Shown here piece after piece: positions 1-64,000 of a stretch of 64,000 bases of DNA (position 1 is its first letter; every line of letters starts with the position of its first letter). The stretch spans positions 1 to 64,000 of the forward strand of contig WION01000058.1 in assembly GCA_015039365.1 (NCBI GenBank). The letters are read 5' to 3'. The notes beneath the pieces are model-generated. The model saw only the letters and a list, made by a program, of their open reading frames with translations. It was not told the origin of the DNA and ran no database searches. This DNA is from Amanita rubescens (taxonomy: Eukaryota; Basidiomycota; Agaricomycetes; Agaricales; Amanitaceae). Position numbers and translations under genes: made by a program.

Positions 1-499
1 TCTTCAGTCCTGAGGATGGCCAGTAATGACGACAGAGTGGGTCCAGAATTGGCGGGGGATTCGGAGGATAAGGTCCCGGATGTCGACTGAGGTGGGGACA
101 TGGTCGTAGGATGGAGAACGTTTAGCGCTCAAGCAAGATCTTGCATTGATGATGAGTAATCGCATCGATTCTGGATGGTACGCATTGTAGCATTTGCGCC
201 GGTGATACGACTAGAGGCGGAATGGCACGTGACCGCGCGTCGGGCCACTCGCATTCCCCCGGCGGAGCTCGCTAAAGTAAAGGATAAAAGGCCAAGAGAA
301 GTGGAAGGAAAAATATGTCCACTGGATTCCCGCCCTACACCTTGAAGGGGGGAGCGGCGAATGCTAAACCAGCCTTTGGGGTAACCCCAGCGCATGATGA
401 GGTGTTTGATAAGAGTCTGCGAGGCTCAATACACGATAATGCAATTCAACATATATTCAGTACAAGGGTCGTAATACAGTAAACTAGTCCATGGCGCTA
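1..499. other. intergenic, no gene seen
   Basis: I see no coding region here. Positions 395-485 form the 3' flank of gene A1. They closely match 9755-9850 downstream of A2 (shared block beginning gcgcatgatgaggtgtttga), so the duplicated unit extends past the stop codons. Confidence 0.6.
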
Positions 500-3039
500 T
501 TACGGCCGCCCCGTGACCGTGTCGATGTATTTTTGAACATTAGTCCTGACCACTTCCCATTGGTTTATAACTTGTGGTTTGACGGCCTCGAAAAGAGTTG
601 GACCAGTTGGACCGTTCATGACAATGTAAAACGCGTCCAGTACCGATAGGGCGGTGGCAATGTCCGACCAGATTTGAGACACTTTAGAAAGGTCCTGAGA
701 AATTTCTTCCATGGGATTCAAAAGACTGTAATCGAACATGTCAGCATAATGCCGATACCCCGTAGGCATTAAGTGCTTACGCCTCAAGCGTGGTGGTTTT
801 GGTATCCTCAGCGTTCCGGATGGCTGCCTTCAGTTCATTGATTGCTTCAGTAATCTAAGAGAGATGTAAGCATTGACAATCCGATGTATTTGGTCTAGTC
901 TAACCTTCTTAGCATCGATAGCCTGCTGCACGGAGATCCCACCAAGAACACCTGCGAGTATTGGTTAGTTATTAGCTCGAGTCTGATAGTTTCGCTAGAT
1001 GTGTACCTGCGATGCCTAGGGCCGCCAGCATGCCGCCGAAGGGAAGGAAGACAGCTGCAGTGAAGGCAAGGAAGGCACCGAAGAAACCAAGGGATTTATT
1101 CACGGTCATTTTCTTTTGCTCTTCGGTAAGATCGTCAATGCTCTGCTGCCACTTATCAATGTTTTCATCACACTCGTTAATCTTCATCTTCACGAGGTTG
1201 ATTGCATTGTCCCAGTCGTTCTTCACTTGGGTGCTATTACGTAGATTATAGGTGAGAAAATCTCCGACCATAACGCGAGGTTACTCACGATCGCTCGGAG
1301 AGCCCAGTAGCGGCCTCGAGGTATCCTGACACTATGGGAGTGTTAGTATCGAGGTAGACGGACAGCTGAATATCTCCAGCCGCAACGTTGGCTTGGTCGT
1401 CGCGCTTCACGAACGGCAAAAGGGTCTGCTGAACTATGGCGTATGATGCGAGATTTCGCGCGACTGGTAACGTATCTATTTGCAGCTGGAGGTACTTCTC
1501 ACGATAGTAGTTCATAACAAAGTAGAAATTCGAGTCAGAACCATCGATCGGACTTGTACACGAGATCTGGTCAAGGTATGGCATCTGAAGGAGATTCTAG
1601 AAGAGATAATGAAATAAGGATATGTTCTATGATCGTGAATATTCAATGCTCACGTTGAACCGGTCAATGATTTTTCCAGTGCTGTCAGCCAACTCCTCAA
1701 GCTTCTCCCGAGTATCTGAAGGCGGGCTGTAAAACCAGGATTCAGCGCTGAAAAGTAAATGATAAAAGCAGTTGAAATACCCGATCACTGCCATGACAAT
1801 TTTTTCATCGTTGTTTCTGTTAAGTACTGAGATAATGACAAATACAGACACCCAACAGTACTCACTGGGCAACAGACCTCAATTTTGTATCCGTAGAGGA
1901 GACCACAGCACTGCTGCCAAGAGCAGCAACCATTTTGTAGAGACGAATCTCATGTTTAGTGATGGGAACTTTCGGGTTTGCGTTGAATTGGGCAGATCTA
2001 ATCGCGTGCATTGATCGAGCGCTGCCTGTCTGTGTAAGAGCGTCGGCATATTCTTTGGCATCAGCGGCCACTTTCGCCCAAGCGCTCTTGATTTCTTCAG
2101 ATGTGACGGGAGGAACTGTGTCCGTCACTTCCTTAACAGTCTCCTGGCGGTCAGCAACGTCATCCCAAGCGTTAAGCAGACGTTGGGAATTCGTGATGAC
2201 GACTGTAAGGCCTTTGCTAAGAGCAATGAATTTAGTCTTGAGCGAGCTGAGCTGATCGCGGAGGGCTCGGAGGCCGCTCAAGATCTGTTGTAGACGGAGA
2301 CGATCTTCGAACAAGCTCTCAAAGGATCCGAATATGCTGCTGATTGCGACGCCGAGAAGGGCTGCGATTTGGACATCAGATTCTTCTGCAGTCGAGGCAA
2401 GATTGTAAAGGGTCTGTCGTTTACGAGATAAACAAATTGCCGATTATGACTTCGGTGGGCTCACCTTGAGCACTTCCCATAAAGTAACAATAATGTTCTT
2501 CTGAGCAAGAGCTTCACTTTGTTCCTCGATTTGCGAGTCCAGATCTCGAAGTTTTACCTCAAGATCTGCGATGCGTTCATTGATATCTTCGACGTATTCA
2601 GAAAACTATGCGATAACTCTTCAGCGAAGGAAAGTGTGATTAGAATAGTACCAACCTGAGAGAAAAATTGTTGATTGGACTCGGAATCCGCCCTAGCCTG
2701 GTCCGCGTAGCCCTTTGCAACAGGTTGCATTGTCAATACAAAAAGATCGACTGAGAGTATGTTTAAGACGGTGCTGAGCGCTGCGTCATAACCGATAACC
2801 TTGCGCGCAAGTTCGACATTGATGTTGGTTAAGTCCGAGAGTCGGCTGTTACCGCGAGAAACTAGAGCGAATAAGTTAGTGGTCTTATCCGCATCATCGC
2901 CAAGGGATATGGTGTCGAGGTTGGGGAAAACTAGCAGCTCGTGAAGTGCCTTGCGAGCAGCCAGGTAGTCCGGAGTAAAACTGCTCAAAGAGCCGAGCAG
3001 GGTACCAGGACCAAGAGCATCGAGGAGAGGAGACGACAT
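500..3039 (-). CDS. protein A1, large helical protein with a hydrophobic hairpin (alpha-PFT-like, inferred)
   Basis: Nine exons on the minus strand splice into one open frame of 705 codons: 3039-2656, 2605-2465, 2413-1866, 1816-1654, 1596-1289, 1233-1007, 951-905, 854-781 and 725-500. All introns are 49-57 nt and the exon phases agree. The protein is mostly predicted helix. Exon 6 holds a ~30-residue glycine/alanine-rich hydrophobic stretch (around residues 550-585, with FFGAFLAFTAAVFLPFGG) directly after a charged amphipathic helix. That is the layout of the membrane-inserting tongue of helical pore-forming toxins. No secretion signal is visible. Its upstream partner gene B is missing; only satellite and promoter-like sequence remain at 3480-4190. 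I do not recognise the family by name. Function is inferred from architecture and from the A-B pairing seen in the next copy. Confidence 0.75.
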
Positions 3040-3479
3040 ATTTCGCGAGATGTGTTGTGGGACGCAACTAGAGCAGAATCCCGTTTAAATCATATTGCGA
3101 TGTGCTTGTCGTATTTTCAATCCGAGATTCTCACATCTCGGTCTCACGAAATCCATCCCCACATAGGGAAAAGCACGGATGGGGCCTTCCAAAGCGAAGA
3201 ATTTGATCGGGTTTCAGCGGCCTTCTATTTCAGATCGCGACTTCCTTCGAAAATATCAAGGCAAAATTAAAATACAGGCAGGGACTATATGGAGTCTGCT
3301 ACTTACAAGGAAGCCTCACGGCATGGTTGAGTTAATGGCGGCCAAGGCCGCTGTTGATCTCGTCGTGCTAAACACATCTCGGAATATTCAACAGACAGGA
3401 TCACCCAGTCTGTCAGGGATATGAGATGTCGGAGTTGCAGATCAGGTGTCAAATGGGAGTTTGTGGATCTGATATCAGA

Positions 3480-3930
3480 TAAGTTCAGAAAACTGCTCGC
3501 AAGGTGAAGAGACGCACAATAAGAGTATAGGATGAGAACGCATGGATAGAGTACGCTCATACAACGGTCGGCCGAAGGCCAGATGTGGAAAGAAACAACG
3601 GGTCATGTTCCAGGGTCTGGTTAACGTCACTCTGGGAAGGTGGTAGGGACGAGAACGCATAGAGCGGGCCAAACGCGGAAAGCGACAACGGCCGATGTTC
3701 CAGGGTTTGATTGACGTTAATTGGGAAGGTGCTCAGGATGAGAACAGGTTTGGTTAAATAGCGTTCATCTGAAAAGGTGCTTGGAATGAGAACGCATAGA
3801 TGGAACAGGCCAGATGTGGAAAACAACAACGGCAGACGTTCCATCTAATCTTGGAAGGTGTTCGGGATGAGAACGCCAGGCCAGATAACAACGGCAGACG
3901 TTCTAGAGTTTGGCTAACATTACTCTGGGA
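3480..3930. repeat. satellite in the A1 upstream region
   Basis: Degenerate tandem copies of an ~88 bp unit with the recurring words caacaacggcagacgttcca, ctgggaaggtgctcgggatgag and aacgcatagat. The core word recurs near 3594, 3683, 3823 and 3886. The same unit occurs at 13.0-13.65 kb and 19.47-19.83 kb, each time on the 5' side of an A gene. Confidence 0.8.
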
Positions 3931-4099
3931 AGATGCTCACCCGCAGAGAATCGGAATCCGGATTGCAGAGGTCTGTTGAGCAGGTAGCTCAAACAATTCT
4001 TGACATGGTGAACGGTAGGATAACCGATGCGCTGACCGTTGGAGATTGTGAAGGAGTAGAGGCAAATGAAAAGCGCAGCAGAGAGCCTAACGAACTTCG

Positions 4100-4190
4100 A
4101 GGTGCCAGCAGTGTTTTATTTTTAGAGCGTCTGATCGGCCACTTCTCGCTAAATTTAACTTTCACGCGTCCACCGTGGAGTCCAACGTAA
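4100..4190 (+). promoter_or_regulatory. orphan fragment of the B-side promoter
   Basis: The block ttttatttttagagcg followed by cacttctcgctaaatttaactttca is also present upstream of B1 (13.81-13.9 kb) and B2 (19.96-20.0 kb). Here no B gene follows and the similarity stops near 4190, so the partner of A1 has been lost or rearranged. Confidence 0.6.
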
Positions 4191-4299
4191 GTAAGGATCC
4201 GTCGCCGTTATCGCCATCATCGCCACCAGCAGCAGCATTCCCAAACGTCGCGGAACCCGCACTCAAACCGGGACTCACCCTCCCAAGAAAAAACCAGAT

Positions 4300-5500
4300 C
4301 CTGCGCCGTCATCCAGGAACTTTACTGCTTCTCCGCTGGAGCTCCTCCAAACTCGCTGGCATCTCCTGCCGACTCATCGCTTTGACCATCCCCGAATAAA
4401 TGTACCCAGACGAAACCACGCCCGACCTGGCGGCGCCGTTGGCTTTGGTATTTTGGGTAGCACCCGCACCCGAACCAGCGCCCGTGAACGCAGCCCCGAT
4501 CATAAGACCATTGTACAAACCCGCGTTCGCCGCAGCCTGCCAAATCATCGACGAACGGCGCGTCGACAAGCTGGTGACCGGTGGTCATCGATCACCCATA
4601 CTCGCAGACGGAGGAATGCAGAATCGGCCACTTCCATCGCTTATGTTTTTTCTCGGATGTTGGCATCGTCGTAGTGCTTGTTCTGCAATAATTGGTATCA
4701 TTTATTAAGACACTTGGTGTTGGTGAGAGCGTGCGTGCTACGTCATCCTGTGGAACATTGGTATGCGAAGACTGCGCAGTACGTCGTTACATTATCAGAA
4801 GAAGAACTGTTCAAGTTCTATGCACAAACGGAAACGTTAAATACAACGTAGTAATGATACAAGTATTCAGTATGTATATGTGGTTAATGGTGGAGATGCT
4901 CCCGCGCAGCATTATCTAAGGATTCTGAGGCCTGAATTCAATGAAAGGATCTTGCTGGACCGACTACATCAAAGTCTCATCTTTGTTCGCGCCGTGTTGT
5001 TGGAGGTTGTTGGTGTTTGATTGCTGTTATTTAAACCTTGCTGACGATGACGTAGCACGCTTGCCATAAACGGTTTTTTCGTTTATTGCAGAACGAGTAC
5101 TACGACGATCTCAACGTCCGAGAAGCGATGGAGGCGACCGATTCTGCATTCCTCCGTCTGCGAGTATGGGACTCAAACATCCTTCTTATAACCCCAACCC
5201 CAACCACAATGCCAGCGACGGGTGAGGAGACCAAGAAGGGAAGCTGGTTTGTCGACGCGCATGGTTTGGCAGGCTGCGGCGAACGCGGGGTTGTACAATG
5301 GTCTTACGATCGCGATCACGGGCGCAGGTTCGGGTGCGGGTGCTACCCAAGACAGCCAATGGCGCCACGCGGTGGGTGTCCTCTGGCTACATTTCTTCGG
5401 GGATGGCCAAAGCGAAGACACTTGGCGTGTTGGTGATAGCGTGCTACGTCATCGTCAGCAAGGTTACAATAACAACAAACACCAACAATACGGCAATCAG
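4300..5500. repeat. inverted duplication of a short coding-like segment
   Basis: The minus strand of about 4690-4330 matches the plus strand of about 5085-5410. Both arms can encode WQAAANAGLYNGL followed by TGAGSGAGATQ, preceded by the word gattctgcattcctccgtctgcgagtatggg. A second small inverted pair joins 5000-5070 to 5437-5500, and a direct repeat (acacttggtgttggtgagagcg) links 4709 and 5418. No single intact gene is supported; each arm looks like a piece of one original gene with an alanine/glycine-rich hydrophobic segment. Confidence 0.6.
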
Positions 5501-5841
5501 TTCAACGGGAACGAAGGCGCTCCAGGATATGCAGGAGGATCAAACAACGAAGGCATGACCGAATTGTCGAAGGAGTGGGTGATATCCACCATACCGAAGA
5601 TGCGTCAGGATTGGGTGACCATCCTGTTTTCAAGAGAGAACCTAAAGAGCAGTTGTCGCGCGGGGCACGTTAGGTAGGAGACGTGGCGACACCGAGGAGA
5701 GCGAGTAGTAAACGCAAGGTGACGTGGTAGGGTACATTCTGCGGGTGGTACAGTTGAGTATGTAAACATTCGATGCGAATCCGGTTCGCTTTCAAACCCA
5801 GCTCGAACCTTCGACCACTCCAGTATTGCACCACATTAAGC

Positions 5842-6468
5842 ATGGCCACTGAATCTAGAACTGATGTAAGTTTTACATCCCTCTGCGAGTCTCTCATCAC
5901 GCGATCCATCTGAACCTATGTTAAGGTCACCTTCTATGCCTTTGGTGAACGTCTTGACACTCTAGGCGGCAAAGTCGAGGCTCAAATTCTCGCCAGGGTC
6001 CAAGGGGAAATCCCAAACCTAGTACCAACCACGTATGAAGTATCAAAAGCATACCTGGACAATGAGATCCTGAAGCCAGAAGGCCAGCGGGACCTGACTC
6101 GTGAGATGTGCATGATCATGGCATTGAACCTTCCCAAGGGACGCAAGACATTATTTAAAGCTGCTTCTGCAGAGTTGTTAATTCCCCTTGCTGAAGGTGA
6201 TATCATCTCTCAAGTGGCCTATGTATATTTAAACTAACGACCCACAGGTTGCATACTAGTTTACCCGACCATTGATCTTCCTCCCACCTCGTTTGGCACC
6301 CACGATAACCCGTATAGCAACATGCTAGTGGATGCAATGACATCCAATCCTGTAACAGCCGACATCCTCATGGCTTATTTTACAAGGATTGGGGACAAAA
6401 TGGGATTCAAGACTGGAGACCCTGATAACTCCTTTCAGATCAAGTTGAACTCTACACCTTTCCGGTAG
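5842..6468 (+). CDS. orphan 171-residue protein, unknown function
   Basis: Three exons, 5842-5865, 5926-6196 and 6248-6468, give one open frame of 172 codons including the stop. Intron 1 runs from gtaagt to ttaag. Intron 2 is 51 nt (gtgata to cccacag) and has a textbook branch site, aaactaacg. Because the frame is only open when spliced this way, I take it as a real gene. The product is soluble-looking, with no signal peptide or membrane segment (for example FYAFGERLDTLGGKVEAQIL, then VYPTIDLPPTSFG). I do not recognise it. It lies between the inverted duplication and an HNH gene inside the A/B array. Confidence 0.65.
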
Positions 6469-6901
6469 ATAGTCGCGTGGTTATACTTATAGTAGTGTTA
6501 GGGGACCACTAGTAGCGTATATAATGTCAATGTCAATATTGTTATTATATGAATGCCTCTACACCATCCTCGACTCGGAGTCCGTCCAGGATGCCTAGTC
6601 GATTTTGAAAATGTTCGTGCCAAAGTTTCACGCCTCCTGGTAATTTCCTTCATGAGCGGAGTGCTGTGGCAGTGCCTAGTTTCCATGTCATACTAGCCGG
6701 CCGCCCACTGCAAAGGCTTGTATAACTTTTTAAACTTGAGATTATGTCTCTATCATATAGTAGTGGTGGCCTCGACGGTATTGAGATTACGGTGAAAATT
6801 CACCAACTCCCTTTTTTGCAGCGCGTATTCGGCTCTGACGTCAACCCTTCTGTAACCCCTATAGTATTCACGGCCACAAACACAACCTTCCACTATCCGT
6901 C

Positions 6902-8015
6902 ATGGAGATGGTTATCGTCCGCGATTTCGATGGTAACACCTTATTTAGTACGTTTTAAAATCCAATAGTATCTGATAAGGCCTTCTGACCTCCTCTAGAA
7001 TTCTGGCAATATGGCCTCATTGACTGGGAACTCCTTTATGAATGCCTTCGAAAGATCATTTTATCCGACAGAGACTGGGAGGTTTTCGAATACGATGAAT
7101 ACGAGCCTACTCGGCGAGGGGCTCATTGTCTCCCGAGCCGTGAAATTCCTCTTCCCGGAACATACATACTTCTTCAACCGGGCATGTATTGTCTCTCTAT
7201 CTTCATGATATGCTTCTTCACATGGTTTATTGTAGATGGTTCTCCGATCCATATAGACTTGACACCTAATTCGACTCGCGTCCGCCATCCAGTTCCTTTA
7301 CGCGAAGATTCGGATGTATGCTGCACACCGTATAGGGGCGCATATAACTAAATTTCTGATTGGTTTCTGCAGATATCGACCTTCCAACAACATGTACGTG
7401 ACCGCGATACTTGCTGCCTCATATGCGGCCTTGAGGTTGAAGAACGTCTATTTGTTCGTTTTCGGGAAACCCACATTTTCCCTCCTGCACATGAATCCGA
7501 GGCATGTTGCATTATATTGCCTCCTTCTTTTAAGCTAAGACATGTCATCCAGTGGATTGATAAAGGCTTTCCGAATCTTATAACGGATACTGCACCCCTT
7601 TCCGAACTTGGTGGAGCGAGCAAGATAGACTCAGTCCAGAATGGGATCTTACTTCGCTCTGATTTGCATAATGCCTGGAGCGATTATCTCATTGCGGTCC
7701 TTCCTGATGTTTGCATTTTCCATTCATCTATGGCATCGTTTCTCATTACATTCTGACTAGCGTGGGCACGTGGTCGTCCCAGTTGTAGGCGGCTACGACG
7801 ATGTCGCTGGAAAGACCCTCAAACTCGATCATATTACTGACCCCAATTTGCGGCCCCTTGACGAGCTTTTCCGTGATCATTTTCTTCAATGTGTGTTGAG
7901 ACGTATGAAGGGTGAAGGCGAGCCTTCATGGGACTACGAAGAGGCATTCGACGATGATGTGGATCTGTCAAAAGACATTTGGAGCGGAAAACAGGGTAAA
8001 GAACTTGAGCTATAG
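6902..8015 (+). CDS. HNH_2-type nuclease domain protein
   Basis: The likely start at 6902 reads MEMVIVRDFDGNTLF. Intron 6948 to about 6998 is followed by KFWQYGLIDWELLYECLRK. After one or two further introns comes an HNH core from about 7372 to 7700: FQQHVRDRDTCCLICGLEVEE, then ETHIFPPAHE, then KIDSVQNGILLRSDLHNAW. The last exon (about 7760-8015) carries TDPNLRPLDELFRDHFLQ and ends KQGKELEL. This is the layout of the many basidiomycete proteins with a Pfam HNH_2-like domain (C-x2-C, H, then N-G-x2-L-x3-H). Their biological role is largely unknown. The middle intron around 7190-7290 is uncertain, so the gene could be mildly degraded. A second family member lies at 29.8-31.6 kb. Confidence 0.7.
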
Positions 8016-8127
8016 CATGGTCTTCAGGTCGGGAGCTGAGTATGATATGAATCAGTACAAACGCTTATTGATGATTAGTTATTGTACGTCCAAGGTTATT
8101 TTCCTGATTACTGTCTGAAGCTTTAAC

Positions 8128-8475
8128 TTGCTCCATCCCCACTCAAACCATTCATATTCTACAGTTCTTCTTTCTTATCTCTCAAGCTGGCGAGGTTATT
8201 ATTTAGTAACCTGGGCTGTACTCAACGCCCCGGAACACCCTACCACGTCGCTCTACCACTGCCTTTTCTGCTACCCTGAGGCAACTGTATGCATCCAACC
8301 AACTCAACGTCGCCTCGCGCGCGTACCTGCGTACCTGCGTCTCTCGGCCCTGACCCCGTTTTGCCGTTCACACCCCGACTGCGCTGCTCTTGAAACCACC
8401 CATCGTGTCTTTGTCACCTGCCCCGCTTTCGCTGACTTACGTGTCGAGTACGCGCAAACCTGGTTGGTCAAATGA
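8128..8475 (+). pseudogene. remnant of a non-LTR retrotransposon (C-terminal zinc-knuckle region)
   Basis: The frame over 8300-8475 reads RLSALTPFCRSHPDCAALE, then THRVFVTCPAFADLRVEYA. This resembles the Cys/His segment after the reverse transcriptase/RNase H of Tad/I-like LINEs, where spaced C, H and C residues precede a PxFxxLR motif. No reverse transcriptase domain remains nearby, so it is a short relic. Confidence 0.5.
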
Positions 8476-8835
8476 CCAAGTTCGCTGATGATCACAATCT
8501 CCTTCCCTGTTAACGAATTGTAATCTATCTGAACCAGCTCTTGTCTCGATTTACCATCGAGCTTTTAAACCTTCCGCCAGGGTCTACGGGCGTCGCGCTG
8601 TGCTCGCTAGGGAGTCGGACTGCGATGGAACGGAGTGATGGTGGAGACGGGACTAGAGGCTGGCGACGATTTTGAAGAGGTCCGTTCAACGAACTTCGGG
8701 TTAACGTTGGCAAGCAGGTGGCTGTGGATTTCCTCCAATGATGATGATATATTCACACGATCAGGCCTACGTCCGCAACGCCCGATAATCGACGGAACAG
8801 CTGCGATGGTGATCAAATACCGTCGCCCCTGAGCA

Positions 8836-9740
8836 GAGTATGAATCTGACACAGAAAGAAGTCGAGTCCGAGTCTCTTCGAACCTGCATGCTGACCTGGA
8901 GGAAATATGCACCAGAGCCAAAGGACGCGATGTGAAGGTCGTAATAGATGCGGAATATAGCTGTTGCCAGCCAGCAGTGGACGCGTTCCGGCCAAATTCG
9001 CCTTGACGAGTTCCTCCAACACGACCTCACAGCTCTCCCGGTTGTGTGTCCCAAAGATGACAGCAATTCGGGGCACCGAAAGCACAGTGTTGCTATTTTC
9101 CCTTAATGAGGACAATAACGGTTGTTGCTCGTCCCGCTCCCATCGCTAGCTGCATCGACGTCCGCAGCAACAGCTCTGACCAGCGTCCGCACGCCTTCGT
9201 TGAAACGCGTATCCGTCTCGAATTTCGTCGTACAAACGGGAAGCTGGAAAATGGATAGGTATCTTCTTCGCTCTCAGTAGCCTGAGCGCGGCGGGCACGA
9301 ATTTCGTACGCATGACTAGTTGACTCGCCCTCCTGACGAGCTTGACTCCAAGGGCGTAGTTATGCTTACGTGCATCCCGAAGTGCCTCTGCAAAAAATCT
9401 CGGATTTCTGCAAAGAATTTGCGCATTAGACTCGATTAGCAAGGAAGAGGGAAAAATGGTGTCACTGTCAGTGCGAGATGAAGTAGTACAACGAGTCGCA
9501 ATAATCGCGCAGCTGTATAGGATATGCGATGATATGACTAGAGAACCAAGTCAAACACCCACCATGTACAAATTGATCAATTTTTGAACGAGGTATCTTC
9601 CATACTCCGTACGGTGCGCTTTCTGAGGCATTACTCCGATGTGCTGTCGAGAACAAGTCGGTGCTTGGACAAGGCGGAGCTGAGAAAGAGAGGAAGAGAG
9701 TTTGGCGACTGATTCGCGCGAAATTATTTGGGCAGGGTTA
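8836..9740 (+). pseudogene. proline dehydrogenase pseudogene with internal inversion
   Basis: Positions 8836-8990 match exon 4 of the intact proline dehydrogenase (22590-22745) in direct orientation. Positions about 8991-9440 match the reverse complement of 22745-23282. Positions about 9441-9740 again match 23283-23640 directly. The breakpoints are sharp: gacgcgttcc runs into ggccaaattcgccttgacga, which is the reverse complement of the normal right-hand boundary. The first three exons are absent and the frame is broken. The copy abuts the 3' flank of A2, so it travelled with the A/B duplication. Confidence 0.85.
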
Positions 9741-9872
9741 ATGAAAAGCTTCATGGCGCATGATGAGGTGTTTGATAAGAGTCTGCGAGGCTCAATGCAA
9801 TTCAACATATATTCAGGACAAGGGTCGCAATACAGCTATTTAGCTAATAACTAGTCCTTGGTACTTTAACAA

Positions 9873-12385
9873 CTACTTCGAGACCGTATCGATGTATTCT
9901 TTCACATTAGTCTCGACCACTCCCCATTGGTAAATAACTTGTGGTTTTACGTTCTCGAAAATAATTGGACCAGTCGGACCGTTCATGACCTGATAGAACG
10001 CGTCCAATGTCGTGAGGGCGGTGGCAATGTCCGACCAGATTTGAGACACTTTAGAAAGATCCTGACCAATTTCTTCCATGGGCGGCAAAAGACTGTAATC
10101 GAACATGTCAGTATAATGCCCGTATCCCGTAGGCATTAAGTGCTTACGCCTCAAGCTTGAATTTGGTATTCTCAGCGATCTGGACGCTTTTCTTCAGTTC
10201 ATTGATCGCCACAGTCATCTAAAAGAGCTATAAGCATCGACGAATCGATGTATTTGGTCTAATCTAACCTTGCCAGCTGCGATAGCTTGCTCCACAGCCA
10301 TCGCACCAATAGAACCTACGAGTATTGGTTAGTTATTAGCTCAAGCTCGGTTTCGCTAGACGTGTACCTGCGACACCTAGGGCCGCCAACATACCGACCC
10401 CAGGAATGAAGACAGCGGCAGTGAAGGCAATGAAGACACCGAAGAAACCAAGGATTGCATTCATTATCATTGACTTTTGCTGCTCGGTAAAGTCGGCAAT
10501 GCTTTTCTGGAATGTAGCAATATTTTGGTCACACTCGTTAATCTTCATCTTCACGAGGTTGATTGCATTGTCCCAGTCGTTCTTCACCTGGGTGCTATTA
10601 CGTAGATCGTACGTGAGAAGATCTCAGACCATAACGCGAGGTTACTCACGATCGCTCTGAGAGCGCGGTAGCGGCCACGAGATATGTTGACACCAAGGGT
10701 GTGTTAGTATCGAGGAAGACAGACAGTTTAATGTCTCCAGCCCCAACGTTGGCTTGGTCGTCGCGCTTCACGAACGGCAAAAGTGTCTGCTGAAGTACGG
10801 AGTATGCTAGGAGATCTCGTGCGACCGGCAACGTATCTAGTTGCAGCTCGAGGTACTTCTCGCGATAGTAGTTCATCACGACATATAAATTCGAATCGGA
10901 GCCATCGATCGGACTTGTACACTTGATCTGGTCGAGGTATGCCGTCTGAAGGAGATCCTAGAAGAGATAATGGAATAAAGGTGTGTTCTGTGATCGTGAA
11001 TATTCAATGCTCACGTTGAACTTATCAATGATTTTTCCAGTGCTGTCAGCCAGTTCCTCAAGTTTCTCCTGAGTATCTGAGGGCGGGCTGTAAAACCAGG
11101 ATTCAGCACTGAAAAATAAATGATAAAAACAGTTAAAATACCCGATCACTGCCTCGATAATTTGTTCATCATTGTTCAACTTCCTGTTAAGTACTTAGAC
11201 AACCATGACAAATACAGACACCCAACAGTACTCACTGGGAAACGGCCTTTCTAGACCTCAATTTTGTATCCGCAACCATTTTGTGGAGACGAATCTCATG
11301 TTTAGTGATGGGAACTTTCGGGTTTGCGTTGAATTGGGCAGATCTAATCGCGTGCATTGATCGAGCGCTTCGAATTGGTTGCGTAAGAGCGTCGGCGTAT
11401 TCTTTGGCATCAGCGGCCACTTTCGCCCAAGCGCTCTTGATTTCTTCATATATGGCCGGAGGAACCATGTCCGTCACTTCCTTGACAGCGTCCTGGCGGT
11501 CAGCAACGTCATCCCAAGCGTTAAGCAGACGTTGGGAATTCGTGATGACGACTGTAAGGCCTTCACTAAGAGCAATGAATTTAGTCTTGAGCGAGCTGAG
11601 CTGGGAGCGGAGGGCTCGGAGGCCGCTCAAGATCTGCTGTAGACGAAGCTGATCTTCGAATAAAGTCTTAAAGGATCCGTGTATGGTGCTGACTGCGACG
11701 CCGAGAAGGGCTGCGATTTGGACATCAGATTCTTCTGCAGTCGAGGCAAGATTGTAAAGGGACTGTCATTTACGAAATAAACAAATTGTCGATTATAACT
11801 TCGGTGGGCTCACCTTGAGCACTTCCCATAGAGTAGCAATGATGTTCTTCTGAGCAAGAGCTTCACTTTGTGCCTCAATTTGCGAGTCCAGTTCTCGAAG
11901 TTTTATCTCAAGTTCTGCGATGCGTTTATTGATATCTTCGACGTATTCAGTAAACTATGCGATAATTCTTCAGCGAAGGAAAGCGTGATTAAAATAGTGC
12001 CAACCTCAGAGAAGAATTGTTGATTGGACTCAGAATCCGCCCTAGCCTGGTCCGCGTAGCCCTTTGCAACAGGTTGCATCGTCGCTACAAAGAGATCGAC
12101 TGAGAGAAAATCCAAGACACTGCTGAGCACTGCGTCATAACTGATAACCTTTCTTGCAAGATCAACATTGATGTTGGTCAAGTCGGAGAGTCGACCGTTA
12201 CCGCTAGCAACTAGAGTGAACAAGTTGGTGTGATCCGAGTCATCGCCAACGGATATAGTGTCGAGGTTGGGGAAAACTAGCAGTTCGTGAAGTGCCTTGC
12301 GAGCAGCCAGGTAGTCCGGAGCAAAACTGCTCAAAGAGCCGAGCAGGGTACCAGGACCAAGAGCTTCGAAGAGATGAGACGGCAT
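9873..12385 (-). CDS. protein A2, paralogue of A1 (alpha-PFT-like, inferred)
   Basis: Nine exons splice into 696 codons plus stop: 12385-12005, 11954-11814, 11762-11236, 11183-11015, 10957-10650, 10594-10368, 10315-10269, 10218-10148 and 10092-9873. All exon-length differences from A1 keep frame. Exon 6 repeats the charged helix plus hydrophobic stretch (FFGVFIAFTAAVF, then GVGMLAALG). Positions 12385 and below read MPSHLFEALGPGTLLGSL. This is the only A gene that still faces a complete B gene (B1, start 14189), across ~1.8 kb of shared upstream DNA. It looks intact. The pore-forming role is inference from shape, not from a recognised domain hit. Confidence 0.8.
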
Positions 12386-12424
12386 ATTTCGCAAGATGTG
12401 TTGTGGGGCGCAACTAGACCAGAC

Positions 12425-12445
12425 GCCTCTTGTTTAAATAGGGTA
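12425..12445 (-). promoter_or_regulatory. TATA-like box of A2
   Basis: The minus strand reads ctatttaaacaag about 45 nt before the A2 start. Comparable boxes stand before A1 (3081-3095) and A3 (19455-19465). The downstream leader words ctagttgc and cacaacacat are conserved in all three. Confidence 0.45.
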
Positions 12446-12999
12446 TTTTCAATCTGAGATTATGATATCTCGGTCTCACGGAATCCATCCCCTGGCAGGC
12501 ATTGAGAAAAAGACGAACGGCGTCTTCCAAAGCGAAGAACTTGATCGGGTTTCTGGCGGCGTTCTATTTCAGGTCGCGACTTCCTTCGAAAAGATCAAGG
12601 CAAGGTTTAATGACAGACAGGGAGTATATGCAGTCCGTGCTACTTACAAGGAGGCCTCACACGACATGGGTAAAACCTGTTTTAAAGTTAACAGTGGCGG
12701 CCAAGGCCGCTGTTGGTGTCATTATGCTAGACGCATCTCCTCAGAATATTCAACAGACAGTATCTCCCAGCCCGTCGGCGATATCTCCAAACATAGACTC
12801 CCTGACCGGTGTGGTTGGACATTCGAAAGTGTGGTGAAGCATTGAATGACGTGGTTATTGAGAAAAGCGATGTCATAAGCGGAACCCTGCTGAATGAGAG
12901 ATCAACATTGAAAAGTCATTTATTTTACGGAGATTAGAGGTGTCAAACGGCAGTTTGTAAATCTGACATCAGATAAGTTCAGAAAACTGCTCGTAACCG

Positions 13000-13650
13000 C
13001 TGGTGGTACGCACAATAAGAGTGTATGATGAGAACGCATAGACAGAGCAGACCACTGATGTGGAAAGCAACAACGGCCGACGTTCCAGGGTTCGGTTAAA
13101 ATTAATCTGAGAAGATGTTTGAACGAGAACACATAGATGGAGCAGGCTTGGAAAGCAACAACGGCAGACATTCCAGGGTTTTGTTAACATTGCTCTGGGA
13201 AGGCGGTCGGGATAAGAACGGGTTTGGTTATACATTAATCTGGGATGGCGTTCGGGATGGGAACGCATAGAGCAGGCTAGATGTGGAAAGCAACAACGGC
13301 AGACGTTCCACGACTTGGTTAACATTAATTTGAGAAGGTGTTTGGGATGAGATGGAGCGGGCTAGATTTGGGAAGCAACAATCGCCGATGTTCCACAAGG
13401 CTGGATGTGGAAAGCAACAACGGCAGACGTTCCACGATTTGGTTAACATTAACTGAGAAGGTGTTTGGGGTGAGAATACATGGATAGAGATGTAGAAAGT
13501 AACAACGGCAAACGTTCCACGGTTTGGTTAATATTAATCTGAGAAGGTGTTTGGGTTGAGATAGAACAGGCTAGACTCGGATGCGGAAAGCAACAACGGC
13601 AGACGTTCTACTTCTAGAGTTTGGCTAACATTACTATGGGAAGATGCTCA
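13000..13650. repeat. satellite between A2 and B1
   Basis: About seven degenerate units, mostly 84-91 bp apart, with core caacaacggcagacgttcca near 13069, 13157, 13291, 13375, 13415, 13501 and 13592. Linker words are ttggttaacattaatctgagaaggtgtttggg and gagaacgcatagatagagcaggc (the latter in variants). It occupies the middle of the bidirectional intergenic region. Confidence 0.85.
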
Positions 13651-14130
13651 CCCACAGGGAACCGGAATGCGGATTGGCGGCAGAGGTCCGTTGAGCAAGT
13701 AGCTCAAACAATTAGAATTGAAGCTTGACAGTAGGATAACTGACGCGTCGACCGTTGGAGATCATCGATCATGAAGGAGTAGAGGCAAATGAAAAGCACA
13801 GCAGAGAATGAAGTGTTTTATTTTTAGAGCGCCGACAGTCGCGGCCCCGCATTACAGTGATCGTGGCGCACTTCTCGCTAAACTTAGCTTTCAGGAGGCA
13901 TAACACGCTCTCCGTTTCTGACCATAATTGCGACGGTGTCAATAGCAAACCTAACTTTATTCCAAATGGGAGGTTCATTACGGTGAGTATCGTGGTTGCA
14001 CTATAAAGCTGTGACACGCAAAGTTCCATAGACTGCATCGGATGCACGCAAGGAAAAGTAATCTTTAAAAAATCCTGAAGGAACGATAAATCCGTAATGT
14101 GACCCCGTCCGTGCGAGGCAGGATCGTATC

Positions 14131-14140
14131 ATAAAAGGGC
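14131..14140 (+). promoter_or_regulatory. TATA box of B1
   Basis: ataaaagggc lies 58 nt before the B1 start codon. It sits in a block (gggcccagt, then cagactatgttccacccatc) that is nearly identical before B2. Confidence 0.6.
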
Positions 14141-14188
14141 CCAGTTGCAGACTATGTTCCACCCATCGTGATTCGTCTCCTCACTGAA

Positions 14189-17100
14189 ATGGCTACTTTC
14201 GATTACTCCTCCTTCCTTCCTGGCAATCTCGATTCTGCCTTGCAAGCATTGACCAACGTTTACAAGAGTAACAAAGATCGCCTCACCGATGCATTTTTTC
14301 AGACTCCCTTACCAGGGGTCCACACGTCGGCACGTACGTTTCCAATCAATACAATGCTTCATACTGATCCAGCCTCTTTCCCTAGCGGACATCATCGGTG
14401 CGAAAGACCTAGGCTTCAAAGTTGCCTTGCGCTCCGTGCCTTCTGTTCGTGATGTGGTAGCATATACTCAACTTATTGCCACTTTCGTTCCTGTGATCAC
14501 GGACCACGATACCCTTGTCACCATCTTATTGCCCAATGCTTCTTCATGGAAGATCTTGGAGACATCTGACCTCTCTGACATAAACGAGGTCCGTCACCCT
14601 ATCCAGGCTCAAAACAGCGCTTATTTTTCCATCAGGAATATAGGCGAAAGTTTATTGATTACCTACCTATTTTAGATCCGATGATCGACGGTTTGAACAA
14701 TTTCCTGACAGAACTGAAGAACATCGACAAGGCACACCCTCCTCCTTGGTTCAAGCAGACGTTATTTGATACCCTTATTCCCATTCTGTCCTTCGCAAGC
14801 TTCCGTCCCGGCATTCAAGGCCAATCTATATTAGCGGGTATTCTTGGATTATCTCTTACCATGGTGAACACACCGCTGAACAAGGTCCTTTTCCCGTTCT
14901 TCCCTCTCCCTCCCAACCCGAAGGTTGTGATCGCAGAAGCCGTTCAGAAAAACTGTGTTGACGCCATCACAAAATACGGACAGCTCATTCGTGATCTCAT
15001 CCCCCTTTTTGAACCGTTCCAAGCTGCCTGCATTACCGTTTCACAAGAACAAGTCGCCGTTGCTCCGCGCATCAGGGATAATGCTCCCGGACCAGAGCCA
15101 AGCACCGCCGACCAGTGCATTGTAGCCTGGAACGACGTTAAGAATTCCGGAAATGGTTTCATCAACTACGTTGCCGGAGGTTCCTCTGCTAACGCAGCGT
15201 CGACCGAGAAGTCCTTTCGTTTGAAACCGCTTGCTGCGCAAGCGGATCCAATATCTCCGGAAGACGTCACCAAAGCTTTCGGACCTCCGTCGTATGCGTC
15301 TACGACGCTCCCGGAAATGAGCGCTACGACAGGCCAGATTGTTGCTAATTTCAACAAAATCCTGACGCAACCTTTTATTGAGCAAGTATAATATCTCCTT
15401 GTATGTTAATCTAATCCATTTGCTAGCCAATTGAAGGTTACTGACAAGAATGGCGACGAGACCGCTATCTCTACTGTTATGCTAACATGCAAGAAGAAGT
15501 ATGAAACACTTCAAGGCGTCACCGTCGACATTGTGAGGGGGCTAGATGCGTACGCGCTACTGCAAAAGGTATTAACAGTCTATACCTTGCGTATCTTTTC
15601 TAACCCAATCTTTCGACAGCTTGCCTTTCCTGCAGTTGATAAACCGGAAGGATTGACACTACAAGATTTCTTGAATACTAACCTTCCGCTTGTTATGGTT
15701 CGTTGATTATTGGTCTTTTCAAGGAACCAGATCAATTTCCCCCCCCCCTAGAAATACGGAAAAGATGCGAAGAAAATAGCAGCCGACACACAAGCGCTAT
15801 TGGTTGTTTTTGAAGGATGGTTAGATGTTTTTAGTAAAAATCTTGAAGAAGTGAGTGACCCCTCGCGTTACGGGAGTGTAATTGAAATATTATCTACCAG
15901 ATCAACAAATCCGTCGCCGATAAACAAGTGGCTCTCGACGACGCTCAAAGAGAATACGATTCGGCCAAAGCGAGCGGTATCATAGAAGAGATACTTGGAG
16001 TTGTCTTTACCGCTATTGCGATTGCTTCATTGGTTGCTGGTCAAGGAGAGCTCGCCGTTGCGATGGGTGTTGAACCGGGGCAAAACTTTATTGAGATGAT
16101 TCGCGATGCGGTTGCCGCAGGGAAACTTGCCATGTATGTATTCACATGCCGCCACCATTCTACCTATGCTGATGCATTTTACTCTACAGCGTCATGGGCC
16201 ACCTCAAGAATGTCATAGCGACATCAGAGAGAACTCGCGATCAGTTGAAGGTGGTCATCCCACTGTTCACCACCATCATCGACCTTATGGGCATCATCCA
16301 CGTTGTATGGGAAACAATTACGGGAGACCTCAACATTGTTAAGGAGAATTACGAGTTGTGGTGAGTAAATAGACTGCATACTGATTGTGATTTCACAAAT
16401 GGGCATAATAGGAACAACCCACGGTATTTCACTGCAGCATCGCTCAACGCTGCTCTAGACGACTGGGAAGGCGTCATCGCACAGTGCGAGAAATATATCT
16501 CGATTGTGGCCGGTGGCAACTCTTCAGTCACGAAAGAATTCAAAGCCATAGCGCAACAGCAACCGCAAACGAAACCGTTGCAACTGAACGCACCATCACC
16601 GGCAAATGAGGAGCTACCTCCACCATACGAAGTTGCCGTCCTTCCCGGTCACCACGCCATCCTTGGTCAGGAGATAAGCATAAAAGACCGTGTAGGAATG
16701 TTCAAGGCCTTAGCGCAATCCGACGACGTCAATCGGCTAATCGCGGCGTTTTCTCCTGCCGTCGTTGTCATCGGAGTGAATCGGTCTCAGCTCACTAATA
16801 TTGCCAACGGTTATCAATGGATAGCAAACAACATCAGGTATCGTCGCCTCTCAATAATTGCAAGATCTCGGTTAACATGATGTTTAAAGGGACTTGTACA
16901 GCGATTCTGCATACGAAGCAGAAATCCTTGTCATTACTATCAATACACGTTTGATTCCATCTTTGAACACAGCTATCGAGTTTTACATCAAGTTCGCGGC
17001 AGGCGAGCAGGACCCGTTCTCCGGCGGTACATCGGAGGAGGCCATGGAGGCCTTTATTCGTGAACGCTCGGCTCAGCTAAACCAGGGAACTGAACTTGCA

Positions 17101-17751
17101 GCCTCTGCGGAGACTGTCTTTATCAAGTTCAGAAGTGATGCGCAAGCGTCGCTGAACACCGTAAGTCTACTAAATTGATGAGGTCATTAGCTGAACACAA
17201 TTCTTCAACAACAGCTTACTCGCCACTTGGCTGAATTGAACTACCAGCTGTCGGTCAAGGAAGCTACACTGCGCGACTTGGAAGCAGATTACGCCAAATG
17301 GAGCTGGGTTATCGTACGTTCACACTTTCGATACAAGCTCTCCCATAAACTCACGTTTCTCTTGACAGTGGTGGCCAATCCCACCTGGCGTCGGTAAGTT
17401 AAGGTCACCTCGAATGATTATGTACATCCTGAACAAATTCCCCTAGGTCAAATCATCTATCTGATCATAAATTCCATTAAGAGGACGACTGAAGAGATCA
17501 ATAAACTCAAAAATGATATAAACAAGCTGCGCCAAGCTCAATCACAGGTTTCGAACGTGCAACAGGTTTCTGACAGTCTTGGTCAGATGACAAGCACGCT
17601 GAGCCAAAGCTGGTCGCAGTTGACGAACAACACGGCCGAGTTGAGCACACTGGTGAAGGCGGTGGTCATTACACCTGAAGTTGCGCAGGCCATCCTTCCT
17701 GTTGTGCGAGCGAAGTGGCAAGCATTGTCGGCTGAGTTGGGTCATTGGTAA
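14189..17751 (+). CDS. protein B1, large helical protein with several hydrophobic segments (alpha-PFT-like, inferred)
   Basis: Thirteen exons give a single frame of 966 codons plus stop: 14189-14333, 14386-14592, 14676-15385, 15437-15568, 15620-15697, 15752-15850, 15901-16133, 16190-16360, 16412-16837, 16890-17160, 17215-17313, 17369-17393 and 17447-17751. The protein is nearly all helical. Hydrophobic stretches lie near residues 482-505 (EEILGVVFTAIAIASLVAG), 553-575 (VIPLFTTIIDLMGIIHVVW) and 855-878 (WVIWWPIPPGVGQIIYLII). Each is flanked by coiled-coil-like helices. The closing part (TTEEINKLKNDINKLRQAQ) is a predicted coiled coil. There is no signal peptide. B1 is not detectably similar to A by eye. 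Its head-to-head placement with A2, repeated with A3/B2, suggests a two-component system. Function is inferred only. Confidence 0.8.
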
Positions 17752-17824
17752 AGGTGCACTTCGTAGTGAAGCAGTTGGAACTGTCATGTTACCCTGAATA
17801 TGTACTTCTATTGTCATAGCTTGT

Positions 17825-18290
17825 GAATGTGAATGTGAATGAAAATGAACTTGAGCTAGCTAACAAGTCATGGTCTACGATCTTTTATCGTGGCACGACG
17901 GCCAAACAACTTCAATACTCCCACAATTCAATCCAGCTTTTCTGCCAGTTTTTCCCATCTTATACCAGACATGTCGGATCACTCCTCGACGATGGTACCA
18001 GTGCGACCACTACCGCAGATTCTCAAAAATTACTGGCGTCGAATGATCCTTTTGATAAGGCTGAATTTAACAAAAACACATGCTTTGCGGAAACGACGCG
18101 ATGCATACGCGGCACTCCAGCTAACCCTCAGTTATCGATCCTTGAAAATTAACAAGTGGCCTATATAATTCTGATGATGCGGCGTAATCTTTTTTCAATG
18201 TATCAATCGATTCCAATTTGGTAGCCGACTTGAGCGCATTATTTGCCTCGTGGGGAGGTACAAGAAGCAGTCGCAATACAAGTATTATCC
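17825..18290. other. intergenic between B1 and A3
   Basis: Short open frames around 17823-18168 show no recognisable domain and no splice structure. I regard the stretch as non-coding 3' flank. Confidence 0.4.
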
Positions 18291-18301
18291 TGGCACTATA
18301 A

Positions 18302-19411
18302 CTACTTCGAGACCGTATTGATGTATTCTTGCACGTTAATTTGGACCACTTCCCATTGGATCATAGCTGCTGGTATAACCCTCGCTGTAGAAAGACTCTG
18401 AGCAATTTCTTGCATGGGCGTCAAAAGACTGTACTCGAACATATCAGTATAACGCTCATATCCCATAGGCATTAAGTGCTTACGCCTCAAGCTTGGCTTT
18501 GGTATTCTTAACGTTCCGGACGGCTGCCTTCAGTTCATTGATCGCCTTAATAATCTAAAAGAGATGTAAGCGTTGACAATTTGATGTATTTGGTCTAGTC
18601 TAACCTTGTGAACCTCGATAGCTTGCCACGCGACGGTCCCACCAAGAGCGCCTACGAGTATTGGTTAGTTATTAGCTCGAGCTCTGTTTCGCTAGATGTG
18701 TACCTGCAACACTTAGGGCCGCCAACATGCCGGCCGCGGGAAGGAAGGCACAGAAGGCAGCAAGGCAGGCAAACATGGTCATGTTCTTTTGCTCTTCGGT
18801 AAGCTCGTCAATGCTCTGCTGCCATTTATCAATCTTTTGGTCACACTTGTTAATCTTCATCTTCACAACGTTGATTGCATTGTCCCAGTCGTTCTTCACC
18901 TCGGTGCTATCAGATTATACGTGAGAAAACCTCCGACCGTAACGCGAGGTTGCTTACGATCGCTTGGAGAGCGTTTTAGCAGATTCAAGGTATTCTGACA
19001 CCAAGGGCGTGTTAGTTGAGAGGTAGGTGGACAGCGGAATATCTCCAGCCACGATGTCGGCTTGGTCGTCGCGCTTCACGAACGGCAAAAGGATCTGCTG
19101 AATTGTGGCGTAAGTTGCGAGATCTCGCGCAACTGGTAACGTATCTAGTTGCAGCTGGAGGTACTTCTCACGATAGTAGTTCATAACGACATTGATTTTG
19201 GTCAAGTCGGAGAGTCGACTGTTGCCGCTAGCAACTAGAGTGAACAAGTTAGTAGTCTCGTCCAGGTCATCGCCAAGGGATATAATTTTGAGGTTCGGGA
19301 ACACTAGCGGCTCATGAAGTGCCTTGCGAGCAGCCAGGTAGTCTGGAGAAACCTACTCAAAGAGCCGAGCTGTGTACCGGTACCAAGAGAGTCCAGGAGC
19401 CGAGAGGACAT
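18302..19411 (-). pseudogene. A3, decayed A copy
   Basis: The copy starts like A1 (ATG at 19411) but loses one nucleotide within the first 25 codons (about 19355), which shifts the frame into an early stop. Further on, the exon 1 sequence around SDLTKINV is fused directly to exon 5 sequence VMNYYREKYLQLQ. That removes the equivalent of about 1520-2815 of A1. Exon 6 is shortened inside the hydrophobic stretch, and exon 9 lacks ~35 residues. Splice sites and the final stop (18302) are still recognisable. Confidence 0.85.
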
Positions 19412-19469
19412 ATTTCGAGAAATGTGTTGTGGGATGCAACTAGACCAGATTCTTGTCTAAATACGATCC

Positions 19470-19830
19470 GTCGAAGGCCAGATGTGGAAAGTAACAACGG
19501 CCGACGTTCCAGGGTTTGGTTAACATTACTCTGGGAAGGTGCTCGGGATGAGAACGAGTTTGGTTAACATCAGTCTGGGAAGGTGATCTGGATGAGAACG
19601 CATAGATAGAGCAGGCTATATGCGGAAAGCAACAACGGCAGATGTTCTACCATTTGGTTGAGAAGGTGTTTGGGATGAGATAGAACAGACTAGATCAACA
19701 ACGACCGACGTTCCAGACCTTGGTTAACATTATTCTGGAAGGTGCTCAGGATGAGAATGCATAGATAGAGCAGGCAAGACGTGGCAACGGCCGACGTTCC
19801 AGGATTTGGTTAACATTACTCTGCGAAGAC
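19470..19830. repeat. satellite between A3 and B2
   Basis: Same unit as at 3.5 and 13 kb; core words near 19491, 19633, 19697 and 19787. The array is shorter than at the A2/B1 pair. Confidence 0.8.
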
Positions 19831-20212
19831 TCTGCTCGCCACAGGGAACCAGAATGCGGATTGCAGAGGTCAGTTGAGCGACTAGCTCGAACAATTAGAT
19901 TTAAAGCTTGACATGTCGACAGAGATCGTAAAGGAATGAAAAGCGCGGTGGAGCCTTGCTTTATTTTTAGAGCGCGCTAAACTTAGCTTTCACGTGTCCA
20001 CAGCAATACGCCGTGTTGTTTCAGAAATCATAGCTCTCACATTACGCGAACGCAATAGATGGAGTGGCGCTTGTTACAGTCTTGAGGTGAGTATCGTGAT
20101 CGCACTACAAAGGGTTTCACGTCTGACACGCGAGATGTAATAGATTGGATGCACGAAAACCATGAAGTAACGCTCAATCCGTAATGCGAGGCAAGATCGT
20201 ATCTGCATGCAG

Positions 20213-20220
20213 TATAAAAG
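20213..20220 (+). promoter_or_regulatory. TATA box of B2
   Basis: tataaaag, 37 nt before the B2 start, in a block almost identical to the B1 promoter. The truncated copy may still be transcribed. Confidence 0.6.
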
Positions 20221-20256
20221 GGCCCAGTCGCAGACTATGTTCCACCCATCACTGAA

Positions 20257-21342
20257 ATGGCTACCTTCGATTATTCCTCCTTCCTTCCAGGCAATCTCGA
20301 TCCTGCCTTGCAAGAATTGACCAACGTTTACAAGAATAACACGGATCGCCTCACCAATGCATTTTTCCAGACTCCCTTACCAGGTGTCCACACGTCGGCA
20401 CGTACGTATCCAATCAATATGGTGCTTCACACTGATCCAATTTCTTTCCCTAGCGGACATCACCGGTGCGAAAGACCTAGGCTTCAAAGTTGCCTTGCGC
20501 TCTGTGCCTTCTGTTCGTGATGTGGTAGCATATACTCAACTTATTGCCACTTTCATTCCTGTGATTACGGATCACGATACCCTTGTCGCCATCTTATTGC
20601 CCAATGCTTCTTCATGGAAGATCTTGGAGACATCTGACCTCTCTGACATAAACGAGGTCCGTCACCCTACCCAGACTCAAAACAGCGCTTATTTTTCCAT
20701 CAGGAATATAGGCAAAAGTTTAATGATTACCTGCCTATTTTAGATCCGATGGTCGACGGTTTGAACAATTTCCTCACAGAACTGAAGAACATCGACAAGG
20801 AAAACCCTCCTGCTTGGTTCAAGCAGACCTTATTCGATACCCTCACTCCCATTCTGTCCTTCGCAAGCTTCCGTCCTGGCGTTGAAGGCCAATCTATATT
20901 AGCGGGTATTCTTGGATTATCTATTAGCATGGTGAACACACCGCTGAACGAGATCCTTTTCCCGCTCTTCCCTCTCTCTCCCGACCCGAAGGTTGTGATC
21001 GCAGAAGCCGTTCAGACAAACTGTGTTGACGCCATCACAAAATACGAGGAGCTCATTCGTGATCTCATCCCCCTTTTTGAACCGTTCCAAGCTGCCTGCA
21101 TTACCGTTTCAGAAGAGCAAGTCGCCGTTGCTCCGCGCATTAAGGATAATGCTCCCGGACCCGAGCCAACCACTGCTGACCAGTGCATTCTCGCCTGGGA
21201 TGATGTTAAGAATGCCGGAAATGGTTTCATCAACTACGTCGCCGGAGGTTCCTCTGCTAACGCGGCGTCGACCGAAACGTCGAAATCGCCTGCTGCGCAA
21301 GCGGAGCCAATATCTCCGGGAGACGTCACCAAAGCCTTCTGA
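20257..21342 (+). pseudogene. B2, truncated B copy keeping an open N-terminal third
   Basis: Exons 20257-20401, 20454-20660 and 20744-21342 match B1 exons 1-3 and remain open for 316 codons. At the word accaaagccttc the sequence jumps to the B1 3' end (ggttggtaaaggtgcgcttcgtagtg), and the junction happens to create a TGA. The equivalent of about 15280-17740 of B1 is gone, including every hydrophobic segment. The retained part could be translated as a short soluble protein, but it cannot be a full B protein. Confidence 0.85.
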
Positions 21343-21497
21343 CCTGGTTGGTAAAGGTGCGCTTCGTAGTGAAACAGTTGGAATTGCCATGTTACCCTGA
21401 ATATGTACTTTTGATGTCATGGCTTGTGAATGAAAAAAATGATTCCGAAAGTGGTTCTGAACCTTGAGGTCGACGTGCTGTTGGTGCTACTAATTCG

Positions 21498-21535
21498 CGC
21501 GAAATTATTTGGGCAGAGTCGCAGGCTCAATACAA
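21498..21535 (+). other. duplication scar joining a proline dehydrogenase tail to an A 3' flank
   Basis: attcgcgcgaaattatttgggcag equals the pseudogene tail at 9713-9736. It is followed directly by agtcgcaggctcaata, which resembles the A 3' flank gagtctgcgaggctcaata. This marks a deleted repeat unit between B2 and the intact proline dehydrogenase. Confidence 0.6.
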
Positions 21536-21721
21536 GATACTTAATGACATCCTCCAACCACGTTATATATTGCCAAAATGATGGAGTGACTCGTGACATC
21601 ATGATGCTATTTATGATTTTGTGCGCTATCATCCGGCAGCTTCATGGTCCGAGTTGTTGAGTTCCGACCGTGTAAGTAGTAATACCTCAGCTTCTTTCTA
21701 TCATCTCTATACCCTCCGTGC

Positions 21722-23650
21722 ATGTACAGGTCTTTCTTTCGTGTCCATGCTCGAAACTGGACTCGCTCAAGCTACAGGCGCAACTTGGCCCTCGCTACGA
21801 TATCATCCGGAACTCTCGGATTCGCTTTGACTAAGCAACGAACAGATACCAATGAACACTCTAATAACACGCCAAATCATTCATTGAGCTCTCTCGTTCG
21901 GGCTTATGCCGTGTACAGCATGTGTTCCGTACCCTCAATTGTCGAGTATTCGCCCCATATTCTCCGTATTCTCCTCAGTGTGCCGGTGGTGAGGCAGATC
22001 ACGGAGGTCTTGGTCCGGGTGACGTTTTTCAACCAGGTTTGTCCTCCAGATCCAATACCTTTTCGAGGGAATGTTTATGTATGTGATTCAAGTTTGTGGG
22101 CGGGGATACCGCACGCGACACGATACCCGTCCTACGTACCCTGCGCGCTGAAAACAAGGGCGCTTTACTGGTCTATTCGGTAGAAGTGGATAATCACGCT
22201 GCCATGTCGAATGACACGTCTGGGCAGGGCAATCCATCTCATAAACGTTTCGTGGAGGAGATGATAAAGACCATTGACACTGCCGCTGATTTTGAGGATT
22301 CCTTGGGTAATCGCGGAGGCTTCAATAGACGCACATGCGTTGCTTTGAAACTGGTGAGATTGAGCTTAACGTAATGGGAAAATGGTCTAAGCATATCTTT
22401 CACAGTCCGCGCTATTACCCGATGCACATGCTTTGATCAAACTCTCCGCCCATATCCTCAAGGCACGTTCATCTCAAGCGGTCCCCTTCCCCGGTTCTCC
22501 TACTGCCTCGGATCTTGCAATATTACACGGTATACACGCGTCTTTGTTGCTTCTCCAGTCGCAATCCTAATTGAACACAATCAGCCCCCAGTCAAGGCGT
22601 GAATCTGACGCAGAAAGACATCGAGTCTCTTCGAGAACTACACGCCGACCTGGAAAGTATATGTTCTCGTGCCAAAGAACGGGATGTAAAGGTCGTCATA
22701 GATGCGGAATATAGCTGGTACCAACCAGCAGTGGACGCGTTCCAATTGAGTATGATGCGCAAGTTTAACGTGTTAGACAGTGGCCACACCCAACCTTTGG
22801 TCTATGGCACTTGGCAAGCATACCTACGACGGCAAGTCAGAAACATCGTTTCTGGTCTCTTTGTACTGATGCTTTACAGAAACCCGGGGTTCTTAGCAGA
22901 GGCACTTCGGGATGCACGAATGCATAACTATGCTCTTGGAGTCAAGCTCGTTCGAGGAGCGTATCATGAGTACGAGATTCATGCCCACAGTGATGCTAAG
23001 AGCAAAGAGGATTCCGTGTCCATTTCGCCGGATCCAGAACCTCCCGTTTGGATGACGAAATCCGAGACAGATGCCTGCTTTAATGAAGGTGTGCGGACAC
23101 TGGTCAAAGCTATTGCTACGGATGTCAGCGCAAGCTGGAGGGACACGAAGAACTGGTGGTCAATATCAAGAACAAATAGCAACACTGCGCTGTCTGTTCC
23201 ACGAATTGCTGTCATCTTTGGGACACACAACCGGGAGAGTTGTGATGTCGTGTTGGAAGAACTTGTCAAGGCGAATTTGGCCAGCAAGGAAGAGATAGAA
23301 GAGGAAGGAAGGAAGGGCAAGAGGACAGTGGTGTCAGTGCGAGATGATGTAGCGCAACGAATCGCTATCGCACAGCTGTATGGCATGTGTGATGATCTGA
23401 CTGATTCATTGGTCGAGAGGATCAGGTCAAAGACTCCTCTTGTTATGAAGTACGCGCAGTTTCCTTGTTTGTTTTGGACTCGTCTCATGTCCTTAGGTAT
23501 CTCCCGTACGGTGCACTTTCTGAGGTACTACCCTACCTTGGTCGACGTGCTATCGAGAACAAGGCGGTACTTGGACAAGGCGGAGCTGAGAGAGAGAGGA
23601 AGAGAGCTTGGCGACTAATTCGTGCTAGGATATTTGGGCAGATGTCTTAA
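21722..23650 (+). CDS. proline dehydrogenase, mitochondrial
   Basis: FAD-dependent proline dehydrogenase oxidises L-proline to 1-pyrroline-5-carboxylate in mitochondria, feeding electrons to the respiratory chain. Six exons: 21722-22036, 22093-22353, 22406-22529, 22585-22831, 22880-23449 and 23497-23650, giving 556 codons plus stop. The first ~25 residues are rich in R and S with no acidic residue (MYRSFFRVHARNWTRSSYRR), a typical presequence, which supports this start. Family hallmarks are FVGGDTARDTIPVLR, DAEYSWYQPAVDAF, VKLVRGAYHEYE, AVIFGTHN and the C-terminal KYLPYGALSEVLPYLGRRA. Intron 4 is a GC-AG intron (gcaagt donor at 22832). A broken copy lies at 8.8-9.7 kb. Confidence 0.93.
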
Positions 23651-23762
23651 TCTAGAGTAGTCTCCTACGCCGCGTCGCGTCGCGTGACAAGTGTTGTTAT
23701 TAGCCTTTTAAGGACGACTTGTCCATCGCGATTACCTTCATCTCAGACTTTGGCTATTCAAA

Positions 23763-26700
23763 ATGGCCAAGTCATATCTCATAAACACGCTCATTGAAAA
23801 GGTAAACGTCTCATCCCAAGTAATCTGGTCACCTTTCGCTCAATGACTACGTACATCTTCAGATGCAGTCTCAGGACTCCGATTTTCGGTGAGCAACCAC
23901 AACGTGCTGCTGTACGCATATGCCGTTAGGATTGATCTGAAATAGCTATATGGGCCTGAACGACTTGATGAACGAGATCAAGCAGGATCCCGGTTGCTTG
24001 ACAACCGATGAGACATTCGAAGTCAAGATTGTCAAAAATGTCATCACCCTCGTTGAGGACAAAAACTCGGAAGTCAAAAATCAAGCAGCCAAATGGTGAG
24101 TCCCTTGACTCCCCTTTCTGTCATGCTAATTATGCCACAGCCTGGGTCAAATCATCAAAATCATACGACCGCCACAAATGGAAGTGGTGGTCAATAGGCT
24201 GATTGAGCTATCTAGTGGGAAAGACGACGAGTTACGAGATATCTCCACTCTCGGTATTGCCCGTGCTCCTGTCTGCGTCCGTTTTTGCTCACGTAAATTA
24301 TAGCGCTGAAAAACATCTCCGCTGAAATACCGAAAGATGCCAACATCGCCTCATCTGTATGCGCTCAATTAGTCCCTCAACTTCTGGGGTTGTTACAGAA
24401 TGTATGTACCTCAAACAGCCTACCGCCGCGCACATGTCTTACGTTCTCTTAAGACCACTATAGCTCCAGAGACCCTGGTCGAGATCCTTTCCGTATTGAT
24501 AATTCTTATAACTCGATTCCCTGAATATCTTTCGAGTGAAGAGATCAAACCCCCGCCAATTGCCGTGCTCGCCCCTCTGTTATCACACCCTCGACCCGTC
24601 GTGCGGAAACGAGCTATAGCTGCCCTTGCACAATTTATTCCAATTTCGCATCATACGTTATTCCAACAGCTTCTGGAATTGCATGTATTTCCTTACCTCA
24701 TCCCCTCTGCGTCCGTTGAGAAACAGAGGACAACGGTTCAACTTACTGCGGCTGTAACGCGGCACTCGCCGACGCAGATGGGTCCTATTGTATTCAAGCT
24801 GATGCCCGGGATTTTGGATGCGATCAAGAAAGACGATGATGAACTGACGGAAGGGTGTTTACAGGCGAGTTTCAAGTTTTAGCTTTTTTATCTTGTTTCA
24901 CTTAAAAAATGGCGTGCGACAGGCCCTGGAAACCCTCCTTCTGAGATGCCCAGCCGAGATTACCCCGTACCTGGGACAAATAGTACAAGTTGGAAATCAA
25001 TACATCAAGTATGATCCGGTATGGCGATTTAAGCTGGCGAGTTGACTTCAAGCTAATACACGTTAGAACTATGCTGGCGGTGATGATGAGGACGAGGAAA
25101 TGGCAGATGGTGATGAAGAAGATGAAGAAGATGAGCTTGACGAGTAGGTCAAAAGTTTTTAGGATACCACTACAACTTTTCTAATGCAGAGACAGATACT
25201 CTGATGACGAAGATACCTCTTACCGAATTCGACGCGCTGCTACTAAGCTTATCGCTGCTTTGATCGGAACACGACCAGAACTGCTGGCTACAATCTATAA
25301 GGATGTTTCTCCCGTTCTGATATCTCGCTTTGGCGACCGGGAGGAAACCGTTCGGCTTGAGGTTTGGGCAACCTATGTTATACTTCTTGATCAAACGGCA
25401 GTATACGGGGGAACACCTCAAACCAACAACTCTGTGTTGCGCGGAAAACGAAAGCGGGATACGGAAGAGACCATGGATATCGAAGGTTCTCCTTATGCCA
25501 TGTTGAATGCTCAGGCACCAGCGTTGTGCAAGGCCCTCCTAAACCAGCTCAAGTCCTTCAAGTCACCTCCTGCGACTCTCCAAGCTGGTTTCAATCTTCT
25601 CCAGACTCTTCTCTCCGTATTGCCCGGTGCATTATCGACTCAGGTTTCTACGACGCTAGCAATAACGAAGAACATCTTATCGCAGCCTCCGACGACGTCT
25701 ACGTCCTCCCTTTACCTCACCTGCTTGACGTTCTTGATATTGTTCTTCTCAAGCCACCCTCCTACTGCTTTTGCCGATTCACTGCCAACCATGACAGGGG
25801 TTCTCCTTAAGGCCATAGGAGAGAAGCATCCCCGTGTTGTCTCTGAATCATTCCGTGTCTTTTCTTCATTATTGAATGCCCTCAAGCCGGTAAAGGACAC
25901 AGATTGGGCGGAGAAGCTTTATGATGCGGCGTTCACGAGGTTGAGCCATTACGACACCGATCCTGAAGTTAGGGCTGCCGCGGAAGATTGTATCGGGGAC
26001 CTATGGGTATGCGCCAGCGACATGATGAGGGGAAAGGGTAAAGAATGGGAGTACATTTGCCGTTTGACTGGCCAAACGGAGGGCCCTGTCAAAATCGTGA
26101 CGAAGGTAGCGAAAGAAGTCCAGATGGGCAACGTTTGGGTCGATGAATGTATGAAGTGGCTTCTTGAGTTAATCAAGAGAGGCAGTCGTTCTGGAAAGGG
26201 AGACGTATTTACTGGACTAGAAGTTTTAATGAAAAGGTGAGTCGCATGTGTCTGTTTTATCTTTGATTACTTATATTGCGAGCAGCTATCCTAGTGGCAT
26301 TCCCCAAGACCTGCCTGCAACGGTGATATTCCACATCAAGCCTTACCTGTCAACCGCAGACACGCAGCCTCTCTCTCAGGCTTTGTCTATTCTTTCTCTC
26401 CTTCTCGATCTTTCTCCCAACACCACGTTCCCTGTTATTGAGCGCGAGGTCCTTTCTGATATCTACGCCATCGCGCACTCACCCGTTGTCTCTTCCGTTG
26501 CTTTAGACTCGTTGCTACGATTCTTATCCTCACTTGTTCACGCTGACAACCAGATCGCTACTCATGTGGTACCCAACCTTGTCATTGCCGTAGAGAAAGC
26601 TCCAAAGGCTGAGGCTAGTCCTGGAAACGTGGCCAAGTGTGTTGCTCAGGTGGTCAGAAGCCAGCCTGATGTAGCCGCGGGTACAATTGCTGAGTACGCA

Positions 26701-28209
26701 AAGAATCTCAAGGTTCGTTCGATACTCTTGAATGTAGCGATTGATGGAACGGGTTACGATAGGACTCGTCCAAGGCGGTGCCCACCCTAGCCGTGCTAAG
26801 CTTGTTGATCGTCGGGGAACTCGGTCGATTCATGTGTGTATAAAATGGACTGAGTATGATAACCCACTAACACTTCTTTTTAAGAGACATGTCCACTCAG
26901 GCAGAAGTGTTCACTCATGTTATTGAACACTTTAGTGCTGATTCAGAGAGCGTACGGTCCGCTGCTGCCTTTGCTGCTGGTAACATTGCCATTGGCAACC
27001 TACATCAATTCCTGCCCGTCATTGTCAAGTCTGTGGAAAGCGATCCCAAGAAGCGTCTTTTGTATCTGCATGCTCTCAAAGAGGTCCGTGTCTAGAAAGT
27101 TCTTGTGGAGGGACACATGTGAATCTCATTCTTAACAGGTTGTTACTCATTGTTCGCAACCACAGCTTGAGAGTATCGCAGATATGCTGTGGGTACCGCT
27201 CTTCGAAAATTCGGAAAGTTCAGAAGAGTCCGCGAGGAATGTCGCTGCGGCGTGTCTTGGCAAGCTAGCAACTACTCAGCCATCAAAGTATTTGCCACAA
27301 CTTCACGTGCGTTTTTAGCGTTTTCCAATTGTCATGAGAGCTGATGATGATCAACTAGGCTCGTATTCGCGACAAGGACGCGTCTGCAAGAGCTACTGTT
27401 GTATCAGCTATCCGGTACACTTTCACGGACGCTTCGCAAGCGTACGACGAACAACTTGCACCACTGCTTGTGGATTTCCTTTCGTTGATGAACGACGGAA
27501 ATATGGTATGTCATAATGTCAACATCATCGAAGCAAGCCTAATGTTCGATCGTTAGACTGTCCGAAGGCTTGCTTTAGCGCTTCTGAACTCAGCGGCGCG
27601 TACCAAGCCCCACCTCATCAAGGACCACCTTTCAACACTTCTGCCCGGTCTTTATGAGCAGACAATTATCCGACGCGAACTTATCCGCACTGTCCAGATG
27701 GGACCCTGGACACATAAAGTTGACGATGGCCTTGAGGCGCGCAAGACTGCATATGAGACGATGTACACCTTGGTTCGTATTTACTGCTTTCAGAAGTTGA
27801 TCACCGTCTGATCTGTATAACATAGCTTGATACTTGTCTTGGGAAGATTGATCTACATGAATTCATCCTCCGCGTCCTTCCTGGCCTAACAGATGATTCG
27901 GACGAGATCAAAGTCATCTCCCACATGATCCTTTTCCGCCTGTCTCAAGTTGCACCTACGGCAGTTTCTCCTAGGTTGGATGAAGCCACACCGCATCTGG
28001 CGCAAACGATGAAGGGAGCAACCGTGACGAAAGACACCGTCAAGCAAGATCTGGAAAGGGCCGCTGAGCTGCAGCGTAGTGCATTGAGGTGTATCGCTGG
28101 TCTCAGTAAGATAGGATCGGGCGTATCCCCCCGGTTCGATGCATTTGTTGAAGAGTTGAAGAAGAGCCAGAATTGGGGTACCGAGTTTTTGGAGTTGATC
28201 GACAAGTAA
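23763..28209 (+). CDS. CAND1: Cullin-associated NEDD8-dissociated protein 1 (CAND1/TIP120)
   Basis: CAND1 binds unneddylated cullin-RBX1 and exchanges SCF substrate receptors. The N-terminus reads MAKSYLINTLIEKM, then YMGLNDLMNEIKQDPGCL and VKNQAAKCLGQIIKI, as in other CAND1 proteins. HEAT repeats follow throughout, an acidic insert (DEDEEMADGDEEDEED) lies near 25090-25140, and a TIP120-type C-terminus ends NWGTEFLELIDK. About 16 short introns are present; the first coding exons are small (23763-23801, then about 23863-23889). Subtracting introns gives roughly 1,200 residues, the usual family length. No break is visible, so this is a normal housekeeping gene at the edge of the accessory array. 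Confidence 0.92.
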
Positions 28210-28372
28210 TCCCAAGTGTGGACAATCCTTTTGCATATTTTATCGAGCATTCTTTTTTCTTTGTTGTTCATCTGTACCAACACCAGATTGATTCGTATAC
28301 TAGCAAGCAACGAATGGAGCCTGGCTCAGTGATAATCGACTCCAGCCATTGCATTGAGTGAAATTCGAACCA

Positions 28373-28425
28373 TAAAGTCAAGTTGAGATGAGTAAAAAAA
28401 ATCTTCAAGTGACCAGCACGATCAG
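28373..28425 (-). pseudogene. relic leader and start of a micro-exon-family gene
   Basis: The minus strand carries cgtgctggtcacttga (28420-28405), and 31 nt later an ATG at 28373 opening MVRISLNAMAG, then a stop after a few more codons. The motif and spacing match the three micro-exon genes at 47.3-51.9 kb, which begin MVK or MIK. Nothing of the rest of the gene follows. The left half of the hairpin is disrupted. Confidence 0.5.
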
Positions 28426-28634
28426 GGTTGAGCGCCACAATTCGTCAATGTCCTGGAAGACGACAATAAATACGGCGAACTCCGTTTATACCACAACAGC
28501 TTGCACTGCCATTTGTTGTTTGCACGAGGCAGATTCTGGCTTCGAAACCGCACAACTGCAAACCCTTCTCACAGAGTCTCTTTATCACGGCCCCTTTCTC
28601 TAATTGCACGACAACTCTCTTCGTCCGTAACGCC

Positions 28635-29447
28635 ATGGGAGACACTGTCTATGACATCAAAGTGCTCCAGGTGAGCGTCGACCCTTTAGACGAAGACGAA
28701 AGCCACTTTCGCATTCTGGTCGATGGTAAATTCGTCAAATATCTGACCATCGATGCGAAATTGTATAGTGTCGACGATATGTGCTTCGAGCCCTCCTTAA
28801 TCTCCATCTTACCCCCTCTCCCGCCCGGTGACTGGAATACCGGCCGTATATCTCGGAATTGCGTAGATGGCCGCCCCCACTTTTCCGAGGTCACGAAAGT
28901 CGAACTCCCAAGTATCTCACACCTCTGGCATCCCCTCCAAATCGACCACCTAGACCTTCACATGGGAGATAAACTCCGGTCCAATGTTTACGAAGCCAGC
29001 ACTCCCCAGTTTGATCTACCCATCGTAGTCAAATTTGCTCAATTTCCTTACGAAATACCTTACCTCGATTCCGAAACTTCTGCATACCAATGGATCCAAA
29101 ACCACCAAATCGGCCCCCGGTTTCTCGGGCACTTAACCGAGGAAGGTCGAGTTATTGGCTTCGCGATGGAGCGTATCACTAGCTGCCGGCACGCTACGCC
29201 CGAGGATTTGGCTCTGTGTCAGCAGGCGCTGTCGAAATTACACCGGTTGAGCATCAAGCATGGCGACATCAATAAACATAATTTTCTTATCCACGATGAT
29301 CGAGCGACGCTGATTGATTTTGAGTCTGCGTTGCAGTGCAACGATGCAAAGGTGCTGGAAGAGGAGTTTCGAGGGCTAGAGAAAGAGTTGAGTGATATGT
29401 CGGGGAGAGGGGGCTGCCGGGTGGTCGAGAGCAGCTCAGAGAAGTGA
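28635..29447 (+). CDS. kinase-like (APH-type fold) protein
   Basis: A single open frame of 270 codons without introns. The second half contains a kinase/aminoglycoside-phosphotransferase style active site. LHRLSIKHGDINKHNFLI is the catalytic loop (H-G-D-x4-N) and ATLIDFESA the metal-binding D-F segment. Upstream, IVVKFAQFPYEIPYLDSETSAY provides a candidate ATP-binding lysine and helix-C glutamate. The first ~110 residues are a family-specific domain with no clear relatives known to me. Small intronless genes of this kind are common in mushroom genomes and usually uncharacterised; the substrate cannot be told. Confidence 0.75.
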   Translation: MGDTVYDIKVLQVSVDPLDEDESHFRILVDGKFVKYLTIDAKLYSVDDMCFEPSLISILPPLPPGDWNTGRISRNCVDGRPHFSEVTKVELPSISHLWHPLQIDHLDLHMGDKLRSNVYEASTPQFDLPIVVKFAQFPYEIPYLDSETSAYQWIQNHQIGPRFLGHLTEEGRVIGFAMERITSCRHATPEDLALCQQALSKLHRLSIKHGDINKHNFLIHDDRATLIDFESALQCNDAKVLEEEFRGLEKELSDMSGRGGCRVVESSSEK

Positions 29448-29837
29448 CCGTATCTAGTTGTATACAGAAATTACAGAGTGATCACTGATCGTGGCCGTTC
29501 ATCGTCCATCAACCCTTATTGAAAATTAAAGTTTTGCTGCTTGCAAAATGTGAGGCTAAATTTAAACATTGAGCAATGTGTTTTCATCAGATTTTGCAAG
29601 TGGCAAAAACCGGCCTCCCCAGCTGTGTCATGACATGATGATGATCACTGATGGCAATCATCGATCTCGTCATTGAACCCTAACACTACGACCTACCAGC
29701 GATTTCGATATGGGTTTCATTGTTTTGAAAAAGGGTTGCAAAGTCACCCTCTCTGTTTAGAACCTGGAAGGTTCGCGCGAAAATTGCCCTGATCTTGAAC
29801 CCCCCCGGTAGAAGTTACAGACCACTTTGATGTAGAG
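29448..29837. other. intergenic, no gene seen
   Basis: AT-rich stretch between a plus-strand and a minus-strand gene, serving as 3' flank for both. Nothing else is visible. Confidence 0.5.
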
Positions 29838-31597
29838 TTACGGACCACTAGCGTCGTGACAAGTTGTCTTAGGAGCCATATAAGGATCTTCATATCCTAC
29901 AGATGCTATGGTCAGAGAGAGATTGATATGATCCAACAGTCTGTACTTACGGCGAGTTCCGAACATCATCGTCATTGCTGCGACAGCACGTTGCTTAGGA
30001 TGAAGGAGCGGATCCTTCGCCCTTGCTGCAACCAGTCGAAACTCGGAGGCGGTCAAGCCATCTGCGTCGGGGGTCTCGGGAGGCTCCACTGCATCAAGAT
30101 CTTCGCCGGGTGGCTCTGAACTGTCCTCCATTGTGCCAGAAGGAGAACTTTGCCCCAGAGAAGAAAACCGGTGGGCCACCGACGATGACTGTGCAGTCAT
30201 GTGGTGGCCCTGCTGGGAAACACTATGCCTATGCACGGCCACACCAGTATGAGTCTGAGGCGCGAAAAATATTGCGGTAACCAAATCGGACATCTGTTGT
30301 GCAAACCTCTGCACACGGGGACTAGCGGAGGAGCCGTGATCTCGCATGAACTGGGCCAACTTGTAATGCGCGTTGACGACCATGGCGAGAGAAGAGAGAA
30401 GAGGCTTGTCAGAGGCGGAACGAAGATTCGGGACTATGAATGGATCGAGAGGTGCATGAGGCGGCGACGCTGAGCAGAGATGGTCTTCAACAGCAATCCA
30501 GTACGTCCAAGTGATCGACGACGTTGGCTGCGCAGTCTCTCCCCGGCGATAGAGGGTTCTATCTTGCGCAATGACAAGCGGCTGGCCATCTGGGAGCAAC
30601 GCATGAGGGTGAAGGACGACAATCTCCCAATGTGGCTTGGCAAAAGGTGGCTGGGATATCTATAGACGAGCTGTCAGAGGCTCTACATAGGAACGACAAA
30701 GGAAAAACACACACGTCTAGGGGGCGAACGTGACCTTCAGAGGAGTCATGTTTCGCCCAGTCTTCGTTAATCTTGCGTAAAGCCTCAAGCATCGCGCTGG
30801 CGTCGCTATCAGATGGTACAATGCAAAAAGTTCCGTAAATATCCCAGTGGACATGAAGGGACGCCTCCACTGAAATATTCGTCAATTGATGGACGTTTCT
30901 GTGGGGTGGGCATACCCACGGAGAATTGCATTGGTAGGACTGTCCAATAAAAACTTATATACTGAAGGATCTTGAAGTTTTTGCCGGCTAAGGAGATCTT
31001 CCTGGAAGGGGTGTCAAACCATTGAACGAGACGCGGAACAACAGACTTCACCACCAGCCTCTTTCGCTCTGGATCCCTACGAACGGGATTGATTATGTGG
31101 GCAGCTTGAAGATCGGCAGAGGCAGAGCCTGTGAAGAAAGACCGCTGATCGCAGGCAAGAAGTCGATGTCGAAGGCTCTTGTCTTCCGGAGACTCAGGAG
31201 ACCATTCACTATCTGACCTTGTTGTCTCGGACGGCGGGGCAAGTGCTCGAAGAATGGCATCAGATCCAGGTCCTATGTGCGGGTTTGGAGGAAGCTTTTT
31301 GACGGGCGATATGAACACTCGGAACTGCTGGGCATCGTCGTCGAAACCGAGGAGAGACATATCATTTGGAACTATTTTTGGAACCGGTACATACGCGTTC
31401 GGACGCGTTACTTGAATCTCGCACTGCTCTTGCCGCTGCACCGTCCTCGCCACCGCTTTGAGCTCGCCACGATACATCACTGATCTGCCACCAAGTCTTG
31501 CCGTTCTAGCTGAAGGTACTATACACGCCAAAGGCTTTGAGGTCTCAATGGCAACTTCGCACACCAGGTAAATCATATTATCTTTATATAGGGGCAC
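29838..31597 (-). CDS. HNH_2-type nuclease domain protein, second copy
   Basis: Minus-strand gene with a few introns, near 30890-31010, 30670-30720 and possibly 29940. The first exon contains LLACDQRSFFTGSASADLQA, then AAHIINPVRRD. This is the C-x-F-T-G then A-x-H-I-I signature of basidiomycete HNH_2-like proteins. ISVEASLHVHWDIYGTF and ALLPDGQPLVIAQDRTLYRR follow, corresponding to the region after the HNH asparagine. The C-terminal ~200 residues (from about 30320) are low-complexity and acidic/serine-rich. It is diverged from the copy at 6.9-8.0 kb. Exact exon joins and the start (31597 or the internal ATG at 31573) are uncertain. Confidence 0.65.
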
Positions 31598-31599
31598 CT

Positions 31600-32750
31600 A
31601 GACTAATTTCCTATAGAGTTCACATATAGTGGGTTCACTGATCTGGTAAAGCGGATCCGAAACGACAACATCATCATCATAAACAATGTTTCGCTAGCGA
31701 ATTTCAACCGAATTTCCTCGGAAAGGGAGAAAAAGGGTTTGGGGTTCCGGAAACAATTTGTTGAGTATGTCGACAATGTTTTGTTGCTTCAGTCCGATTG
31801 AACAGTGGATCACCAGCGCCGTAATCATGGAGAAGCTGAGGGTCGTAGAACGCACAAGTTTAATGTATGAATCAATGTTAGCAATGTATTTGCGTACCCA
31901 TCAACAAAGTAGGAATGGTTGGTGGCAGAATGTTCTCTTGGGGATCAGGACGGGTCATTCAATAATTCTGGATGTCAGTTTGGAACGGAGTCTTTCGTTC
32001 ATCACAGAATTTGCGACATCCGGAACAGATTAGTAGAGGGTGAGACATGACCTGCCACACTTTCCACTCGGTGGATGATCAGGAAGCCCCTGTGCCTGTG
32101 ATCAGCGTGCGACGTGACGAGGCAACCCAACCGTGACGGTGAGCGCCCGTTGCCCTGACTGGTGTGAGCGACCAACGCGCAGCCTCGGGTCGGGAGCGAA
32201 GCCCGGGAATGGAGGTGCCCCCCGGGTCCAGTACAAACACATTGAATTTCACCAAATCAGAGCGATCCCGAGCTAAGCATGCGTGGGAGCCGACCGAGAG
32301 AGAGCCTGGAGGCAGACACGTGGCAATAGATGACACTACGATTGCCTAGTCTTCTGTAATGCGAGTATTCGGTCGACATAAAGGAAAATAAGGATATGTT
32401 TGGACAATCATCGTGGATGCACAAGAGTTGATACGACGATTGCCTAGCCTTCTGTAGCATCCGTATCAGGACGACGTTGACGTGAAAGCAGAGTTGAGGG
32501 GAAAATGCGTACACGTTCCTGCACAACGAACGGCGTAAGGAACGGATGAGACATGGAGTTGCGGACGTAGGAGCATAATGTTTTCAGCATAGTGCGCAGA
32601 GCAGGTAAAGCACAGGTTAGTGGAATTGCACGTGACTTGGTTTGTTTGGGTTCGATGTCTGCCAGACAGTTTGTGTCAGTGTCACTTTCGCTGTCCCACT
32701 GGTATATCATGCTCATTGTCAGCGATTTTTTTTACTGACGTGTCTTACAG
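31600..32750. other. intergenic, no supportable gene
   Basis: Open frames here are short and in conflicting strands. One short direct repeat is visible: acgattgcctag followed by cttctgta, at 32338-32358 and 32438-32457. No domain was recognised. Confidence 0.4.
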
Positions 32751-33086
32751 ATGGCCAAGAGAAGGTTCTATATAAAGGGATATAAGCTTGATCCAGAGAA
32801 AATACGCCAAGCTTTCAGTAGAAAGCCTGATCTTCCAGAAGAGACCTGTGACATCTATTGGTATCAGCCGATTGTTGATTACATCCCAGGTGATGCCTAT
32901 AGATACGTTGGAAGTGGAATTGAGCCCGATGGTCATCACAACTTGGTACTTGTTCTTGACGATGGGAATGATGAGGTGGCATTGAAGAAAACCGATGTCG
33001 ACCTCCCTGAATCGCTCCCCAAGCAGGTGCTACAAGTTTTAACGCCTGGTGTCTGGGAGTCTGTCGACGATCCACGATTTGGATGA
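32751..33086 (+). CDS. small hypothetical protein (111 residues)
   Basis: Intronless open frame with balanced, globular-looking composition (MAKRRFYIKGYKLDPEKIRQ, then LVLVLDDGNDEVALKKTDVD). A pyrimidine-rich stretch ending cttacag immediately precedes the ATG, so an upstream non-coding or coding exon is possible. I recognise no family. Confidence 0.45.
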   Translation: MAKRRFYIKGYKLDPEKIRQAFSRKPDLPEETCDIYWYQPIVDYIPGDAYRYVGSGIEPDGHHNLVLVLDDGNDEVALKKTDVDLPESLPKQVLQVLTPGVWESVDDPRFG

Positions 33087-34100
33087 AGGAGAAAGGTTCT
33101 CATCTACTCAGCCTCCTTTGCGCATATGTATATATACGAAAGTAGGGCTTCTGTACTTCGCTTTTGACATCCTCTTACACTGATATTAATTGGGCCTACA
33201 AAATAGCCGAGCCTACGAGAATTAACAGTGTGGAACAAAAACTGATGCAAAGACGCACGTCTTTACCGCAGCGCATGGTATTGCAATTGTGCTATTCCCA
33301 GAGTTCGGCCCCGCTTGCCCATGAGTTACACCAGGTTACACCGTGTACCCAGCAAATAGAAGCATGCCAGGACAACGTGGTTAGGCACAAAGGCATCAAA
33401 GCATCACCTCTCGAAGATTGAAAATCCCCGCAACCTGAAAGGTGAAGGGTTTTAGGAAGCAGCCTCCGCCAGGCAAAAATCATCGAGCACGTGCCGGCCT
33501 GTGATCTTTGTGACGTCCGTTAGCTAAGCCAGTAGACTGTATTTTTTTTTTTTTTTTTTTTTTTGGTGGAGCTAAGGACACGTGACAATTGACATAGTCA
33601 GCCTCAACGTGTCAGCTAGAATACTGGACGAGCCAGCAGAGGGGGTTCCACCTCCCGGGGAAATGCAGTTACGCACACCTGTTGCTTGAACAGGTAGTGT
33701 GGGACTCGGGAGAGAACCCGCTGAAAATCAGCGGTTGCGCCCAGGTGGACGCCGTTCCCTCATCATACCCACTAAAACCCCGGGTAAATTGGTCCAGTCA
33801 GCGGGAAGATTGTCCTCGTTAAGGAGAGTATTCTTCCACGTGAGAAGGACCGTTCTCTTACATAGAGCCTTTCCTGTAGCACGTCAAGCGAAATGTATCG
33901 AGCACGTGCCGCCGCGCCATGTACATTGCACGTCACGCCCACTAGTGCTGAGCCATATCCGAGTTCCGTTTCGTCTACTAATGCTCATAATCTGCAACTC
34001 CGACGCGAGTGAATTAGGGTCTTACTCGTAGTACTATCCGGTGCACGGCCTTTAGGAATCAGTGCCTCGAGCACCGCCCGCCCCATGAACCATAACCGAG
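33087..34100. other. intergenic with a 23-nt poly(T) tract
   Basis: No coding region is supported. The T run at 33542-33564 could be the A-tail of a minus-strand SINE or retrocopy, but I found no clear A/B boxes next to it. The palindrome ccgctgaaaatcagcgg lies at 33718-33734. Confidence 0.35.
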
Positions 34101-34119
34101 TCACGCCGTTTCGTCCACT

Positions 34120-34780
34120 AAAGCGCATATAGCCAATGCATGTCTATCCGTCATTCTCATAAGCTTTGTCCACTGGACTTTGGAACCACTCGGTGGTGGC
34201 GCAATCCACGCGTCCATTTCCATTGACGATTCCACCACTTCAATTTGGGTTTCAGCAGATATCTCCCTCACAAAAACAGGAACGGTCCGCGAGACGACGT
34301 GAGGTGAACTCGTCTGTGACAATATCGAAGGGAGACATGATCAGTATAATGTTTTGCAATGCAAAACTGTATTTGGGCCCTGGGGGAGAGATCGCAATGA
34401 TTGGAACGATTCAAACAGCAAGTGCCATGTTTACAACCAACATCGTCGTTTACGACCACGTACCAATTATCCGCCGAAGACTTGAAGAGGCTTTGCGGCG
34501 CGAAGGCGATGCAGACCCTGTATGAATTCATTGTCACACTTTGATAGGATGTTGAAGTCGATCATGTAGCATGCGTTTCGTACAGGCATACTGTTTTACA
34601 ATGGCCTGAAGTCTGCATTAACCGTACCAGTACTCCGCAAACGATTTTCAAACGACACGCCAGTCGACGTCGGTGATTCTTTTTGGGATGTCGAGTCGTG
34701 GATAGCACCGCCAGCCACAAGCGATGTCCCCCTCGTTCTCTGGACCAAGAGCAAAAACTAACTCACGACGTCAGCACAGT
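34120..34780. repeat. inverted pair of C-terminal gene fragments
   Basis: The minus strand of 34290-34130 encodes TVPVFVREISAE, then DAWIAPPPSG and VQWTK. The plus strand of 34610-34770 encodes TVPVLRKRFSND, then DVESWIAPPATS, VLWTKSKN and stop. The two ~45-residue fragments are clearly related and face each other. No intact source gene is in the window. Confidence 0.55.
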
Positions 34781-35540
34781 ATAGTCTAAACGGCAGCCCA
34801 TAGAATTATGGACCACCGCCATTTTTTTTAAACAGTAGCGCGAAAAGAAACAATCGAAGAGTGTCCATGTCAAACGAGATTCATGTTATCCGTATCACGT
34901 TTCTTCCCGGCTTTCTTTGCCAAGGTCTTGGCCTGTTTGACGGGGGATGCCGGTGCCGTGCTACTAAAGGCAGAGGACATGGACGACTGCGAAAGGAATG
35001 GTGAGCAAAAGCAGGTGAACTAGACAAGATGTCCTTACCGCTGCATTATTTTGTACATCAGCGACAGGCATGACAGTGGCAAAAGCTCTTAAGCAATCAT
35101 TGTCGCTGTTGGATTCTTCGTTACTAGTGTAGTCGTTGATCGAGACACATATAGAACGACGATTGATCGGTTCCTCCGCATGCATGATTACTTTGACTAT
35201 GTCGGCGTAAATCTGATAGATCTGAGAGGGATCAATGGTCGTCAGGTCATCGGAAACGGAATAAGTACCTTTTTCTGTGTGTAACTTTGAGGAATAGAAT
35301 ATGTACGCAACGAGATCCTCATTAGGGTGTTTCAAACATGCCCAACTCGACCCTCAACTTGGACCACAACTCGACCCCAACTCGATCCCAATTTGACCAG
35401 AGTTGGGGCTGAAGTTGGGGTCTCATGTTTGAATGCGAATTTTTGTCAATTTTGTGTAGACCTCAATGCCGCCCCAACTTCACTAACCGAATAGTAGAGT
35501 ACACATAATTTAGTACCGTAAATTTTACTTCCAAGTTTTG

Positions 35541-37066
35541 ATGCCCACTGTCTCTGAACGCCAAACATTCCTCCAAGAAATTCTACATGCTACGAATGAA
35601 GAGATATCTTACTTCTCAAGGATAGCCCTCGACAGAGAATCCGTTGAAGATCCAGACAACTCATGGCTATCCGATTCATCACAGTCTGAGTCCGAGTCAT
35701 CTTCATCCTCTTCTAGCTCTTCTAGCTCTTCTAGCTCCTCTAGCTCTTCGTCATCTGGCTTGGATGTACTCATGTCAGTAGACGGTGCAGACACGGATGA
35801 AGAGCACACCATTGCCATGGGTACGGCTACTGACCTATTGCAGTTAATTGCAGAGACACGCGTTCTCAACCCCCACCTAGTCGCCAAGTGTTCTCAACTG
35901 GATTTAGTCCTTATTAACTTCAAGTTTGATGATCCAAAACGTTTTCGACACAATCTACGAGTTTCACCAAGCACATTTGACAGCCTGTTGGAAATGATAA
36001 ACATGCACCCAATTTTTGTGAATATTTCAAATGTCTCACAGGGTCCAGTAATTGAGCAACTGGCGGTTGCGATGTTTCGGTTTGGCCATGACGGAAATGC
36101 AGCTTCTGTTGAAGCAGTTGCACAGTGGGCAGGGATCAGTGCTGGTAGTGTTGTAAATTACACATGCAGAGTAATGATTGCATTTCTTGCACTTCATGAC
36201 TCTGCCATCCGTTGGCCTTCGGAAGATGAGAAGGAACAGTCGAAGCAGTGGGTGGAGGTAGCCTCGTGCTATGCATGGGGAGATGGTTACTGCATGGTCG
36301 ATGGAACACTTGTTGTTTTGTTTCAGAAGCCAGGGTATCATGGTGAGGCATATTTCGATAGGAAGAGCAACTACTCCTTGAATCTCCAGGTAAACTTACT
36401 GTATTTTATTTTCATTAGTATCCGCCGTGACTGATTTGTACAGCTTGTTACCCTGCCAAATCTCCGCATAATCGACTATGTACTTGGGCATTGTGGAAGT
36501 GCGCATGATTCAACCGTCTTTCACGATTCGAGAACATATCAGAACAGCAGTACTTTGTTCAACGAAAATGAATGGATGTGGGCCGACTCAGCATACGCGC
36601 TGGACAGCTGGTGTATTACACCGTACAAGAAGCCCCACACCACAGTAGCTGAAAACAAAGCATTCAATTATCATCTATCCCGGGTATGTTAACCATCACT
36701 ACAGTTCCCAGAGATCTTCTCATCGTTGGATAGGTCCGTGTCAAGTCTGAGCATGCAATGGGATATCTCAAAGGTCGGTTTAGCTCCCTCAGAGGGCTAC
36801 GTCAGCAGATCGATGACGCAACTGACCACAAGCGTGCCTTGGCATGGGTGAAAACCTGTGTCATCATCCATACACTCATCAGTTTCATCGAAGAAGGAGA
36901 TGAAGATGGAGAGTTCATCACTGAATTAGTGCGAGAAGGGACAGATGCACCTGGTGGTGTTATACTTGAAGCAAACAGTGAACCATCAGACACGCAGCGG
37001 GAGACACAGGGACAGAGGAAACGCACTGAGCTCAAGAGGATGTTATTCGAGAGCCTATATGTATGA
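35541..37066 (+). CDS. Harbinger DDE transposase (DDE_Tnp_4 type)
   Basis: Catalyses excision and insertion of the element. Exon 1 runs 35541-36390, then LVTLPNLRIIDYVLGHCGSA (about 36444-36684), then the last exon to 37066. The catalytic triad is recognisable: D in YCMVDGTLV, D in WMWADSAYALDSW, and E in SEHAMGYLKGRFSSLRGLRQ. A helix-turn-helix-like region (VAQWAGISAGSVVNYTCRVM) precedes it. The N-terminus has a run of about 20 serines encoded by alternating tct and agc codons. No stop or frameshift was seen, so it may still be functional. Confidence 0.88.
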
Positions 37067-37286
37067 CCTACATTCTGTTACAATTGTGTTCAATACACCT
37101 CGGACTTTTGACGTGTCTTTCCCGCGCTCTGACACACTCTCTTTTCCTCTCTTTTCCTCTCTTTGTTCTTGTTTCTCACTCTCTTTACGCTCTCTTTATG
37201 CTCTCTTTACTGTTATTTATCTGGCTCAATTTCTATTCTATTTCACCAGATACTCAACGACAAATTGGTAGTATATAAGTGATAAA

Positions 37287-40200
37287 CTACATAGTACTAT
37301 GATAATCTTGCCAGGCCACTCCAACGTCAGAAGCGTCGCCATCAGGGACATGGTAGTGGTCCTCAGAAGTCACATGGTTATTGTCAACGAAGTTCAAGTT
37401 GTCGCTAAAACCACTGAAGTAGGATAGACCCGACATGCCACTGCTCGGAGTAGACACCTCTTCAAGGGGGTTAGATGGCATTTGAGATGACGAGGAATGT
37501 GCAGAGCTTCCTCGGTTCAGTTCTGCTAGCCTTATCTGAAGACGGAGAATCTCGATTTGCTTGTCCTCTTTAGTCTGAGTCGCCGCTACTGTAGAACTTG
37601 GTGTCTGAGGGGATGATCCATATCGGAGTTCATACTTGTGCTTCTTGAGACGAATTGATGCCATTTTCTCGTCGTGTTCCATCTTCCGCTTCAGACCAAG
37701 GCGGCGGGTCTCTTCTTGGCGGCTATCATTAAACCGGTCAACAGCTGTTTTCCTCGCTGAGGCTGGCTTTCCACGTCGAGTGGCCACAGCTTTTTGTCTG
37801 ATTAGGTGGGCGGGAGCTGCATGACGGGGTTGGGTGCATGGTGGTGGAGAGAGGGAAGCAGCGTGTTGAGATTTTGGAGTGGATGGTGCTGGGGAGAGCG
37901 AAACAGCATGTTGTCCAGTCCGAAGTGGCGGGGTTGCATTCCACTGAATTTGTATTAGTAGAATGCTTCCTTTGACAAAAGAAGACACCTTACCAGTATC
38001 GCGTCCTCATTTCCCTCGTCAACCAGTGATCCTTCCCTAGAACCATACGCATCTACATCCGGCTCGTCTCCACCCCCTTCACTATCTGCACTGGCTTGGT
38101 CTTCATCCCCTGAAGCAGCAAAAAGGGCAGCTGCATCTGAAGCGTGCATTGTCCCGGGTTTTGATGATTGTACACCCTGGGGATTGTAGTTGGGCAGTTC
38201 ACGCCAGAATGCATGAAGATCGTCCCACCATGGCCACTCACTGCGGATACCAGCTGTGTGACAAGTCTTAGTTTAATCCGTGTAGCAATGAAGTTGATAA
38301 GCACCAATGACGTTCGCAATTGAGCTTCCTTTGGTGATGGTCAGAGGATCAAGTCCCGCACCAGTGCTTCCGAGCATCTTTAGATGAGCCACATACTCAG
38401 TTTTGAGGCTTGAACAACATGTTAGCTTGCAAAAATCCTTGTGTGATAAAAGATTGTACCGTCGAAGCCGGGTTTCTACTGCCGTACCAAACCTGCCAGG
38501 GTTTTGGAGGTAGAGCGCACTTTGACCGGGCTCAGTGGCAAAGATATGCTTTGCAAGAACAGCTAGTGTTGTTGGGGCTCGGCTAAGCTCGGCTTCGGCT
38601 CAGCTTAGTCACCGGAGCCGATTTTTCGGCTCAGCTCGGCTCCCAGAGCCAGCTATAGCCGGCTCTGGCTATGGTTTTCAAGCAACCGATGCCCTACCCC
38701 AGGTAAATGCCTCCTCAGGCATTGTAGGCATTTTGGAACCTTTGCTTCGCATATCCCTTGCCTCAGGAAGGTTGGAGAGTGCTGGCTGCATGACTGGAAG
38801 CCAGGGTAGGGTCTGGGCACAAGGTGAGTAAAGATTTGATCATATCTCAGCCATTTCTTGACGGATTCCCTTCAATATAGGATCATCTGAAAGCTCTTTC
38901 CAAGCTTATTCTCGACGTCTTAACCGTTTGGCACCGCACGCACTTGATTCCGCCCGTTAAGGCAGAGCTGAGTCACACCATATGTTTTCTTTCATCATAT
39001 CTCCCCCATTTCCCGACGCTTTTGCTTCGATCTTGGACCATTTAGAAGCGATTTTGGCCCTCTTTCTCGTCGCATTGACCGCTTGATGCGGCGCGCTTTC
39101 GTTCTTTCGCTATTCATCAATCTTTCCTTCAAAACAATTTTTATCATATCCCATCTGTTTCTCAATGGTTTTACTTCAATCCTGCACCATTTAGAAGTGC
39201 TTTTCACTCTATTTCTCGACGCAGTGACCGCTTTATGCTCTGCAAATTCATTGTCTCATTATTCACAAATCTGTATACTCAGTACTGGTTTTTCCTCATG
39301 TAGGTCCAGTTTTGCATGTAATTCTATCAAATTCACATAGATTAAAGTTATTTCCATTGGCATTTCAAGCTATGAGTGGACTGTGATAAAATAGGCTAGG
39401 TATCATTATGTCTCATTACTGTAATTACCCATCCTGGCCAAAAGTGCTTGCAATGCATTAAGTTGCCTATGTGTTGAGAAAATGCTTCTGAATGCGACAT
39501 AATTGGAGTGAAACTGACCATAAATGAGTGAGATATGACCCCACAAGCATGTAAAATACAATTTGAATGAAATATTGATGAATAGCGAAAGAACGAAAGC
39601 GCGCCGCATCAAGCGGTCAATGCGACGAGAAAGAGGGCCAAAATTGCTTCTAAATGGTCCAAGATCGAAGCAAAAGCGTCGGGAAATGGGGGAGATATGA
39701 TAAAAGAAAACATATGGTGTGACTCAGCTCTGCCTTAACGGGCGGAATCAAGTGCGCGCGGTGCCAAACGGTTAAGACGTCGAGAATAAGCTTGGAAAGA
39801 GCTTTCAGATGATCCTATATTGAAGGGAATCCGTCAAGAAATGGCTGAGATATGATCAAATCTTTACTTACCTTGTTCCCAGACCTTACCCATGCAGCCA
39901 CTACTCCCCAACCCTCTTGATGCAAGTAATGAGCAAAACAAAGCATCCTAAATGCTTAAGTGATGCAGGGGGGCTTTACTAGAGGCAGGGGGTTTACCTG
40001 TGGATCAGTACTGGGATGCCGGCTACAGCTGGCTAGAGCCGGCTGTAGCTGGCTTTGAAAATTCAGCTCCAGCTCAGCTCCCGATTGGCTCAGCTCAACT
40101 GGCTTGCAGCTTGAAGCCGAGCCGGCAACAACACTAAGAACAGCATACTGCTGGACTTTGCCTTCCTTCGCTGTATGCTTTGCACGGCCTTCTTTGGCTG

Positions 40201-40402
40201 CATCTGCCGTCGAATCAGAAAACAATTTTAGGCGAAAACTAACGTGGTCGCCAAGGTATGCAATGAGCGTGAATGTCCAGTCAGGGTTTTTAGCCCACTG
40301 GATATCGGGGGCGCGTTTGGGTCTGGGAGCATCAATGTCCTCCTTCGGTTTTGCACGACTTTTCCGACCCATGATGTGGGAGTTAGGATGGAAACTTCTC
40401 AC
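37287..40402 (-). pseudogene. Harbinger Myb/SANT-like accessory ORF, split by a nested element
   Basis: Harbinger elements need a second DNA-binding protein. From 40402 (or the internal ATG MGRKSRAKPKED) the frame reads WTFTLIAYLGDHVSFRLKLF, then SDSTADAAKEGRAKHTAKEG, a Myb/SANT-like start. It is cut at QYAVL by the foldback element. It resumes beyond 38556 with AKHIFATEPGQSALYLQNPG and GRFGTAVETRLRR, then after an intron IRSEWPWWDDLHAFWRELPN, and a low-complexity acidic/basic tail to 37287. The insertion disrupts the protein unless removed. Confidence 0.8.
38564..40136. mobile_element. non-autonomous hAT-like foldback element nested in the Harbinger
   Basis: The terminal inverted repeats are TAGTGTTGTTG / CAACAACACTA. 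The element is flanked by an exact 8-bp duplication agaacagc (38556-38563 and 40137-40144), which fits the hAT superfamily. Subterminal DNA is rich in GGCTC/AGCTC words. Two near-identical ~305 bp arms in opposite orientation (38821-39127 and 39568-39875) let the element fold on itself. There is no transposase-like frame. Confidence 0.88.
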
Positions 40403-40799
40403 GCCCTAAAGGAAGGCCGTTACTACTTAACAAATTCTTCCCCAATCGAGTGAGTTGGGGAACTAAGTTGAGGCGCGAAGTTGAGCCTGGAGTTGCTAAT
40501 TGAAATCGGGCTCAGGAGCTCGATTCAAGAGCCCGACTTGCAGTTACCTCAACTTTGACCTCAACTTGACGGAATTTCCTAATTTGGAAGTCCCCAATTC
40601 TCAAGTTGAGTCTCAAATCGGGGCGAGAGTTGGGGTACGAGTTGTCCTTGAGTCGGGCATGTTTGAAACACCCTATTAGAACGACGGTTCCGGTGCGCAG
40701 TTTATCGTACTCAAGCCAAGGAGCCGTCAGATTATCATCTTTGTCGACAATGTTCCTTTGGACCAGTTTAGCCTGGTTATGATTGAGCAATGGCCACCG

Positions 40800-41640
40800 C
40801 AGTCCGGAAGAAGACGAGGATCGTAATGGGCGCCCGTTTTAATTTCGGCACCCCCGAGAAACCTCTGTTTTTCACGCGGCACGTCTCCAACTCACGTTTC
40901 ATCAACCAAAGATGAAGCAATTGCAAACAATTCTTAGCCTGCCCCGAGTGGTTTGTTTAATGACACGAACGGAAAGATGTACTAGGACGTACCACGATGA
41001 ACAACCCTAACCCAATCGAATTCCTCCACCATCCCATCCGGCAACGTCTCCAAACAATCAATACCAGAAAACAAAAACAAAAAAGGAAAATGGTTCGTAA
41101 TAAGAATGAGTAGAAAAAAAATTTATAACGAAGAAAAACGTAAAAAAAAACCCTCTCTTTGGACTATTATTCTTTCTATGGCTTCATTGGCATGCCGCAT
41201 AATGTATTCCTTTCTGTACAGCTTGACAAATCTGATTATGGAAAAGGCGTTGCGGGTACTGCCGCGCAGGCGGGCGTAAGACTTAATTAATCCTTATCAG
41301 TCAATTATCTGAAGCTGCGGACTAATACTTAGATGCGGTCATGAATCACATGATGGCAAGACGGAGTTTGATTCTATAGATAGCTTGATGGCCGGAAAAA
41401 AACACTTCCGCTCCTTCCAAGAAATACCTTCCACACTGTGCTGATGGTGACGCCGATGTTGAGCAGTCGAACAGACGTGCTGGACGTTGTTCATTCTATA
41501 AAGGCTATTAACCACGGATAGAGGATGATGGGATTTGGGGTATGCGCCAGTGCGAGGCGTGTTGACGTGCACCAAGATCACGTCCATCGTAAGTATGGCC
41601 AGCCTTTAACTAGCACGCTCTAACATAACTTCAGGTCACT
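40800..41640. other. intergenic, no gene seen
   Basis: A/T-rich stretch containing runs such as gtagaaaaaaaatttataacg and cgtaaaaaaaaccc. A spliceable leader (gtaagt at 41589 to cttcag at 41633) may belong to the following gene. Confidence 0.4.
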
Positions 41641-41653
41641 CCTCGTATCCGTG

Positions 41654-42342
41654 ATGCCCCCAAGCCCTGCATACTGGCAGAATGTTGCTTTAAAGGCCGT
41701 CATCGGCACTCCACGCGAAGACATCGTGTACGCCGTATTTACTGAGTTTCTGACGGCGCATAAAAATCCCCAAGAACGCTTTGTCATTTATCCTCAGTTA
41801 TCGTTGAAATGGAAACCAGATGACCCACAAGACAAACGGTCAGAAGTTCCTGATGTTGGTATCGGGAACTTTACTCTCCCCAGCACAACACCACCCTTCA
41901 TGCTACGCTTTGGTGTGGAAGCCAAAAGGGCTGTCCAAGCGATGCATCTGTTACCGTCTCCACAATCCCTCCTCGGGAACCCGAAGTCCTTGTGGCATTT
42001 CATCGACTCTTCTTCCAGGCAAAGAATCAAGCAAAGGCGGCTATCAAGAACCATTACCCTATTAATGGTAACACAGTTGATTGGATTTTGCTTGTTGGCC
42101 CTTACTGGAGGGCATGCACATTCGGGCCGTTCTCAGAGGCCGAGCTCACTGTCCGCGGCCACAAGCAAACCGAAAGCGCTGATTTCATCGAAACATTAGA
42201 AGAACAAGCCAGAATTAAAACTCCTCCTCTCGCATTACCGAACCTATTTCTCCTATCCACCACTGATTCTCACCACCATCTGCAGGCACTCCTCGCTGCA
42301 ACTGATGCTGCGGCCACGGCGCTTAACAATCAGCTGATGTAG
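41654..42342 (+). CDS. PD-(D/E)XK nuclease-like hypothetical protein
   Basis: The start at 41654 reads MPPSPAYWQNVALKAVIG, with a cttcag acceptor just upstream, so a leader intron is likely. EVPDVGIGNF is followed 17 residues later by FGVEAKRAV, the P-D ... E-x-K spacing of restriction-endonuclease-like nucleases. The frame then changes. An 86-nt phase-0 intron (41933-42018, ending tcttcttccag) would restore it and place EAK just before AKNQAKAAIKNHYPINGN. The end reads TVDWILLVGPYWRACTFGPF and LNNQLM. The donor gtccaa is weak, so a real frameshift is the alternative. Assignment to the nuclease fold is inference from the motif alone. Confidence 0.5.
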
Positions 42343-42344
42343 CC

Positions 42345-43090
42345 TGTACATACTTTCATGCAATCACCAGTGATGTTCAATTCAGTACAAATCCTCATGT
42401 AGAGCTTTTATGTCTACGAGAGTGTCGGACCGACGTTAAAATTGTATTACTGAATATTGACGCGCTTATCTCACACTAGCTCTCTTCCCGACTCGTTCCA
42501 TATATTGTGGATTCTTGGATTCGGCGAATCAAGAAAGGACAAATACGATGCCTGGAGTGGGAGGTTGTCGTGGGTATGTTTGGACTTCGTCGCTAACCTC
42601 GTCCTTGAACAAGACAAGGTATGTATCTGCCAGTATCTGCCTTCCCAGAGGGCAAGAGCAAGGGCATGCTTGGGGAATTATTGACATCTTGTCTGTGAAG
42701 ATCTCTGGTGGATGAACATGTATGCATTTTGATACAAGTGCTCCATAAATGCTTTCTTGACTTAAGTTGACGCCGTCATCTCCTTCATCTGCAAATGTGA
42801 CGGTCTCCAGTTCTCTTTCCCTAACAAAGAACCTGCAGATACGGAGGCTCTGAATCCGAGCAAGGGATACGCCGTATGGGACCATCGAACTCTGAGTCGT
42901 GGGTGAGTTTTCAAATACACGCAACTCATTGATCGCGTTGCGTTTTGTGTTACTCTACAAACATTTTCTTCAACAATTAACATCACTGGATTACACCAGT
43001 ATCAAGTCCATGTAAGTAAAACAAGTTCGAACTCAGTCAAAAAAAAAAAGTCCAAAGGTTTCGACAAGCTTGTGAACAAAAGTTACCAGC
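42345..43090. other. intergenic or unrecognised coding
   Basis: A minus-strand frame (42924-42529) of 131 codons contains MVPYGVSLARIQSLRICRFF and TDKMSIIPQACPCSCPLG. A plus-strand frame overlaps it. Neither has clear splice structure or a known domain, so I do not call a gene. Confidence 0.3.
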
Positions 43091-43093
43091 CCC

Positions 43094-45092
43094 TTAAGAG
43101 TACTGGGTCCAATCAGCAAAATTCTTGTAAGGAACATTGCCAGTGGGAAAAGCGGTCCAATCCTTAATGATGGTCCATCTGCCGGCGACGTAGCTCACGC
43201 TTTTTTCAAGTCAGGCAAATTCCATAAATTCATTTGGTATGACTTACCCGGACGGCCAAATCGGAGAAGGGAGCCCAGCAAGAGCACCGTAGAACGCGTC
43301 AATGTAGTTTTGCTGACTCGCTACGCCGTTCTTCCCGATAGTGTTGAAGACCTCGAATTAATAGTTTAAAATCAAATGGAAAGCGCTGGAGAAAGGTTAA
43401 TCACCGATTCAGTTAATCGAGGCCAGAATTGCGGGTCGGTATTTCTGCCTTCGGTATTCTTGGCACAGGAGATACCGTTACCAAATGCCTTCACGCCACC
43501 ATTATCTGTGGTGAGATGAATGTAAAGAGCACATAAGGATAAAGTTGATGCTACGTACAGCATGTAGCGGCCAAGACGCAATTACGATCGGCGTAGGGGT
43601 TCGTAAGGATGGTCTGATTAGCTATATTAATATCATGAAAAAAGGAGTCTAGTGAACCGCGACGCACAGAAGAGTTAAGGCAAACATTGAAAAGCTGCGC
43701 GCAACTTTGGCTTGGGTCTGTGGGGCACGTGCACGTAGTACTCGTAAGAGCCACATGCGAGTATTTGAGCAAATCTGACAAGTTCTTCTGAGGAACTTGG
43801 CCGCTCAAGCAAAAGTTTGTCCACCTAAACGACAGCATCATCAATTCTGAAAGAAGCGGGTTCATAGCACGTTATCCACTTACGCGACAATGATTGTCCA
43901 GGTACGTGTAACGAATTCAATACTTGAAAAGAAAGTGTCAAGGACCAAAAAATTTAGTGGGTGAAGCCACATACGTCGAAGGCCAACGGACGGCGCTCGT
44001 TCCAATGGCCGAAAGCTGCCCGTAAGTGAAATCGACGAAATTCTGCTGCGTGTATGGGGGAGGGTTCGCGACCGGCAAATCAAAGGAAAGGGCCGGGAGA
44101 TTATTGCTCGCAGGAACGCTGTTGCTAGTCCCAAAGTTGAGGTTGTACCGACAGGTGACGGCTTCAAGGAACGAATCAATGCCGTCCTGCCAGTTCAGTC
44201 CAGCCGCTACGCAGGATTTGATGGAGAAGGGATTGGAAATTGCGTTCTGAGAGTGCGTCGTCAGTGTCTATTTGAAAAGATCAAATGAAGGTCAACATAC
44301 TTTATCCTTGGCGCATGTAACCGTCAAGTCCATCGTATATGGGTAATAAGTCAACGGGCAATTCTTAATAATGCCGCAAGTGGTAGATGGCCCTTGAACG
44401 GAGCTGAACCATTGGAACCAGTCGATGAGATTTCCCTCGGGTATCTTTCCAGTTGAACAAAAGCCAGTCCATGCCAAAATGATATCAAAGCTCATCTTCA
44501 CGAAAGCGATGTCAATCCTGTGCGTTCTTTAGTTGCCGCATATATCGAGGTTAGAGATACTCCACTCACAAGGCGGTCACGTTGGAATTTGTAGTAGAGA
44601 CGACGCCGGTGTACCACTTCGCATAGGATTCGTAAGTAGCGCTGCCGTTAACGAGGATTTGAGAAGCAATCTGGCCGTAGGGTCTTAGTATATGCAAGGC
44701 AGTTTGCAACCAGTCATACCGAACCATTGACGCGAGGAATGTTTGCACTCCTAGGCGGATTTCCAGTAGGGCCAGAAACGCGACAGAAGAGAACAGAAAG
44801 GAAAGAATCTGGGTTGGTGGGATAACACGAGGCGGCCGCGACACAAGCTTCGTTGCTATATGGATCCGATTTATTTTGCTATACGACGATGAATATTGAT
44901 ACAAAGCTAGAAAACTTGGATACGTACCAACGTATTGACGCATTGATCGAAAACGGTGGCGCAACTAGCGTCAGCAGGATCTAGTCCACAAGCACCGGGA
45001 GGTGACACCACAGGTGGAAACCCTCCCGTGGCAGCAACGCTGATGATGCTGAGCAGAAGAGTCGATAGCGCGAGGAGCCAAGAGGGAACCAT
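43094..45092 (-). CDS. secreted protein of unknown function
   Basis: The first exon (45092 to about 44937) opens with a clear signal peptide, MVPSWLLALSTLLLSIISVA, then PPGACGLDPADASCATVFDQ. About eight further exons follow on the minus strand. They include LHILRPYGQIASQILVNGSA, WTGFCSTGKIPEGNLIDWFQ, WTNFCLSGQVPQKNLSDLLK and, last, RWTIIKDWTAFPTGNVPYKN, ending at 43094. The pattern W-T-x-F-C-x-x-G-x-(I/V)-P-x-x-N-L occurs three times, which suggests internal duplication. Cysteines are numerous and probably paired. No catalytic motif was recognised; an extracellular or effector-like role would be a guess. Exon joins are approximate. Confidence 0.7.
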
Positions 45093-45099
45093 GGTATGA

Positions 45100-47320
45100 T
45101 TGAAGGATGGGATGAGCGGGTATTTATATTATATCCGAGAAGGACGTCATGGCATCCGCGCGATGGCCAAGTGACCAATTGTGCACTCCATCTAAGCGTA
45201 GGAAAGCGGGGTACCCTTGCCGATGTGAGGACAAAGGGAGACTGTTGCTTGTGGTAGTAGTCATCTTGTTCACAAGGGTGGGTATTTGCGGTCATGAACA
45301 GTTAATAACTTCGTCATTTGTGCCTGGAACGGACGACGATGACATGACAGCCCCTTATGCCATCCCCTAGCTTTTGGATCCTACACGGAAACGAGACAAC
45401 GCGTCGCGGATATGACTTGCAGGGGTGCGCAAATGCGGGACTCTTTAGTTCTCTCGCATGTCATGGGTGGTGCGACATGAGTCACGTTCCCCGTTCAGCA
45501 GATCCCTACCAAAATGATGGCATGTCTATCAAGAGACAAGTTTCGGATCATGTTGAGCAAGCTAGAAGACCTGCGCTTACTCGCTAGCTGGACTATGCTT
45601 TGCTTCAGGATCCGCTGTCGATGTCACAGATTTTGTTTCTATCGTGCTATTGCGTTCGCTGAGACAAGCAGTGTTGCCTTAGTTATATATAATAGAGAGA
45701 GAGAGGGAGGGACAATAAACCACATGATTGGAGTTACGGTCAGGGAAGACCGGTCCGCTGTTCATGGGAGTTAGAGTGTGGGATAGTTAGTGCATGGGAG
45801 GTGGGTTGCTGAGGATACGCGGGTTGCATGGTGGCGCACGTTTGGACTGAAGAGCGTGTGAATATCATGACCCTAGTTCAAGTTGAATATTTAAGTTCGC
45901 ACGAACGTCTCTCTCTTCTTCTACATATCAACCACCCATGGTAAGTACTTTCAGTCAGCGACAGCCCTATCGGTGTCAACGGTGCATAGCACCGCGGCCG
46001 CGGCCGTGAGATGAGTACGTCTCCAGCACGCGTCCTGAAGTCTTGGCCTCTGAGGGTTCGTAGTCACGCACCATACGGCCACGCCGGGTGCATCCCAGTG
46101 ATGCTAGTTGTGGAAAGTTTTATTGCTTCAAGCAACACTCCGAGGATACCTGGACTCCGTTCTATGGTCGGACGTGTCAGCAGCACTCTTTCTGCGACTA
46201 TAATCAGACCTCGCGTCATTTGCTCGGTCAACGTCTCTGGATGGGCCATGTCCTGGGGTGTGAACTCACCTGTGGTATCCAGCATGGTCAAAAGAGATCT
46301 TTCTCCTCTAGTTAAGCTGCATAAGCAAATATGTTGGGGGCCTGGAACAACATACGAGGGGCTGTTTCCATCTCATTACATGATGCAGGATTGCTGACAC
46401 TTGATAGTGCAATTCTGCAGCACACCGATTACTGACAAACCTTACAACACATTTGACCTGCCGCTTGTACAGACGATGAACGTGAAAGGTTAATGAGATA
46501 TTCCGGGTGCTCTCAATGCACGTACTGTTCGTTTGGCCAAGAGTACGTGTGACGGCTCGCTGTTTCATTTGTCCTGGGTGGGCTCTACAAGTGATCGCAT
46601 GGCAAGGTCAGCCTAGGTTTTTTTTTCCTGATGATTACCACTGACGTCGTGCATACAGTTCAAAACATAAAACCGGTGCTCAGAGGTGCACTTTAAGGCA
46701 CGAACGCGCTGTTTGCCACCAATAACCGATGGAGTCATGGGCACTATCAGCATGCATAAAGCGATTGAAAGGTATTCTGGGAGAGGCAGCACGGAAGGCC
46801 AGAAACTTCAATCAGAACGTGTTCAATGAGAAAATGGATACAATACTGCAATAGTACCAGTTTGCGTTCAACTTTGACCCTCGGATCATTACGTTGTTCA
46901 GGAATTTGACGAGATCTGCTATAATTGAGATTCCAGGAACGTTCTAAATATGACGTTGAACATATTTTGGGCCCGTACCTACGTCGACGGTTTATTTCTG
47001 ACCCAATTACATCACGATCTATCTTGACTAGAGCGTATCCATATATAACTGCACCTCCTATAAGCGGCTTAGTTACCACTTGACATGTTGCTGTTGCAAC
47101 AAACCAAGATGGTATATCTCTTGGTTGACAGCGGATCGCTCGATTTAGCTCGATACTATGAACACCGAAATTCATCTTCGAATGAGAGTCCTGGCCTTCG
47201 ATGTGGGCTATACGATATTTAAACGTGTCATGGCACTACCGCCCAGATTGATAAAGAATGATCGAGATCGTTGAATTGGCGCAGGCGCAATATAACTCGG
47301 CTAATCTAATCTAATTCGTC
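45100..47320. other. long stretch without a supportable gene
   Basis: Several overlapping frames at 46.0-46.4 kb and a minus-strand frame at 46747-47175 (142 codons) lack domains or conserved splice sites. The minus-strand leader atattatatccgag near 45130 is probably the promoter of the secreted protein. A gagagagagagg run lies at 45693-45707. Confidence 0.35.
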
Positions 47321-47332
47321 AAGCTCGTCACA

Positions 47333-48523
47333 CTATCTTGTTCCTAAACTATCCCAATTGCGGTTTTCAAAGTCATAAAAAGACCTTGCGCGTACTTTTG
47401 CTGGCTGGTGTTCAGGATCCCGAGACCTTTCAAGAAATATTAGCTTAAATTTTTACACCTCGCGTAATACTACACCGCACCGGTCGTCATCCGAGGGCCG
47501 AAGAAGAGTTCTGGAGGATCTTTAATGAAATATCAGTTTGAACTGTCTAAATATTAGGATGCTGAAACATACCCAGCGCTAGTACCCGGATGACTCGAAT
47601 ATAAATAACTTGCAGTAACAAGGGATCTTTAAAAAGATATTAGTTTCGATTTTAACACCCAAGATATTTTCCGCCGTACGATGCATCGCCACTTTTTTCA
47701 TCAGCCCAAGTAATTGATCTTCGCGGAAAATTGGTTTCAATTGCCTAACGATCTGGAAAATGTTTCACAGTACCTCTGGGGACGACTTTCAACGAATGTT
47801 AGTTTCAATCGCCAAACGCCTAGGAAATTTCCAACGTACATGAGGTGCAGTTTGGTATCGCTGGAAGGTCCGGAGGGTGATTCGCCCGGGTAGTACCTGT
47901 GGCCGGGCCCCCGAAGATTGGGGGAGCTGGCAGCAGTTCTTTCAAGATATTAGGTTCAATCGGTTAAAAGTTTGGGTTAGATTCCGGCATACCGAGGAGG
48001 AGGACGCTGGGGACGGGGATTACTGGCAGTAGGTCTTTCATGGAATATTAGTTTGGACACACTTGGTGACGTTACAACATACCTTTGATTTCTGCTGGGC
48101 TGCGACTTCACAACTTGTGGATGCGTCCCCTGCTGAGGATGGTTGTGGGCCTCGTGTTCATTTGGTTGATTGCCAGCTTCAAGGTCGCATTCTTCTTTGG
48201 TCCTTGATTTCACGCATAGTCCGCATGCCCGTACGCAACAGTAGCCCCAAACGGGGATGGTGGCTAAGAGCCCTACTGTCAAAGCAGTACTGTCTAAGCG
48301 TTTGCAAAGTTCACTGCAAACTGTCAAGTCATTTTGGGTGTAAATTCTAGCTGACCGCGAATCTCACCGGTCCCTCCGGTCCCTGGCTCAGACAATGGCA
48401 AATAAGCACCTCGATTTTCACTCAGGGAATAATGAAGATGCTCACCCAATGGGAAGGCCGACAGAAGGTTGAACCAACAAAGCAAGTTGAATAAACACAA
48501 GATACGTGGTGGGTTTTACCATA
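47333..48523 (-). CDS. micro-exon family protein G1 (membrane protein with exon-encoded repeats)
   Basis: Exon 1 is 48523-48446. Exon 2 (about 48313-48083) encodes a membrane segment (STALTVGLLATIPVWGYCCV) and a charged stretch. Then come tiny exons: 48034-47993 (42 nt), 47938-47897 (42), a 21-nt exon near 47860, 47785-47774 (12), 47718-47680 (39), 47626-47573 (54), 47519-47481 (39) and 47426-47333. Every exon from the second on is bounded in phase 2. The two 42-nt exons encode the related 14-mers RPTASNPRPQRPPP and RTAASSPNLRGPGH. The introns share a ctaatat branch element. Compared with its relatives, exon 1 carries one extra T in a run at about 48480, which puts the signal peptide out of frame. 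The copy may therefore be inactive, or the base may be an assembly error. Confidence 0.6.
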
Positions 48524-48544
48524 ATTGTGTGGACGAAAAAGATT

Positions 48545-48566
48545 CTCAAGTGACCAGCACGTTGAG
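48545..48566 (-). promoter_or_regulatory. 5'-leader hairpin motif of G1
   Basis: On the sense strand: CTCAACGTGCTGGTCACTTGAG. CTCAA pairs with TTGAG and GTG with CAC around the loop CTGGT, with one bulged C. It lies 22 nt before the start codon. The identical 22-mer precedes G2 and G3. Confidence 0.65.
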
Positions 48567-48569
48567 TGC

Positions 48570-49820
48570 ACTGCGCTGAAGGATCAGAGAACTTTCAAGG
48601 AATTTATATGCCCAAGAGATCCAAAAATTGGCAAAATTTGCTCATTATAGATAGCCCCATAACTAGAGGCCATTACGCGGAAACCGGAATAACAGATCAT
48701 GTCGGGAGCGAGGCATTGTCACGGGGTTAAGGCTGTTCTCAGCGGCGGCCTTACTCGCGACCAGCATATAGACTAGGGTTGCAGCTTGTCTGGAGTGAGA
48801 AGCACGAATCCGAGTCCATGGGATGGGATTCAATCTAGCTGACTTTGTGAATCTGTGATGTAAAGAGATGAGCGCTTGAGCAACCGCGCGCATCACGGAG
48901 TCACGCTGTTTCACCAATCCGTTGCTAATTCCCTCACACAGCGCCTCCGGTCGGACCGGACCCCGTCACGTTCCTTCTTATTGAACTCAGTATGCATCAG
49001 AGGACTTGAGGTAAATTAAGTAGATGGAGATGTCCTAACAGGGCCGCGTTATCAAATATATATTAACCAATTGCCAGTTTACCTCTCAAGATATTAACGT
49101 TGAATCCAAGGATTCGGACGCCGCGTCCTCCATCATTAAAGAAATGACGAAACGCGTCTCTCGTTTCTAGATCGACTCCAGTAACCTTTAAACGCAAGCA
49201 ACGATGGCGATCTCCGCATGGCCGCGGTGAGAATATCCTGGGCTAAAATAATGTACAAAATAAGTAGTATTTGCTGGCAACGGACTCACGACGAGTTAGC
49301 AACGCCTGCATCTGCGGGATCTCGAATGGTCTACTACTTACCATGGACAAACTTAAGCCGAGGCATGAAGTGAGGATGGCATCAACACAGTGGGTACGGA
49401 TCCGATAGCGGCCTTAGGACACCACGCCTGGGCTAATGGATGGCTGACATACCTAGGCTCTAGCAGCGGTTACGAAAGCAACTTCTTGGAAATGGCTTCC
49501 GAGTTTTTCAGGCTAAGATAGCGTTGAAGTATAGGTATGTAAATCGGCTTTCGCGTTGTCGATAACTCACGAGCTGGTGAATGTGGATGTGACGCATAGT
49601 ACCTGATGGTGTCCCTGCAAGCCAACGTTTATGCCAGTAGTGGTACATCATGTGCTAGTAGGAGGCGCATTACTTAACTACCATCGAAAAGCTGGTGAGT
49701 CGCAATTTTACCGCTCTGTTGCACGGCACCTCGTGGTTCGTGCAAAACGATACGTCACTACGTGTAAGAGGTGCTTCGCCTAACTACCATCGTGAAGTGG
49801 CAGCTGAGCAAATTTTGCCG
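48570..49820. other. spacer between G1 and G2
   Basis: No gene is supported. A degenerate repeat, ttaactaccatcgaaaagctg / cctaactaccatcgtgaagtgg, each followed by gcaattttaccgc or gcaaattttgccgc, lies at about 49673-49715 and 49780-49822. The latter runs into a TATA-like box (tgtataaatt, 49825) for G2. One intron-like relic (ctcaagatattaacgttgaatcc) lies near 49085. Confidence 0.45.
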
Positions 49821-49869
49821 CATTGTATAAATTCTGTCAACTGACTCTTCGGAGCCTCAGCACAGTACA

Positions 49870-49891
49870 CTCAACGTGCTGGTCACTTGAG
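49870..49891 (+). promoter_or_regulatory. 5'-leader hairpin motif of G2
   Basis: CTCAACGTGCTGGTCACTTGAG on the plus strand, ending about 31 nt before the G2 start codon and ~45 nt after a TATA-like box. It is identical to the G1 and G3 copies. Confidence 0.65.
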
Positions 49892-49921
49892 GATACCGTT
49901 CGCCCATCTCAATTCGACACC

Positions 49922-50483
49922 ATGATTAAGCTCACCGTTTCTGTTTCTCTGGTGCTCCTTCAACTTTCCCTATTATCTCGAACTTCTGTTGGCGTCCCCG
50001 TCCCTCCGATTGGCCCAGACTATCCCATTATTAACCCGCAACCTGAGATTCCTTCCGCGCCTCTTACCGGGTGAGTATATGCGGGCATTCTTACCCAAGA
50101 TAAATCGATAATTTTGCAGGACGGTTCTGAACGTGGCCACAGGCATGGTATGCGTGCCCGTTGCCTTAGGTGCAGTGCAACTTGGAAAGAACCTTGTGGG
50201 GCACTGCCTGAATAAATTTCGGACTAAGGATACGAGAGCCGATCCCGAGAGCGGTTCTAATCCGGGGTGTGTTGTAAAGCATTATCAATGTGTCGAGACT
50301 TATGTTCCCTGGCAGGTCAACCTCCAGTGCTCACGATCCCAACGGGAATCGCCACAGGTACAATTGGTTGGATTTTCAAATGTGTTAAGCAGTCGAAGCT
50401 CATTTCCCTCTAGCGAGACGCCAGATGAAAACGCCCCCCTTATCAGGTACGATGATGCATCACACAATGTGATAAGCGATTGA
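49922..50483 (+). CDS. micro-exon family protein G2 (135 residues, signal peptide and one membrane segment)
   Basis: Four exons, 49922-50070, 50120-50266, 50316-50357 and 50414-50483, give 408 nt in one frame. The start MIKLTVSVSLVLLQLSLLSR is a signal peptide ending near SVG, followed by a proline-rich segment (VPVPPIGPDYPIINPQPEIP). Exon 2 carries the membrane segment (NVATGMVCVPVALGAVQLG) and a charged stretch (FRTKDTRADPESG). Exon 3 is exactly 42 nt, phase 2-2, encoding GSTSSAHDPNGNRH, which resembles the 14-mers of G1. The last exon reads through what is a 33-nt exon plus intron start in its relatives and stops. It appears intact. The function is unknown. Confidence 0.7.
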
Positions 50484-50519
50484 CATGGTGGCTTCAACGG
50501 CCTTCTGCCGATATTGCCC

Positions 50520-51000
50520 ATCCTCCGGGATCGAGGTACGGAAATGTATTTTTCAGAGAATTAGGCAGTTGGGACTAACATTATTCATTGAAAGGGATAC
50601 TAATCATCATGGGTACGATTAGTGCTATTTCTCAAGGTTAGGTGATTGACACAGTTCCTTCAAAGACATGCTGCCAGTGCTACACATTCTCAGAGAGGTG
50701 CGGCGGAGAGTTTGCCAGGACAGCTGAGACTAATATGATCCATTTTTTCAGAGAATTAGGCGGTTGGGACTAATGCTATTTCTTGAAAGAAATACTAATC
50801 TTCACGAGTACGTTTCTTAAGGTTAAGCGATTGATACAATTATTTCAGTACCCTTGCGGTCACTATCACTCTTAAATTAGTCGTACACCCTCAACGCACT
50901 ACGTTACAGCTCAACAACTGATAGCAGCTTCACCCCAACCTCTGAGAACCTACAGAAAGTGCGGTTAAACAACTATTTGAATAGTTTGGGTACTCGAACG
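50520..51000 (+). repeat. degenerate micro-exon/intron copies downstream of G2
   Basis: tttttcagagaattaggcagttgggactaacattattcattgaaag (50550-50596) and a near copy at 50747-50790 are each followed by gatactaatc or aatactaatctt and a gtacg donor-like word. They look like duplicated intron and micro-exon units that are no longer part of an open frame. Confidence 0.5.
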
Positions 51001-51009
51001 AACCTCTGG

Positions 51010-51842
51010 CTAGCGGGGACCGTTGGGCCCATTGCGAATGTGTGCGGGCGGAAGGCGCGCCGGTAATCCTTGAACGAGAGTCTCGTCAGATCTTTAAGGG
51101 GGGATATTAGTTTCAACCAGAATGTTCGAAGGTCTATGACTGACCCAGTAGACGATGGTGGTCTGTTTGTCCCAATAGATGGTGGTCTGTTCGTCCCAAT
51201 AGTGCTGGCATCACCACTTTATAAATGCGATATTAGTTTCAACTATAACAACCCGACGAGGTAATGATCGCACTCTCTTTGGCTCCATCCCAGTTCCCGT
51301 GAGGGAGTACGGCTAGGCAAAAAAGTTTAGTTGCCTAACGGGCTAGAAAATTTGGCGGTACCTGACAGGGTAATTTCGAAAAGAAAAAAAATACCATTAG
51401 ACTTAACACTGCCTTATTCCTGGAGAAAATTTCCGACATACAGGTTATGCAGTTGGATCCTGGAAGGTCCATTAGTCTCGATTGCTTCAAATTTAGATAA
51501 TGTACCCTTGGTTTTCTACGTCCCGGTGCCGGGTCCGTGGAAAGCACGCGTGTGCCACCATGTCACAGGCCACATAGACGACAGCCGCTCCTACCGCAGC
51601 GCACGCGGCTATTCCAGTCCCATCAATCCCCCGCTTGCAGTGCCTGCAGCAAATCTATTCATTTCGCTATAGGTCAAAGCTAGCTATGAAGCTCACTTTT
51701 TGCTGTACCCAAATCGGTGTCTCAGTTTCAGTCAAGAATGAGAACGAAACGCTCACGGCGGAACGGGGAGGCCAAAAGAGATTTGAAATAGAAAAGAAAG
51801 TTGAAGGAGGACGAGAGAAGCGGCGATCGGGATTTTAACCAT
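51010..51842 (-). CDS. micro-exon family protein G3
   Basis: Exon 1 (51842-51757) encodes MVKIPIAASLVLLQLSFLFQ, then ISFGLPVPP, a signal peptide like that of G2. Exon 2 (51643-51506) holds the membrane segment (GIAACAAVGAAVVYVACDMV) and basic/acidic residues (RTRHRDVENQ). An 18-nt exon follows, then a 60-nt and a 72-nt exon. The latter has an internal duplication (GTNRPPSI / GTNRPPSS), and a final exon ends at 51010. All joins are phase 2-2. One join, between the 18-nt exon and the 60-nt exon (about 51370-51310), has two introns almost back to back, so an exon may be lost there. The family is unknown to me. Confidence 0.6.
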
Positions 51843-51859
51843 GAGTGAAAGATTTATCC

Positions 51860-51881
51860 TCAAGTGACCAGCACGTTGAGT
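51860..51881 (-). promoter_or_regulatory. 5'-leader hairpin motif of G3
   Basis: Sense strand CTCAACGTGCTGGTCACTTGAG, 17 nt before the start codon; identical to the G1 and G2 copies. Confidence 0.65.
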
Positions 51882-52304
51882 GAGTGCACTAAGCTAAGCT
51901 AGGGACTCGAAGAATTTGGTGGGTGGGTTTTATACTTGCCGTGGTGCGCATCAGCATCGGGATCATGATTGTGATCCGATAGGCAGTACGTTGGAATGGT
52001 TACAACACCCATAAGCGTGTATAGGCAGCTACACTCTACGCGAAAACAGCTGGAAACAAGTAATGGGACTGGACGACGAGCAGTGTGTAGTGGCACAAAC
52101 GTTGTCTAACCTAATTTGTCGAATCAGTTGAACTGACTTGAACTAGGAGGTTTAGGTACTTCTCGAACGACTGCATTGCATTATATTTCTCCTTGATGGT
52201 GGTACCGGTCGAGATGGCGGGCGATCTCAAGATCTAAAATTTGATACGGATGTTCTTGCCAAACAAAAGAGATTAGTAAGAAACAGCGAGGAGCAACTTG
52301 TAAT

Positions 52305-53273
52305 ATGGGTTTCAAGTACGTTATAGGTCAGATCAACATTACGTCGATTTCGATACGCTCATCGCATTTCAGAGCACATGGAAGAAGACGATGACGCGTC
52401 AAAAACTGTTCCTCAATGGGTTTTTCTCGAGTATTCGGTCAGTATCTCTAGCGCGTATCGAGCGAATCTCAACCTTGAAATAGCACATGCGTACATTAGC
52501 AGGCGCGGATTCCCATGTACACTTTACGCATTTGTCGCCCAGTTCATGCGCATGGCTTGAGGATAAGTTTGTTGGCGACGACGCAACGCTTGCCAAGGCA
52601 TCTGTGCATAAAAAAGGTGTAATGGAGATTCTAGAGTCGGAACTTTGCACGTCTCTTGGAAGAGTGTGCTTACTCGATCCAAAAGCGAAAGAGGAGCTTA
52701 GACCGGAGGACGGAGATGGACGGTTTGATTGTTTCTTGTTTGGTGTCAGTCATGTTTTCCCTACAAAATAACAGGAGTGACGAGCTCAGGGAAGCAGGGG
52801 ATACTAGGTGTGTGTCTGAATATCGGCCGTCTTACGTCGGGTCTGACACGGATGTTAGGGGATGATCCACCGCGCGACCGAACGTCTGAGCTTCGGGTGG
52901 TAGGGTTTCCGTCTAGACATTTAGGTCCGATCCAGATGACGACGGATACGGCGGTTGGGGTGACGAAGTTGGTTGTGGAAGATGGGATCACGTTGGAGAA
53001 GATACAGTACGTGGTGAGTACTAGTAACGACGTTGTTGCGAGTGAGGGGTGTGTGATGAGCGCTGTCGTGCAGGACATGCCAACAATACGGTTCAATGCC
53101 AAGGAATCTGTAGAGATGCCATTCAGTAAGTAACCTATTGCGCTTATCGAGCTCTAATGAAAAGTTGTTTCTAAGGATACATTGTTTGTAGTGACGGAAG
53201 GACACCTGTACTACCAAAGGGGATGAAGAAGCTTTTACAGGAGGATCTGAGTCAGTCGATTGAGATAGCGTAG
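52305..53273 (+). CDS. SFM1: SPOUT-family protein arginine methyltransferase, Sfm1-like
   Basis: Yeast Sfm1 is a SPOUT-fold methyltransferase that methylates ribosomal protein Rps3 on an arginine. The exons are 52305-52326 (MGFKYVI), 52373 to about 52438 (EHMEEDDDASKTVPQWVFLE), about 52486-52744, 52798-52807 (10 nt), 52857-53125 and 53176-53273. Conserved motifs are WVFLEYS, GRVCLLDPKAKEELRPED, FGGILGDDPPRDRTSEL, RHLGPIQMTTDTAVGVT, VEMPFRYIV and PVLPKGMKKLLQEDLSQSI. The 10-nt micro-exon supplies the G-I-L of the highly conserved FGGILGD, so it must be spliced in for a working enzyme. Length (~220 residues) fits the family. Confidence 0.88.
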
Positions 53274-53620
53274 CTTAGCTTCATGTCTAACCCAAGATGG
53301 AAATGCTTCTCCTATCTAAAACCCTCCGCTGTGCGCTCTGCTCGCCCGCTCTTCCCGCTTTTTTCCATGGCCAGTGAAGTTCAGGACGCGTCGAGGACGC
53401 GTAGCTCGGCGTTTTCGCTCATTGAGTTCGAGGAACTCGTTTCGGTCGCGCTTGACATCAATTCTGATCGTTTCCCTGACTGGTACTCTCGCCCTCACCT
53501 TCAACCCTGAATGTCATTTTCCTTCTAACAAAAACAACAACAAGGTCCTTTCTTTCTCGTATTTATTCATCCTCTTTAACCCTAGGCGCATCCCAGGCGC
53601 TTCATTCTCAGCAAGACGAC

Positions 53621-56492
53621 ATGTATCCCCCGCTCGACAGCATCGATTTCGGCCGTGCGAGCTGCGTTCCGGGACTCGGATGTGCACCAGGCTGTAGCTC
53701 TTCTGGCCAGCTAAGATTGGGCTCAGTCCCAACCATCACGCTCACAACACCAATACCATCCTCACCTTCCAAGTCGCGTCTTGTCCTCGACAAAATCAAG
53801 CGGGGAGCCAGCGCATTTGTCGCGCGAACGCGGACCCTGTCGACCCCTGTGAAACGCGTTACCATTTCTGGCCGCACCCCACCACCACCGCTACCCACCC
53901 AAAGTGCTCTAAACCCACGGAACACAAATTACCGACCCATCCCCACCGTATCCTATCTCAGCCGCCTTCAAGAACAACCTTCAGCTCCGTTCCACCGTAT
54001 CCCTCGTCGATCTCGAAAGCTTTAACAATAACAGTGCATATAGTCTTGCAACAAATACAGCAGATTTCTACGACTGATGAAAGCGACTTTGTTCCCTATT
54101 TACCCCTCGCTTGTCAGTACTGAGCGAGCAGGTCTAAAGTCCCCTTCTATGCCAACTTTGCTTCCTGGCTCAAAACCTGGCAATACCGGAAGAGCAGTTA
54201 CTATTGCCGCTCCGGCAAGGGTTCCTGCAGCAGCAAGAACGGGGGTAGGAACGAGGAGTAGATGCATTTCAAATGGGAACCCCCCAAATCGCAATAGCGC
54301 CCATATAGAAAGCCGTAGGCGAACTCTATCGGCCGCAACAACTAGCTCCGCTACTAGCGCATCCGATAGTGCATCCCCTGTTACACCTCGTTCGGTTGGT
54401 TTTCTGGCGACCGGGCGCGATGTTTCAAGCGATCAAAACGGAGACGTAGAGCGCGACGGAGCCTCGTTTCTTTCTCTCGATTCCGGGGATAGTGGAGATG
54501 AGAGGGTCGATAACGGGCTGGGAATATCTGGACAGAGCGACGGAGTATTCGATGAGCACAATGATCCGTTCGCAAAAGGGTCTGTGCAGATCGTGCGCAC
54601 CAAGTCTCGCGCAAAACCCTCTTTTCAACTGTATAATCCTGACCTAATCATTGGTCCTGGTTCGGCTGGCGAACCTGTCGTCGTTTCGGATGCTCGAAGT
54701 CATCGAAATAACAATAAAGGTATGAAATTGCGTTTCTTTTGCGCCTGCGTCATGGTAGACTAACTAACTTTCATCAGTCTCCCATACAAATACCTCACAT
54801 GATTGTCATCAACACGGTGCTACCTCCGATTCCACCTCAACTTCTCTCGCAATACCTAGGTCGCGTCCTCCACGAAATAGAGAGCAGGGGAAAAGAGGTA
54901 CACCCAGGTCCTCACCCAGCCCGACCCCAATCTCGAGGATGAAGAAAACACCGGTTGTGTTTCCTCTTATGCCCGGGGAGACGCAAGAGGATAGGAAACG
55001 AGAACAGGAGAAAATGGCGAAATTCGAGGGTGTCGAGGAGTGGACGCTGTGTTTGGGAAAGAGGGACGTACCTGGTAGTGCTCAGTCGGAAAGCGATGGG
55101 GAAAAAGAGACAGAGGAGAACGATAACGATGGAGAAGGAGGCAAGGAGGCCGAGGAAACTAGGCCAAAGGACGAGGAAAATGCCGAGGAGAAGAGCCCCA
55201 AGGACCGAAAGGTGAAGATCAGCGAAAAAGCTTCAATCTCAGATGGCGAGCGAGGAAGGCGTTTTATGGCTAGGAGATCCATTCCACAGTTAAGGGTATC
55301 ACATTTCATGGAGAGTGGCGCCGAGACGAGCGGAGAAGAGGGCTACTTCACTGGAGATGATTGGACGCTCCAGCTCCCTCTCTACAACGTTCCACAAGAT
55401 CCTTTGCTTGCTCAAAATGAGCGACAGATCCGCAAATCTACTTCCCACTCACCTGCGGGTACATCTTTCCCTGACGAAGAAAGACGACGAGCCATTTCTT
55501 GCACGAGTGCAGCAGTGCCCAAGTTTGTTGCCACTCGGTTCTCTTTGCAAACTCTCCCCAGGTCATCCCTCGTAGTCCGACCCAGCATTGATGAACTTAC
55601 ATTACGAGATCCTGGGCCAGAACCATCGGCACCACTCCCTCCTGTACCCTCAGAAGCCGTCGCGTTTCCAGCCCAAAAGCAAGACAAACTCACCCCACCG
55701 TCCTCATCCAGTGCCAGATTATCGTACTGTTCAAACGGATCGGCGGATGCGCGAGCGTCTATGATCTCCGTCGCATCCATGGCATCTCGGACGACATCGT
55801 CAACAACAACAGTAGTACCCGGACAATGGCAAAGGGAGCAAATGGAACAAAAGGCAGAATGGTCCCGCTCTTCTTCCGCATCTCAACATTCCGAGGGTCC
55901 CGATGAAAGCGCGATTTTGAATCAATGGGGGGGAGACGATAGCAGCCCGAGGGAACGACGGCTCTCGGCTTTCTCTGTCAGGACGATATCCACCGCTCGT
56001 TCAAGCGCCGAGTTTGTTGTTGACCCTCGGGAGATGCCGCCACCGCCTAGTAATACTCGTTCTGCGCGGAGAAGCTTGATTGTGGCCAAGATACCGTTGC
56101 TGTTTGGGCGGGAGGCAGAAAAGAGAACTCGGACGGTGTCGATGGGTACTTTCCGGAGAAGAAACTCTGGTCATGACGTAGCTCCCGATACGGTCAACCC
56201 TCCAAAACGATCGTTCTCGCCCCTATCGAATGAATGGACGAACGGTTTAGCGGAAGGGGAACGAGATAAGAAGAGAGATTCGACGCTCTCGATGCCTTCA
56301 CAATGGTTATCTGTGGCCAGCCGGGAAGGTAGCGTTCGAAGTGTTCAGACCGTCGAGAGTGGGGGGAGTACTAGACGAAGAGTGGATCGTAGAGCGAACG
56401 GGAGCGTGGGTAGTGATTTGTTTGACGATGGGGCATCGGGACGTTCAGGGACTTATTACAGCGCAAGATCGAGCTTCAGCACGTTTGGTTGA
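53621..56492 (+). CDS. long intrinsically disordered serine-rich protein
   Basis: An open frame at 53621 (MYPPLDSIDFGRASCVPGLG) is probably joined by a splice near 54000-54080 to the stretch ending at 54719. A clear 58-nt intron (gtatga to tcatcag, 54720-54777) joins it in frame to 54778-56492, across VSHTNTSHDCHQHGATSDST. Composition is dominated by S, R, P, E and D, with an acidic block (ETEENDNDGEGGKEAEE) around 55100. The closing repeats (SVRSVQTVESGG, SGRSGTYYSARSSFSTFG) could be phosphorylated. No folded domain was recognised. Start and first intron are uncertain; total about 900 residues. Confidence 0.6.
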
Positions 56493-56986
56493 CACAATTT
56501 TGCATAATCGTTCGTTTATATTCGTGATTTCTTTCTTTTTCGAGTACTCAGCGAACGATTTCATTTTTCTTACCATTCATTCGGGCTGTGGGACATGGAC
56601 CAATTTTTTTGAAAGAAGGGCCCAGGCCTGTAAGGCCTGTGTTCACGCTGACATTTCATTTTTGTCTGTTATGTATTTTATAGTACAAATTTACATTGCA
56701 TGCGGCAATGCAGTGCAACTTGTTTGAGTGGCGGATTGGTGCTGGGCCCGGATCACGCGGCGTGGGAATAACATTCCAAATTGGCGGAATTTTTTATTAC
56801 ATTGGGATCCCAGGCACGCCGCACGCCACTTCAGGCTATGGGTGCTCAAATTTATGTACCATATATGGTACATAGATTGTGCCAGGCACCGCACCACAGG
56901 CGCCTGAAGTGCCAACCTTTTGGCAAACCGGTGTAAATTCTCAGGAGTTGCACGTTGCACCACCATCCAACTTCTCGGTACCCAAC
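56493..56986. other. intergenic, no gene seen
   Basis: 3' flank of the disordered-protein gene and leader of the ARM gene. It contains a short duplicated word ggcctgtaaggcctg (56624) and the palindrome taccatatatggta (56858). Confidence 0.45.
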
Positions 56987-59900
56987 ATGTCGGTCAGTGT
57001 TGATACCACTTACCCAGAATCATCCTGATGCTCTAACATTTTGTTTCAGGGGACAGTAGCTCTTCGTCAGCAGTAAGCGTAAAGCCAAATTTACCAATCC
57101 GATCACATATATACTTACTTGTATAGGGAACACCGGGTGGAGGTTCAACGATGGCAAGCAACGCGGATGGAACAGCAAGCGGAGATTGACCGTCAGCGCC
57201 AAGCTGTAGAATCAGAAAAGCAGGTTGTGCTTCGACAGCAAGCCCAGCTCTCGGCTAAGGCGGACCATGTGCGAGGTGACCGCAATAATGTCCGACATGA
57301 ACTTTCTGTCGCACAGCGAGACCAGGAAAATCTTGCCAACAGAGAGCAAGAGGTCCAAAAACTTGAGGACGTACGTAAACGGAATAGGTATGTTCATATC
57401 ATTTGATTCCAACGCTTTCCTGACTTGGCAATGGTTTAATTATGAAGAACCAACTCTGAGGCATACATAGAAGATCATTTTGCTACCTTGAGTCCTAGAG
57501 CTGTCGTCGAACATTTGACGTGAGCCGCTGCACTACCTCGTAACACCACACATTACTCAGTATACATGATATAGTCACTCGAGCCCTCGCGTTAGGAAAC
57601 ACGCCATGGACAATGTATCGGCAGCTCGCTTCAAGGCAGAAGACATAGCCCCATACATACTTCCTAAGCTGCATCAGCTCATCTCAGTGCCCAGCCAGCC
57701 AGAAGGTTCCGTTATGCAATTTGCAGAAACAGTTATTTCGTCCCCTCCAATGGCAAAAGCACTCGCACGCTGTGGGGACTGTCCCCGGCTAGCCGACTAC
57801 CTTGTCGAGAAGAACCAATATGTCAATCAACTGGCCATCGCCGCTCTCCGGCAAGTGATTAGATCGGAACCGATAGACGTGAAAGCTGCCTATGATGCCC
57901 TCGCTGTAGTAGTCCCTGAAATCCCAGTATCATCGACGAGATCGCCCCATCCTGCAGTAGCATTCATTGAAGAATTGACCCCCAAAATCATTGCGGATTG
58001 TTTTAACAATGGTTTATGGAACACCGTCTCTCCGTTGGTCGCTCACAGAATTGACTCCATTCGAAGAGTTGCATTGCAAAAGATCGTCCTGGAGGCGCAG
58101 CGCTCGGACCGAACACGACATGGACTTGTGGAAGCGAACACCTTGGGCCTGCTGGATCAGCAATATCAATTACCTTCGCCTCCACCGGATGTCCTTGACT
58201 TCTTTATTCAACTTGTTCGCCTGCTTGCGGATAAAATGTGTCGTCGCGTTGAGAGCGTCCTTTGGCTTCTGCGTCGAATTGAGCGATCCAAACTCAAGGA
58301 TTAACACGTCCGTTCTTGAAGTTCTTCGTACCTGCTCCATGAAGCGAGATCCCGCCATCTATGACATCTTCGTACAAGCGGAGGTGTTGCGACGGCTTAA
58401 CGAACCCCCTACTCCGCCATCTTTGGAAGTCAACGCATTGATTTGCGGACTTTTACCGATCCTAGCCGTCCCGCATGCGCGTAAGAAACAACTTTCGGTG
58501 GTAATCGGATTTTTGGACCACTCTGAATCGACGATATCAAGCGCCTGCCTTATAGCGTGCAAAAAGGTTGTCGAGTCGACTGTCGACGATCGTGCCTGTC
58601 TATATTCGGAACTTTTGAACCTCAACTTTACAAAGGAAAGCTCTTTGAAACTTTGTGACTATGCAATGCCGGTCTTCTGCAAGGACTGGGCGGCTGCTGG
58701 TGACTTTGCTAGGATTGCAAAGTTACTTACTCACAGTGAACGGCGTATCCGCGCTGCTGCTCACCGAGTATGGAATGATGCCATCGTCAACACACCTTCT
58801 ACTCGGGCGAAAATTGTTCGCGACGACCTTTTAGGCATTATCTTCGAGCTTTGCAGCTCTCAGTACGAGGATTGCATTGTCGTCGGCTATCAATCACTGC
58901 CTTACATGGCCGTAGAAATTGTCAAGGCAGGAACCAACTATGCTCGCCAACTCGTCAAATTACTTAATCATCCTCGAGTGGAGTTACGACGAGCAGCGCT
59001 ACAAGGCATTCAAGTCGTTTCTGAAGGCAGTAACGCAAATTGCGAAGTCCTGCTGTCTGTTGAAGCATTCGAAGAGTTGACGCTAGCTCTGCAAACGAAT
59101 CCTCAGGATAGTATAGATACTACAAGTAAAATTCTCATCCGACTGGCGCCACTCCTATCAAAATCATCTGATGCATGTGCTCGACTACTTCAACTACTCG
59201 AGTATGTGTTTTTACTTCAAATGTCATCATACAACCTACTGACCATGGAATCGACAAAGTTCCGGAGACCCACAAGTGGTGGGTGCAACACGTGCCGCAT
59301 TATCCAGCATCTCGCATACGAATATGGAATATCGCGAGACTTTACGCAACATCATATTAGATCGTCTTCTGGTTGCGTCGGACCCACAGATCGAGTTTAC
59401 AGCCCTCGCCATCAAAAGTTGGATTGGCCCCGACCTTGCACAGCTAAACGACTTTGAAACATTTTTCGACCTGGTTTCTCATTCAAACAAATCCATCCAG
59501 GCCGCAGCTCTGTCTTCTCTCAAACAGAGGATGTCAGAACGAGAGTACCAAGAGTCGCTGGAAAGAGCCAATATCATTTTTATTCTGCGTTCCCTTTCTT
59601 CCAGTAATGATAATCCAGATGCGATCAGCTTCGTTGCATTCGCCTTACCTGCAATGGCGCTCACTCTGGCCCACAACAATCACGTAGACGTTGTCCTCCA
59701 GCTGCTAGCTTGTGATGAACAACAAATTCGCGAGGGAGCAGCAACTGCAATCGAAAATATTGCGAATGGGTCCGTGAACGATAGACAGCACCTGCTTGAT
59801 GTGGACATTCTAGAGAGATTAATCGTGGGTAACGGGACTCTGGGACAGACGAACTTGCAGCTCTCATCTACCCTTATCCCGAAACTTTCGCTTGATTATC

Positions 59901-62900
59901 TTCGTGCGGGGAAAGTGGACTTCATACTCGGTTTAGTGGAGTGAGTGTTTTTTTAGTTATTGGTCTGGATCTAACTGACAGGTTTGTAGCCATTCCCAGC
60001 AACATATCCGTACGGCGGCAACTAGGTCAGTCACCACCATGGCAGGCGGAGCCCCAGAAGATAGAGCAAAATTACGACATGCGTTATTACCACGATTGAA
60101 TGGCCCATCTCCATCTGCCGTATTACGCGAGGTAGCGGCTAACAGTCTTTCGCGAATGGTGGCACGCGACATGGTAAAAGATGGAGACTTGCTTCAACTC
60201 TTCCGCCTGTTTGAAAACGGAGACCCTCGTATTAGAGCACCTGTCATTGCTGAACTTCGGTCTTTCATTCAAGCATCTGACGAAACGGCCCGCAGACGCA
60301 TTGTCGATGCAGACATTCTCCCAGCAATCTTACATGCAGGTTTTCGTGGCAAGGATGACCTTATTGCATTCACCGCCGATTGTGTTCTTCCGATTCTGGG
60401 TCCTTCGTTCAGTCAAAACGATGGTGGAACATCTATAGCCCCTCTGCTAGATCATAATGAGCCTCGAATTCGTACAGCTGCAGCTATGGCGCTTAAGGCT
60501 GTGGTCGATTCTCGGTACGGCAATGTGGAGAACATGGTCAAGACCGGGATGATCTCAAAACTTCATTCAGTCATGGATGGAGATAACAACGTCCGTGACC
60601 TGTGGTGCCATCTTCTTCCAAAGGCGGCGCCTTTCTTGTCAGTCCGCACTGAGATCGAGATTTTGTTCACAAGCTTAGGGTACGCCTTCCGACTATTCAA
60701 ATGTTTTTTTCACGCCAAATTTCCAAATACAGAGATGACCGTGAAATTGTGCGAGAGTCAACCATGGAAGCAATTGACATAATGGCGAAGACCTCAAAAG
60801 AAACGCAAAATAATTTGTTTCCTACCTTGATGCACTACCTCGATGAACCCCCTGATTATGCACTGGCGACGATCGCTCAAGGTATGTATGGCGTACATGG
60901 AACATGAAAACCAATACTCATCCGTATTTCCGTACTACACGTAAAGCTATTTCTCTATCGGGATTTGCGTTCGTATCGAACGGCAAGGAAGCCGAGCTTC
61001 TATATATTGTCGAGTAAGCTGTGTTATTTCCGCCCTCTCATGCATTATACTGACCATTTTAATCAGACATGGCAATCCGGTTCTGGTCGCACCAGCTGTT
61101 GACGCGGTCATTGAGCTTCTGTCCGAAGGCGGCGACTATGAACATCGAAAGCTCATGGAGGCGGGAATTTTCAATGTCACCCTCAGATTCCATCAAAACC
61201 CTTCAGACCGAGACCTTTCTCTCAAACTTCTTTACGATATCATCTCTCATCTGACCCACGTCATTATTCTCAAAGAGGGGCTTGCTAAACAATTATTAGA
61301 TCTATTTGAGTCAGTCGTAAACATTCTAGCGCATCTCAAGTTCTCATTCCTTGTTTCTCTATTCCAGTGACCCGGATACTCGCCTCTCACAGGTGTTATG
61401 TCAGTCGTTGTGTAATGATTCAAGAGTCTTGGGAAGTTTTACTTTCCCAACACTGTTACCCATGTTAGCTAGCGCAGATAGAATACGCAACCCATCTGTT
61501 TCTAGGCTTCTCCGCCACTGGGCACCAGATATGGTATCACGACTTATGGAGGTCAGACAGGTGGACATTATTCTCAAAGTATTCAAGTATGTGCGCTCAG
61601 TTGTTAAACCTTCCGTGATCGCTCATGATGTCATTTTCCAGTGCCAGGGATTCGGCGGTTACTAAGGCCTACCTTCAAGAAATTCGTAACAATGCGATCG
61701 ATGCTACGGAGGAAGAAAAAGACTTACTAGTAGATGAACCTCAGTTTGTGCCTGCCCTGGGCAACTATCTGAAAAGTCCTGACGTAATGCTACGGCGCAT
61801 TTCGTCGGAGATTGTTGAAATTTTATCAAACGGCTCGGCCTTCCGTTCTGGAAGAATAATGGAAGAAGGCATCGGTAGTTCCCTGGCATGGGTCGCAGTG
61901 TAAGCCCATATATCCCATTCACTTGCTCGATTGACCGAACGGTACGCTTCAGGAACGGCGACTCGAAGGAGGCACAGCATGCCAGCATCAATGCATTAGC
62001 TACCCTCCTCTCAGCAGCTCCAGACCACGCCAATCAGCTTGTGTCGGACAGCCTCTCAGCTCTCTGCCACATTTTGGAGGATCCCCATCGCTCGTTAGAT
62101 GTTCATTCCAGCTCACTTAGTCTTCTGACTACCATCGCTCAACACTCGTCGTGGCACCGGATCATCATTGAGAGCGGAATCACCCTGTCGCTTGTCGTGT
62201 GGTTGAGGTAGGAGATGAAATGTCGCCGGTTGACCATCGTTGTGTTGACGTACCTTGGCTCGTCTAGTCCTCAACACAGCATCACCGACGCCAAGTGCAA
62301 GCAATTCACATTTAAAATCTGCCAAGAAATTGCTCAGAAATCCGATTCTGGCCGTAAATCCTTGATTGACAATGGAATCTTACCAGTACTCCTACGTTTA
62401 GCCACCAGCCATATAGGAACCTACGTGGTTAATGCTTGCAAAATTTTCAATGCGCTAGCATATTCTGGAATATATCGTGAAACGTTGGTTGAAGCGGGCG
62501 CCAAGAAGGCTATGGAGCGTATTGCGAGGTGCGTATTCTATATTTTTGGTAAGATGAAAGCATGTTTAATCAAGGTACCGTCACCTAGTGTCTTCTATCC
62601 GTCGACCCTTACAAATAGCCAGGATAAAAGTAAGGCGCAGGAAGCTGCCAAGCAGGTTCTTAAGACATTCAAGTCGACAAAGTTAGTCCTGTTCCCTATT
62701 CTGAGTTAACGAGGTGTACTCAAGAACAAATCAGGAATTCTACCCCAGGTACCAGTCATTCATCCAGTTTACCGAATTCTCTGCGTTCCCGTAGAAGCAT
62801 GATAATCCTACCGAGTCGATCAGCATCAACAGGCCTGCCCGCCAGTGCAGGGATGAATGTTCCAACCCACGAAACAGCACGTGGCCAAGTACGTCCCTGC

Positions 62901-63515
62901 TTTATTTAACAAGTTGAAATTGAGCCGCATCCTTCTATTCTATAGGTTAGATGGCATGTATTAGAGTCTGCTGCTGACTACAATACCGCAGACACCATGT
63001 ACCAATACCAGCGTGATGAGGTTCTCCTCGACGGCAATAGACCACCCGGACCGCAAAACCCTGGGTCTATTGGACATGTACGCAGGTCGACTGATCCTGA
63101 ATATGGGGTTTTACGAACTCGTCCGAGTCGCCTAACGGGGATAGAGGAAGATCGTGTTGTGGATGCTCCTTCACAAGTACACGAGGATAGGATCAGCCCA
63201 CCTGATGGAACAGATGTCAGGCGGCGTACCGTCGGCGTGACGGCAAGAGCGAGTTTTACTAGAGAGCCCGCCGTGCCTCGAAGCATGAATTGGCCTCTAG
63301 GCGAAAATTCTGGGCGACTTGGGGCCGGTTCTGAGCAAGGTAGCGAGATACCAGTATCATCGTATCACACGGCGAGATCAACGCTAGGCGGTGAAGCGGG
63401 GTTGGAACGACGTGCGGGAAGTTCTGAGTTTGGCACCGATATATCGGTGCCATCCTATCACACGATGCCAGTAACATCTGCGAGGCCCGGACGCAGGACC
63501 TATCGTAACACATAG
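56987..63515 (+). CDS. ARM/HEAT-repeat protein with N-terminal coiled coil
   Basis: The first coding exon is only 6 nt (56987-56992, ATG TCG), followed by 57050-57072, 57127-57387, 57448-57519 and 57575 onwards, with about 20 exons in all. The frame MS + GTVALRQQ + EHRVEVQRWQATRMEQQAEI opens a ~90-residue coiled coil rich in Q, E and R. A superhelix of ARM/HEAT-like repeats then runs to about 62.7 kb, for example RQLVKLLNHPRVELRRAALQ, VVLQLLACDEQQIREGAATA and PLLDHNEPRIRTAAAMALKA. The last exon (about 62990-63515) is disordered and arginine-rich, with a duplicated motif (EIPVSSYHTARST / DISVPSYHTMPVT). Estimated length is about 1,800 residues. It is probably a scaffold; no specific partner can be named. 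Some joins near 59.2 and 62.6 kb are approximate. Confidence 0.7.
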
Positions 63516-63815
63516 TCCCTCTACTATTCAGAGAATGCGGTTTTCACAGTTATTTAGTCTATCTTGGGTGCTATTACTTTAGGAGAGTTTTGTACAACAT
63601 ACACGAGCAAATTTTTATGTAAAGTTCACTACAATCAGCGATCGCAAAAAGGAAGAGGTGAAAAGGGATATAAACCAACCATGGTCTAGAGTTTTTGAAA
63701 AGGCAACAAGAAATGTTCATAACTAGTATATGTTGTCATCACACCACCGTCGTCCATGTTCTGGCAATGGATCTTGAACGCAATAGTACCATTAATTCGT
63801 CTCGGAATTTAGAAG
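63516..63815. other. intergenic, no gene seen
   Basis: 3' flank of the ARM-repeat gene; AT-rich, with no coding evidence. Confidence 0.5.
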
Positions 63816-63819
63816 GAAT

Positions 63820-63993
63820 GCCCTTGAATTACGCAAACTGGTCAAAGGCCACGCTGGGATAGCTGGCAATGAAGGAGCAGACCACCTTGCCAATATAGCC
63901 CAACCACACACATCAGGAAAAACTGAGATTCTTAAAAATTCTAAATTTCCCCATTGCTTTGAAGCAGGTAAAACTATACCTCGGAACTTGTAA
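63820..63993 (+). pseudogene. non-LTR retrotransposon RNase H fragment
   Basis: The frame reads ELRKLVKGHAGIAGNEGADH, then LANIAQPHTSGKTEILKNSK, and ends at a TAA at 63991. V-K-G-H-x-G-x-x-G-N-E-x-A-D is the RNase H signature found downstream of reverse transcriptase in Tad/I-type LINEs. Nothing upstream matches reverse transcriptase, so only this piece is present in the window. Confidence 0.75.
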
Positions 63994-64000
63994 CTAGGTA

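Follow-up and report, generated by a model that had tools for sequence, protein, structure and literature searches.

Has a fungus built a gene family out of tiny exons that can be gained, lost or resized without disturbing the reading frame? Three neighbouring, related genes (G1, G2 and G3; Table 1) in the 64,000-nt stretch of Amanita rubescens DNA analysed here (the window) raise this question. An earlier note had placed them at 47333..51842, with a signal peptide, a membrane segment and a tail of micro-exons in each, and both outer coordinates proved exact, 47333 being the stop of G1 and 51842 the ATG of G3. Taken as a whole, G1-G3 are best explained, with a probability of roughly 0.8, as part of a fast-changing secretory-pathway family with a modular body of phase-2 micro-exons. 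At the start of each gene would stand a conserved head: a 5'-leader or promoter element, then the exon for the signal peptide and an intron in phase 2. In many members small exons bounded by phase 2 on both sides would follow as a modular body.

Table 1. Genes, exons and shared elements of the G1-G3 locus (window positions; exon lengths in nt in brackets)
Feature	Position	Strand	Basis or remark
G1 gene, ATG to stop, 10 exons	47333..48522	-	hand-built from splice signals and paralogs
G1 exons 1-5	48446-48522 (77), 48368-48382 (15), 48083-48313 (231), 47993-48034 (42), 47897-47938 (42)	-	
G1 exons 6-10	47774-47785 (12), 47680-47718 (39), 47573-47626 (54), 47481-47519 (39), 47333-47426 (94, terminal)	-	
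22-nt element of G1	48545..48566	-	starts 44 nt 5' of G1 ATG
22-nt element of G2	49870..49891	+	starts 52 nt 5' of G2 ATG
G2 gene (deposited F5887DRAFT_920346 = P0002)	49922..50921	+	hand-built; deposited model for alternative end
G2 exons 1-4	49922-50070 (149), 50120-50266 (147), 50316-50357 (42), 50414-50446 (33)	+	
G2 micro-exon (33) with [DE]xxxL[LI] motif (ENAPLI)	50414..50446	+	
G2 tandem cassettes (intron end plus 18-nt exon)	50549..50815	+	72-nt copies at 50549 and 50744, 83% identical
G2 tail, reading 1	50595-50612 (18), 50790-50807 (18), 50849-50921 (73, terminal)	+	hand-built
G2 tail, reading 2	50752-50773 (22, terminal)	+	as deposited; yields deposited 130-aa protein
G3 gene, 7 exons	51010..51842	-	hand-built
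G3 exons 1-4	51757-51842 (86), 51697-51702 (6, least certain), 51506-51643 (138), 51442-51459 (18)	-	
G3 exons 5-7	51274-51312 (39), 51145-51216 (72), 51010-51091 (82, terminal)	-	
22-nt element of G3	51859..51880	-	starts 38 nt 5' of G3 ATG

The shared head and the extent of the family

Just 5' of their start codons G1-G3 have in common a 22-nt element, CTCAACGTGCTGGTCACTTGAG, which occurs at 41 sites in the genome, against one for a reversed-pattern control. We read 38 of these sites, leaving out three on C366 that are copies of the window; 34 are followed by an open reading frame with a hydrophobic leader and the other four by one of 15 codons. A genome-wide search with the leader makes G1-G3 members of a larger family with many further genes. 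Among 15 leader clusters 14 are intact and the remaining one hits an early stop, and the reading frame of copy C190 is broken between its first two exons. The first exon common to the family is signal-peptide-like and ends in a phase-2 intron. Some leader-family members lack the micro-exon array. Database searches (E up to 1 or 10, one of them among the best 8000 candidates) returned no homolog labelled as coming from outside A. rubescens, so far the sole species in which the family has been found. The family is poor in conserved words, and homologs could escape such searches.

Signal peptides and membrane segments were called from a hydropathy window only. By this measure the tails of G1-G3 lie C-terminal to a second hydrophobic segment, which the P0004 protein, the product of the RNA-supported branch described below, does not have. 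For G1-G3 and their paralog P2, hydropathy weakly suggests a membrane-spanning segment before the tail; the P2 segment scores just 1.04, and in G3 the charge is higher before the segment (+3) than after it (+1). For the tails of G1-G3, behind the second segment, the secretion that had been proposed is doubtful. None of five proteins has a Pfam domain above cut-off; the match of G1 to PF07846 (18.2 bits, cut-off 27) is probably a Cys-rich chance match. Two haplotype contigs show 3 differences over 4510 bases at G1-G3 and none in an exon: one lies 5' of G1, and two are single-base indels that the hand-built models place in G2 introns.

Splicing of the micro-exon arrays

The claim of a fungal micro-exon gene family with a conserved leader and duplicated exons gains support, for one member, from an RNA-derived sequence. 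The JGI protein P0004, from a 1217-bp contig, agrees with the spliced products of C514 and C650 in all 202 residues across 13 exons (83, 57, 48, 18, 63, 33, 57, 39, 42, 27, 27, 30 and 82 nt plus stop), and all 12 introns are in phase 2. The unspliced genes span 1276 nt, more than the contig's length, so the contig should derive from spliced RNA; read unspliced, they stop at codon 77. What would tie P0004 to A. rubescens is the 202/202 match alone. All 11 internal exons of C514 share one phase and average 40 nt, and an earlier prediction without phase constraint had 9 of the 11 exact. Judging by this match, the family probably has at least one member that is spliced as a single-phase micro-exon array. 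Micro-exons also appear, by eye, in three of the four NCBI models returned, P0003 being left out: P0001 (42, 33, 36 and 18 nt), P0002 (42 and 33) and P0005 (63, 33, 57, 39 and 42).

In our hand-built models every intron of G1 (9/9), G2 (6/6, reading 1) and G3 (6/6) is GT-AG and in phase 2, and across the family the tails consist of small exons of 12-72 nt whose introns, in models built the same way, can all be read as phase 2. A predictor free of phase constraint preferred other, mixed-phase chains over the all-phase-2 chain in G1 (39.8 vs 33.1), G2 (9.3 vs 6.8) and G3 (17.9 vs 15.8). A program constrained to phase 2 replaced the 42- and 12-nt exons of G1 by a single 99-nt exon, gave G2 only three exons, and gave G3 a different end and no 6-nt exon, a size below its exon minimum of 9. 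Since both disagree with the hand models, single exon borders in G1-G3 are uncertain. For P2, on the same contig, the best chain without phase constraint has nine exons with 8 of 8 introns in phase 2; under another weight matrix, a different chain draws level (35.8 vs 35.7).

Because unconstrained prediction gave mixed chains, exon symmetry was assessed by length from splice signals only, ignoring the reading frame, in 17 mutually related family genes out of 26 copies, nine close copies being left out. Sixty of 94 exons of at most 110 nt were divisible by three, whereas 60 shuffled sets averaged 0.36 and reached at most 0.58. A stricter splice-signal threshold gave 44 of 66 (shuffle mean 0.35; one shuffled set, with few exons, reached 0.80), and with a 70-nt limit the counts were 51/79 in the family and 194/555 elsewhere (400 random segments drawn from the rest of the window). 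The excess of such exons in the family exceeds chance. Tail exons with lengths divisible by three and phase 2-2 borders, as originally described, are found in the hand-built models and agree with the family-wide excess, but not with the chains chosen by the unconstrained predictor; of the listed lengths (12, 18, 21, 33, 39, 42, 42 and 42 nt) all were recovered but 21. The exons of 42 nt, a pair in G1 and one in G2, are related to one another, with 21-22 of 42 bases identical in all three pairs (shuffle p 0.0007-0.0016).

Duplication in the tails, and possible selection and decay

Intron-plus-exon cassettes are duplicated in C514 (exon 5 resembling 7, and 6 resembling 8), in P2 (again 5 and 7, 6 and 8) and in G2 (5 and 6), with a short duplication match between exons 4 and 5 of G1, and the family's tails grow in this way. 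The lengths of homologous micro-exons vary in multiples of three (18/21/30, 36/39/42, 27/33 and 48/57), and the 72-nt exon of G3 contains a 24-nt tandem duplication. Internal exons that are multiples of three with the same phase at both ends keep the frame, so that their duplication, loss or resizing, and in principle their skipping, would cause no frameshift. When single or paired cassettes are duplicated in tandem, the outcome would be repetitive, probably disordered tails rich in His, Pro and charge.

Such duplication copies phase automatically, and it is an even bet that it alone built the arrays as a non-adaptive by-product, with constitutive splicing and one product per gene. The sole RNA-derived sequence includes all exons, as this would predict, and dN/dS stays below one: positive selection on the mature part is unproven, with values of 0.30-0.93 in six of seven pairs, the seventh saturated and none above 1. 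On the other side, all 11 paralog comparisons (among six genes, and not independent of one another) show greater similarity in introns than in exons, which would fit selection on splicing, though homogenisation between copies could do likewise. The difference is partly due to splice signal. It persists, sometimes narrowly, in all five comparisons recomputed without donor and branch/acceptor parts (C101-C773: introns 0.813, exons 0.785).

In G2, the counterpart of one P2 exon has no AG acceptor and that of another measures 32 nt, which three does not divide; relative to this paralog the tail is uncertain and in part decayed. This loss of acceptor and frame, with a deposited model that ends shortly after the 33-nt exon, would suit G1-G3 tails that are decaying and largely unused, the exons of importance being no more than the first three or four. 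We find this improbable, as G1 and G3 keep phase-2 chains to the stop (in hand-built models) and homologous exons in a related subfamily keep multiples of three. In the same deposited model, but not in the paralog's predicted chain, the 33-nt exon is joined to an acceptor far away, and this, like the symmetry of the phase-2 micro-exons, could point to combinatorial skipping with many secreted variants per gene, as in schistosomes. That reading is less likely than not: deposited models may be prediction errors (P0005, on C113, and P0004, which is RNA-derived and belongs to a close copy, differ in how the 5' part is read), and the RNA-derived evidence, a single sequence, holds no isoforms.

If skipping did occur, protein destination could be affected. 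Motifs of the [DE]xxxL[LI] type are known as sorting signals, and the acidic di-leucine-like motif on the 33-nt micro-exon of G2 recurs in paralogs (ENTPLI, ENTALL and EKTPLL) and is absent from G1 and G3. In the G2/P2 branch, inclusion or omission of this exon could alter where the protein goes, and in the G1-G3/P2 branch the tail would follow a probably membrane-spanning segment. The C514 protein, though it lacks a membrane segment, contains the pattern as well (DDPGLI), which can thus arise without serving in sorting. The product of this RNA-supported branch would instead resemble a pre-pro-peptide that is secreted and carries KR (Kex2-type) sites. Secretion and the topology and disorder described above are inferred, as are a possible cell-surface or host-facing (effector-like) role and possible regulated skipping.

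Parallels in animals and fungi

Schistosoma micro-exon genes (MEGs) form a lineage-specific family with a signal peptide and tandem symmetric micro-exons that make up most of the coding region, and their documented alternative splicing yields protein variants through exon skipping. The likeness proposed at the outset holds for the signal peptide, the lineage-specific distribution and the symmetric micro-exons (RNA-supported in C514, hand-built in G1-G3). The differences are documented alternative splicing, a feature of MEGs, the kingdom, and the second hydrophobic segment of G1-G3.

The aphid bicycle effector family appears nearer, and is the closest published parallel found. As described in PMC9168663, bicycle genes of Hormaphis cornu have numerous internal exons of unusually small size, nearly all of one phase, about 17 exons on average and a secretory signal; their sequence changes fast and gene structure more slowly, homologs without the CYC motif exist, and their owner lives on plants. 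Expression in the salivary gland and a role in the plant are further marks of the aphid genes. The C514 gene shares the small single-phase internal exons, the secretory signal and a plant-associated owner, and the fungal family shares rapid sequence change with slower structural change. C514 differs in having 13 exons and no CYC motif; the string is absent from all eight proteins searched (G1, G2, G3, P2, C101, C17, C773 and P0004). The published bicycle classifier (cut-off 0.72) scored C514 at 0.991, P2 at 0.352, G1 at 0.305 and C101 at 0.121 if the phase labels match, and all four at 0.0 under the other convention, where the base at which an exon starts is the second of its codon; if the paper uses 'phase 2' in that sense, the two families differ in phase.

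Within fungi, SP7-like effectors of arbuscular mycorrhizal fungi are likewise repeat proteins secreted by a symbiont of plants. A conserved intron precedes their first repeat; they belong to another phylum, and the available text mentions no micro-exon array (PMC11333574). Tiny exons themselves have been published, in the portions available to us, for Trichoderma Xlr2 (a very short exon with regulated inclusion; PMC11121469), Fusarium CYP621A (1 nt; PMC12940212) and Phlebia radiata, where very short exons are described as typical (PMC6540522). As far as described there, these are single exons in unrelated genes, whereas A. rubescens has whole arrays of one phase, in a secretory family that shares a leader; given P. 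radiata, a lone tiny exon is unremarkable in a basidiomycete, and the single-phase array is what is remarkable. No fungal gene family of single-phase micro-exon design was found in the literature searched, mostly by paper listings; the earlier note, too, knew of no fungal equivalent.

It is rather unlikely, in our view, that a symbiotic fungus independently invented the full schistosome and aphid strategy, with a coregulated family that shares a single conserved secretory head, regulated combinatorial inclusion of phase-2 micro-exons, including those with sorting motifs, and many surface or host-facing variants per locus. Single-phase micro-exon families have been reported in animals living on or in hosts, and finding the design in a fungus as well would independently indicate that it is favoured again and again where secretory proteins change fast. 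A fungal case would also offer another system for testing exon skipping. As P0001 and P0005 show, genes of this kind can be misread when fungal genomes are annotated automatically, and similar families may therefore hide in other mushrooms.

Phase and frame in the short exons of G1–G3

Each of the three neighbouring genes G1–G3 opens with an exon encoding MVK or MIK, then a hydrophobic stretch, then GLP or GVP, and in hand-built models a phase-2 reading of every intron gives a frame that reaches a stop in all three. The earlier note had proposed tails of phase-2 micro-exons; the frames agree with this, but a phase-blind predictor scores mixed-phase chains above all-phase-2 ones. Because the models are hand-built, mixed chains are preferred when phase is ignored, and a phase-2-constrained program disagrees with the models over some exons, single exon borders in G1–G3 are uncertain. 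The three genes recur almost unchanged on contig C366, with 3 differences over 4510 bases, as one would expect were two haplotypes present in the 75.7-Mb assembly.

A frame-free test, in which the best set of non-overlapping introns is chosen on splice signals alone, was applied to 17 family genes, which are not independent (26 copies originally, less 9 close copies). Of exons of at most 70 nt, 51 of 79 are divisible by three; in 400 segments taken at random from the remainder of the window the figure is 194 of 555. Exons this short occur at 4.65 per 1300 nt in the family and at 1.39 in the rest of the window. In the comparison with 60 shuffle sets (mean 0.36, maximum 0.58), which covers exons up to 110 nt long, the family has 60 multiples of three among 94, and at a stricter threshold 44 among 66 against a shuffle mean of 0.35, with one small shuffle set at 0.80.

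Features of the window and two loci elsewhere in the assembly (22-nt element: CTCAACGTGCTGGTCACTTGAG)
Feature	Position	Strand	Remarks
G1	47333–48522	-	element starts 44 nt before ATG
G2	49922–50921	+	between G1 and G3; element starts 52 nt before ATG
G3	51010–51842	-	element starts 38 nt before ATG
Element variant	28404–28425	-	followed by leader-like ORF stopping after 15 codons
Tandem paralogous stretches	390–3843 and 9756–13310		74–84% identical; long ORFs
Tandem paralogous stretches	14112–15286 and 20185–21345		90% identical; long ORFs
Transposase-like ORF	35514–36434	+	presumably PIF/Harbinger type
Second long ORF	37287–38006	-	near transposase-like ORF; could be its partner
L009	C526: 82960–84085		deposited as F5887DRAFT_984424
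L045	C157: 148700–153500		three tandem leader-family genes

A spliced relative and the extent of the family

A profile search recovered P0004, a 202-aa protein from a 1217-base JGI contig, which equals the spliced genes on contigs C514 and C650 at 202 of 202 residues across 13 exons. All 12 introns of this gene are GT-AG, 50–65 nt long and in phase 2, and all 11 internal exons (18–63 nt) are multiples of three. Since the unspliced gene spans 1276 nt from ATG to stop, more than the P0004 contig holds, that contig should derive from spliced RNA. What links this gene to G1–G3 is its leader and its 22-nt element (2 mismatches) rather than its tail, so P0004 supports the family design and is no proof of the exons of G1–G3. 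Copies of the C514-type gene (L031, L033, L026, L030, L027) show in-frame differences in modelled exons (48 vs 57 nt), and the tail of L027, on C320, is disrupted or changed.

The earlier note suggested a genome-wide search for micro-exon arrays beside the leader motif; a scan of the genome with the 22-nt element gave 41 sites at up to 3 mismatches (1 for the reversed pattern), and a leader protein search gave further loci, among them C774 with a modelled micro-exon array and some without a clear array. Three sites on C366 were left out as window copies; among the 38 read, a hydrophobic-leader ORF lies downstream at 34 and a 15-codon ORF at 4. The leaders fall into 15 clusters, of which one runs into an early stop. 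Contigs C101, C17, C190 and C773 hold a subfamily that has exons in common with G2 and with P2, a paralog of G2 on the same contig as G2 and modelled with nine exons; exon lengths run, in order, 122–139, 168 or 183, 39, 27, 36–42, 21–30 and 31 nt, in phase 2 throughout in three of the four copies, C190 being out of frame after exon 1. The element variant and short ORF in the window, with copies on C138, C300 and C366, are a probable family relic. At L045 the genes have LSKR or LFKR (Kex2-like) sites, two of the three have Gly-rich or Gln/Pro-rich tails, and the models lack a clear micro-exon array. The first six exons of the deposited model at L009 (P0001) follow the micro-exons; after them the frame shifts, and inspection by eye found no GT-AG junction that accounts for the shift.

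Gene change and comparison with known designs

Intron-plus-exon cassettes have been duplicated within genes: exons 5 and 6 match 7 and 8, respectively, in both C514 and P2, and exon 5 matches 6 in G2, while exons 4 and 5 of G1 share a short match only. Homologous exons differ in length by multiples of three. In every one of 11 comparisons among six genes, introns are more similar than exons (P2–G2: introns 133/152 vs exons 282/371 identical, p 0.003), and they remain so, sometimes narrowly, in all five comparisons recomputed with splice signals removed. For the signal peptide, dN/dS is 0–0.43 in six pairs, a seventh being unchanged; values of 0.30–0.93 for the mature part in 6 of 7 pairs indicate loose constraint and do not show positive selection there.

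Schistosoma micro-exon genes are similar in design, with exon skipping as their hallmark; for the Amanita family the likeness lies in exon structure, and exon skipping is a possibility. No fungal micro-exon family came up in searches of open-licence papers. Very short exons in themselves have been described as typical of Phlebia radiata genes (PMC6540522). The closest published design we found is the aphid bicycle family, which likewise combines many small exons in one phase, a secretory signal and a plant-associated owner (PMC9168663). The published bicycle classifier gives 0.991 for C514, 0.352 for P2, 0.305 for G1 and 0.121 for C101 if the phase label has the same meaning, and 0.0 for all four under the other convention. 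None of the eight family proteins checked contains the bicycle CYC string, and the resemblance is therefore one of design, not membership.

Predicted proteins and their sorting

Judged by hydropathy, family proteins probably enter the secretory pathway. A second hydrophobic segment has a mean hydropathy of 1.60–2.09 in G1, G2, G3, C101 and C773, and only 1.04 in P2; net charge after it is +1 to +3. Were the first segment a cleaved signal peptide and the second membrane-spanning, the tail would lie in the cytosol, a topology made tentative by G3, which carries +3 before the segment and +1 after it. KR sites of the kind present in secreted pre-pro-peptides occur in the C514 product, and its DDPGLI matches the di-leucine pattern, though the protein has no membrane segment. 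In G2, P2, C101 and C773, a micro-exon of 27–33 nt encodes ENAPLI, ENTPLI, ENTALL or EKTPLL, which fit the pattern of acidic di-leucine sorting signals; a search of the G1 and G3 proteins for such a motif found none. Skipping of this micro-exon may, we hypothesize, alter the sorting of the protein.
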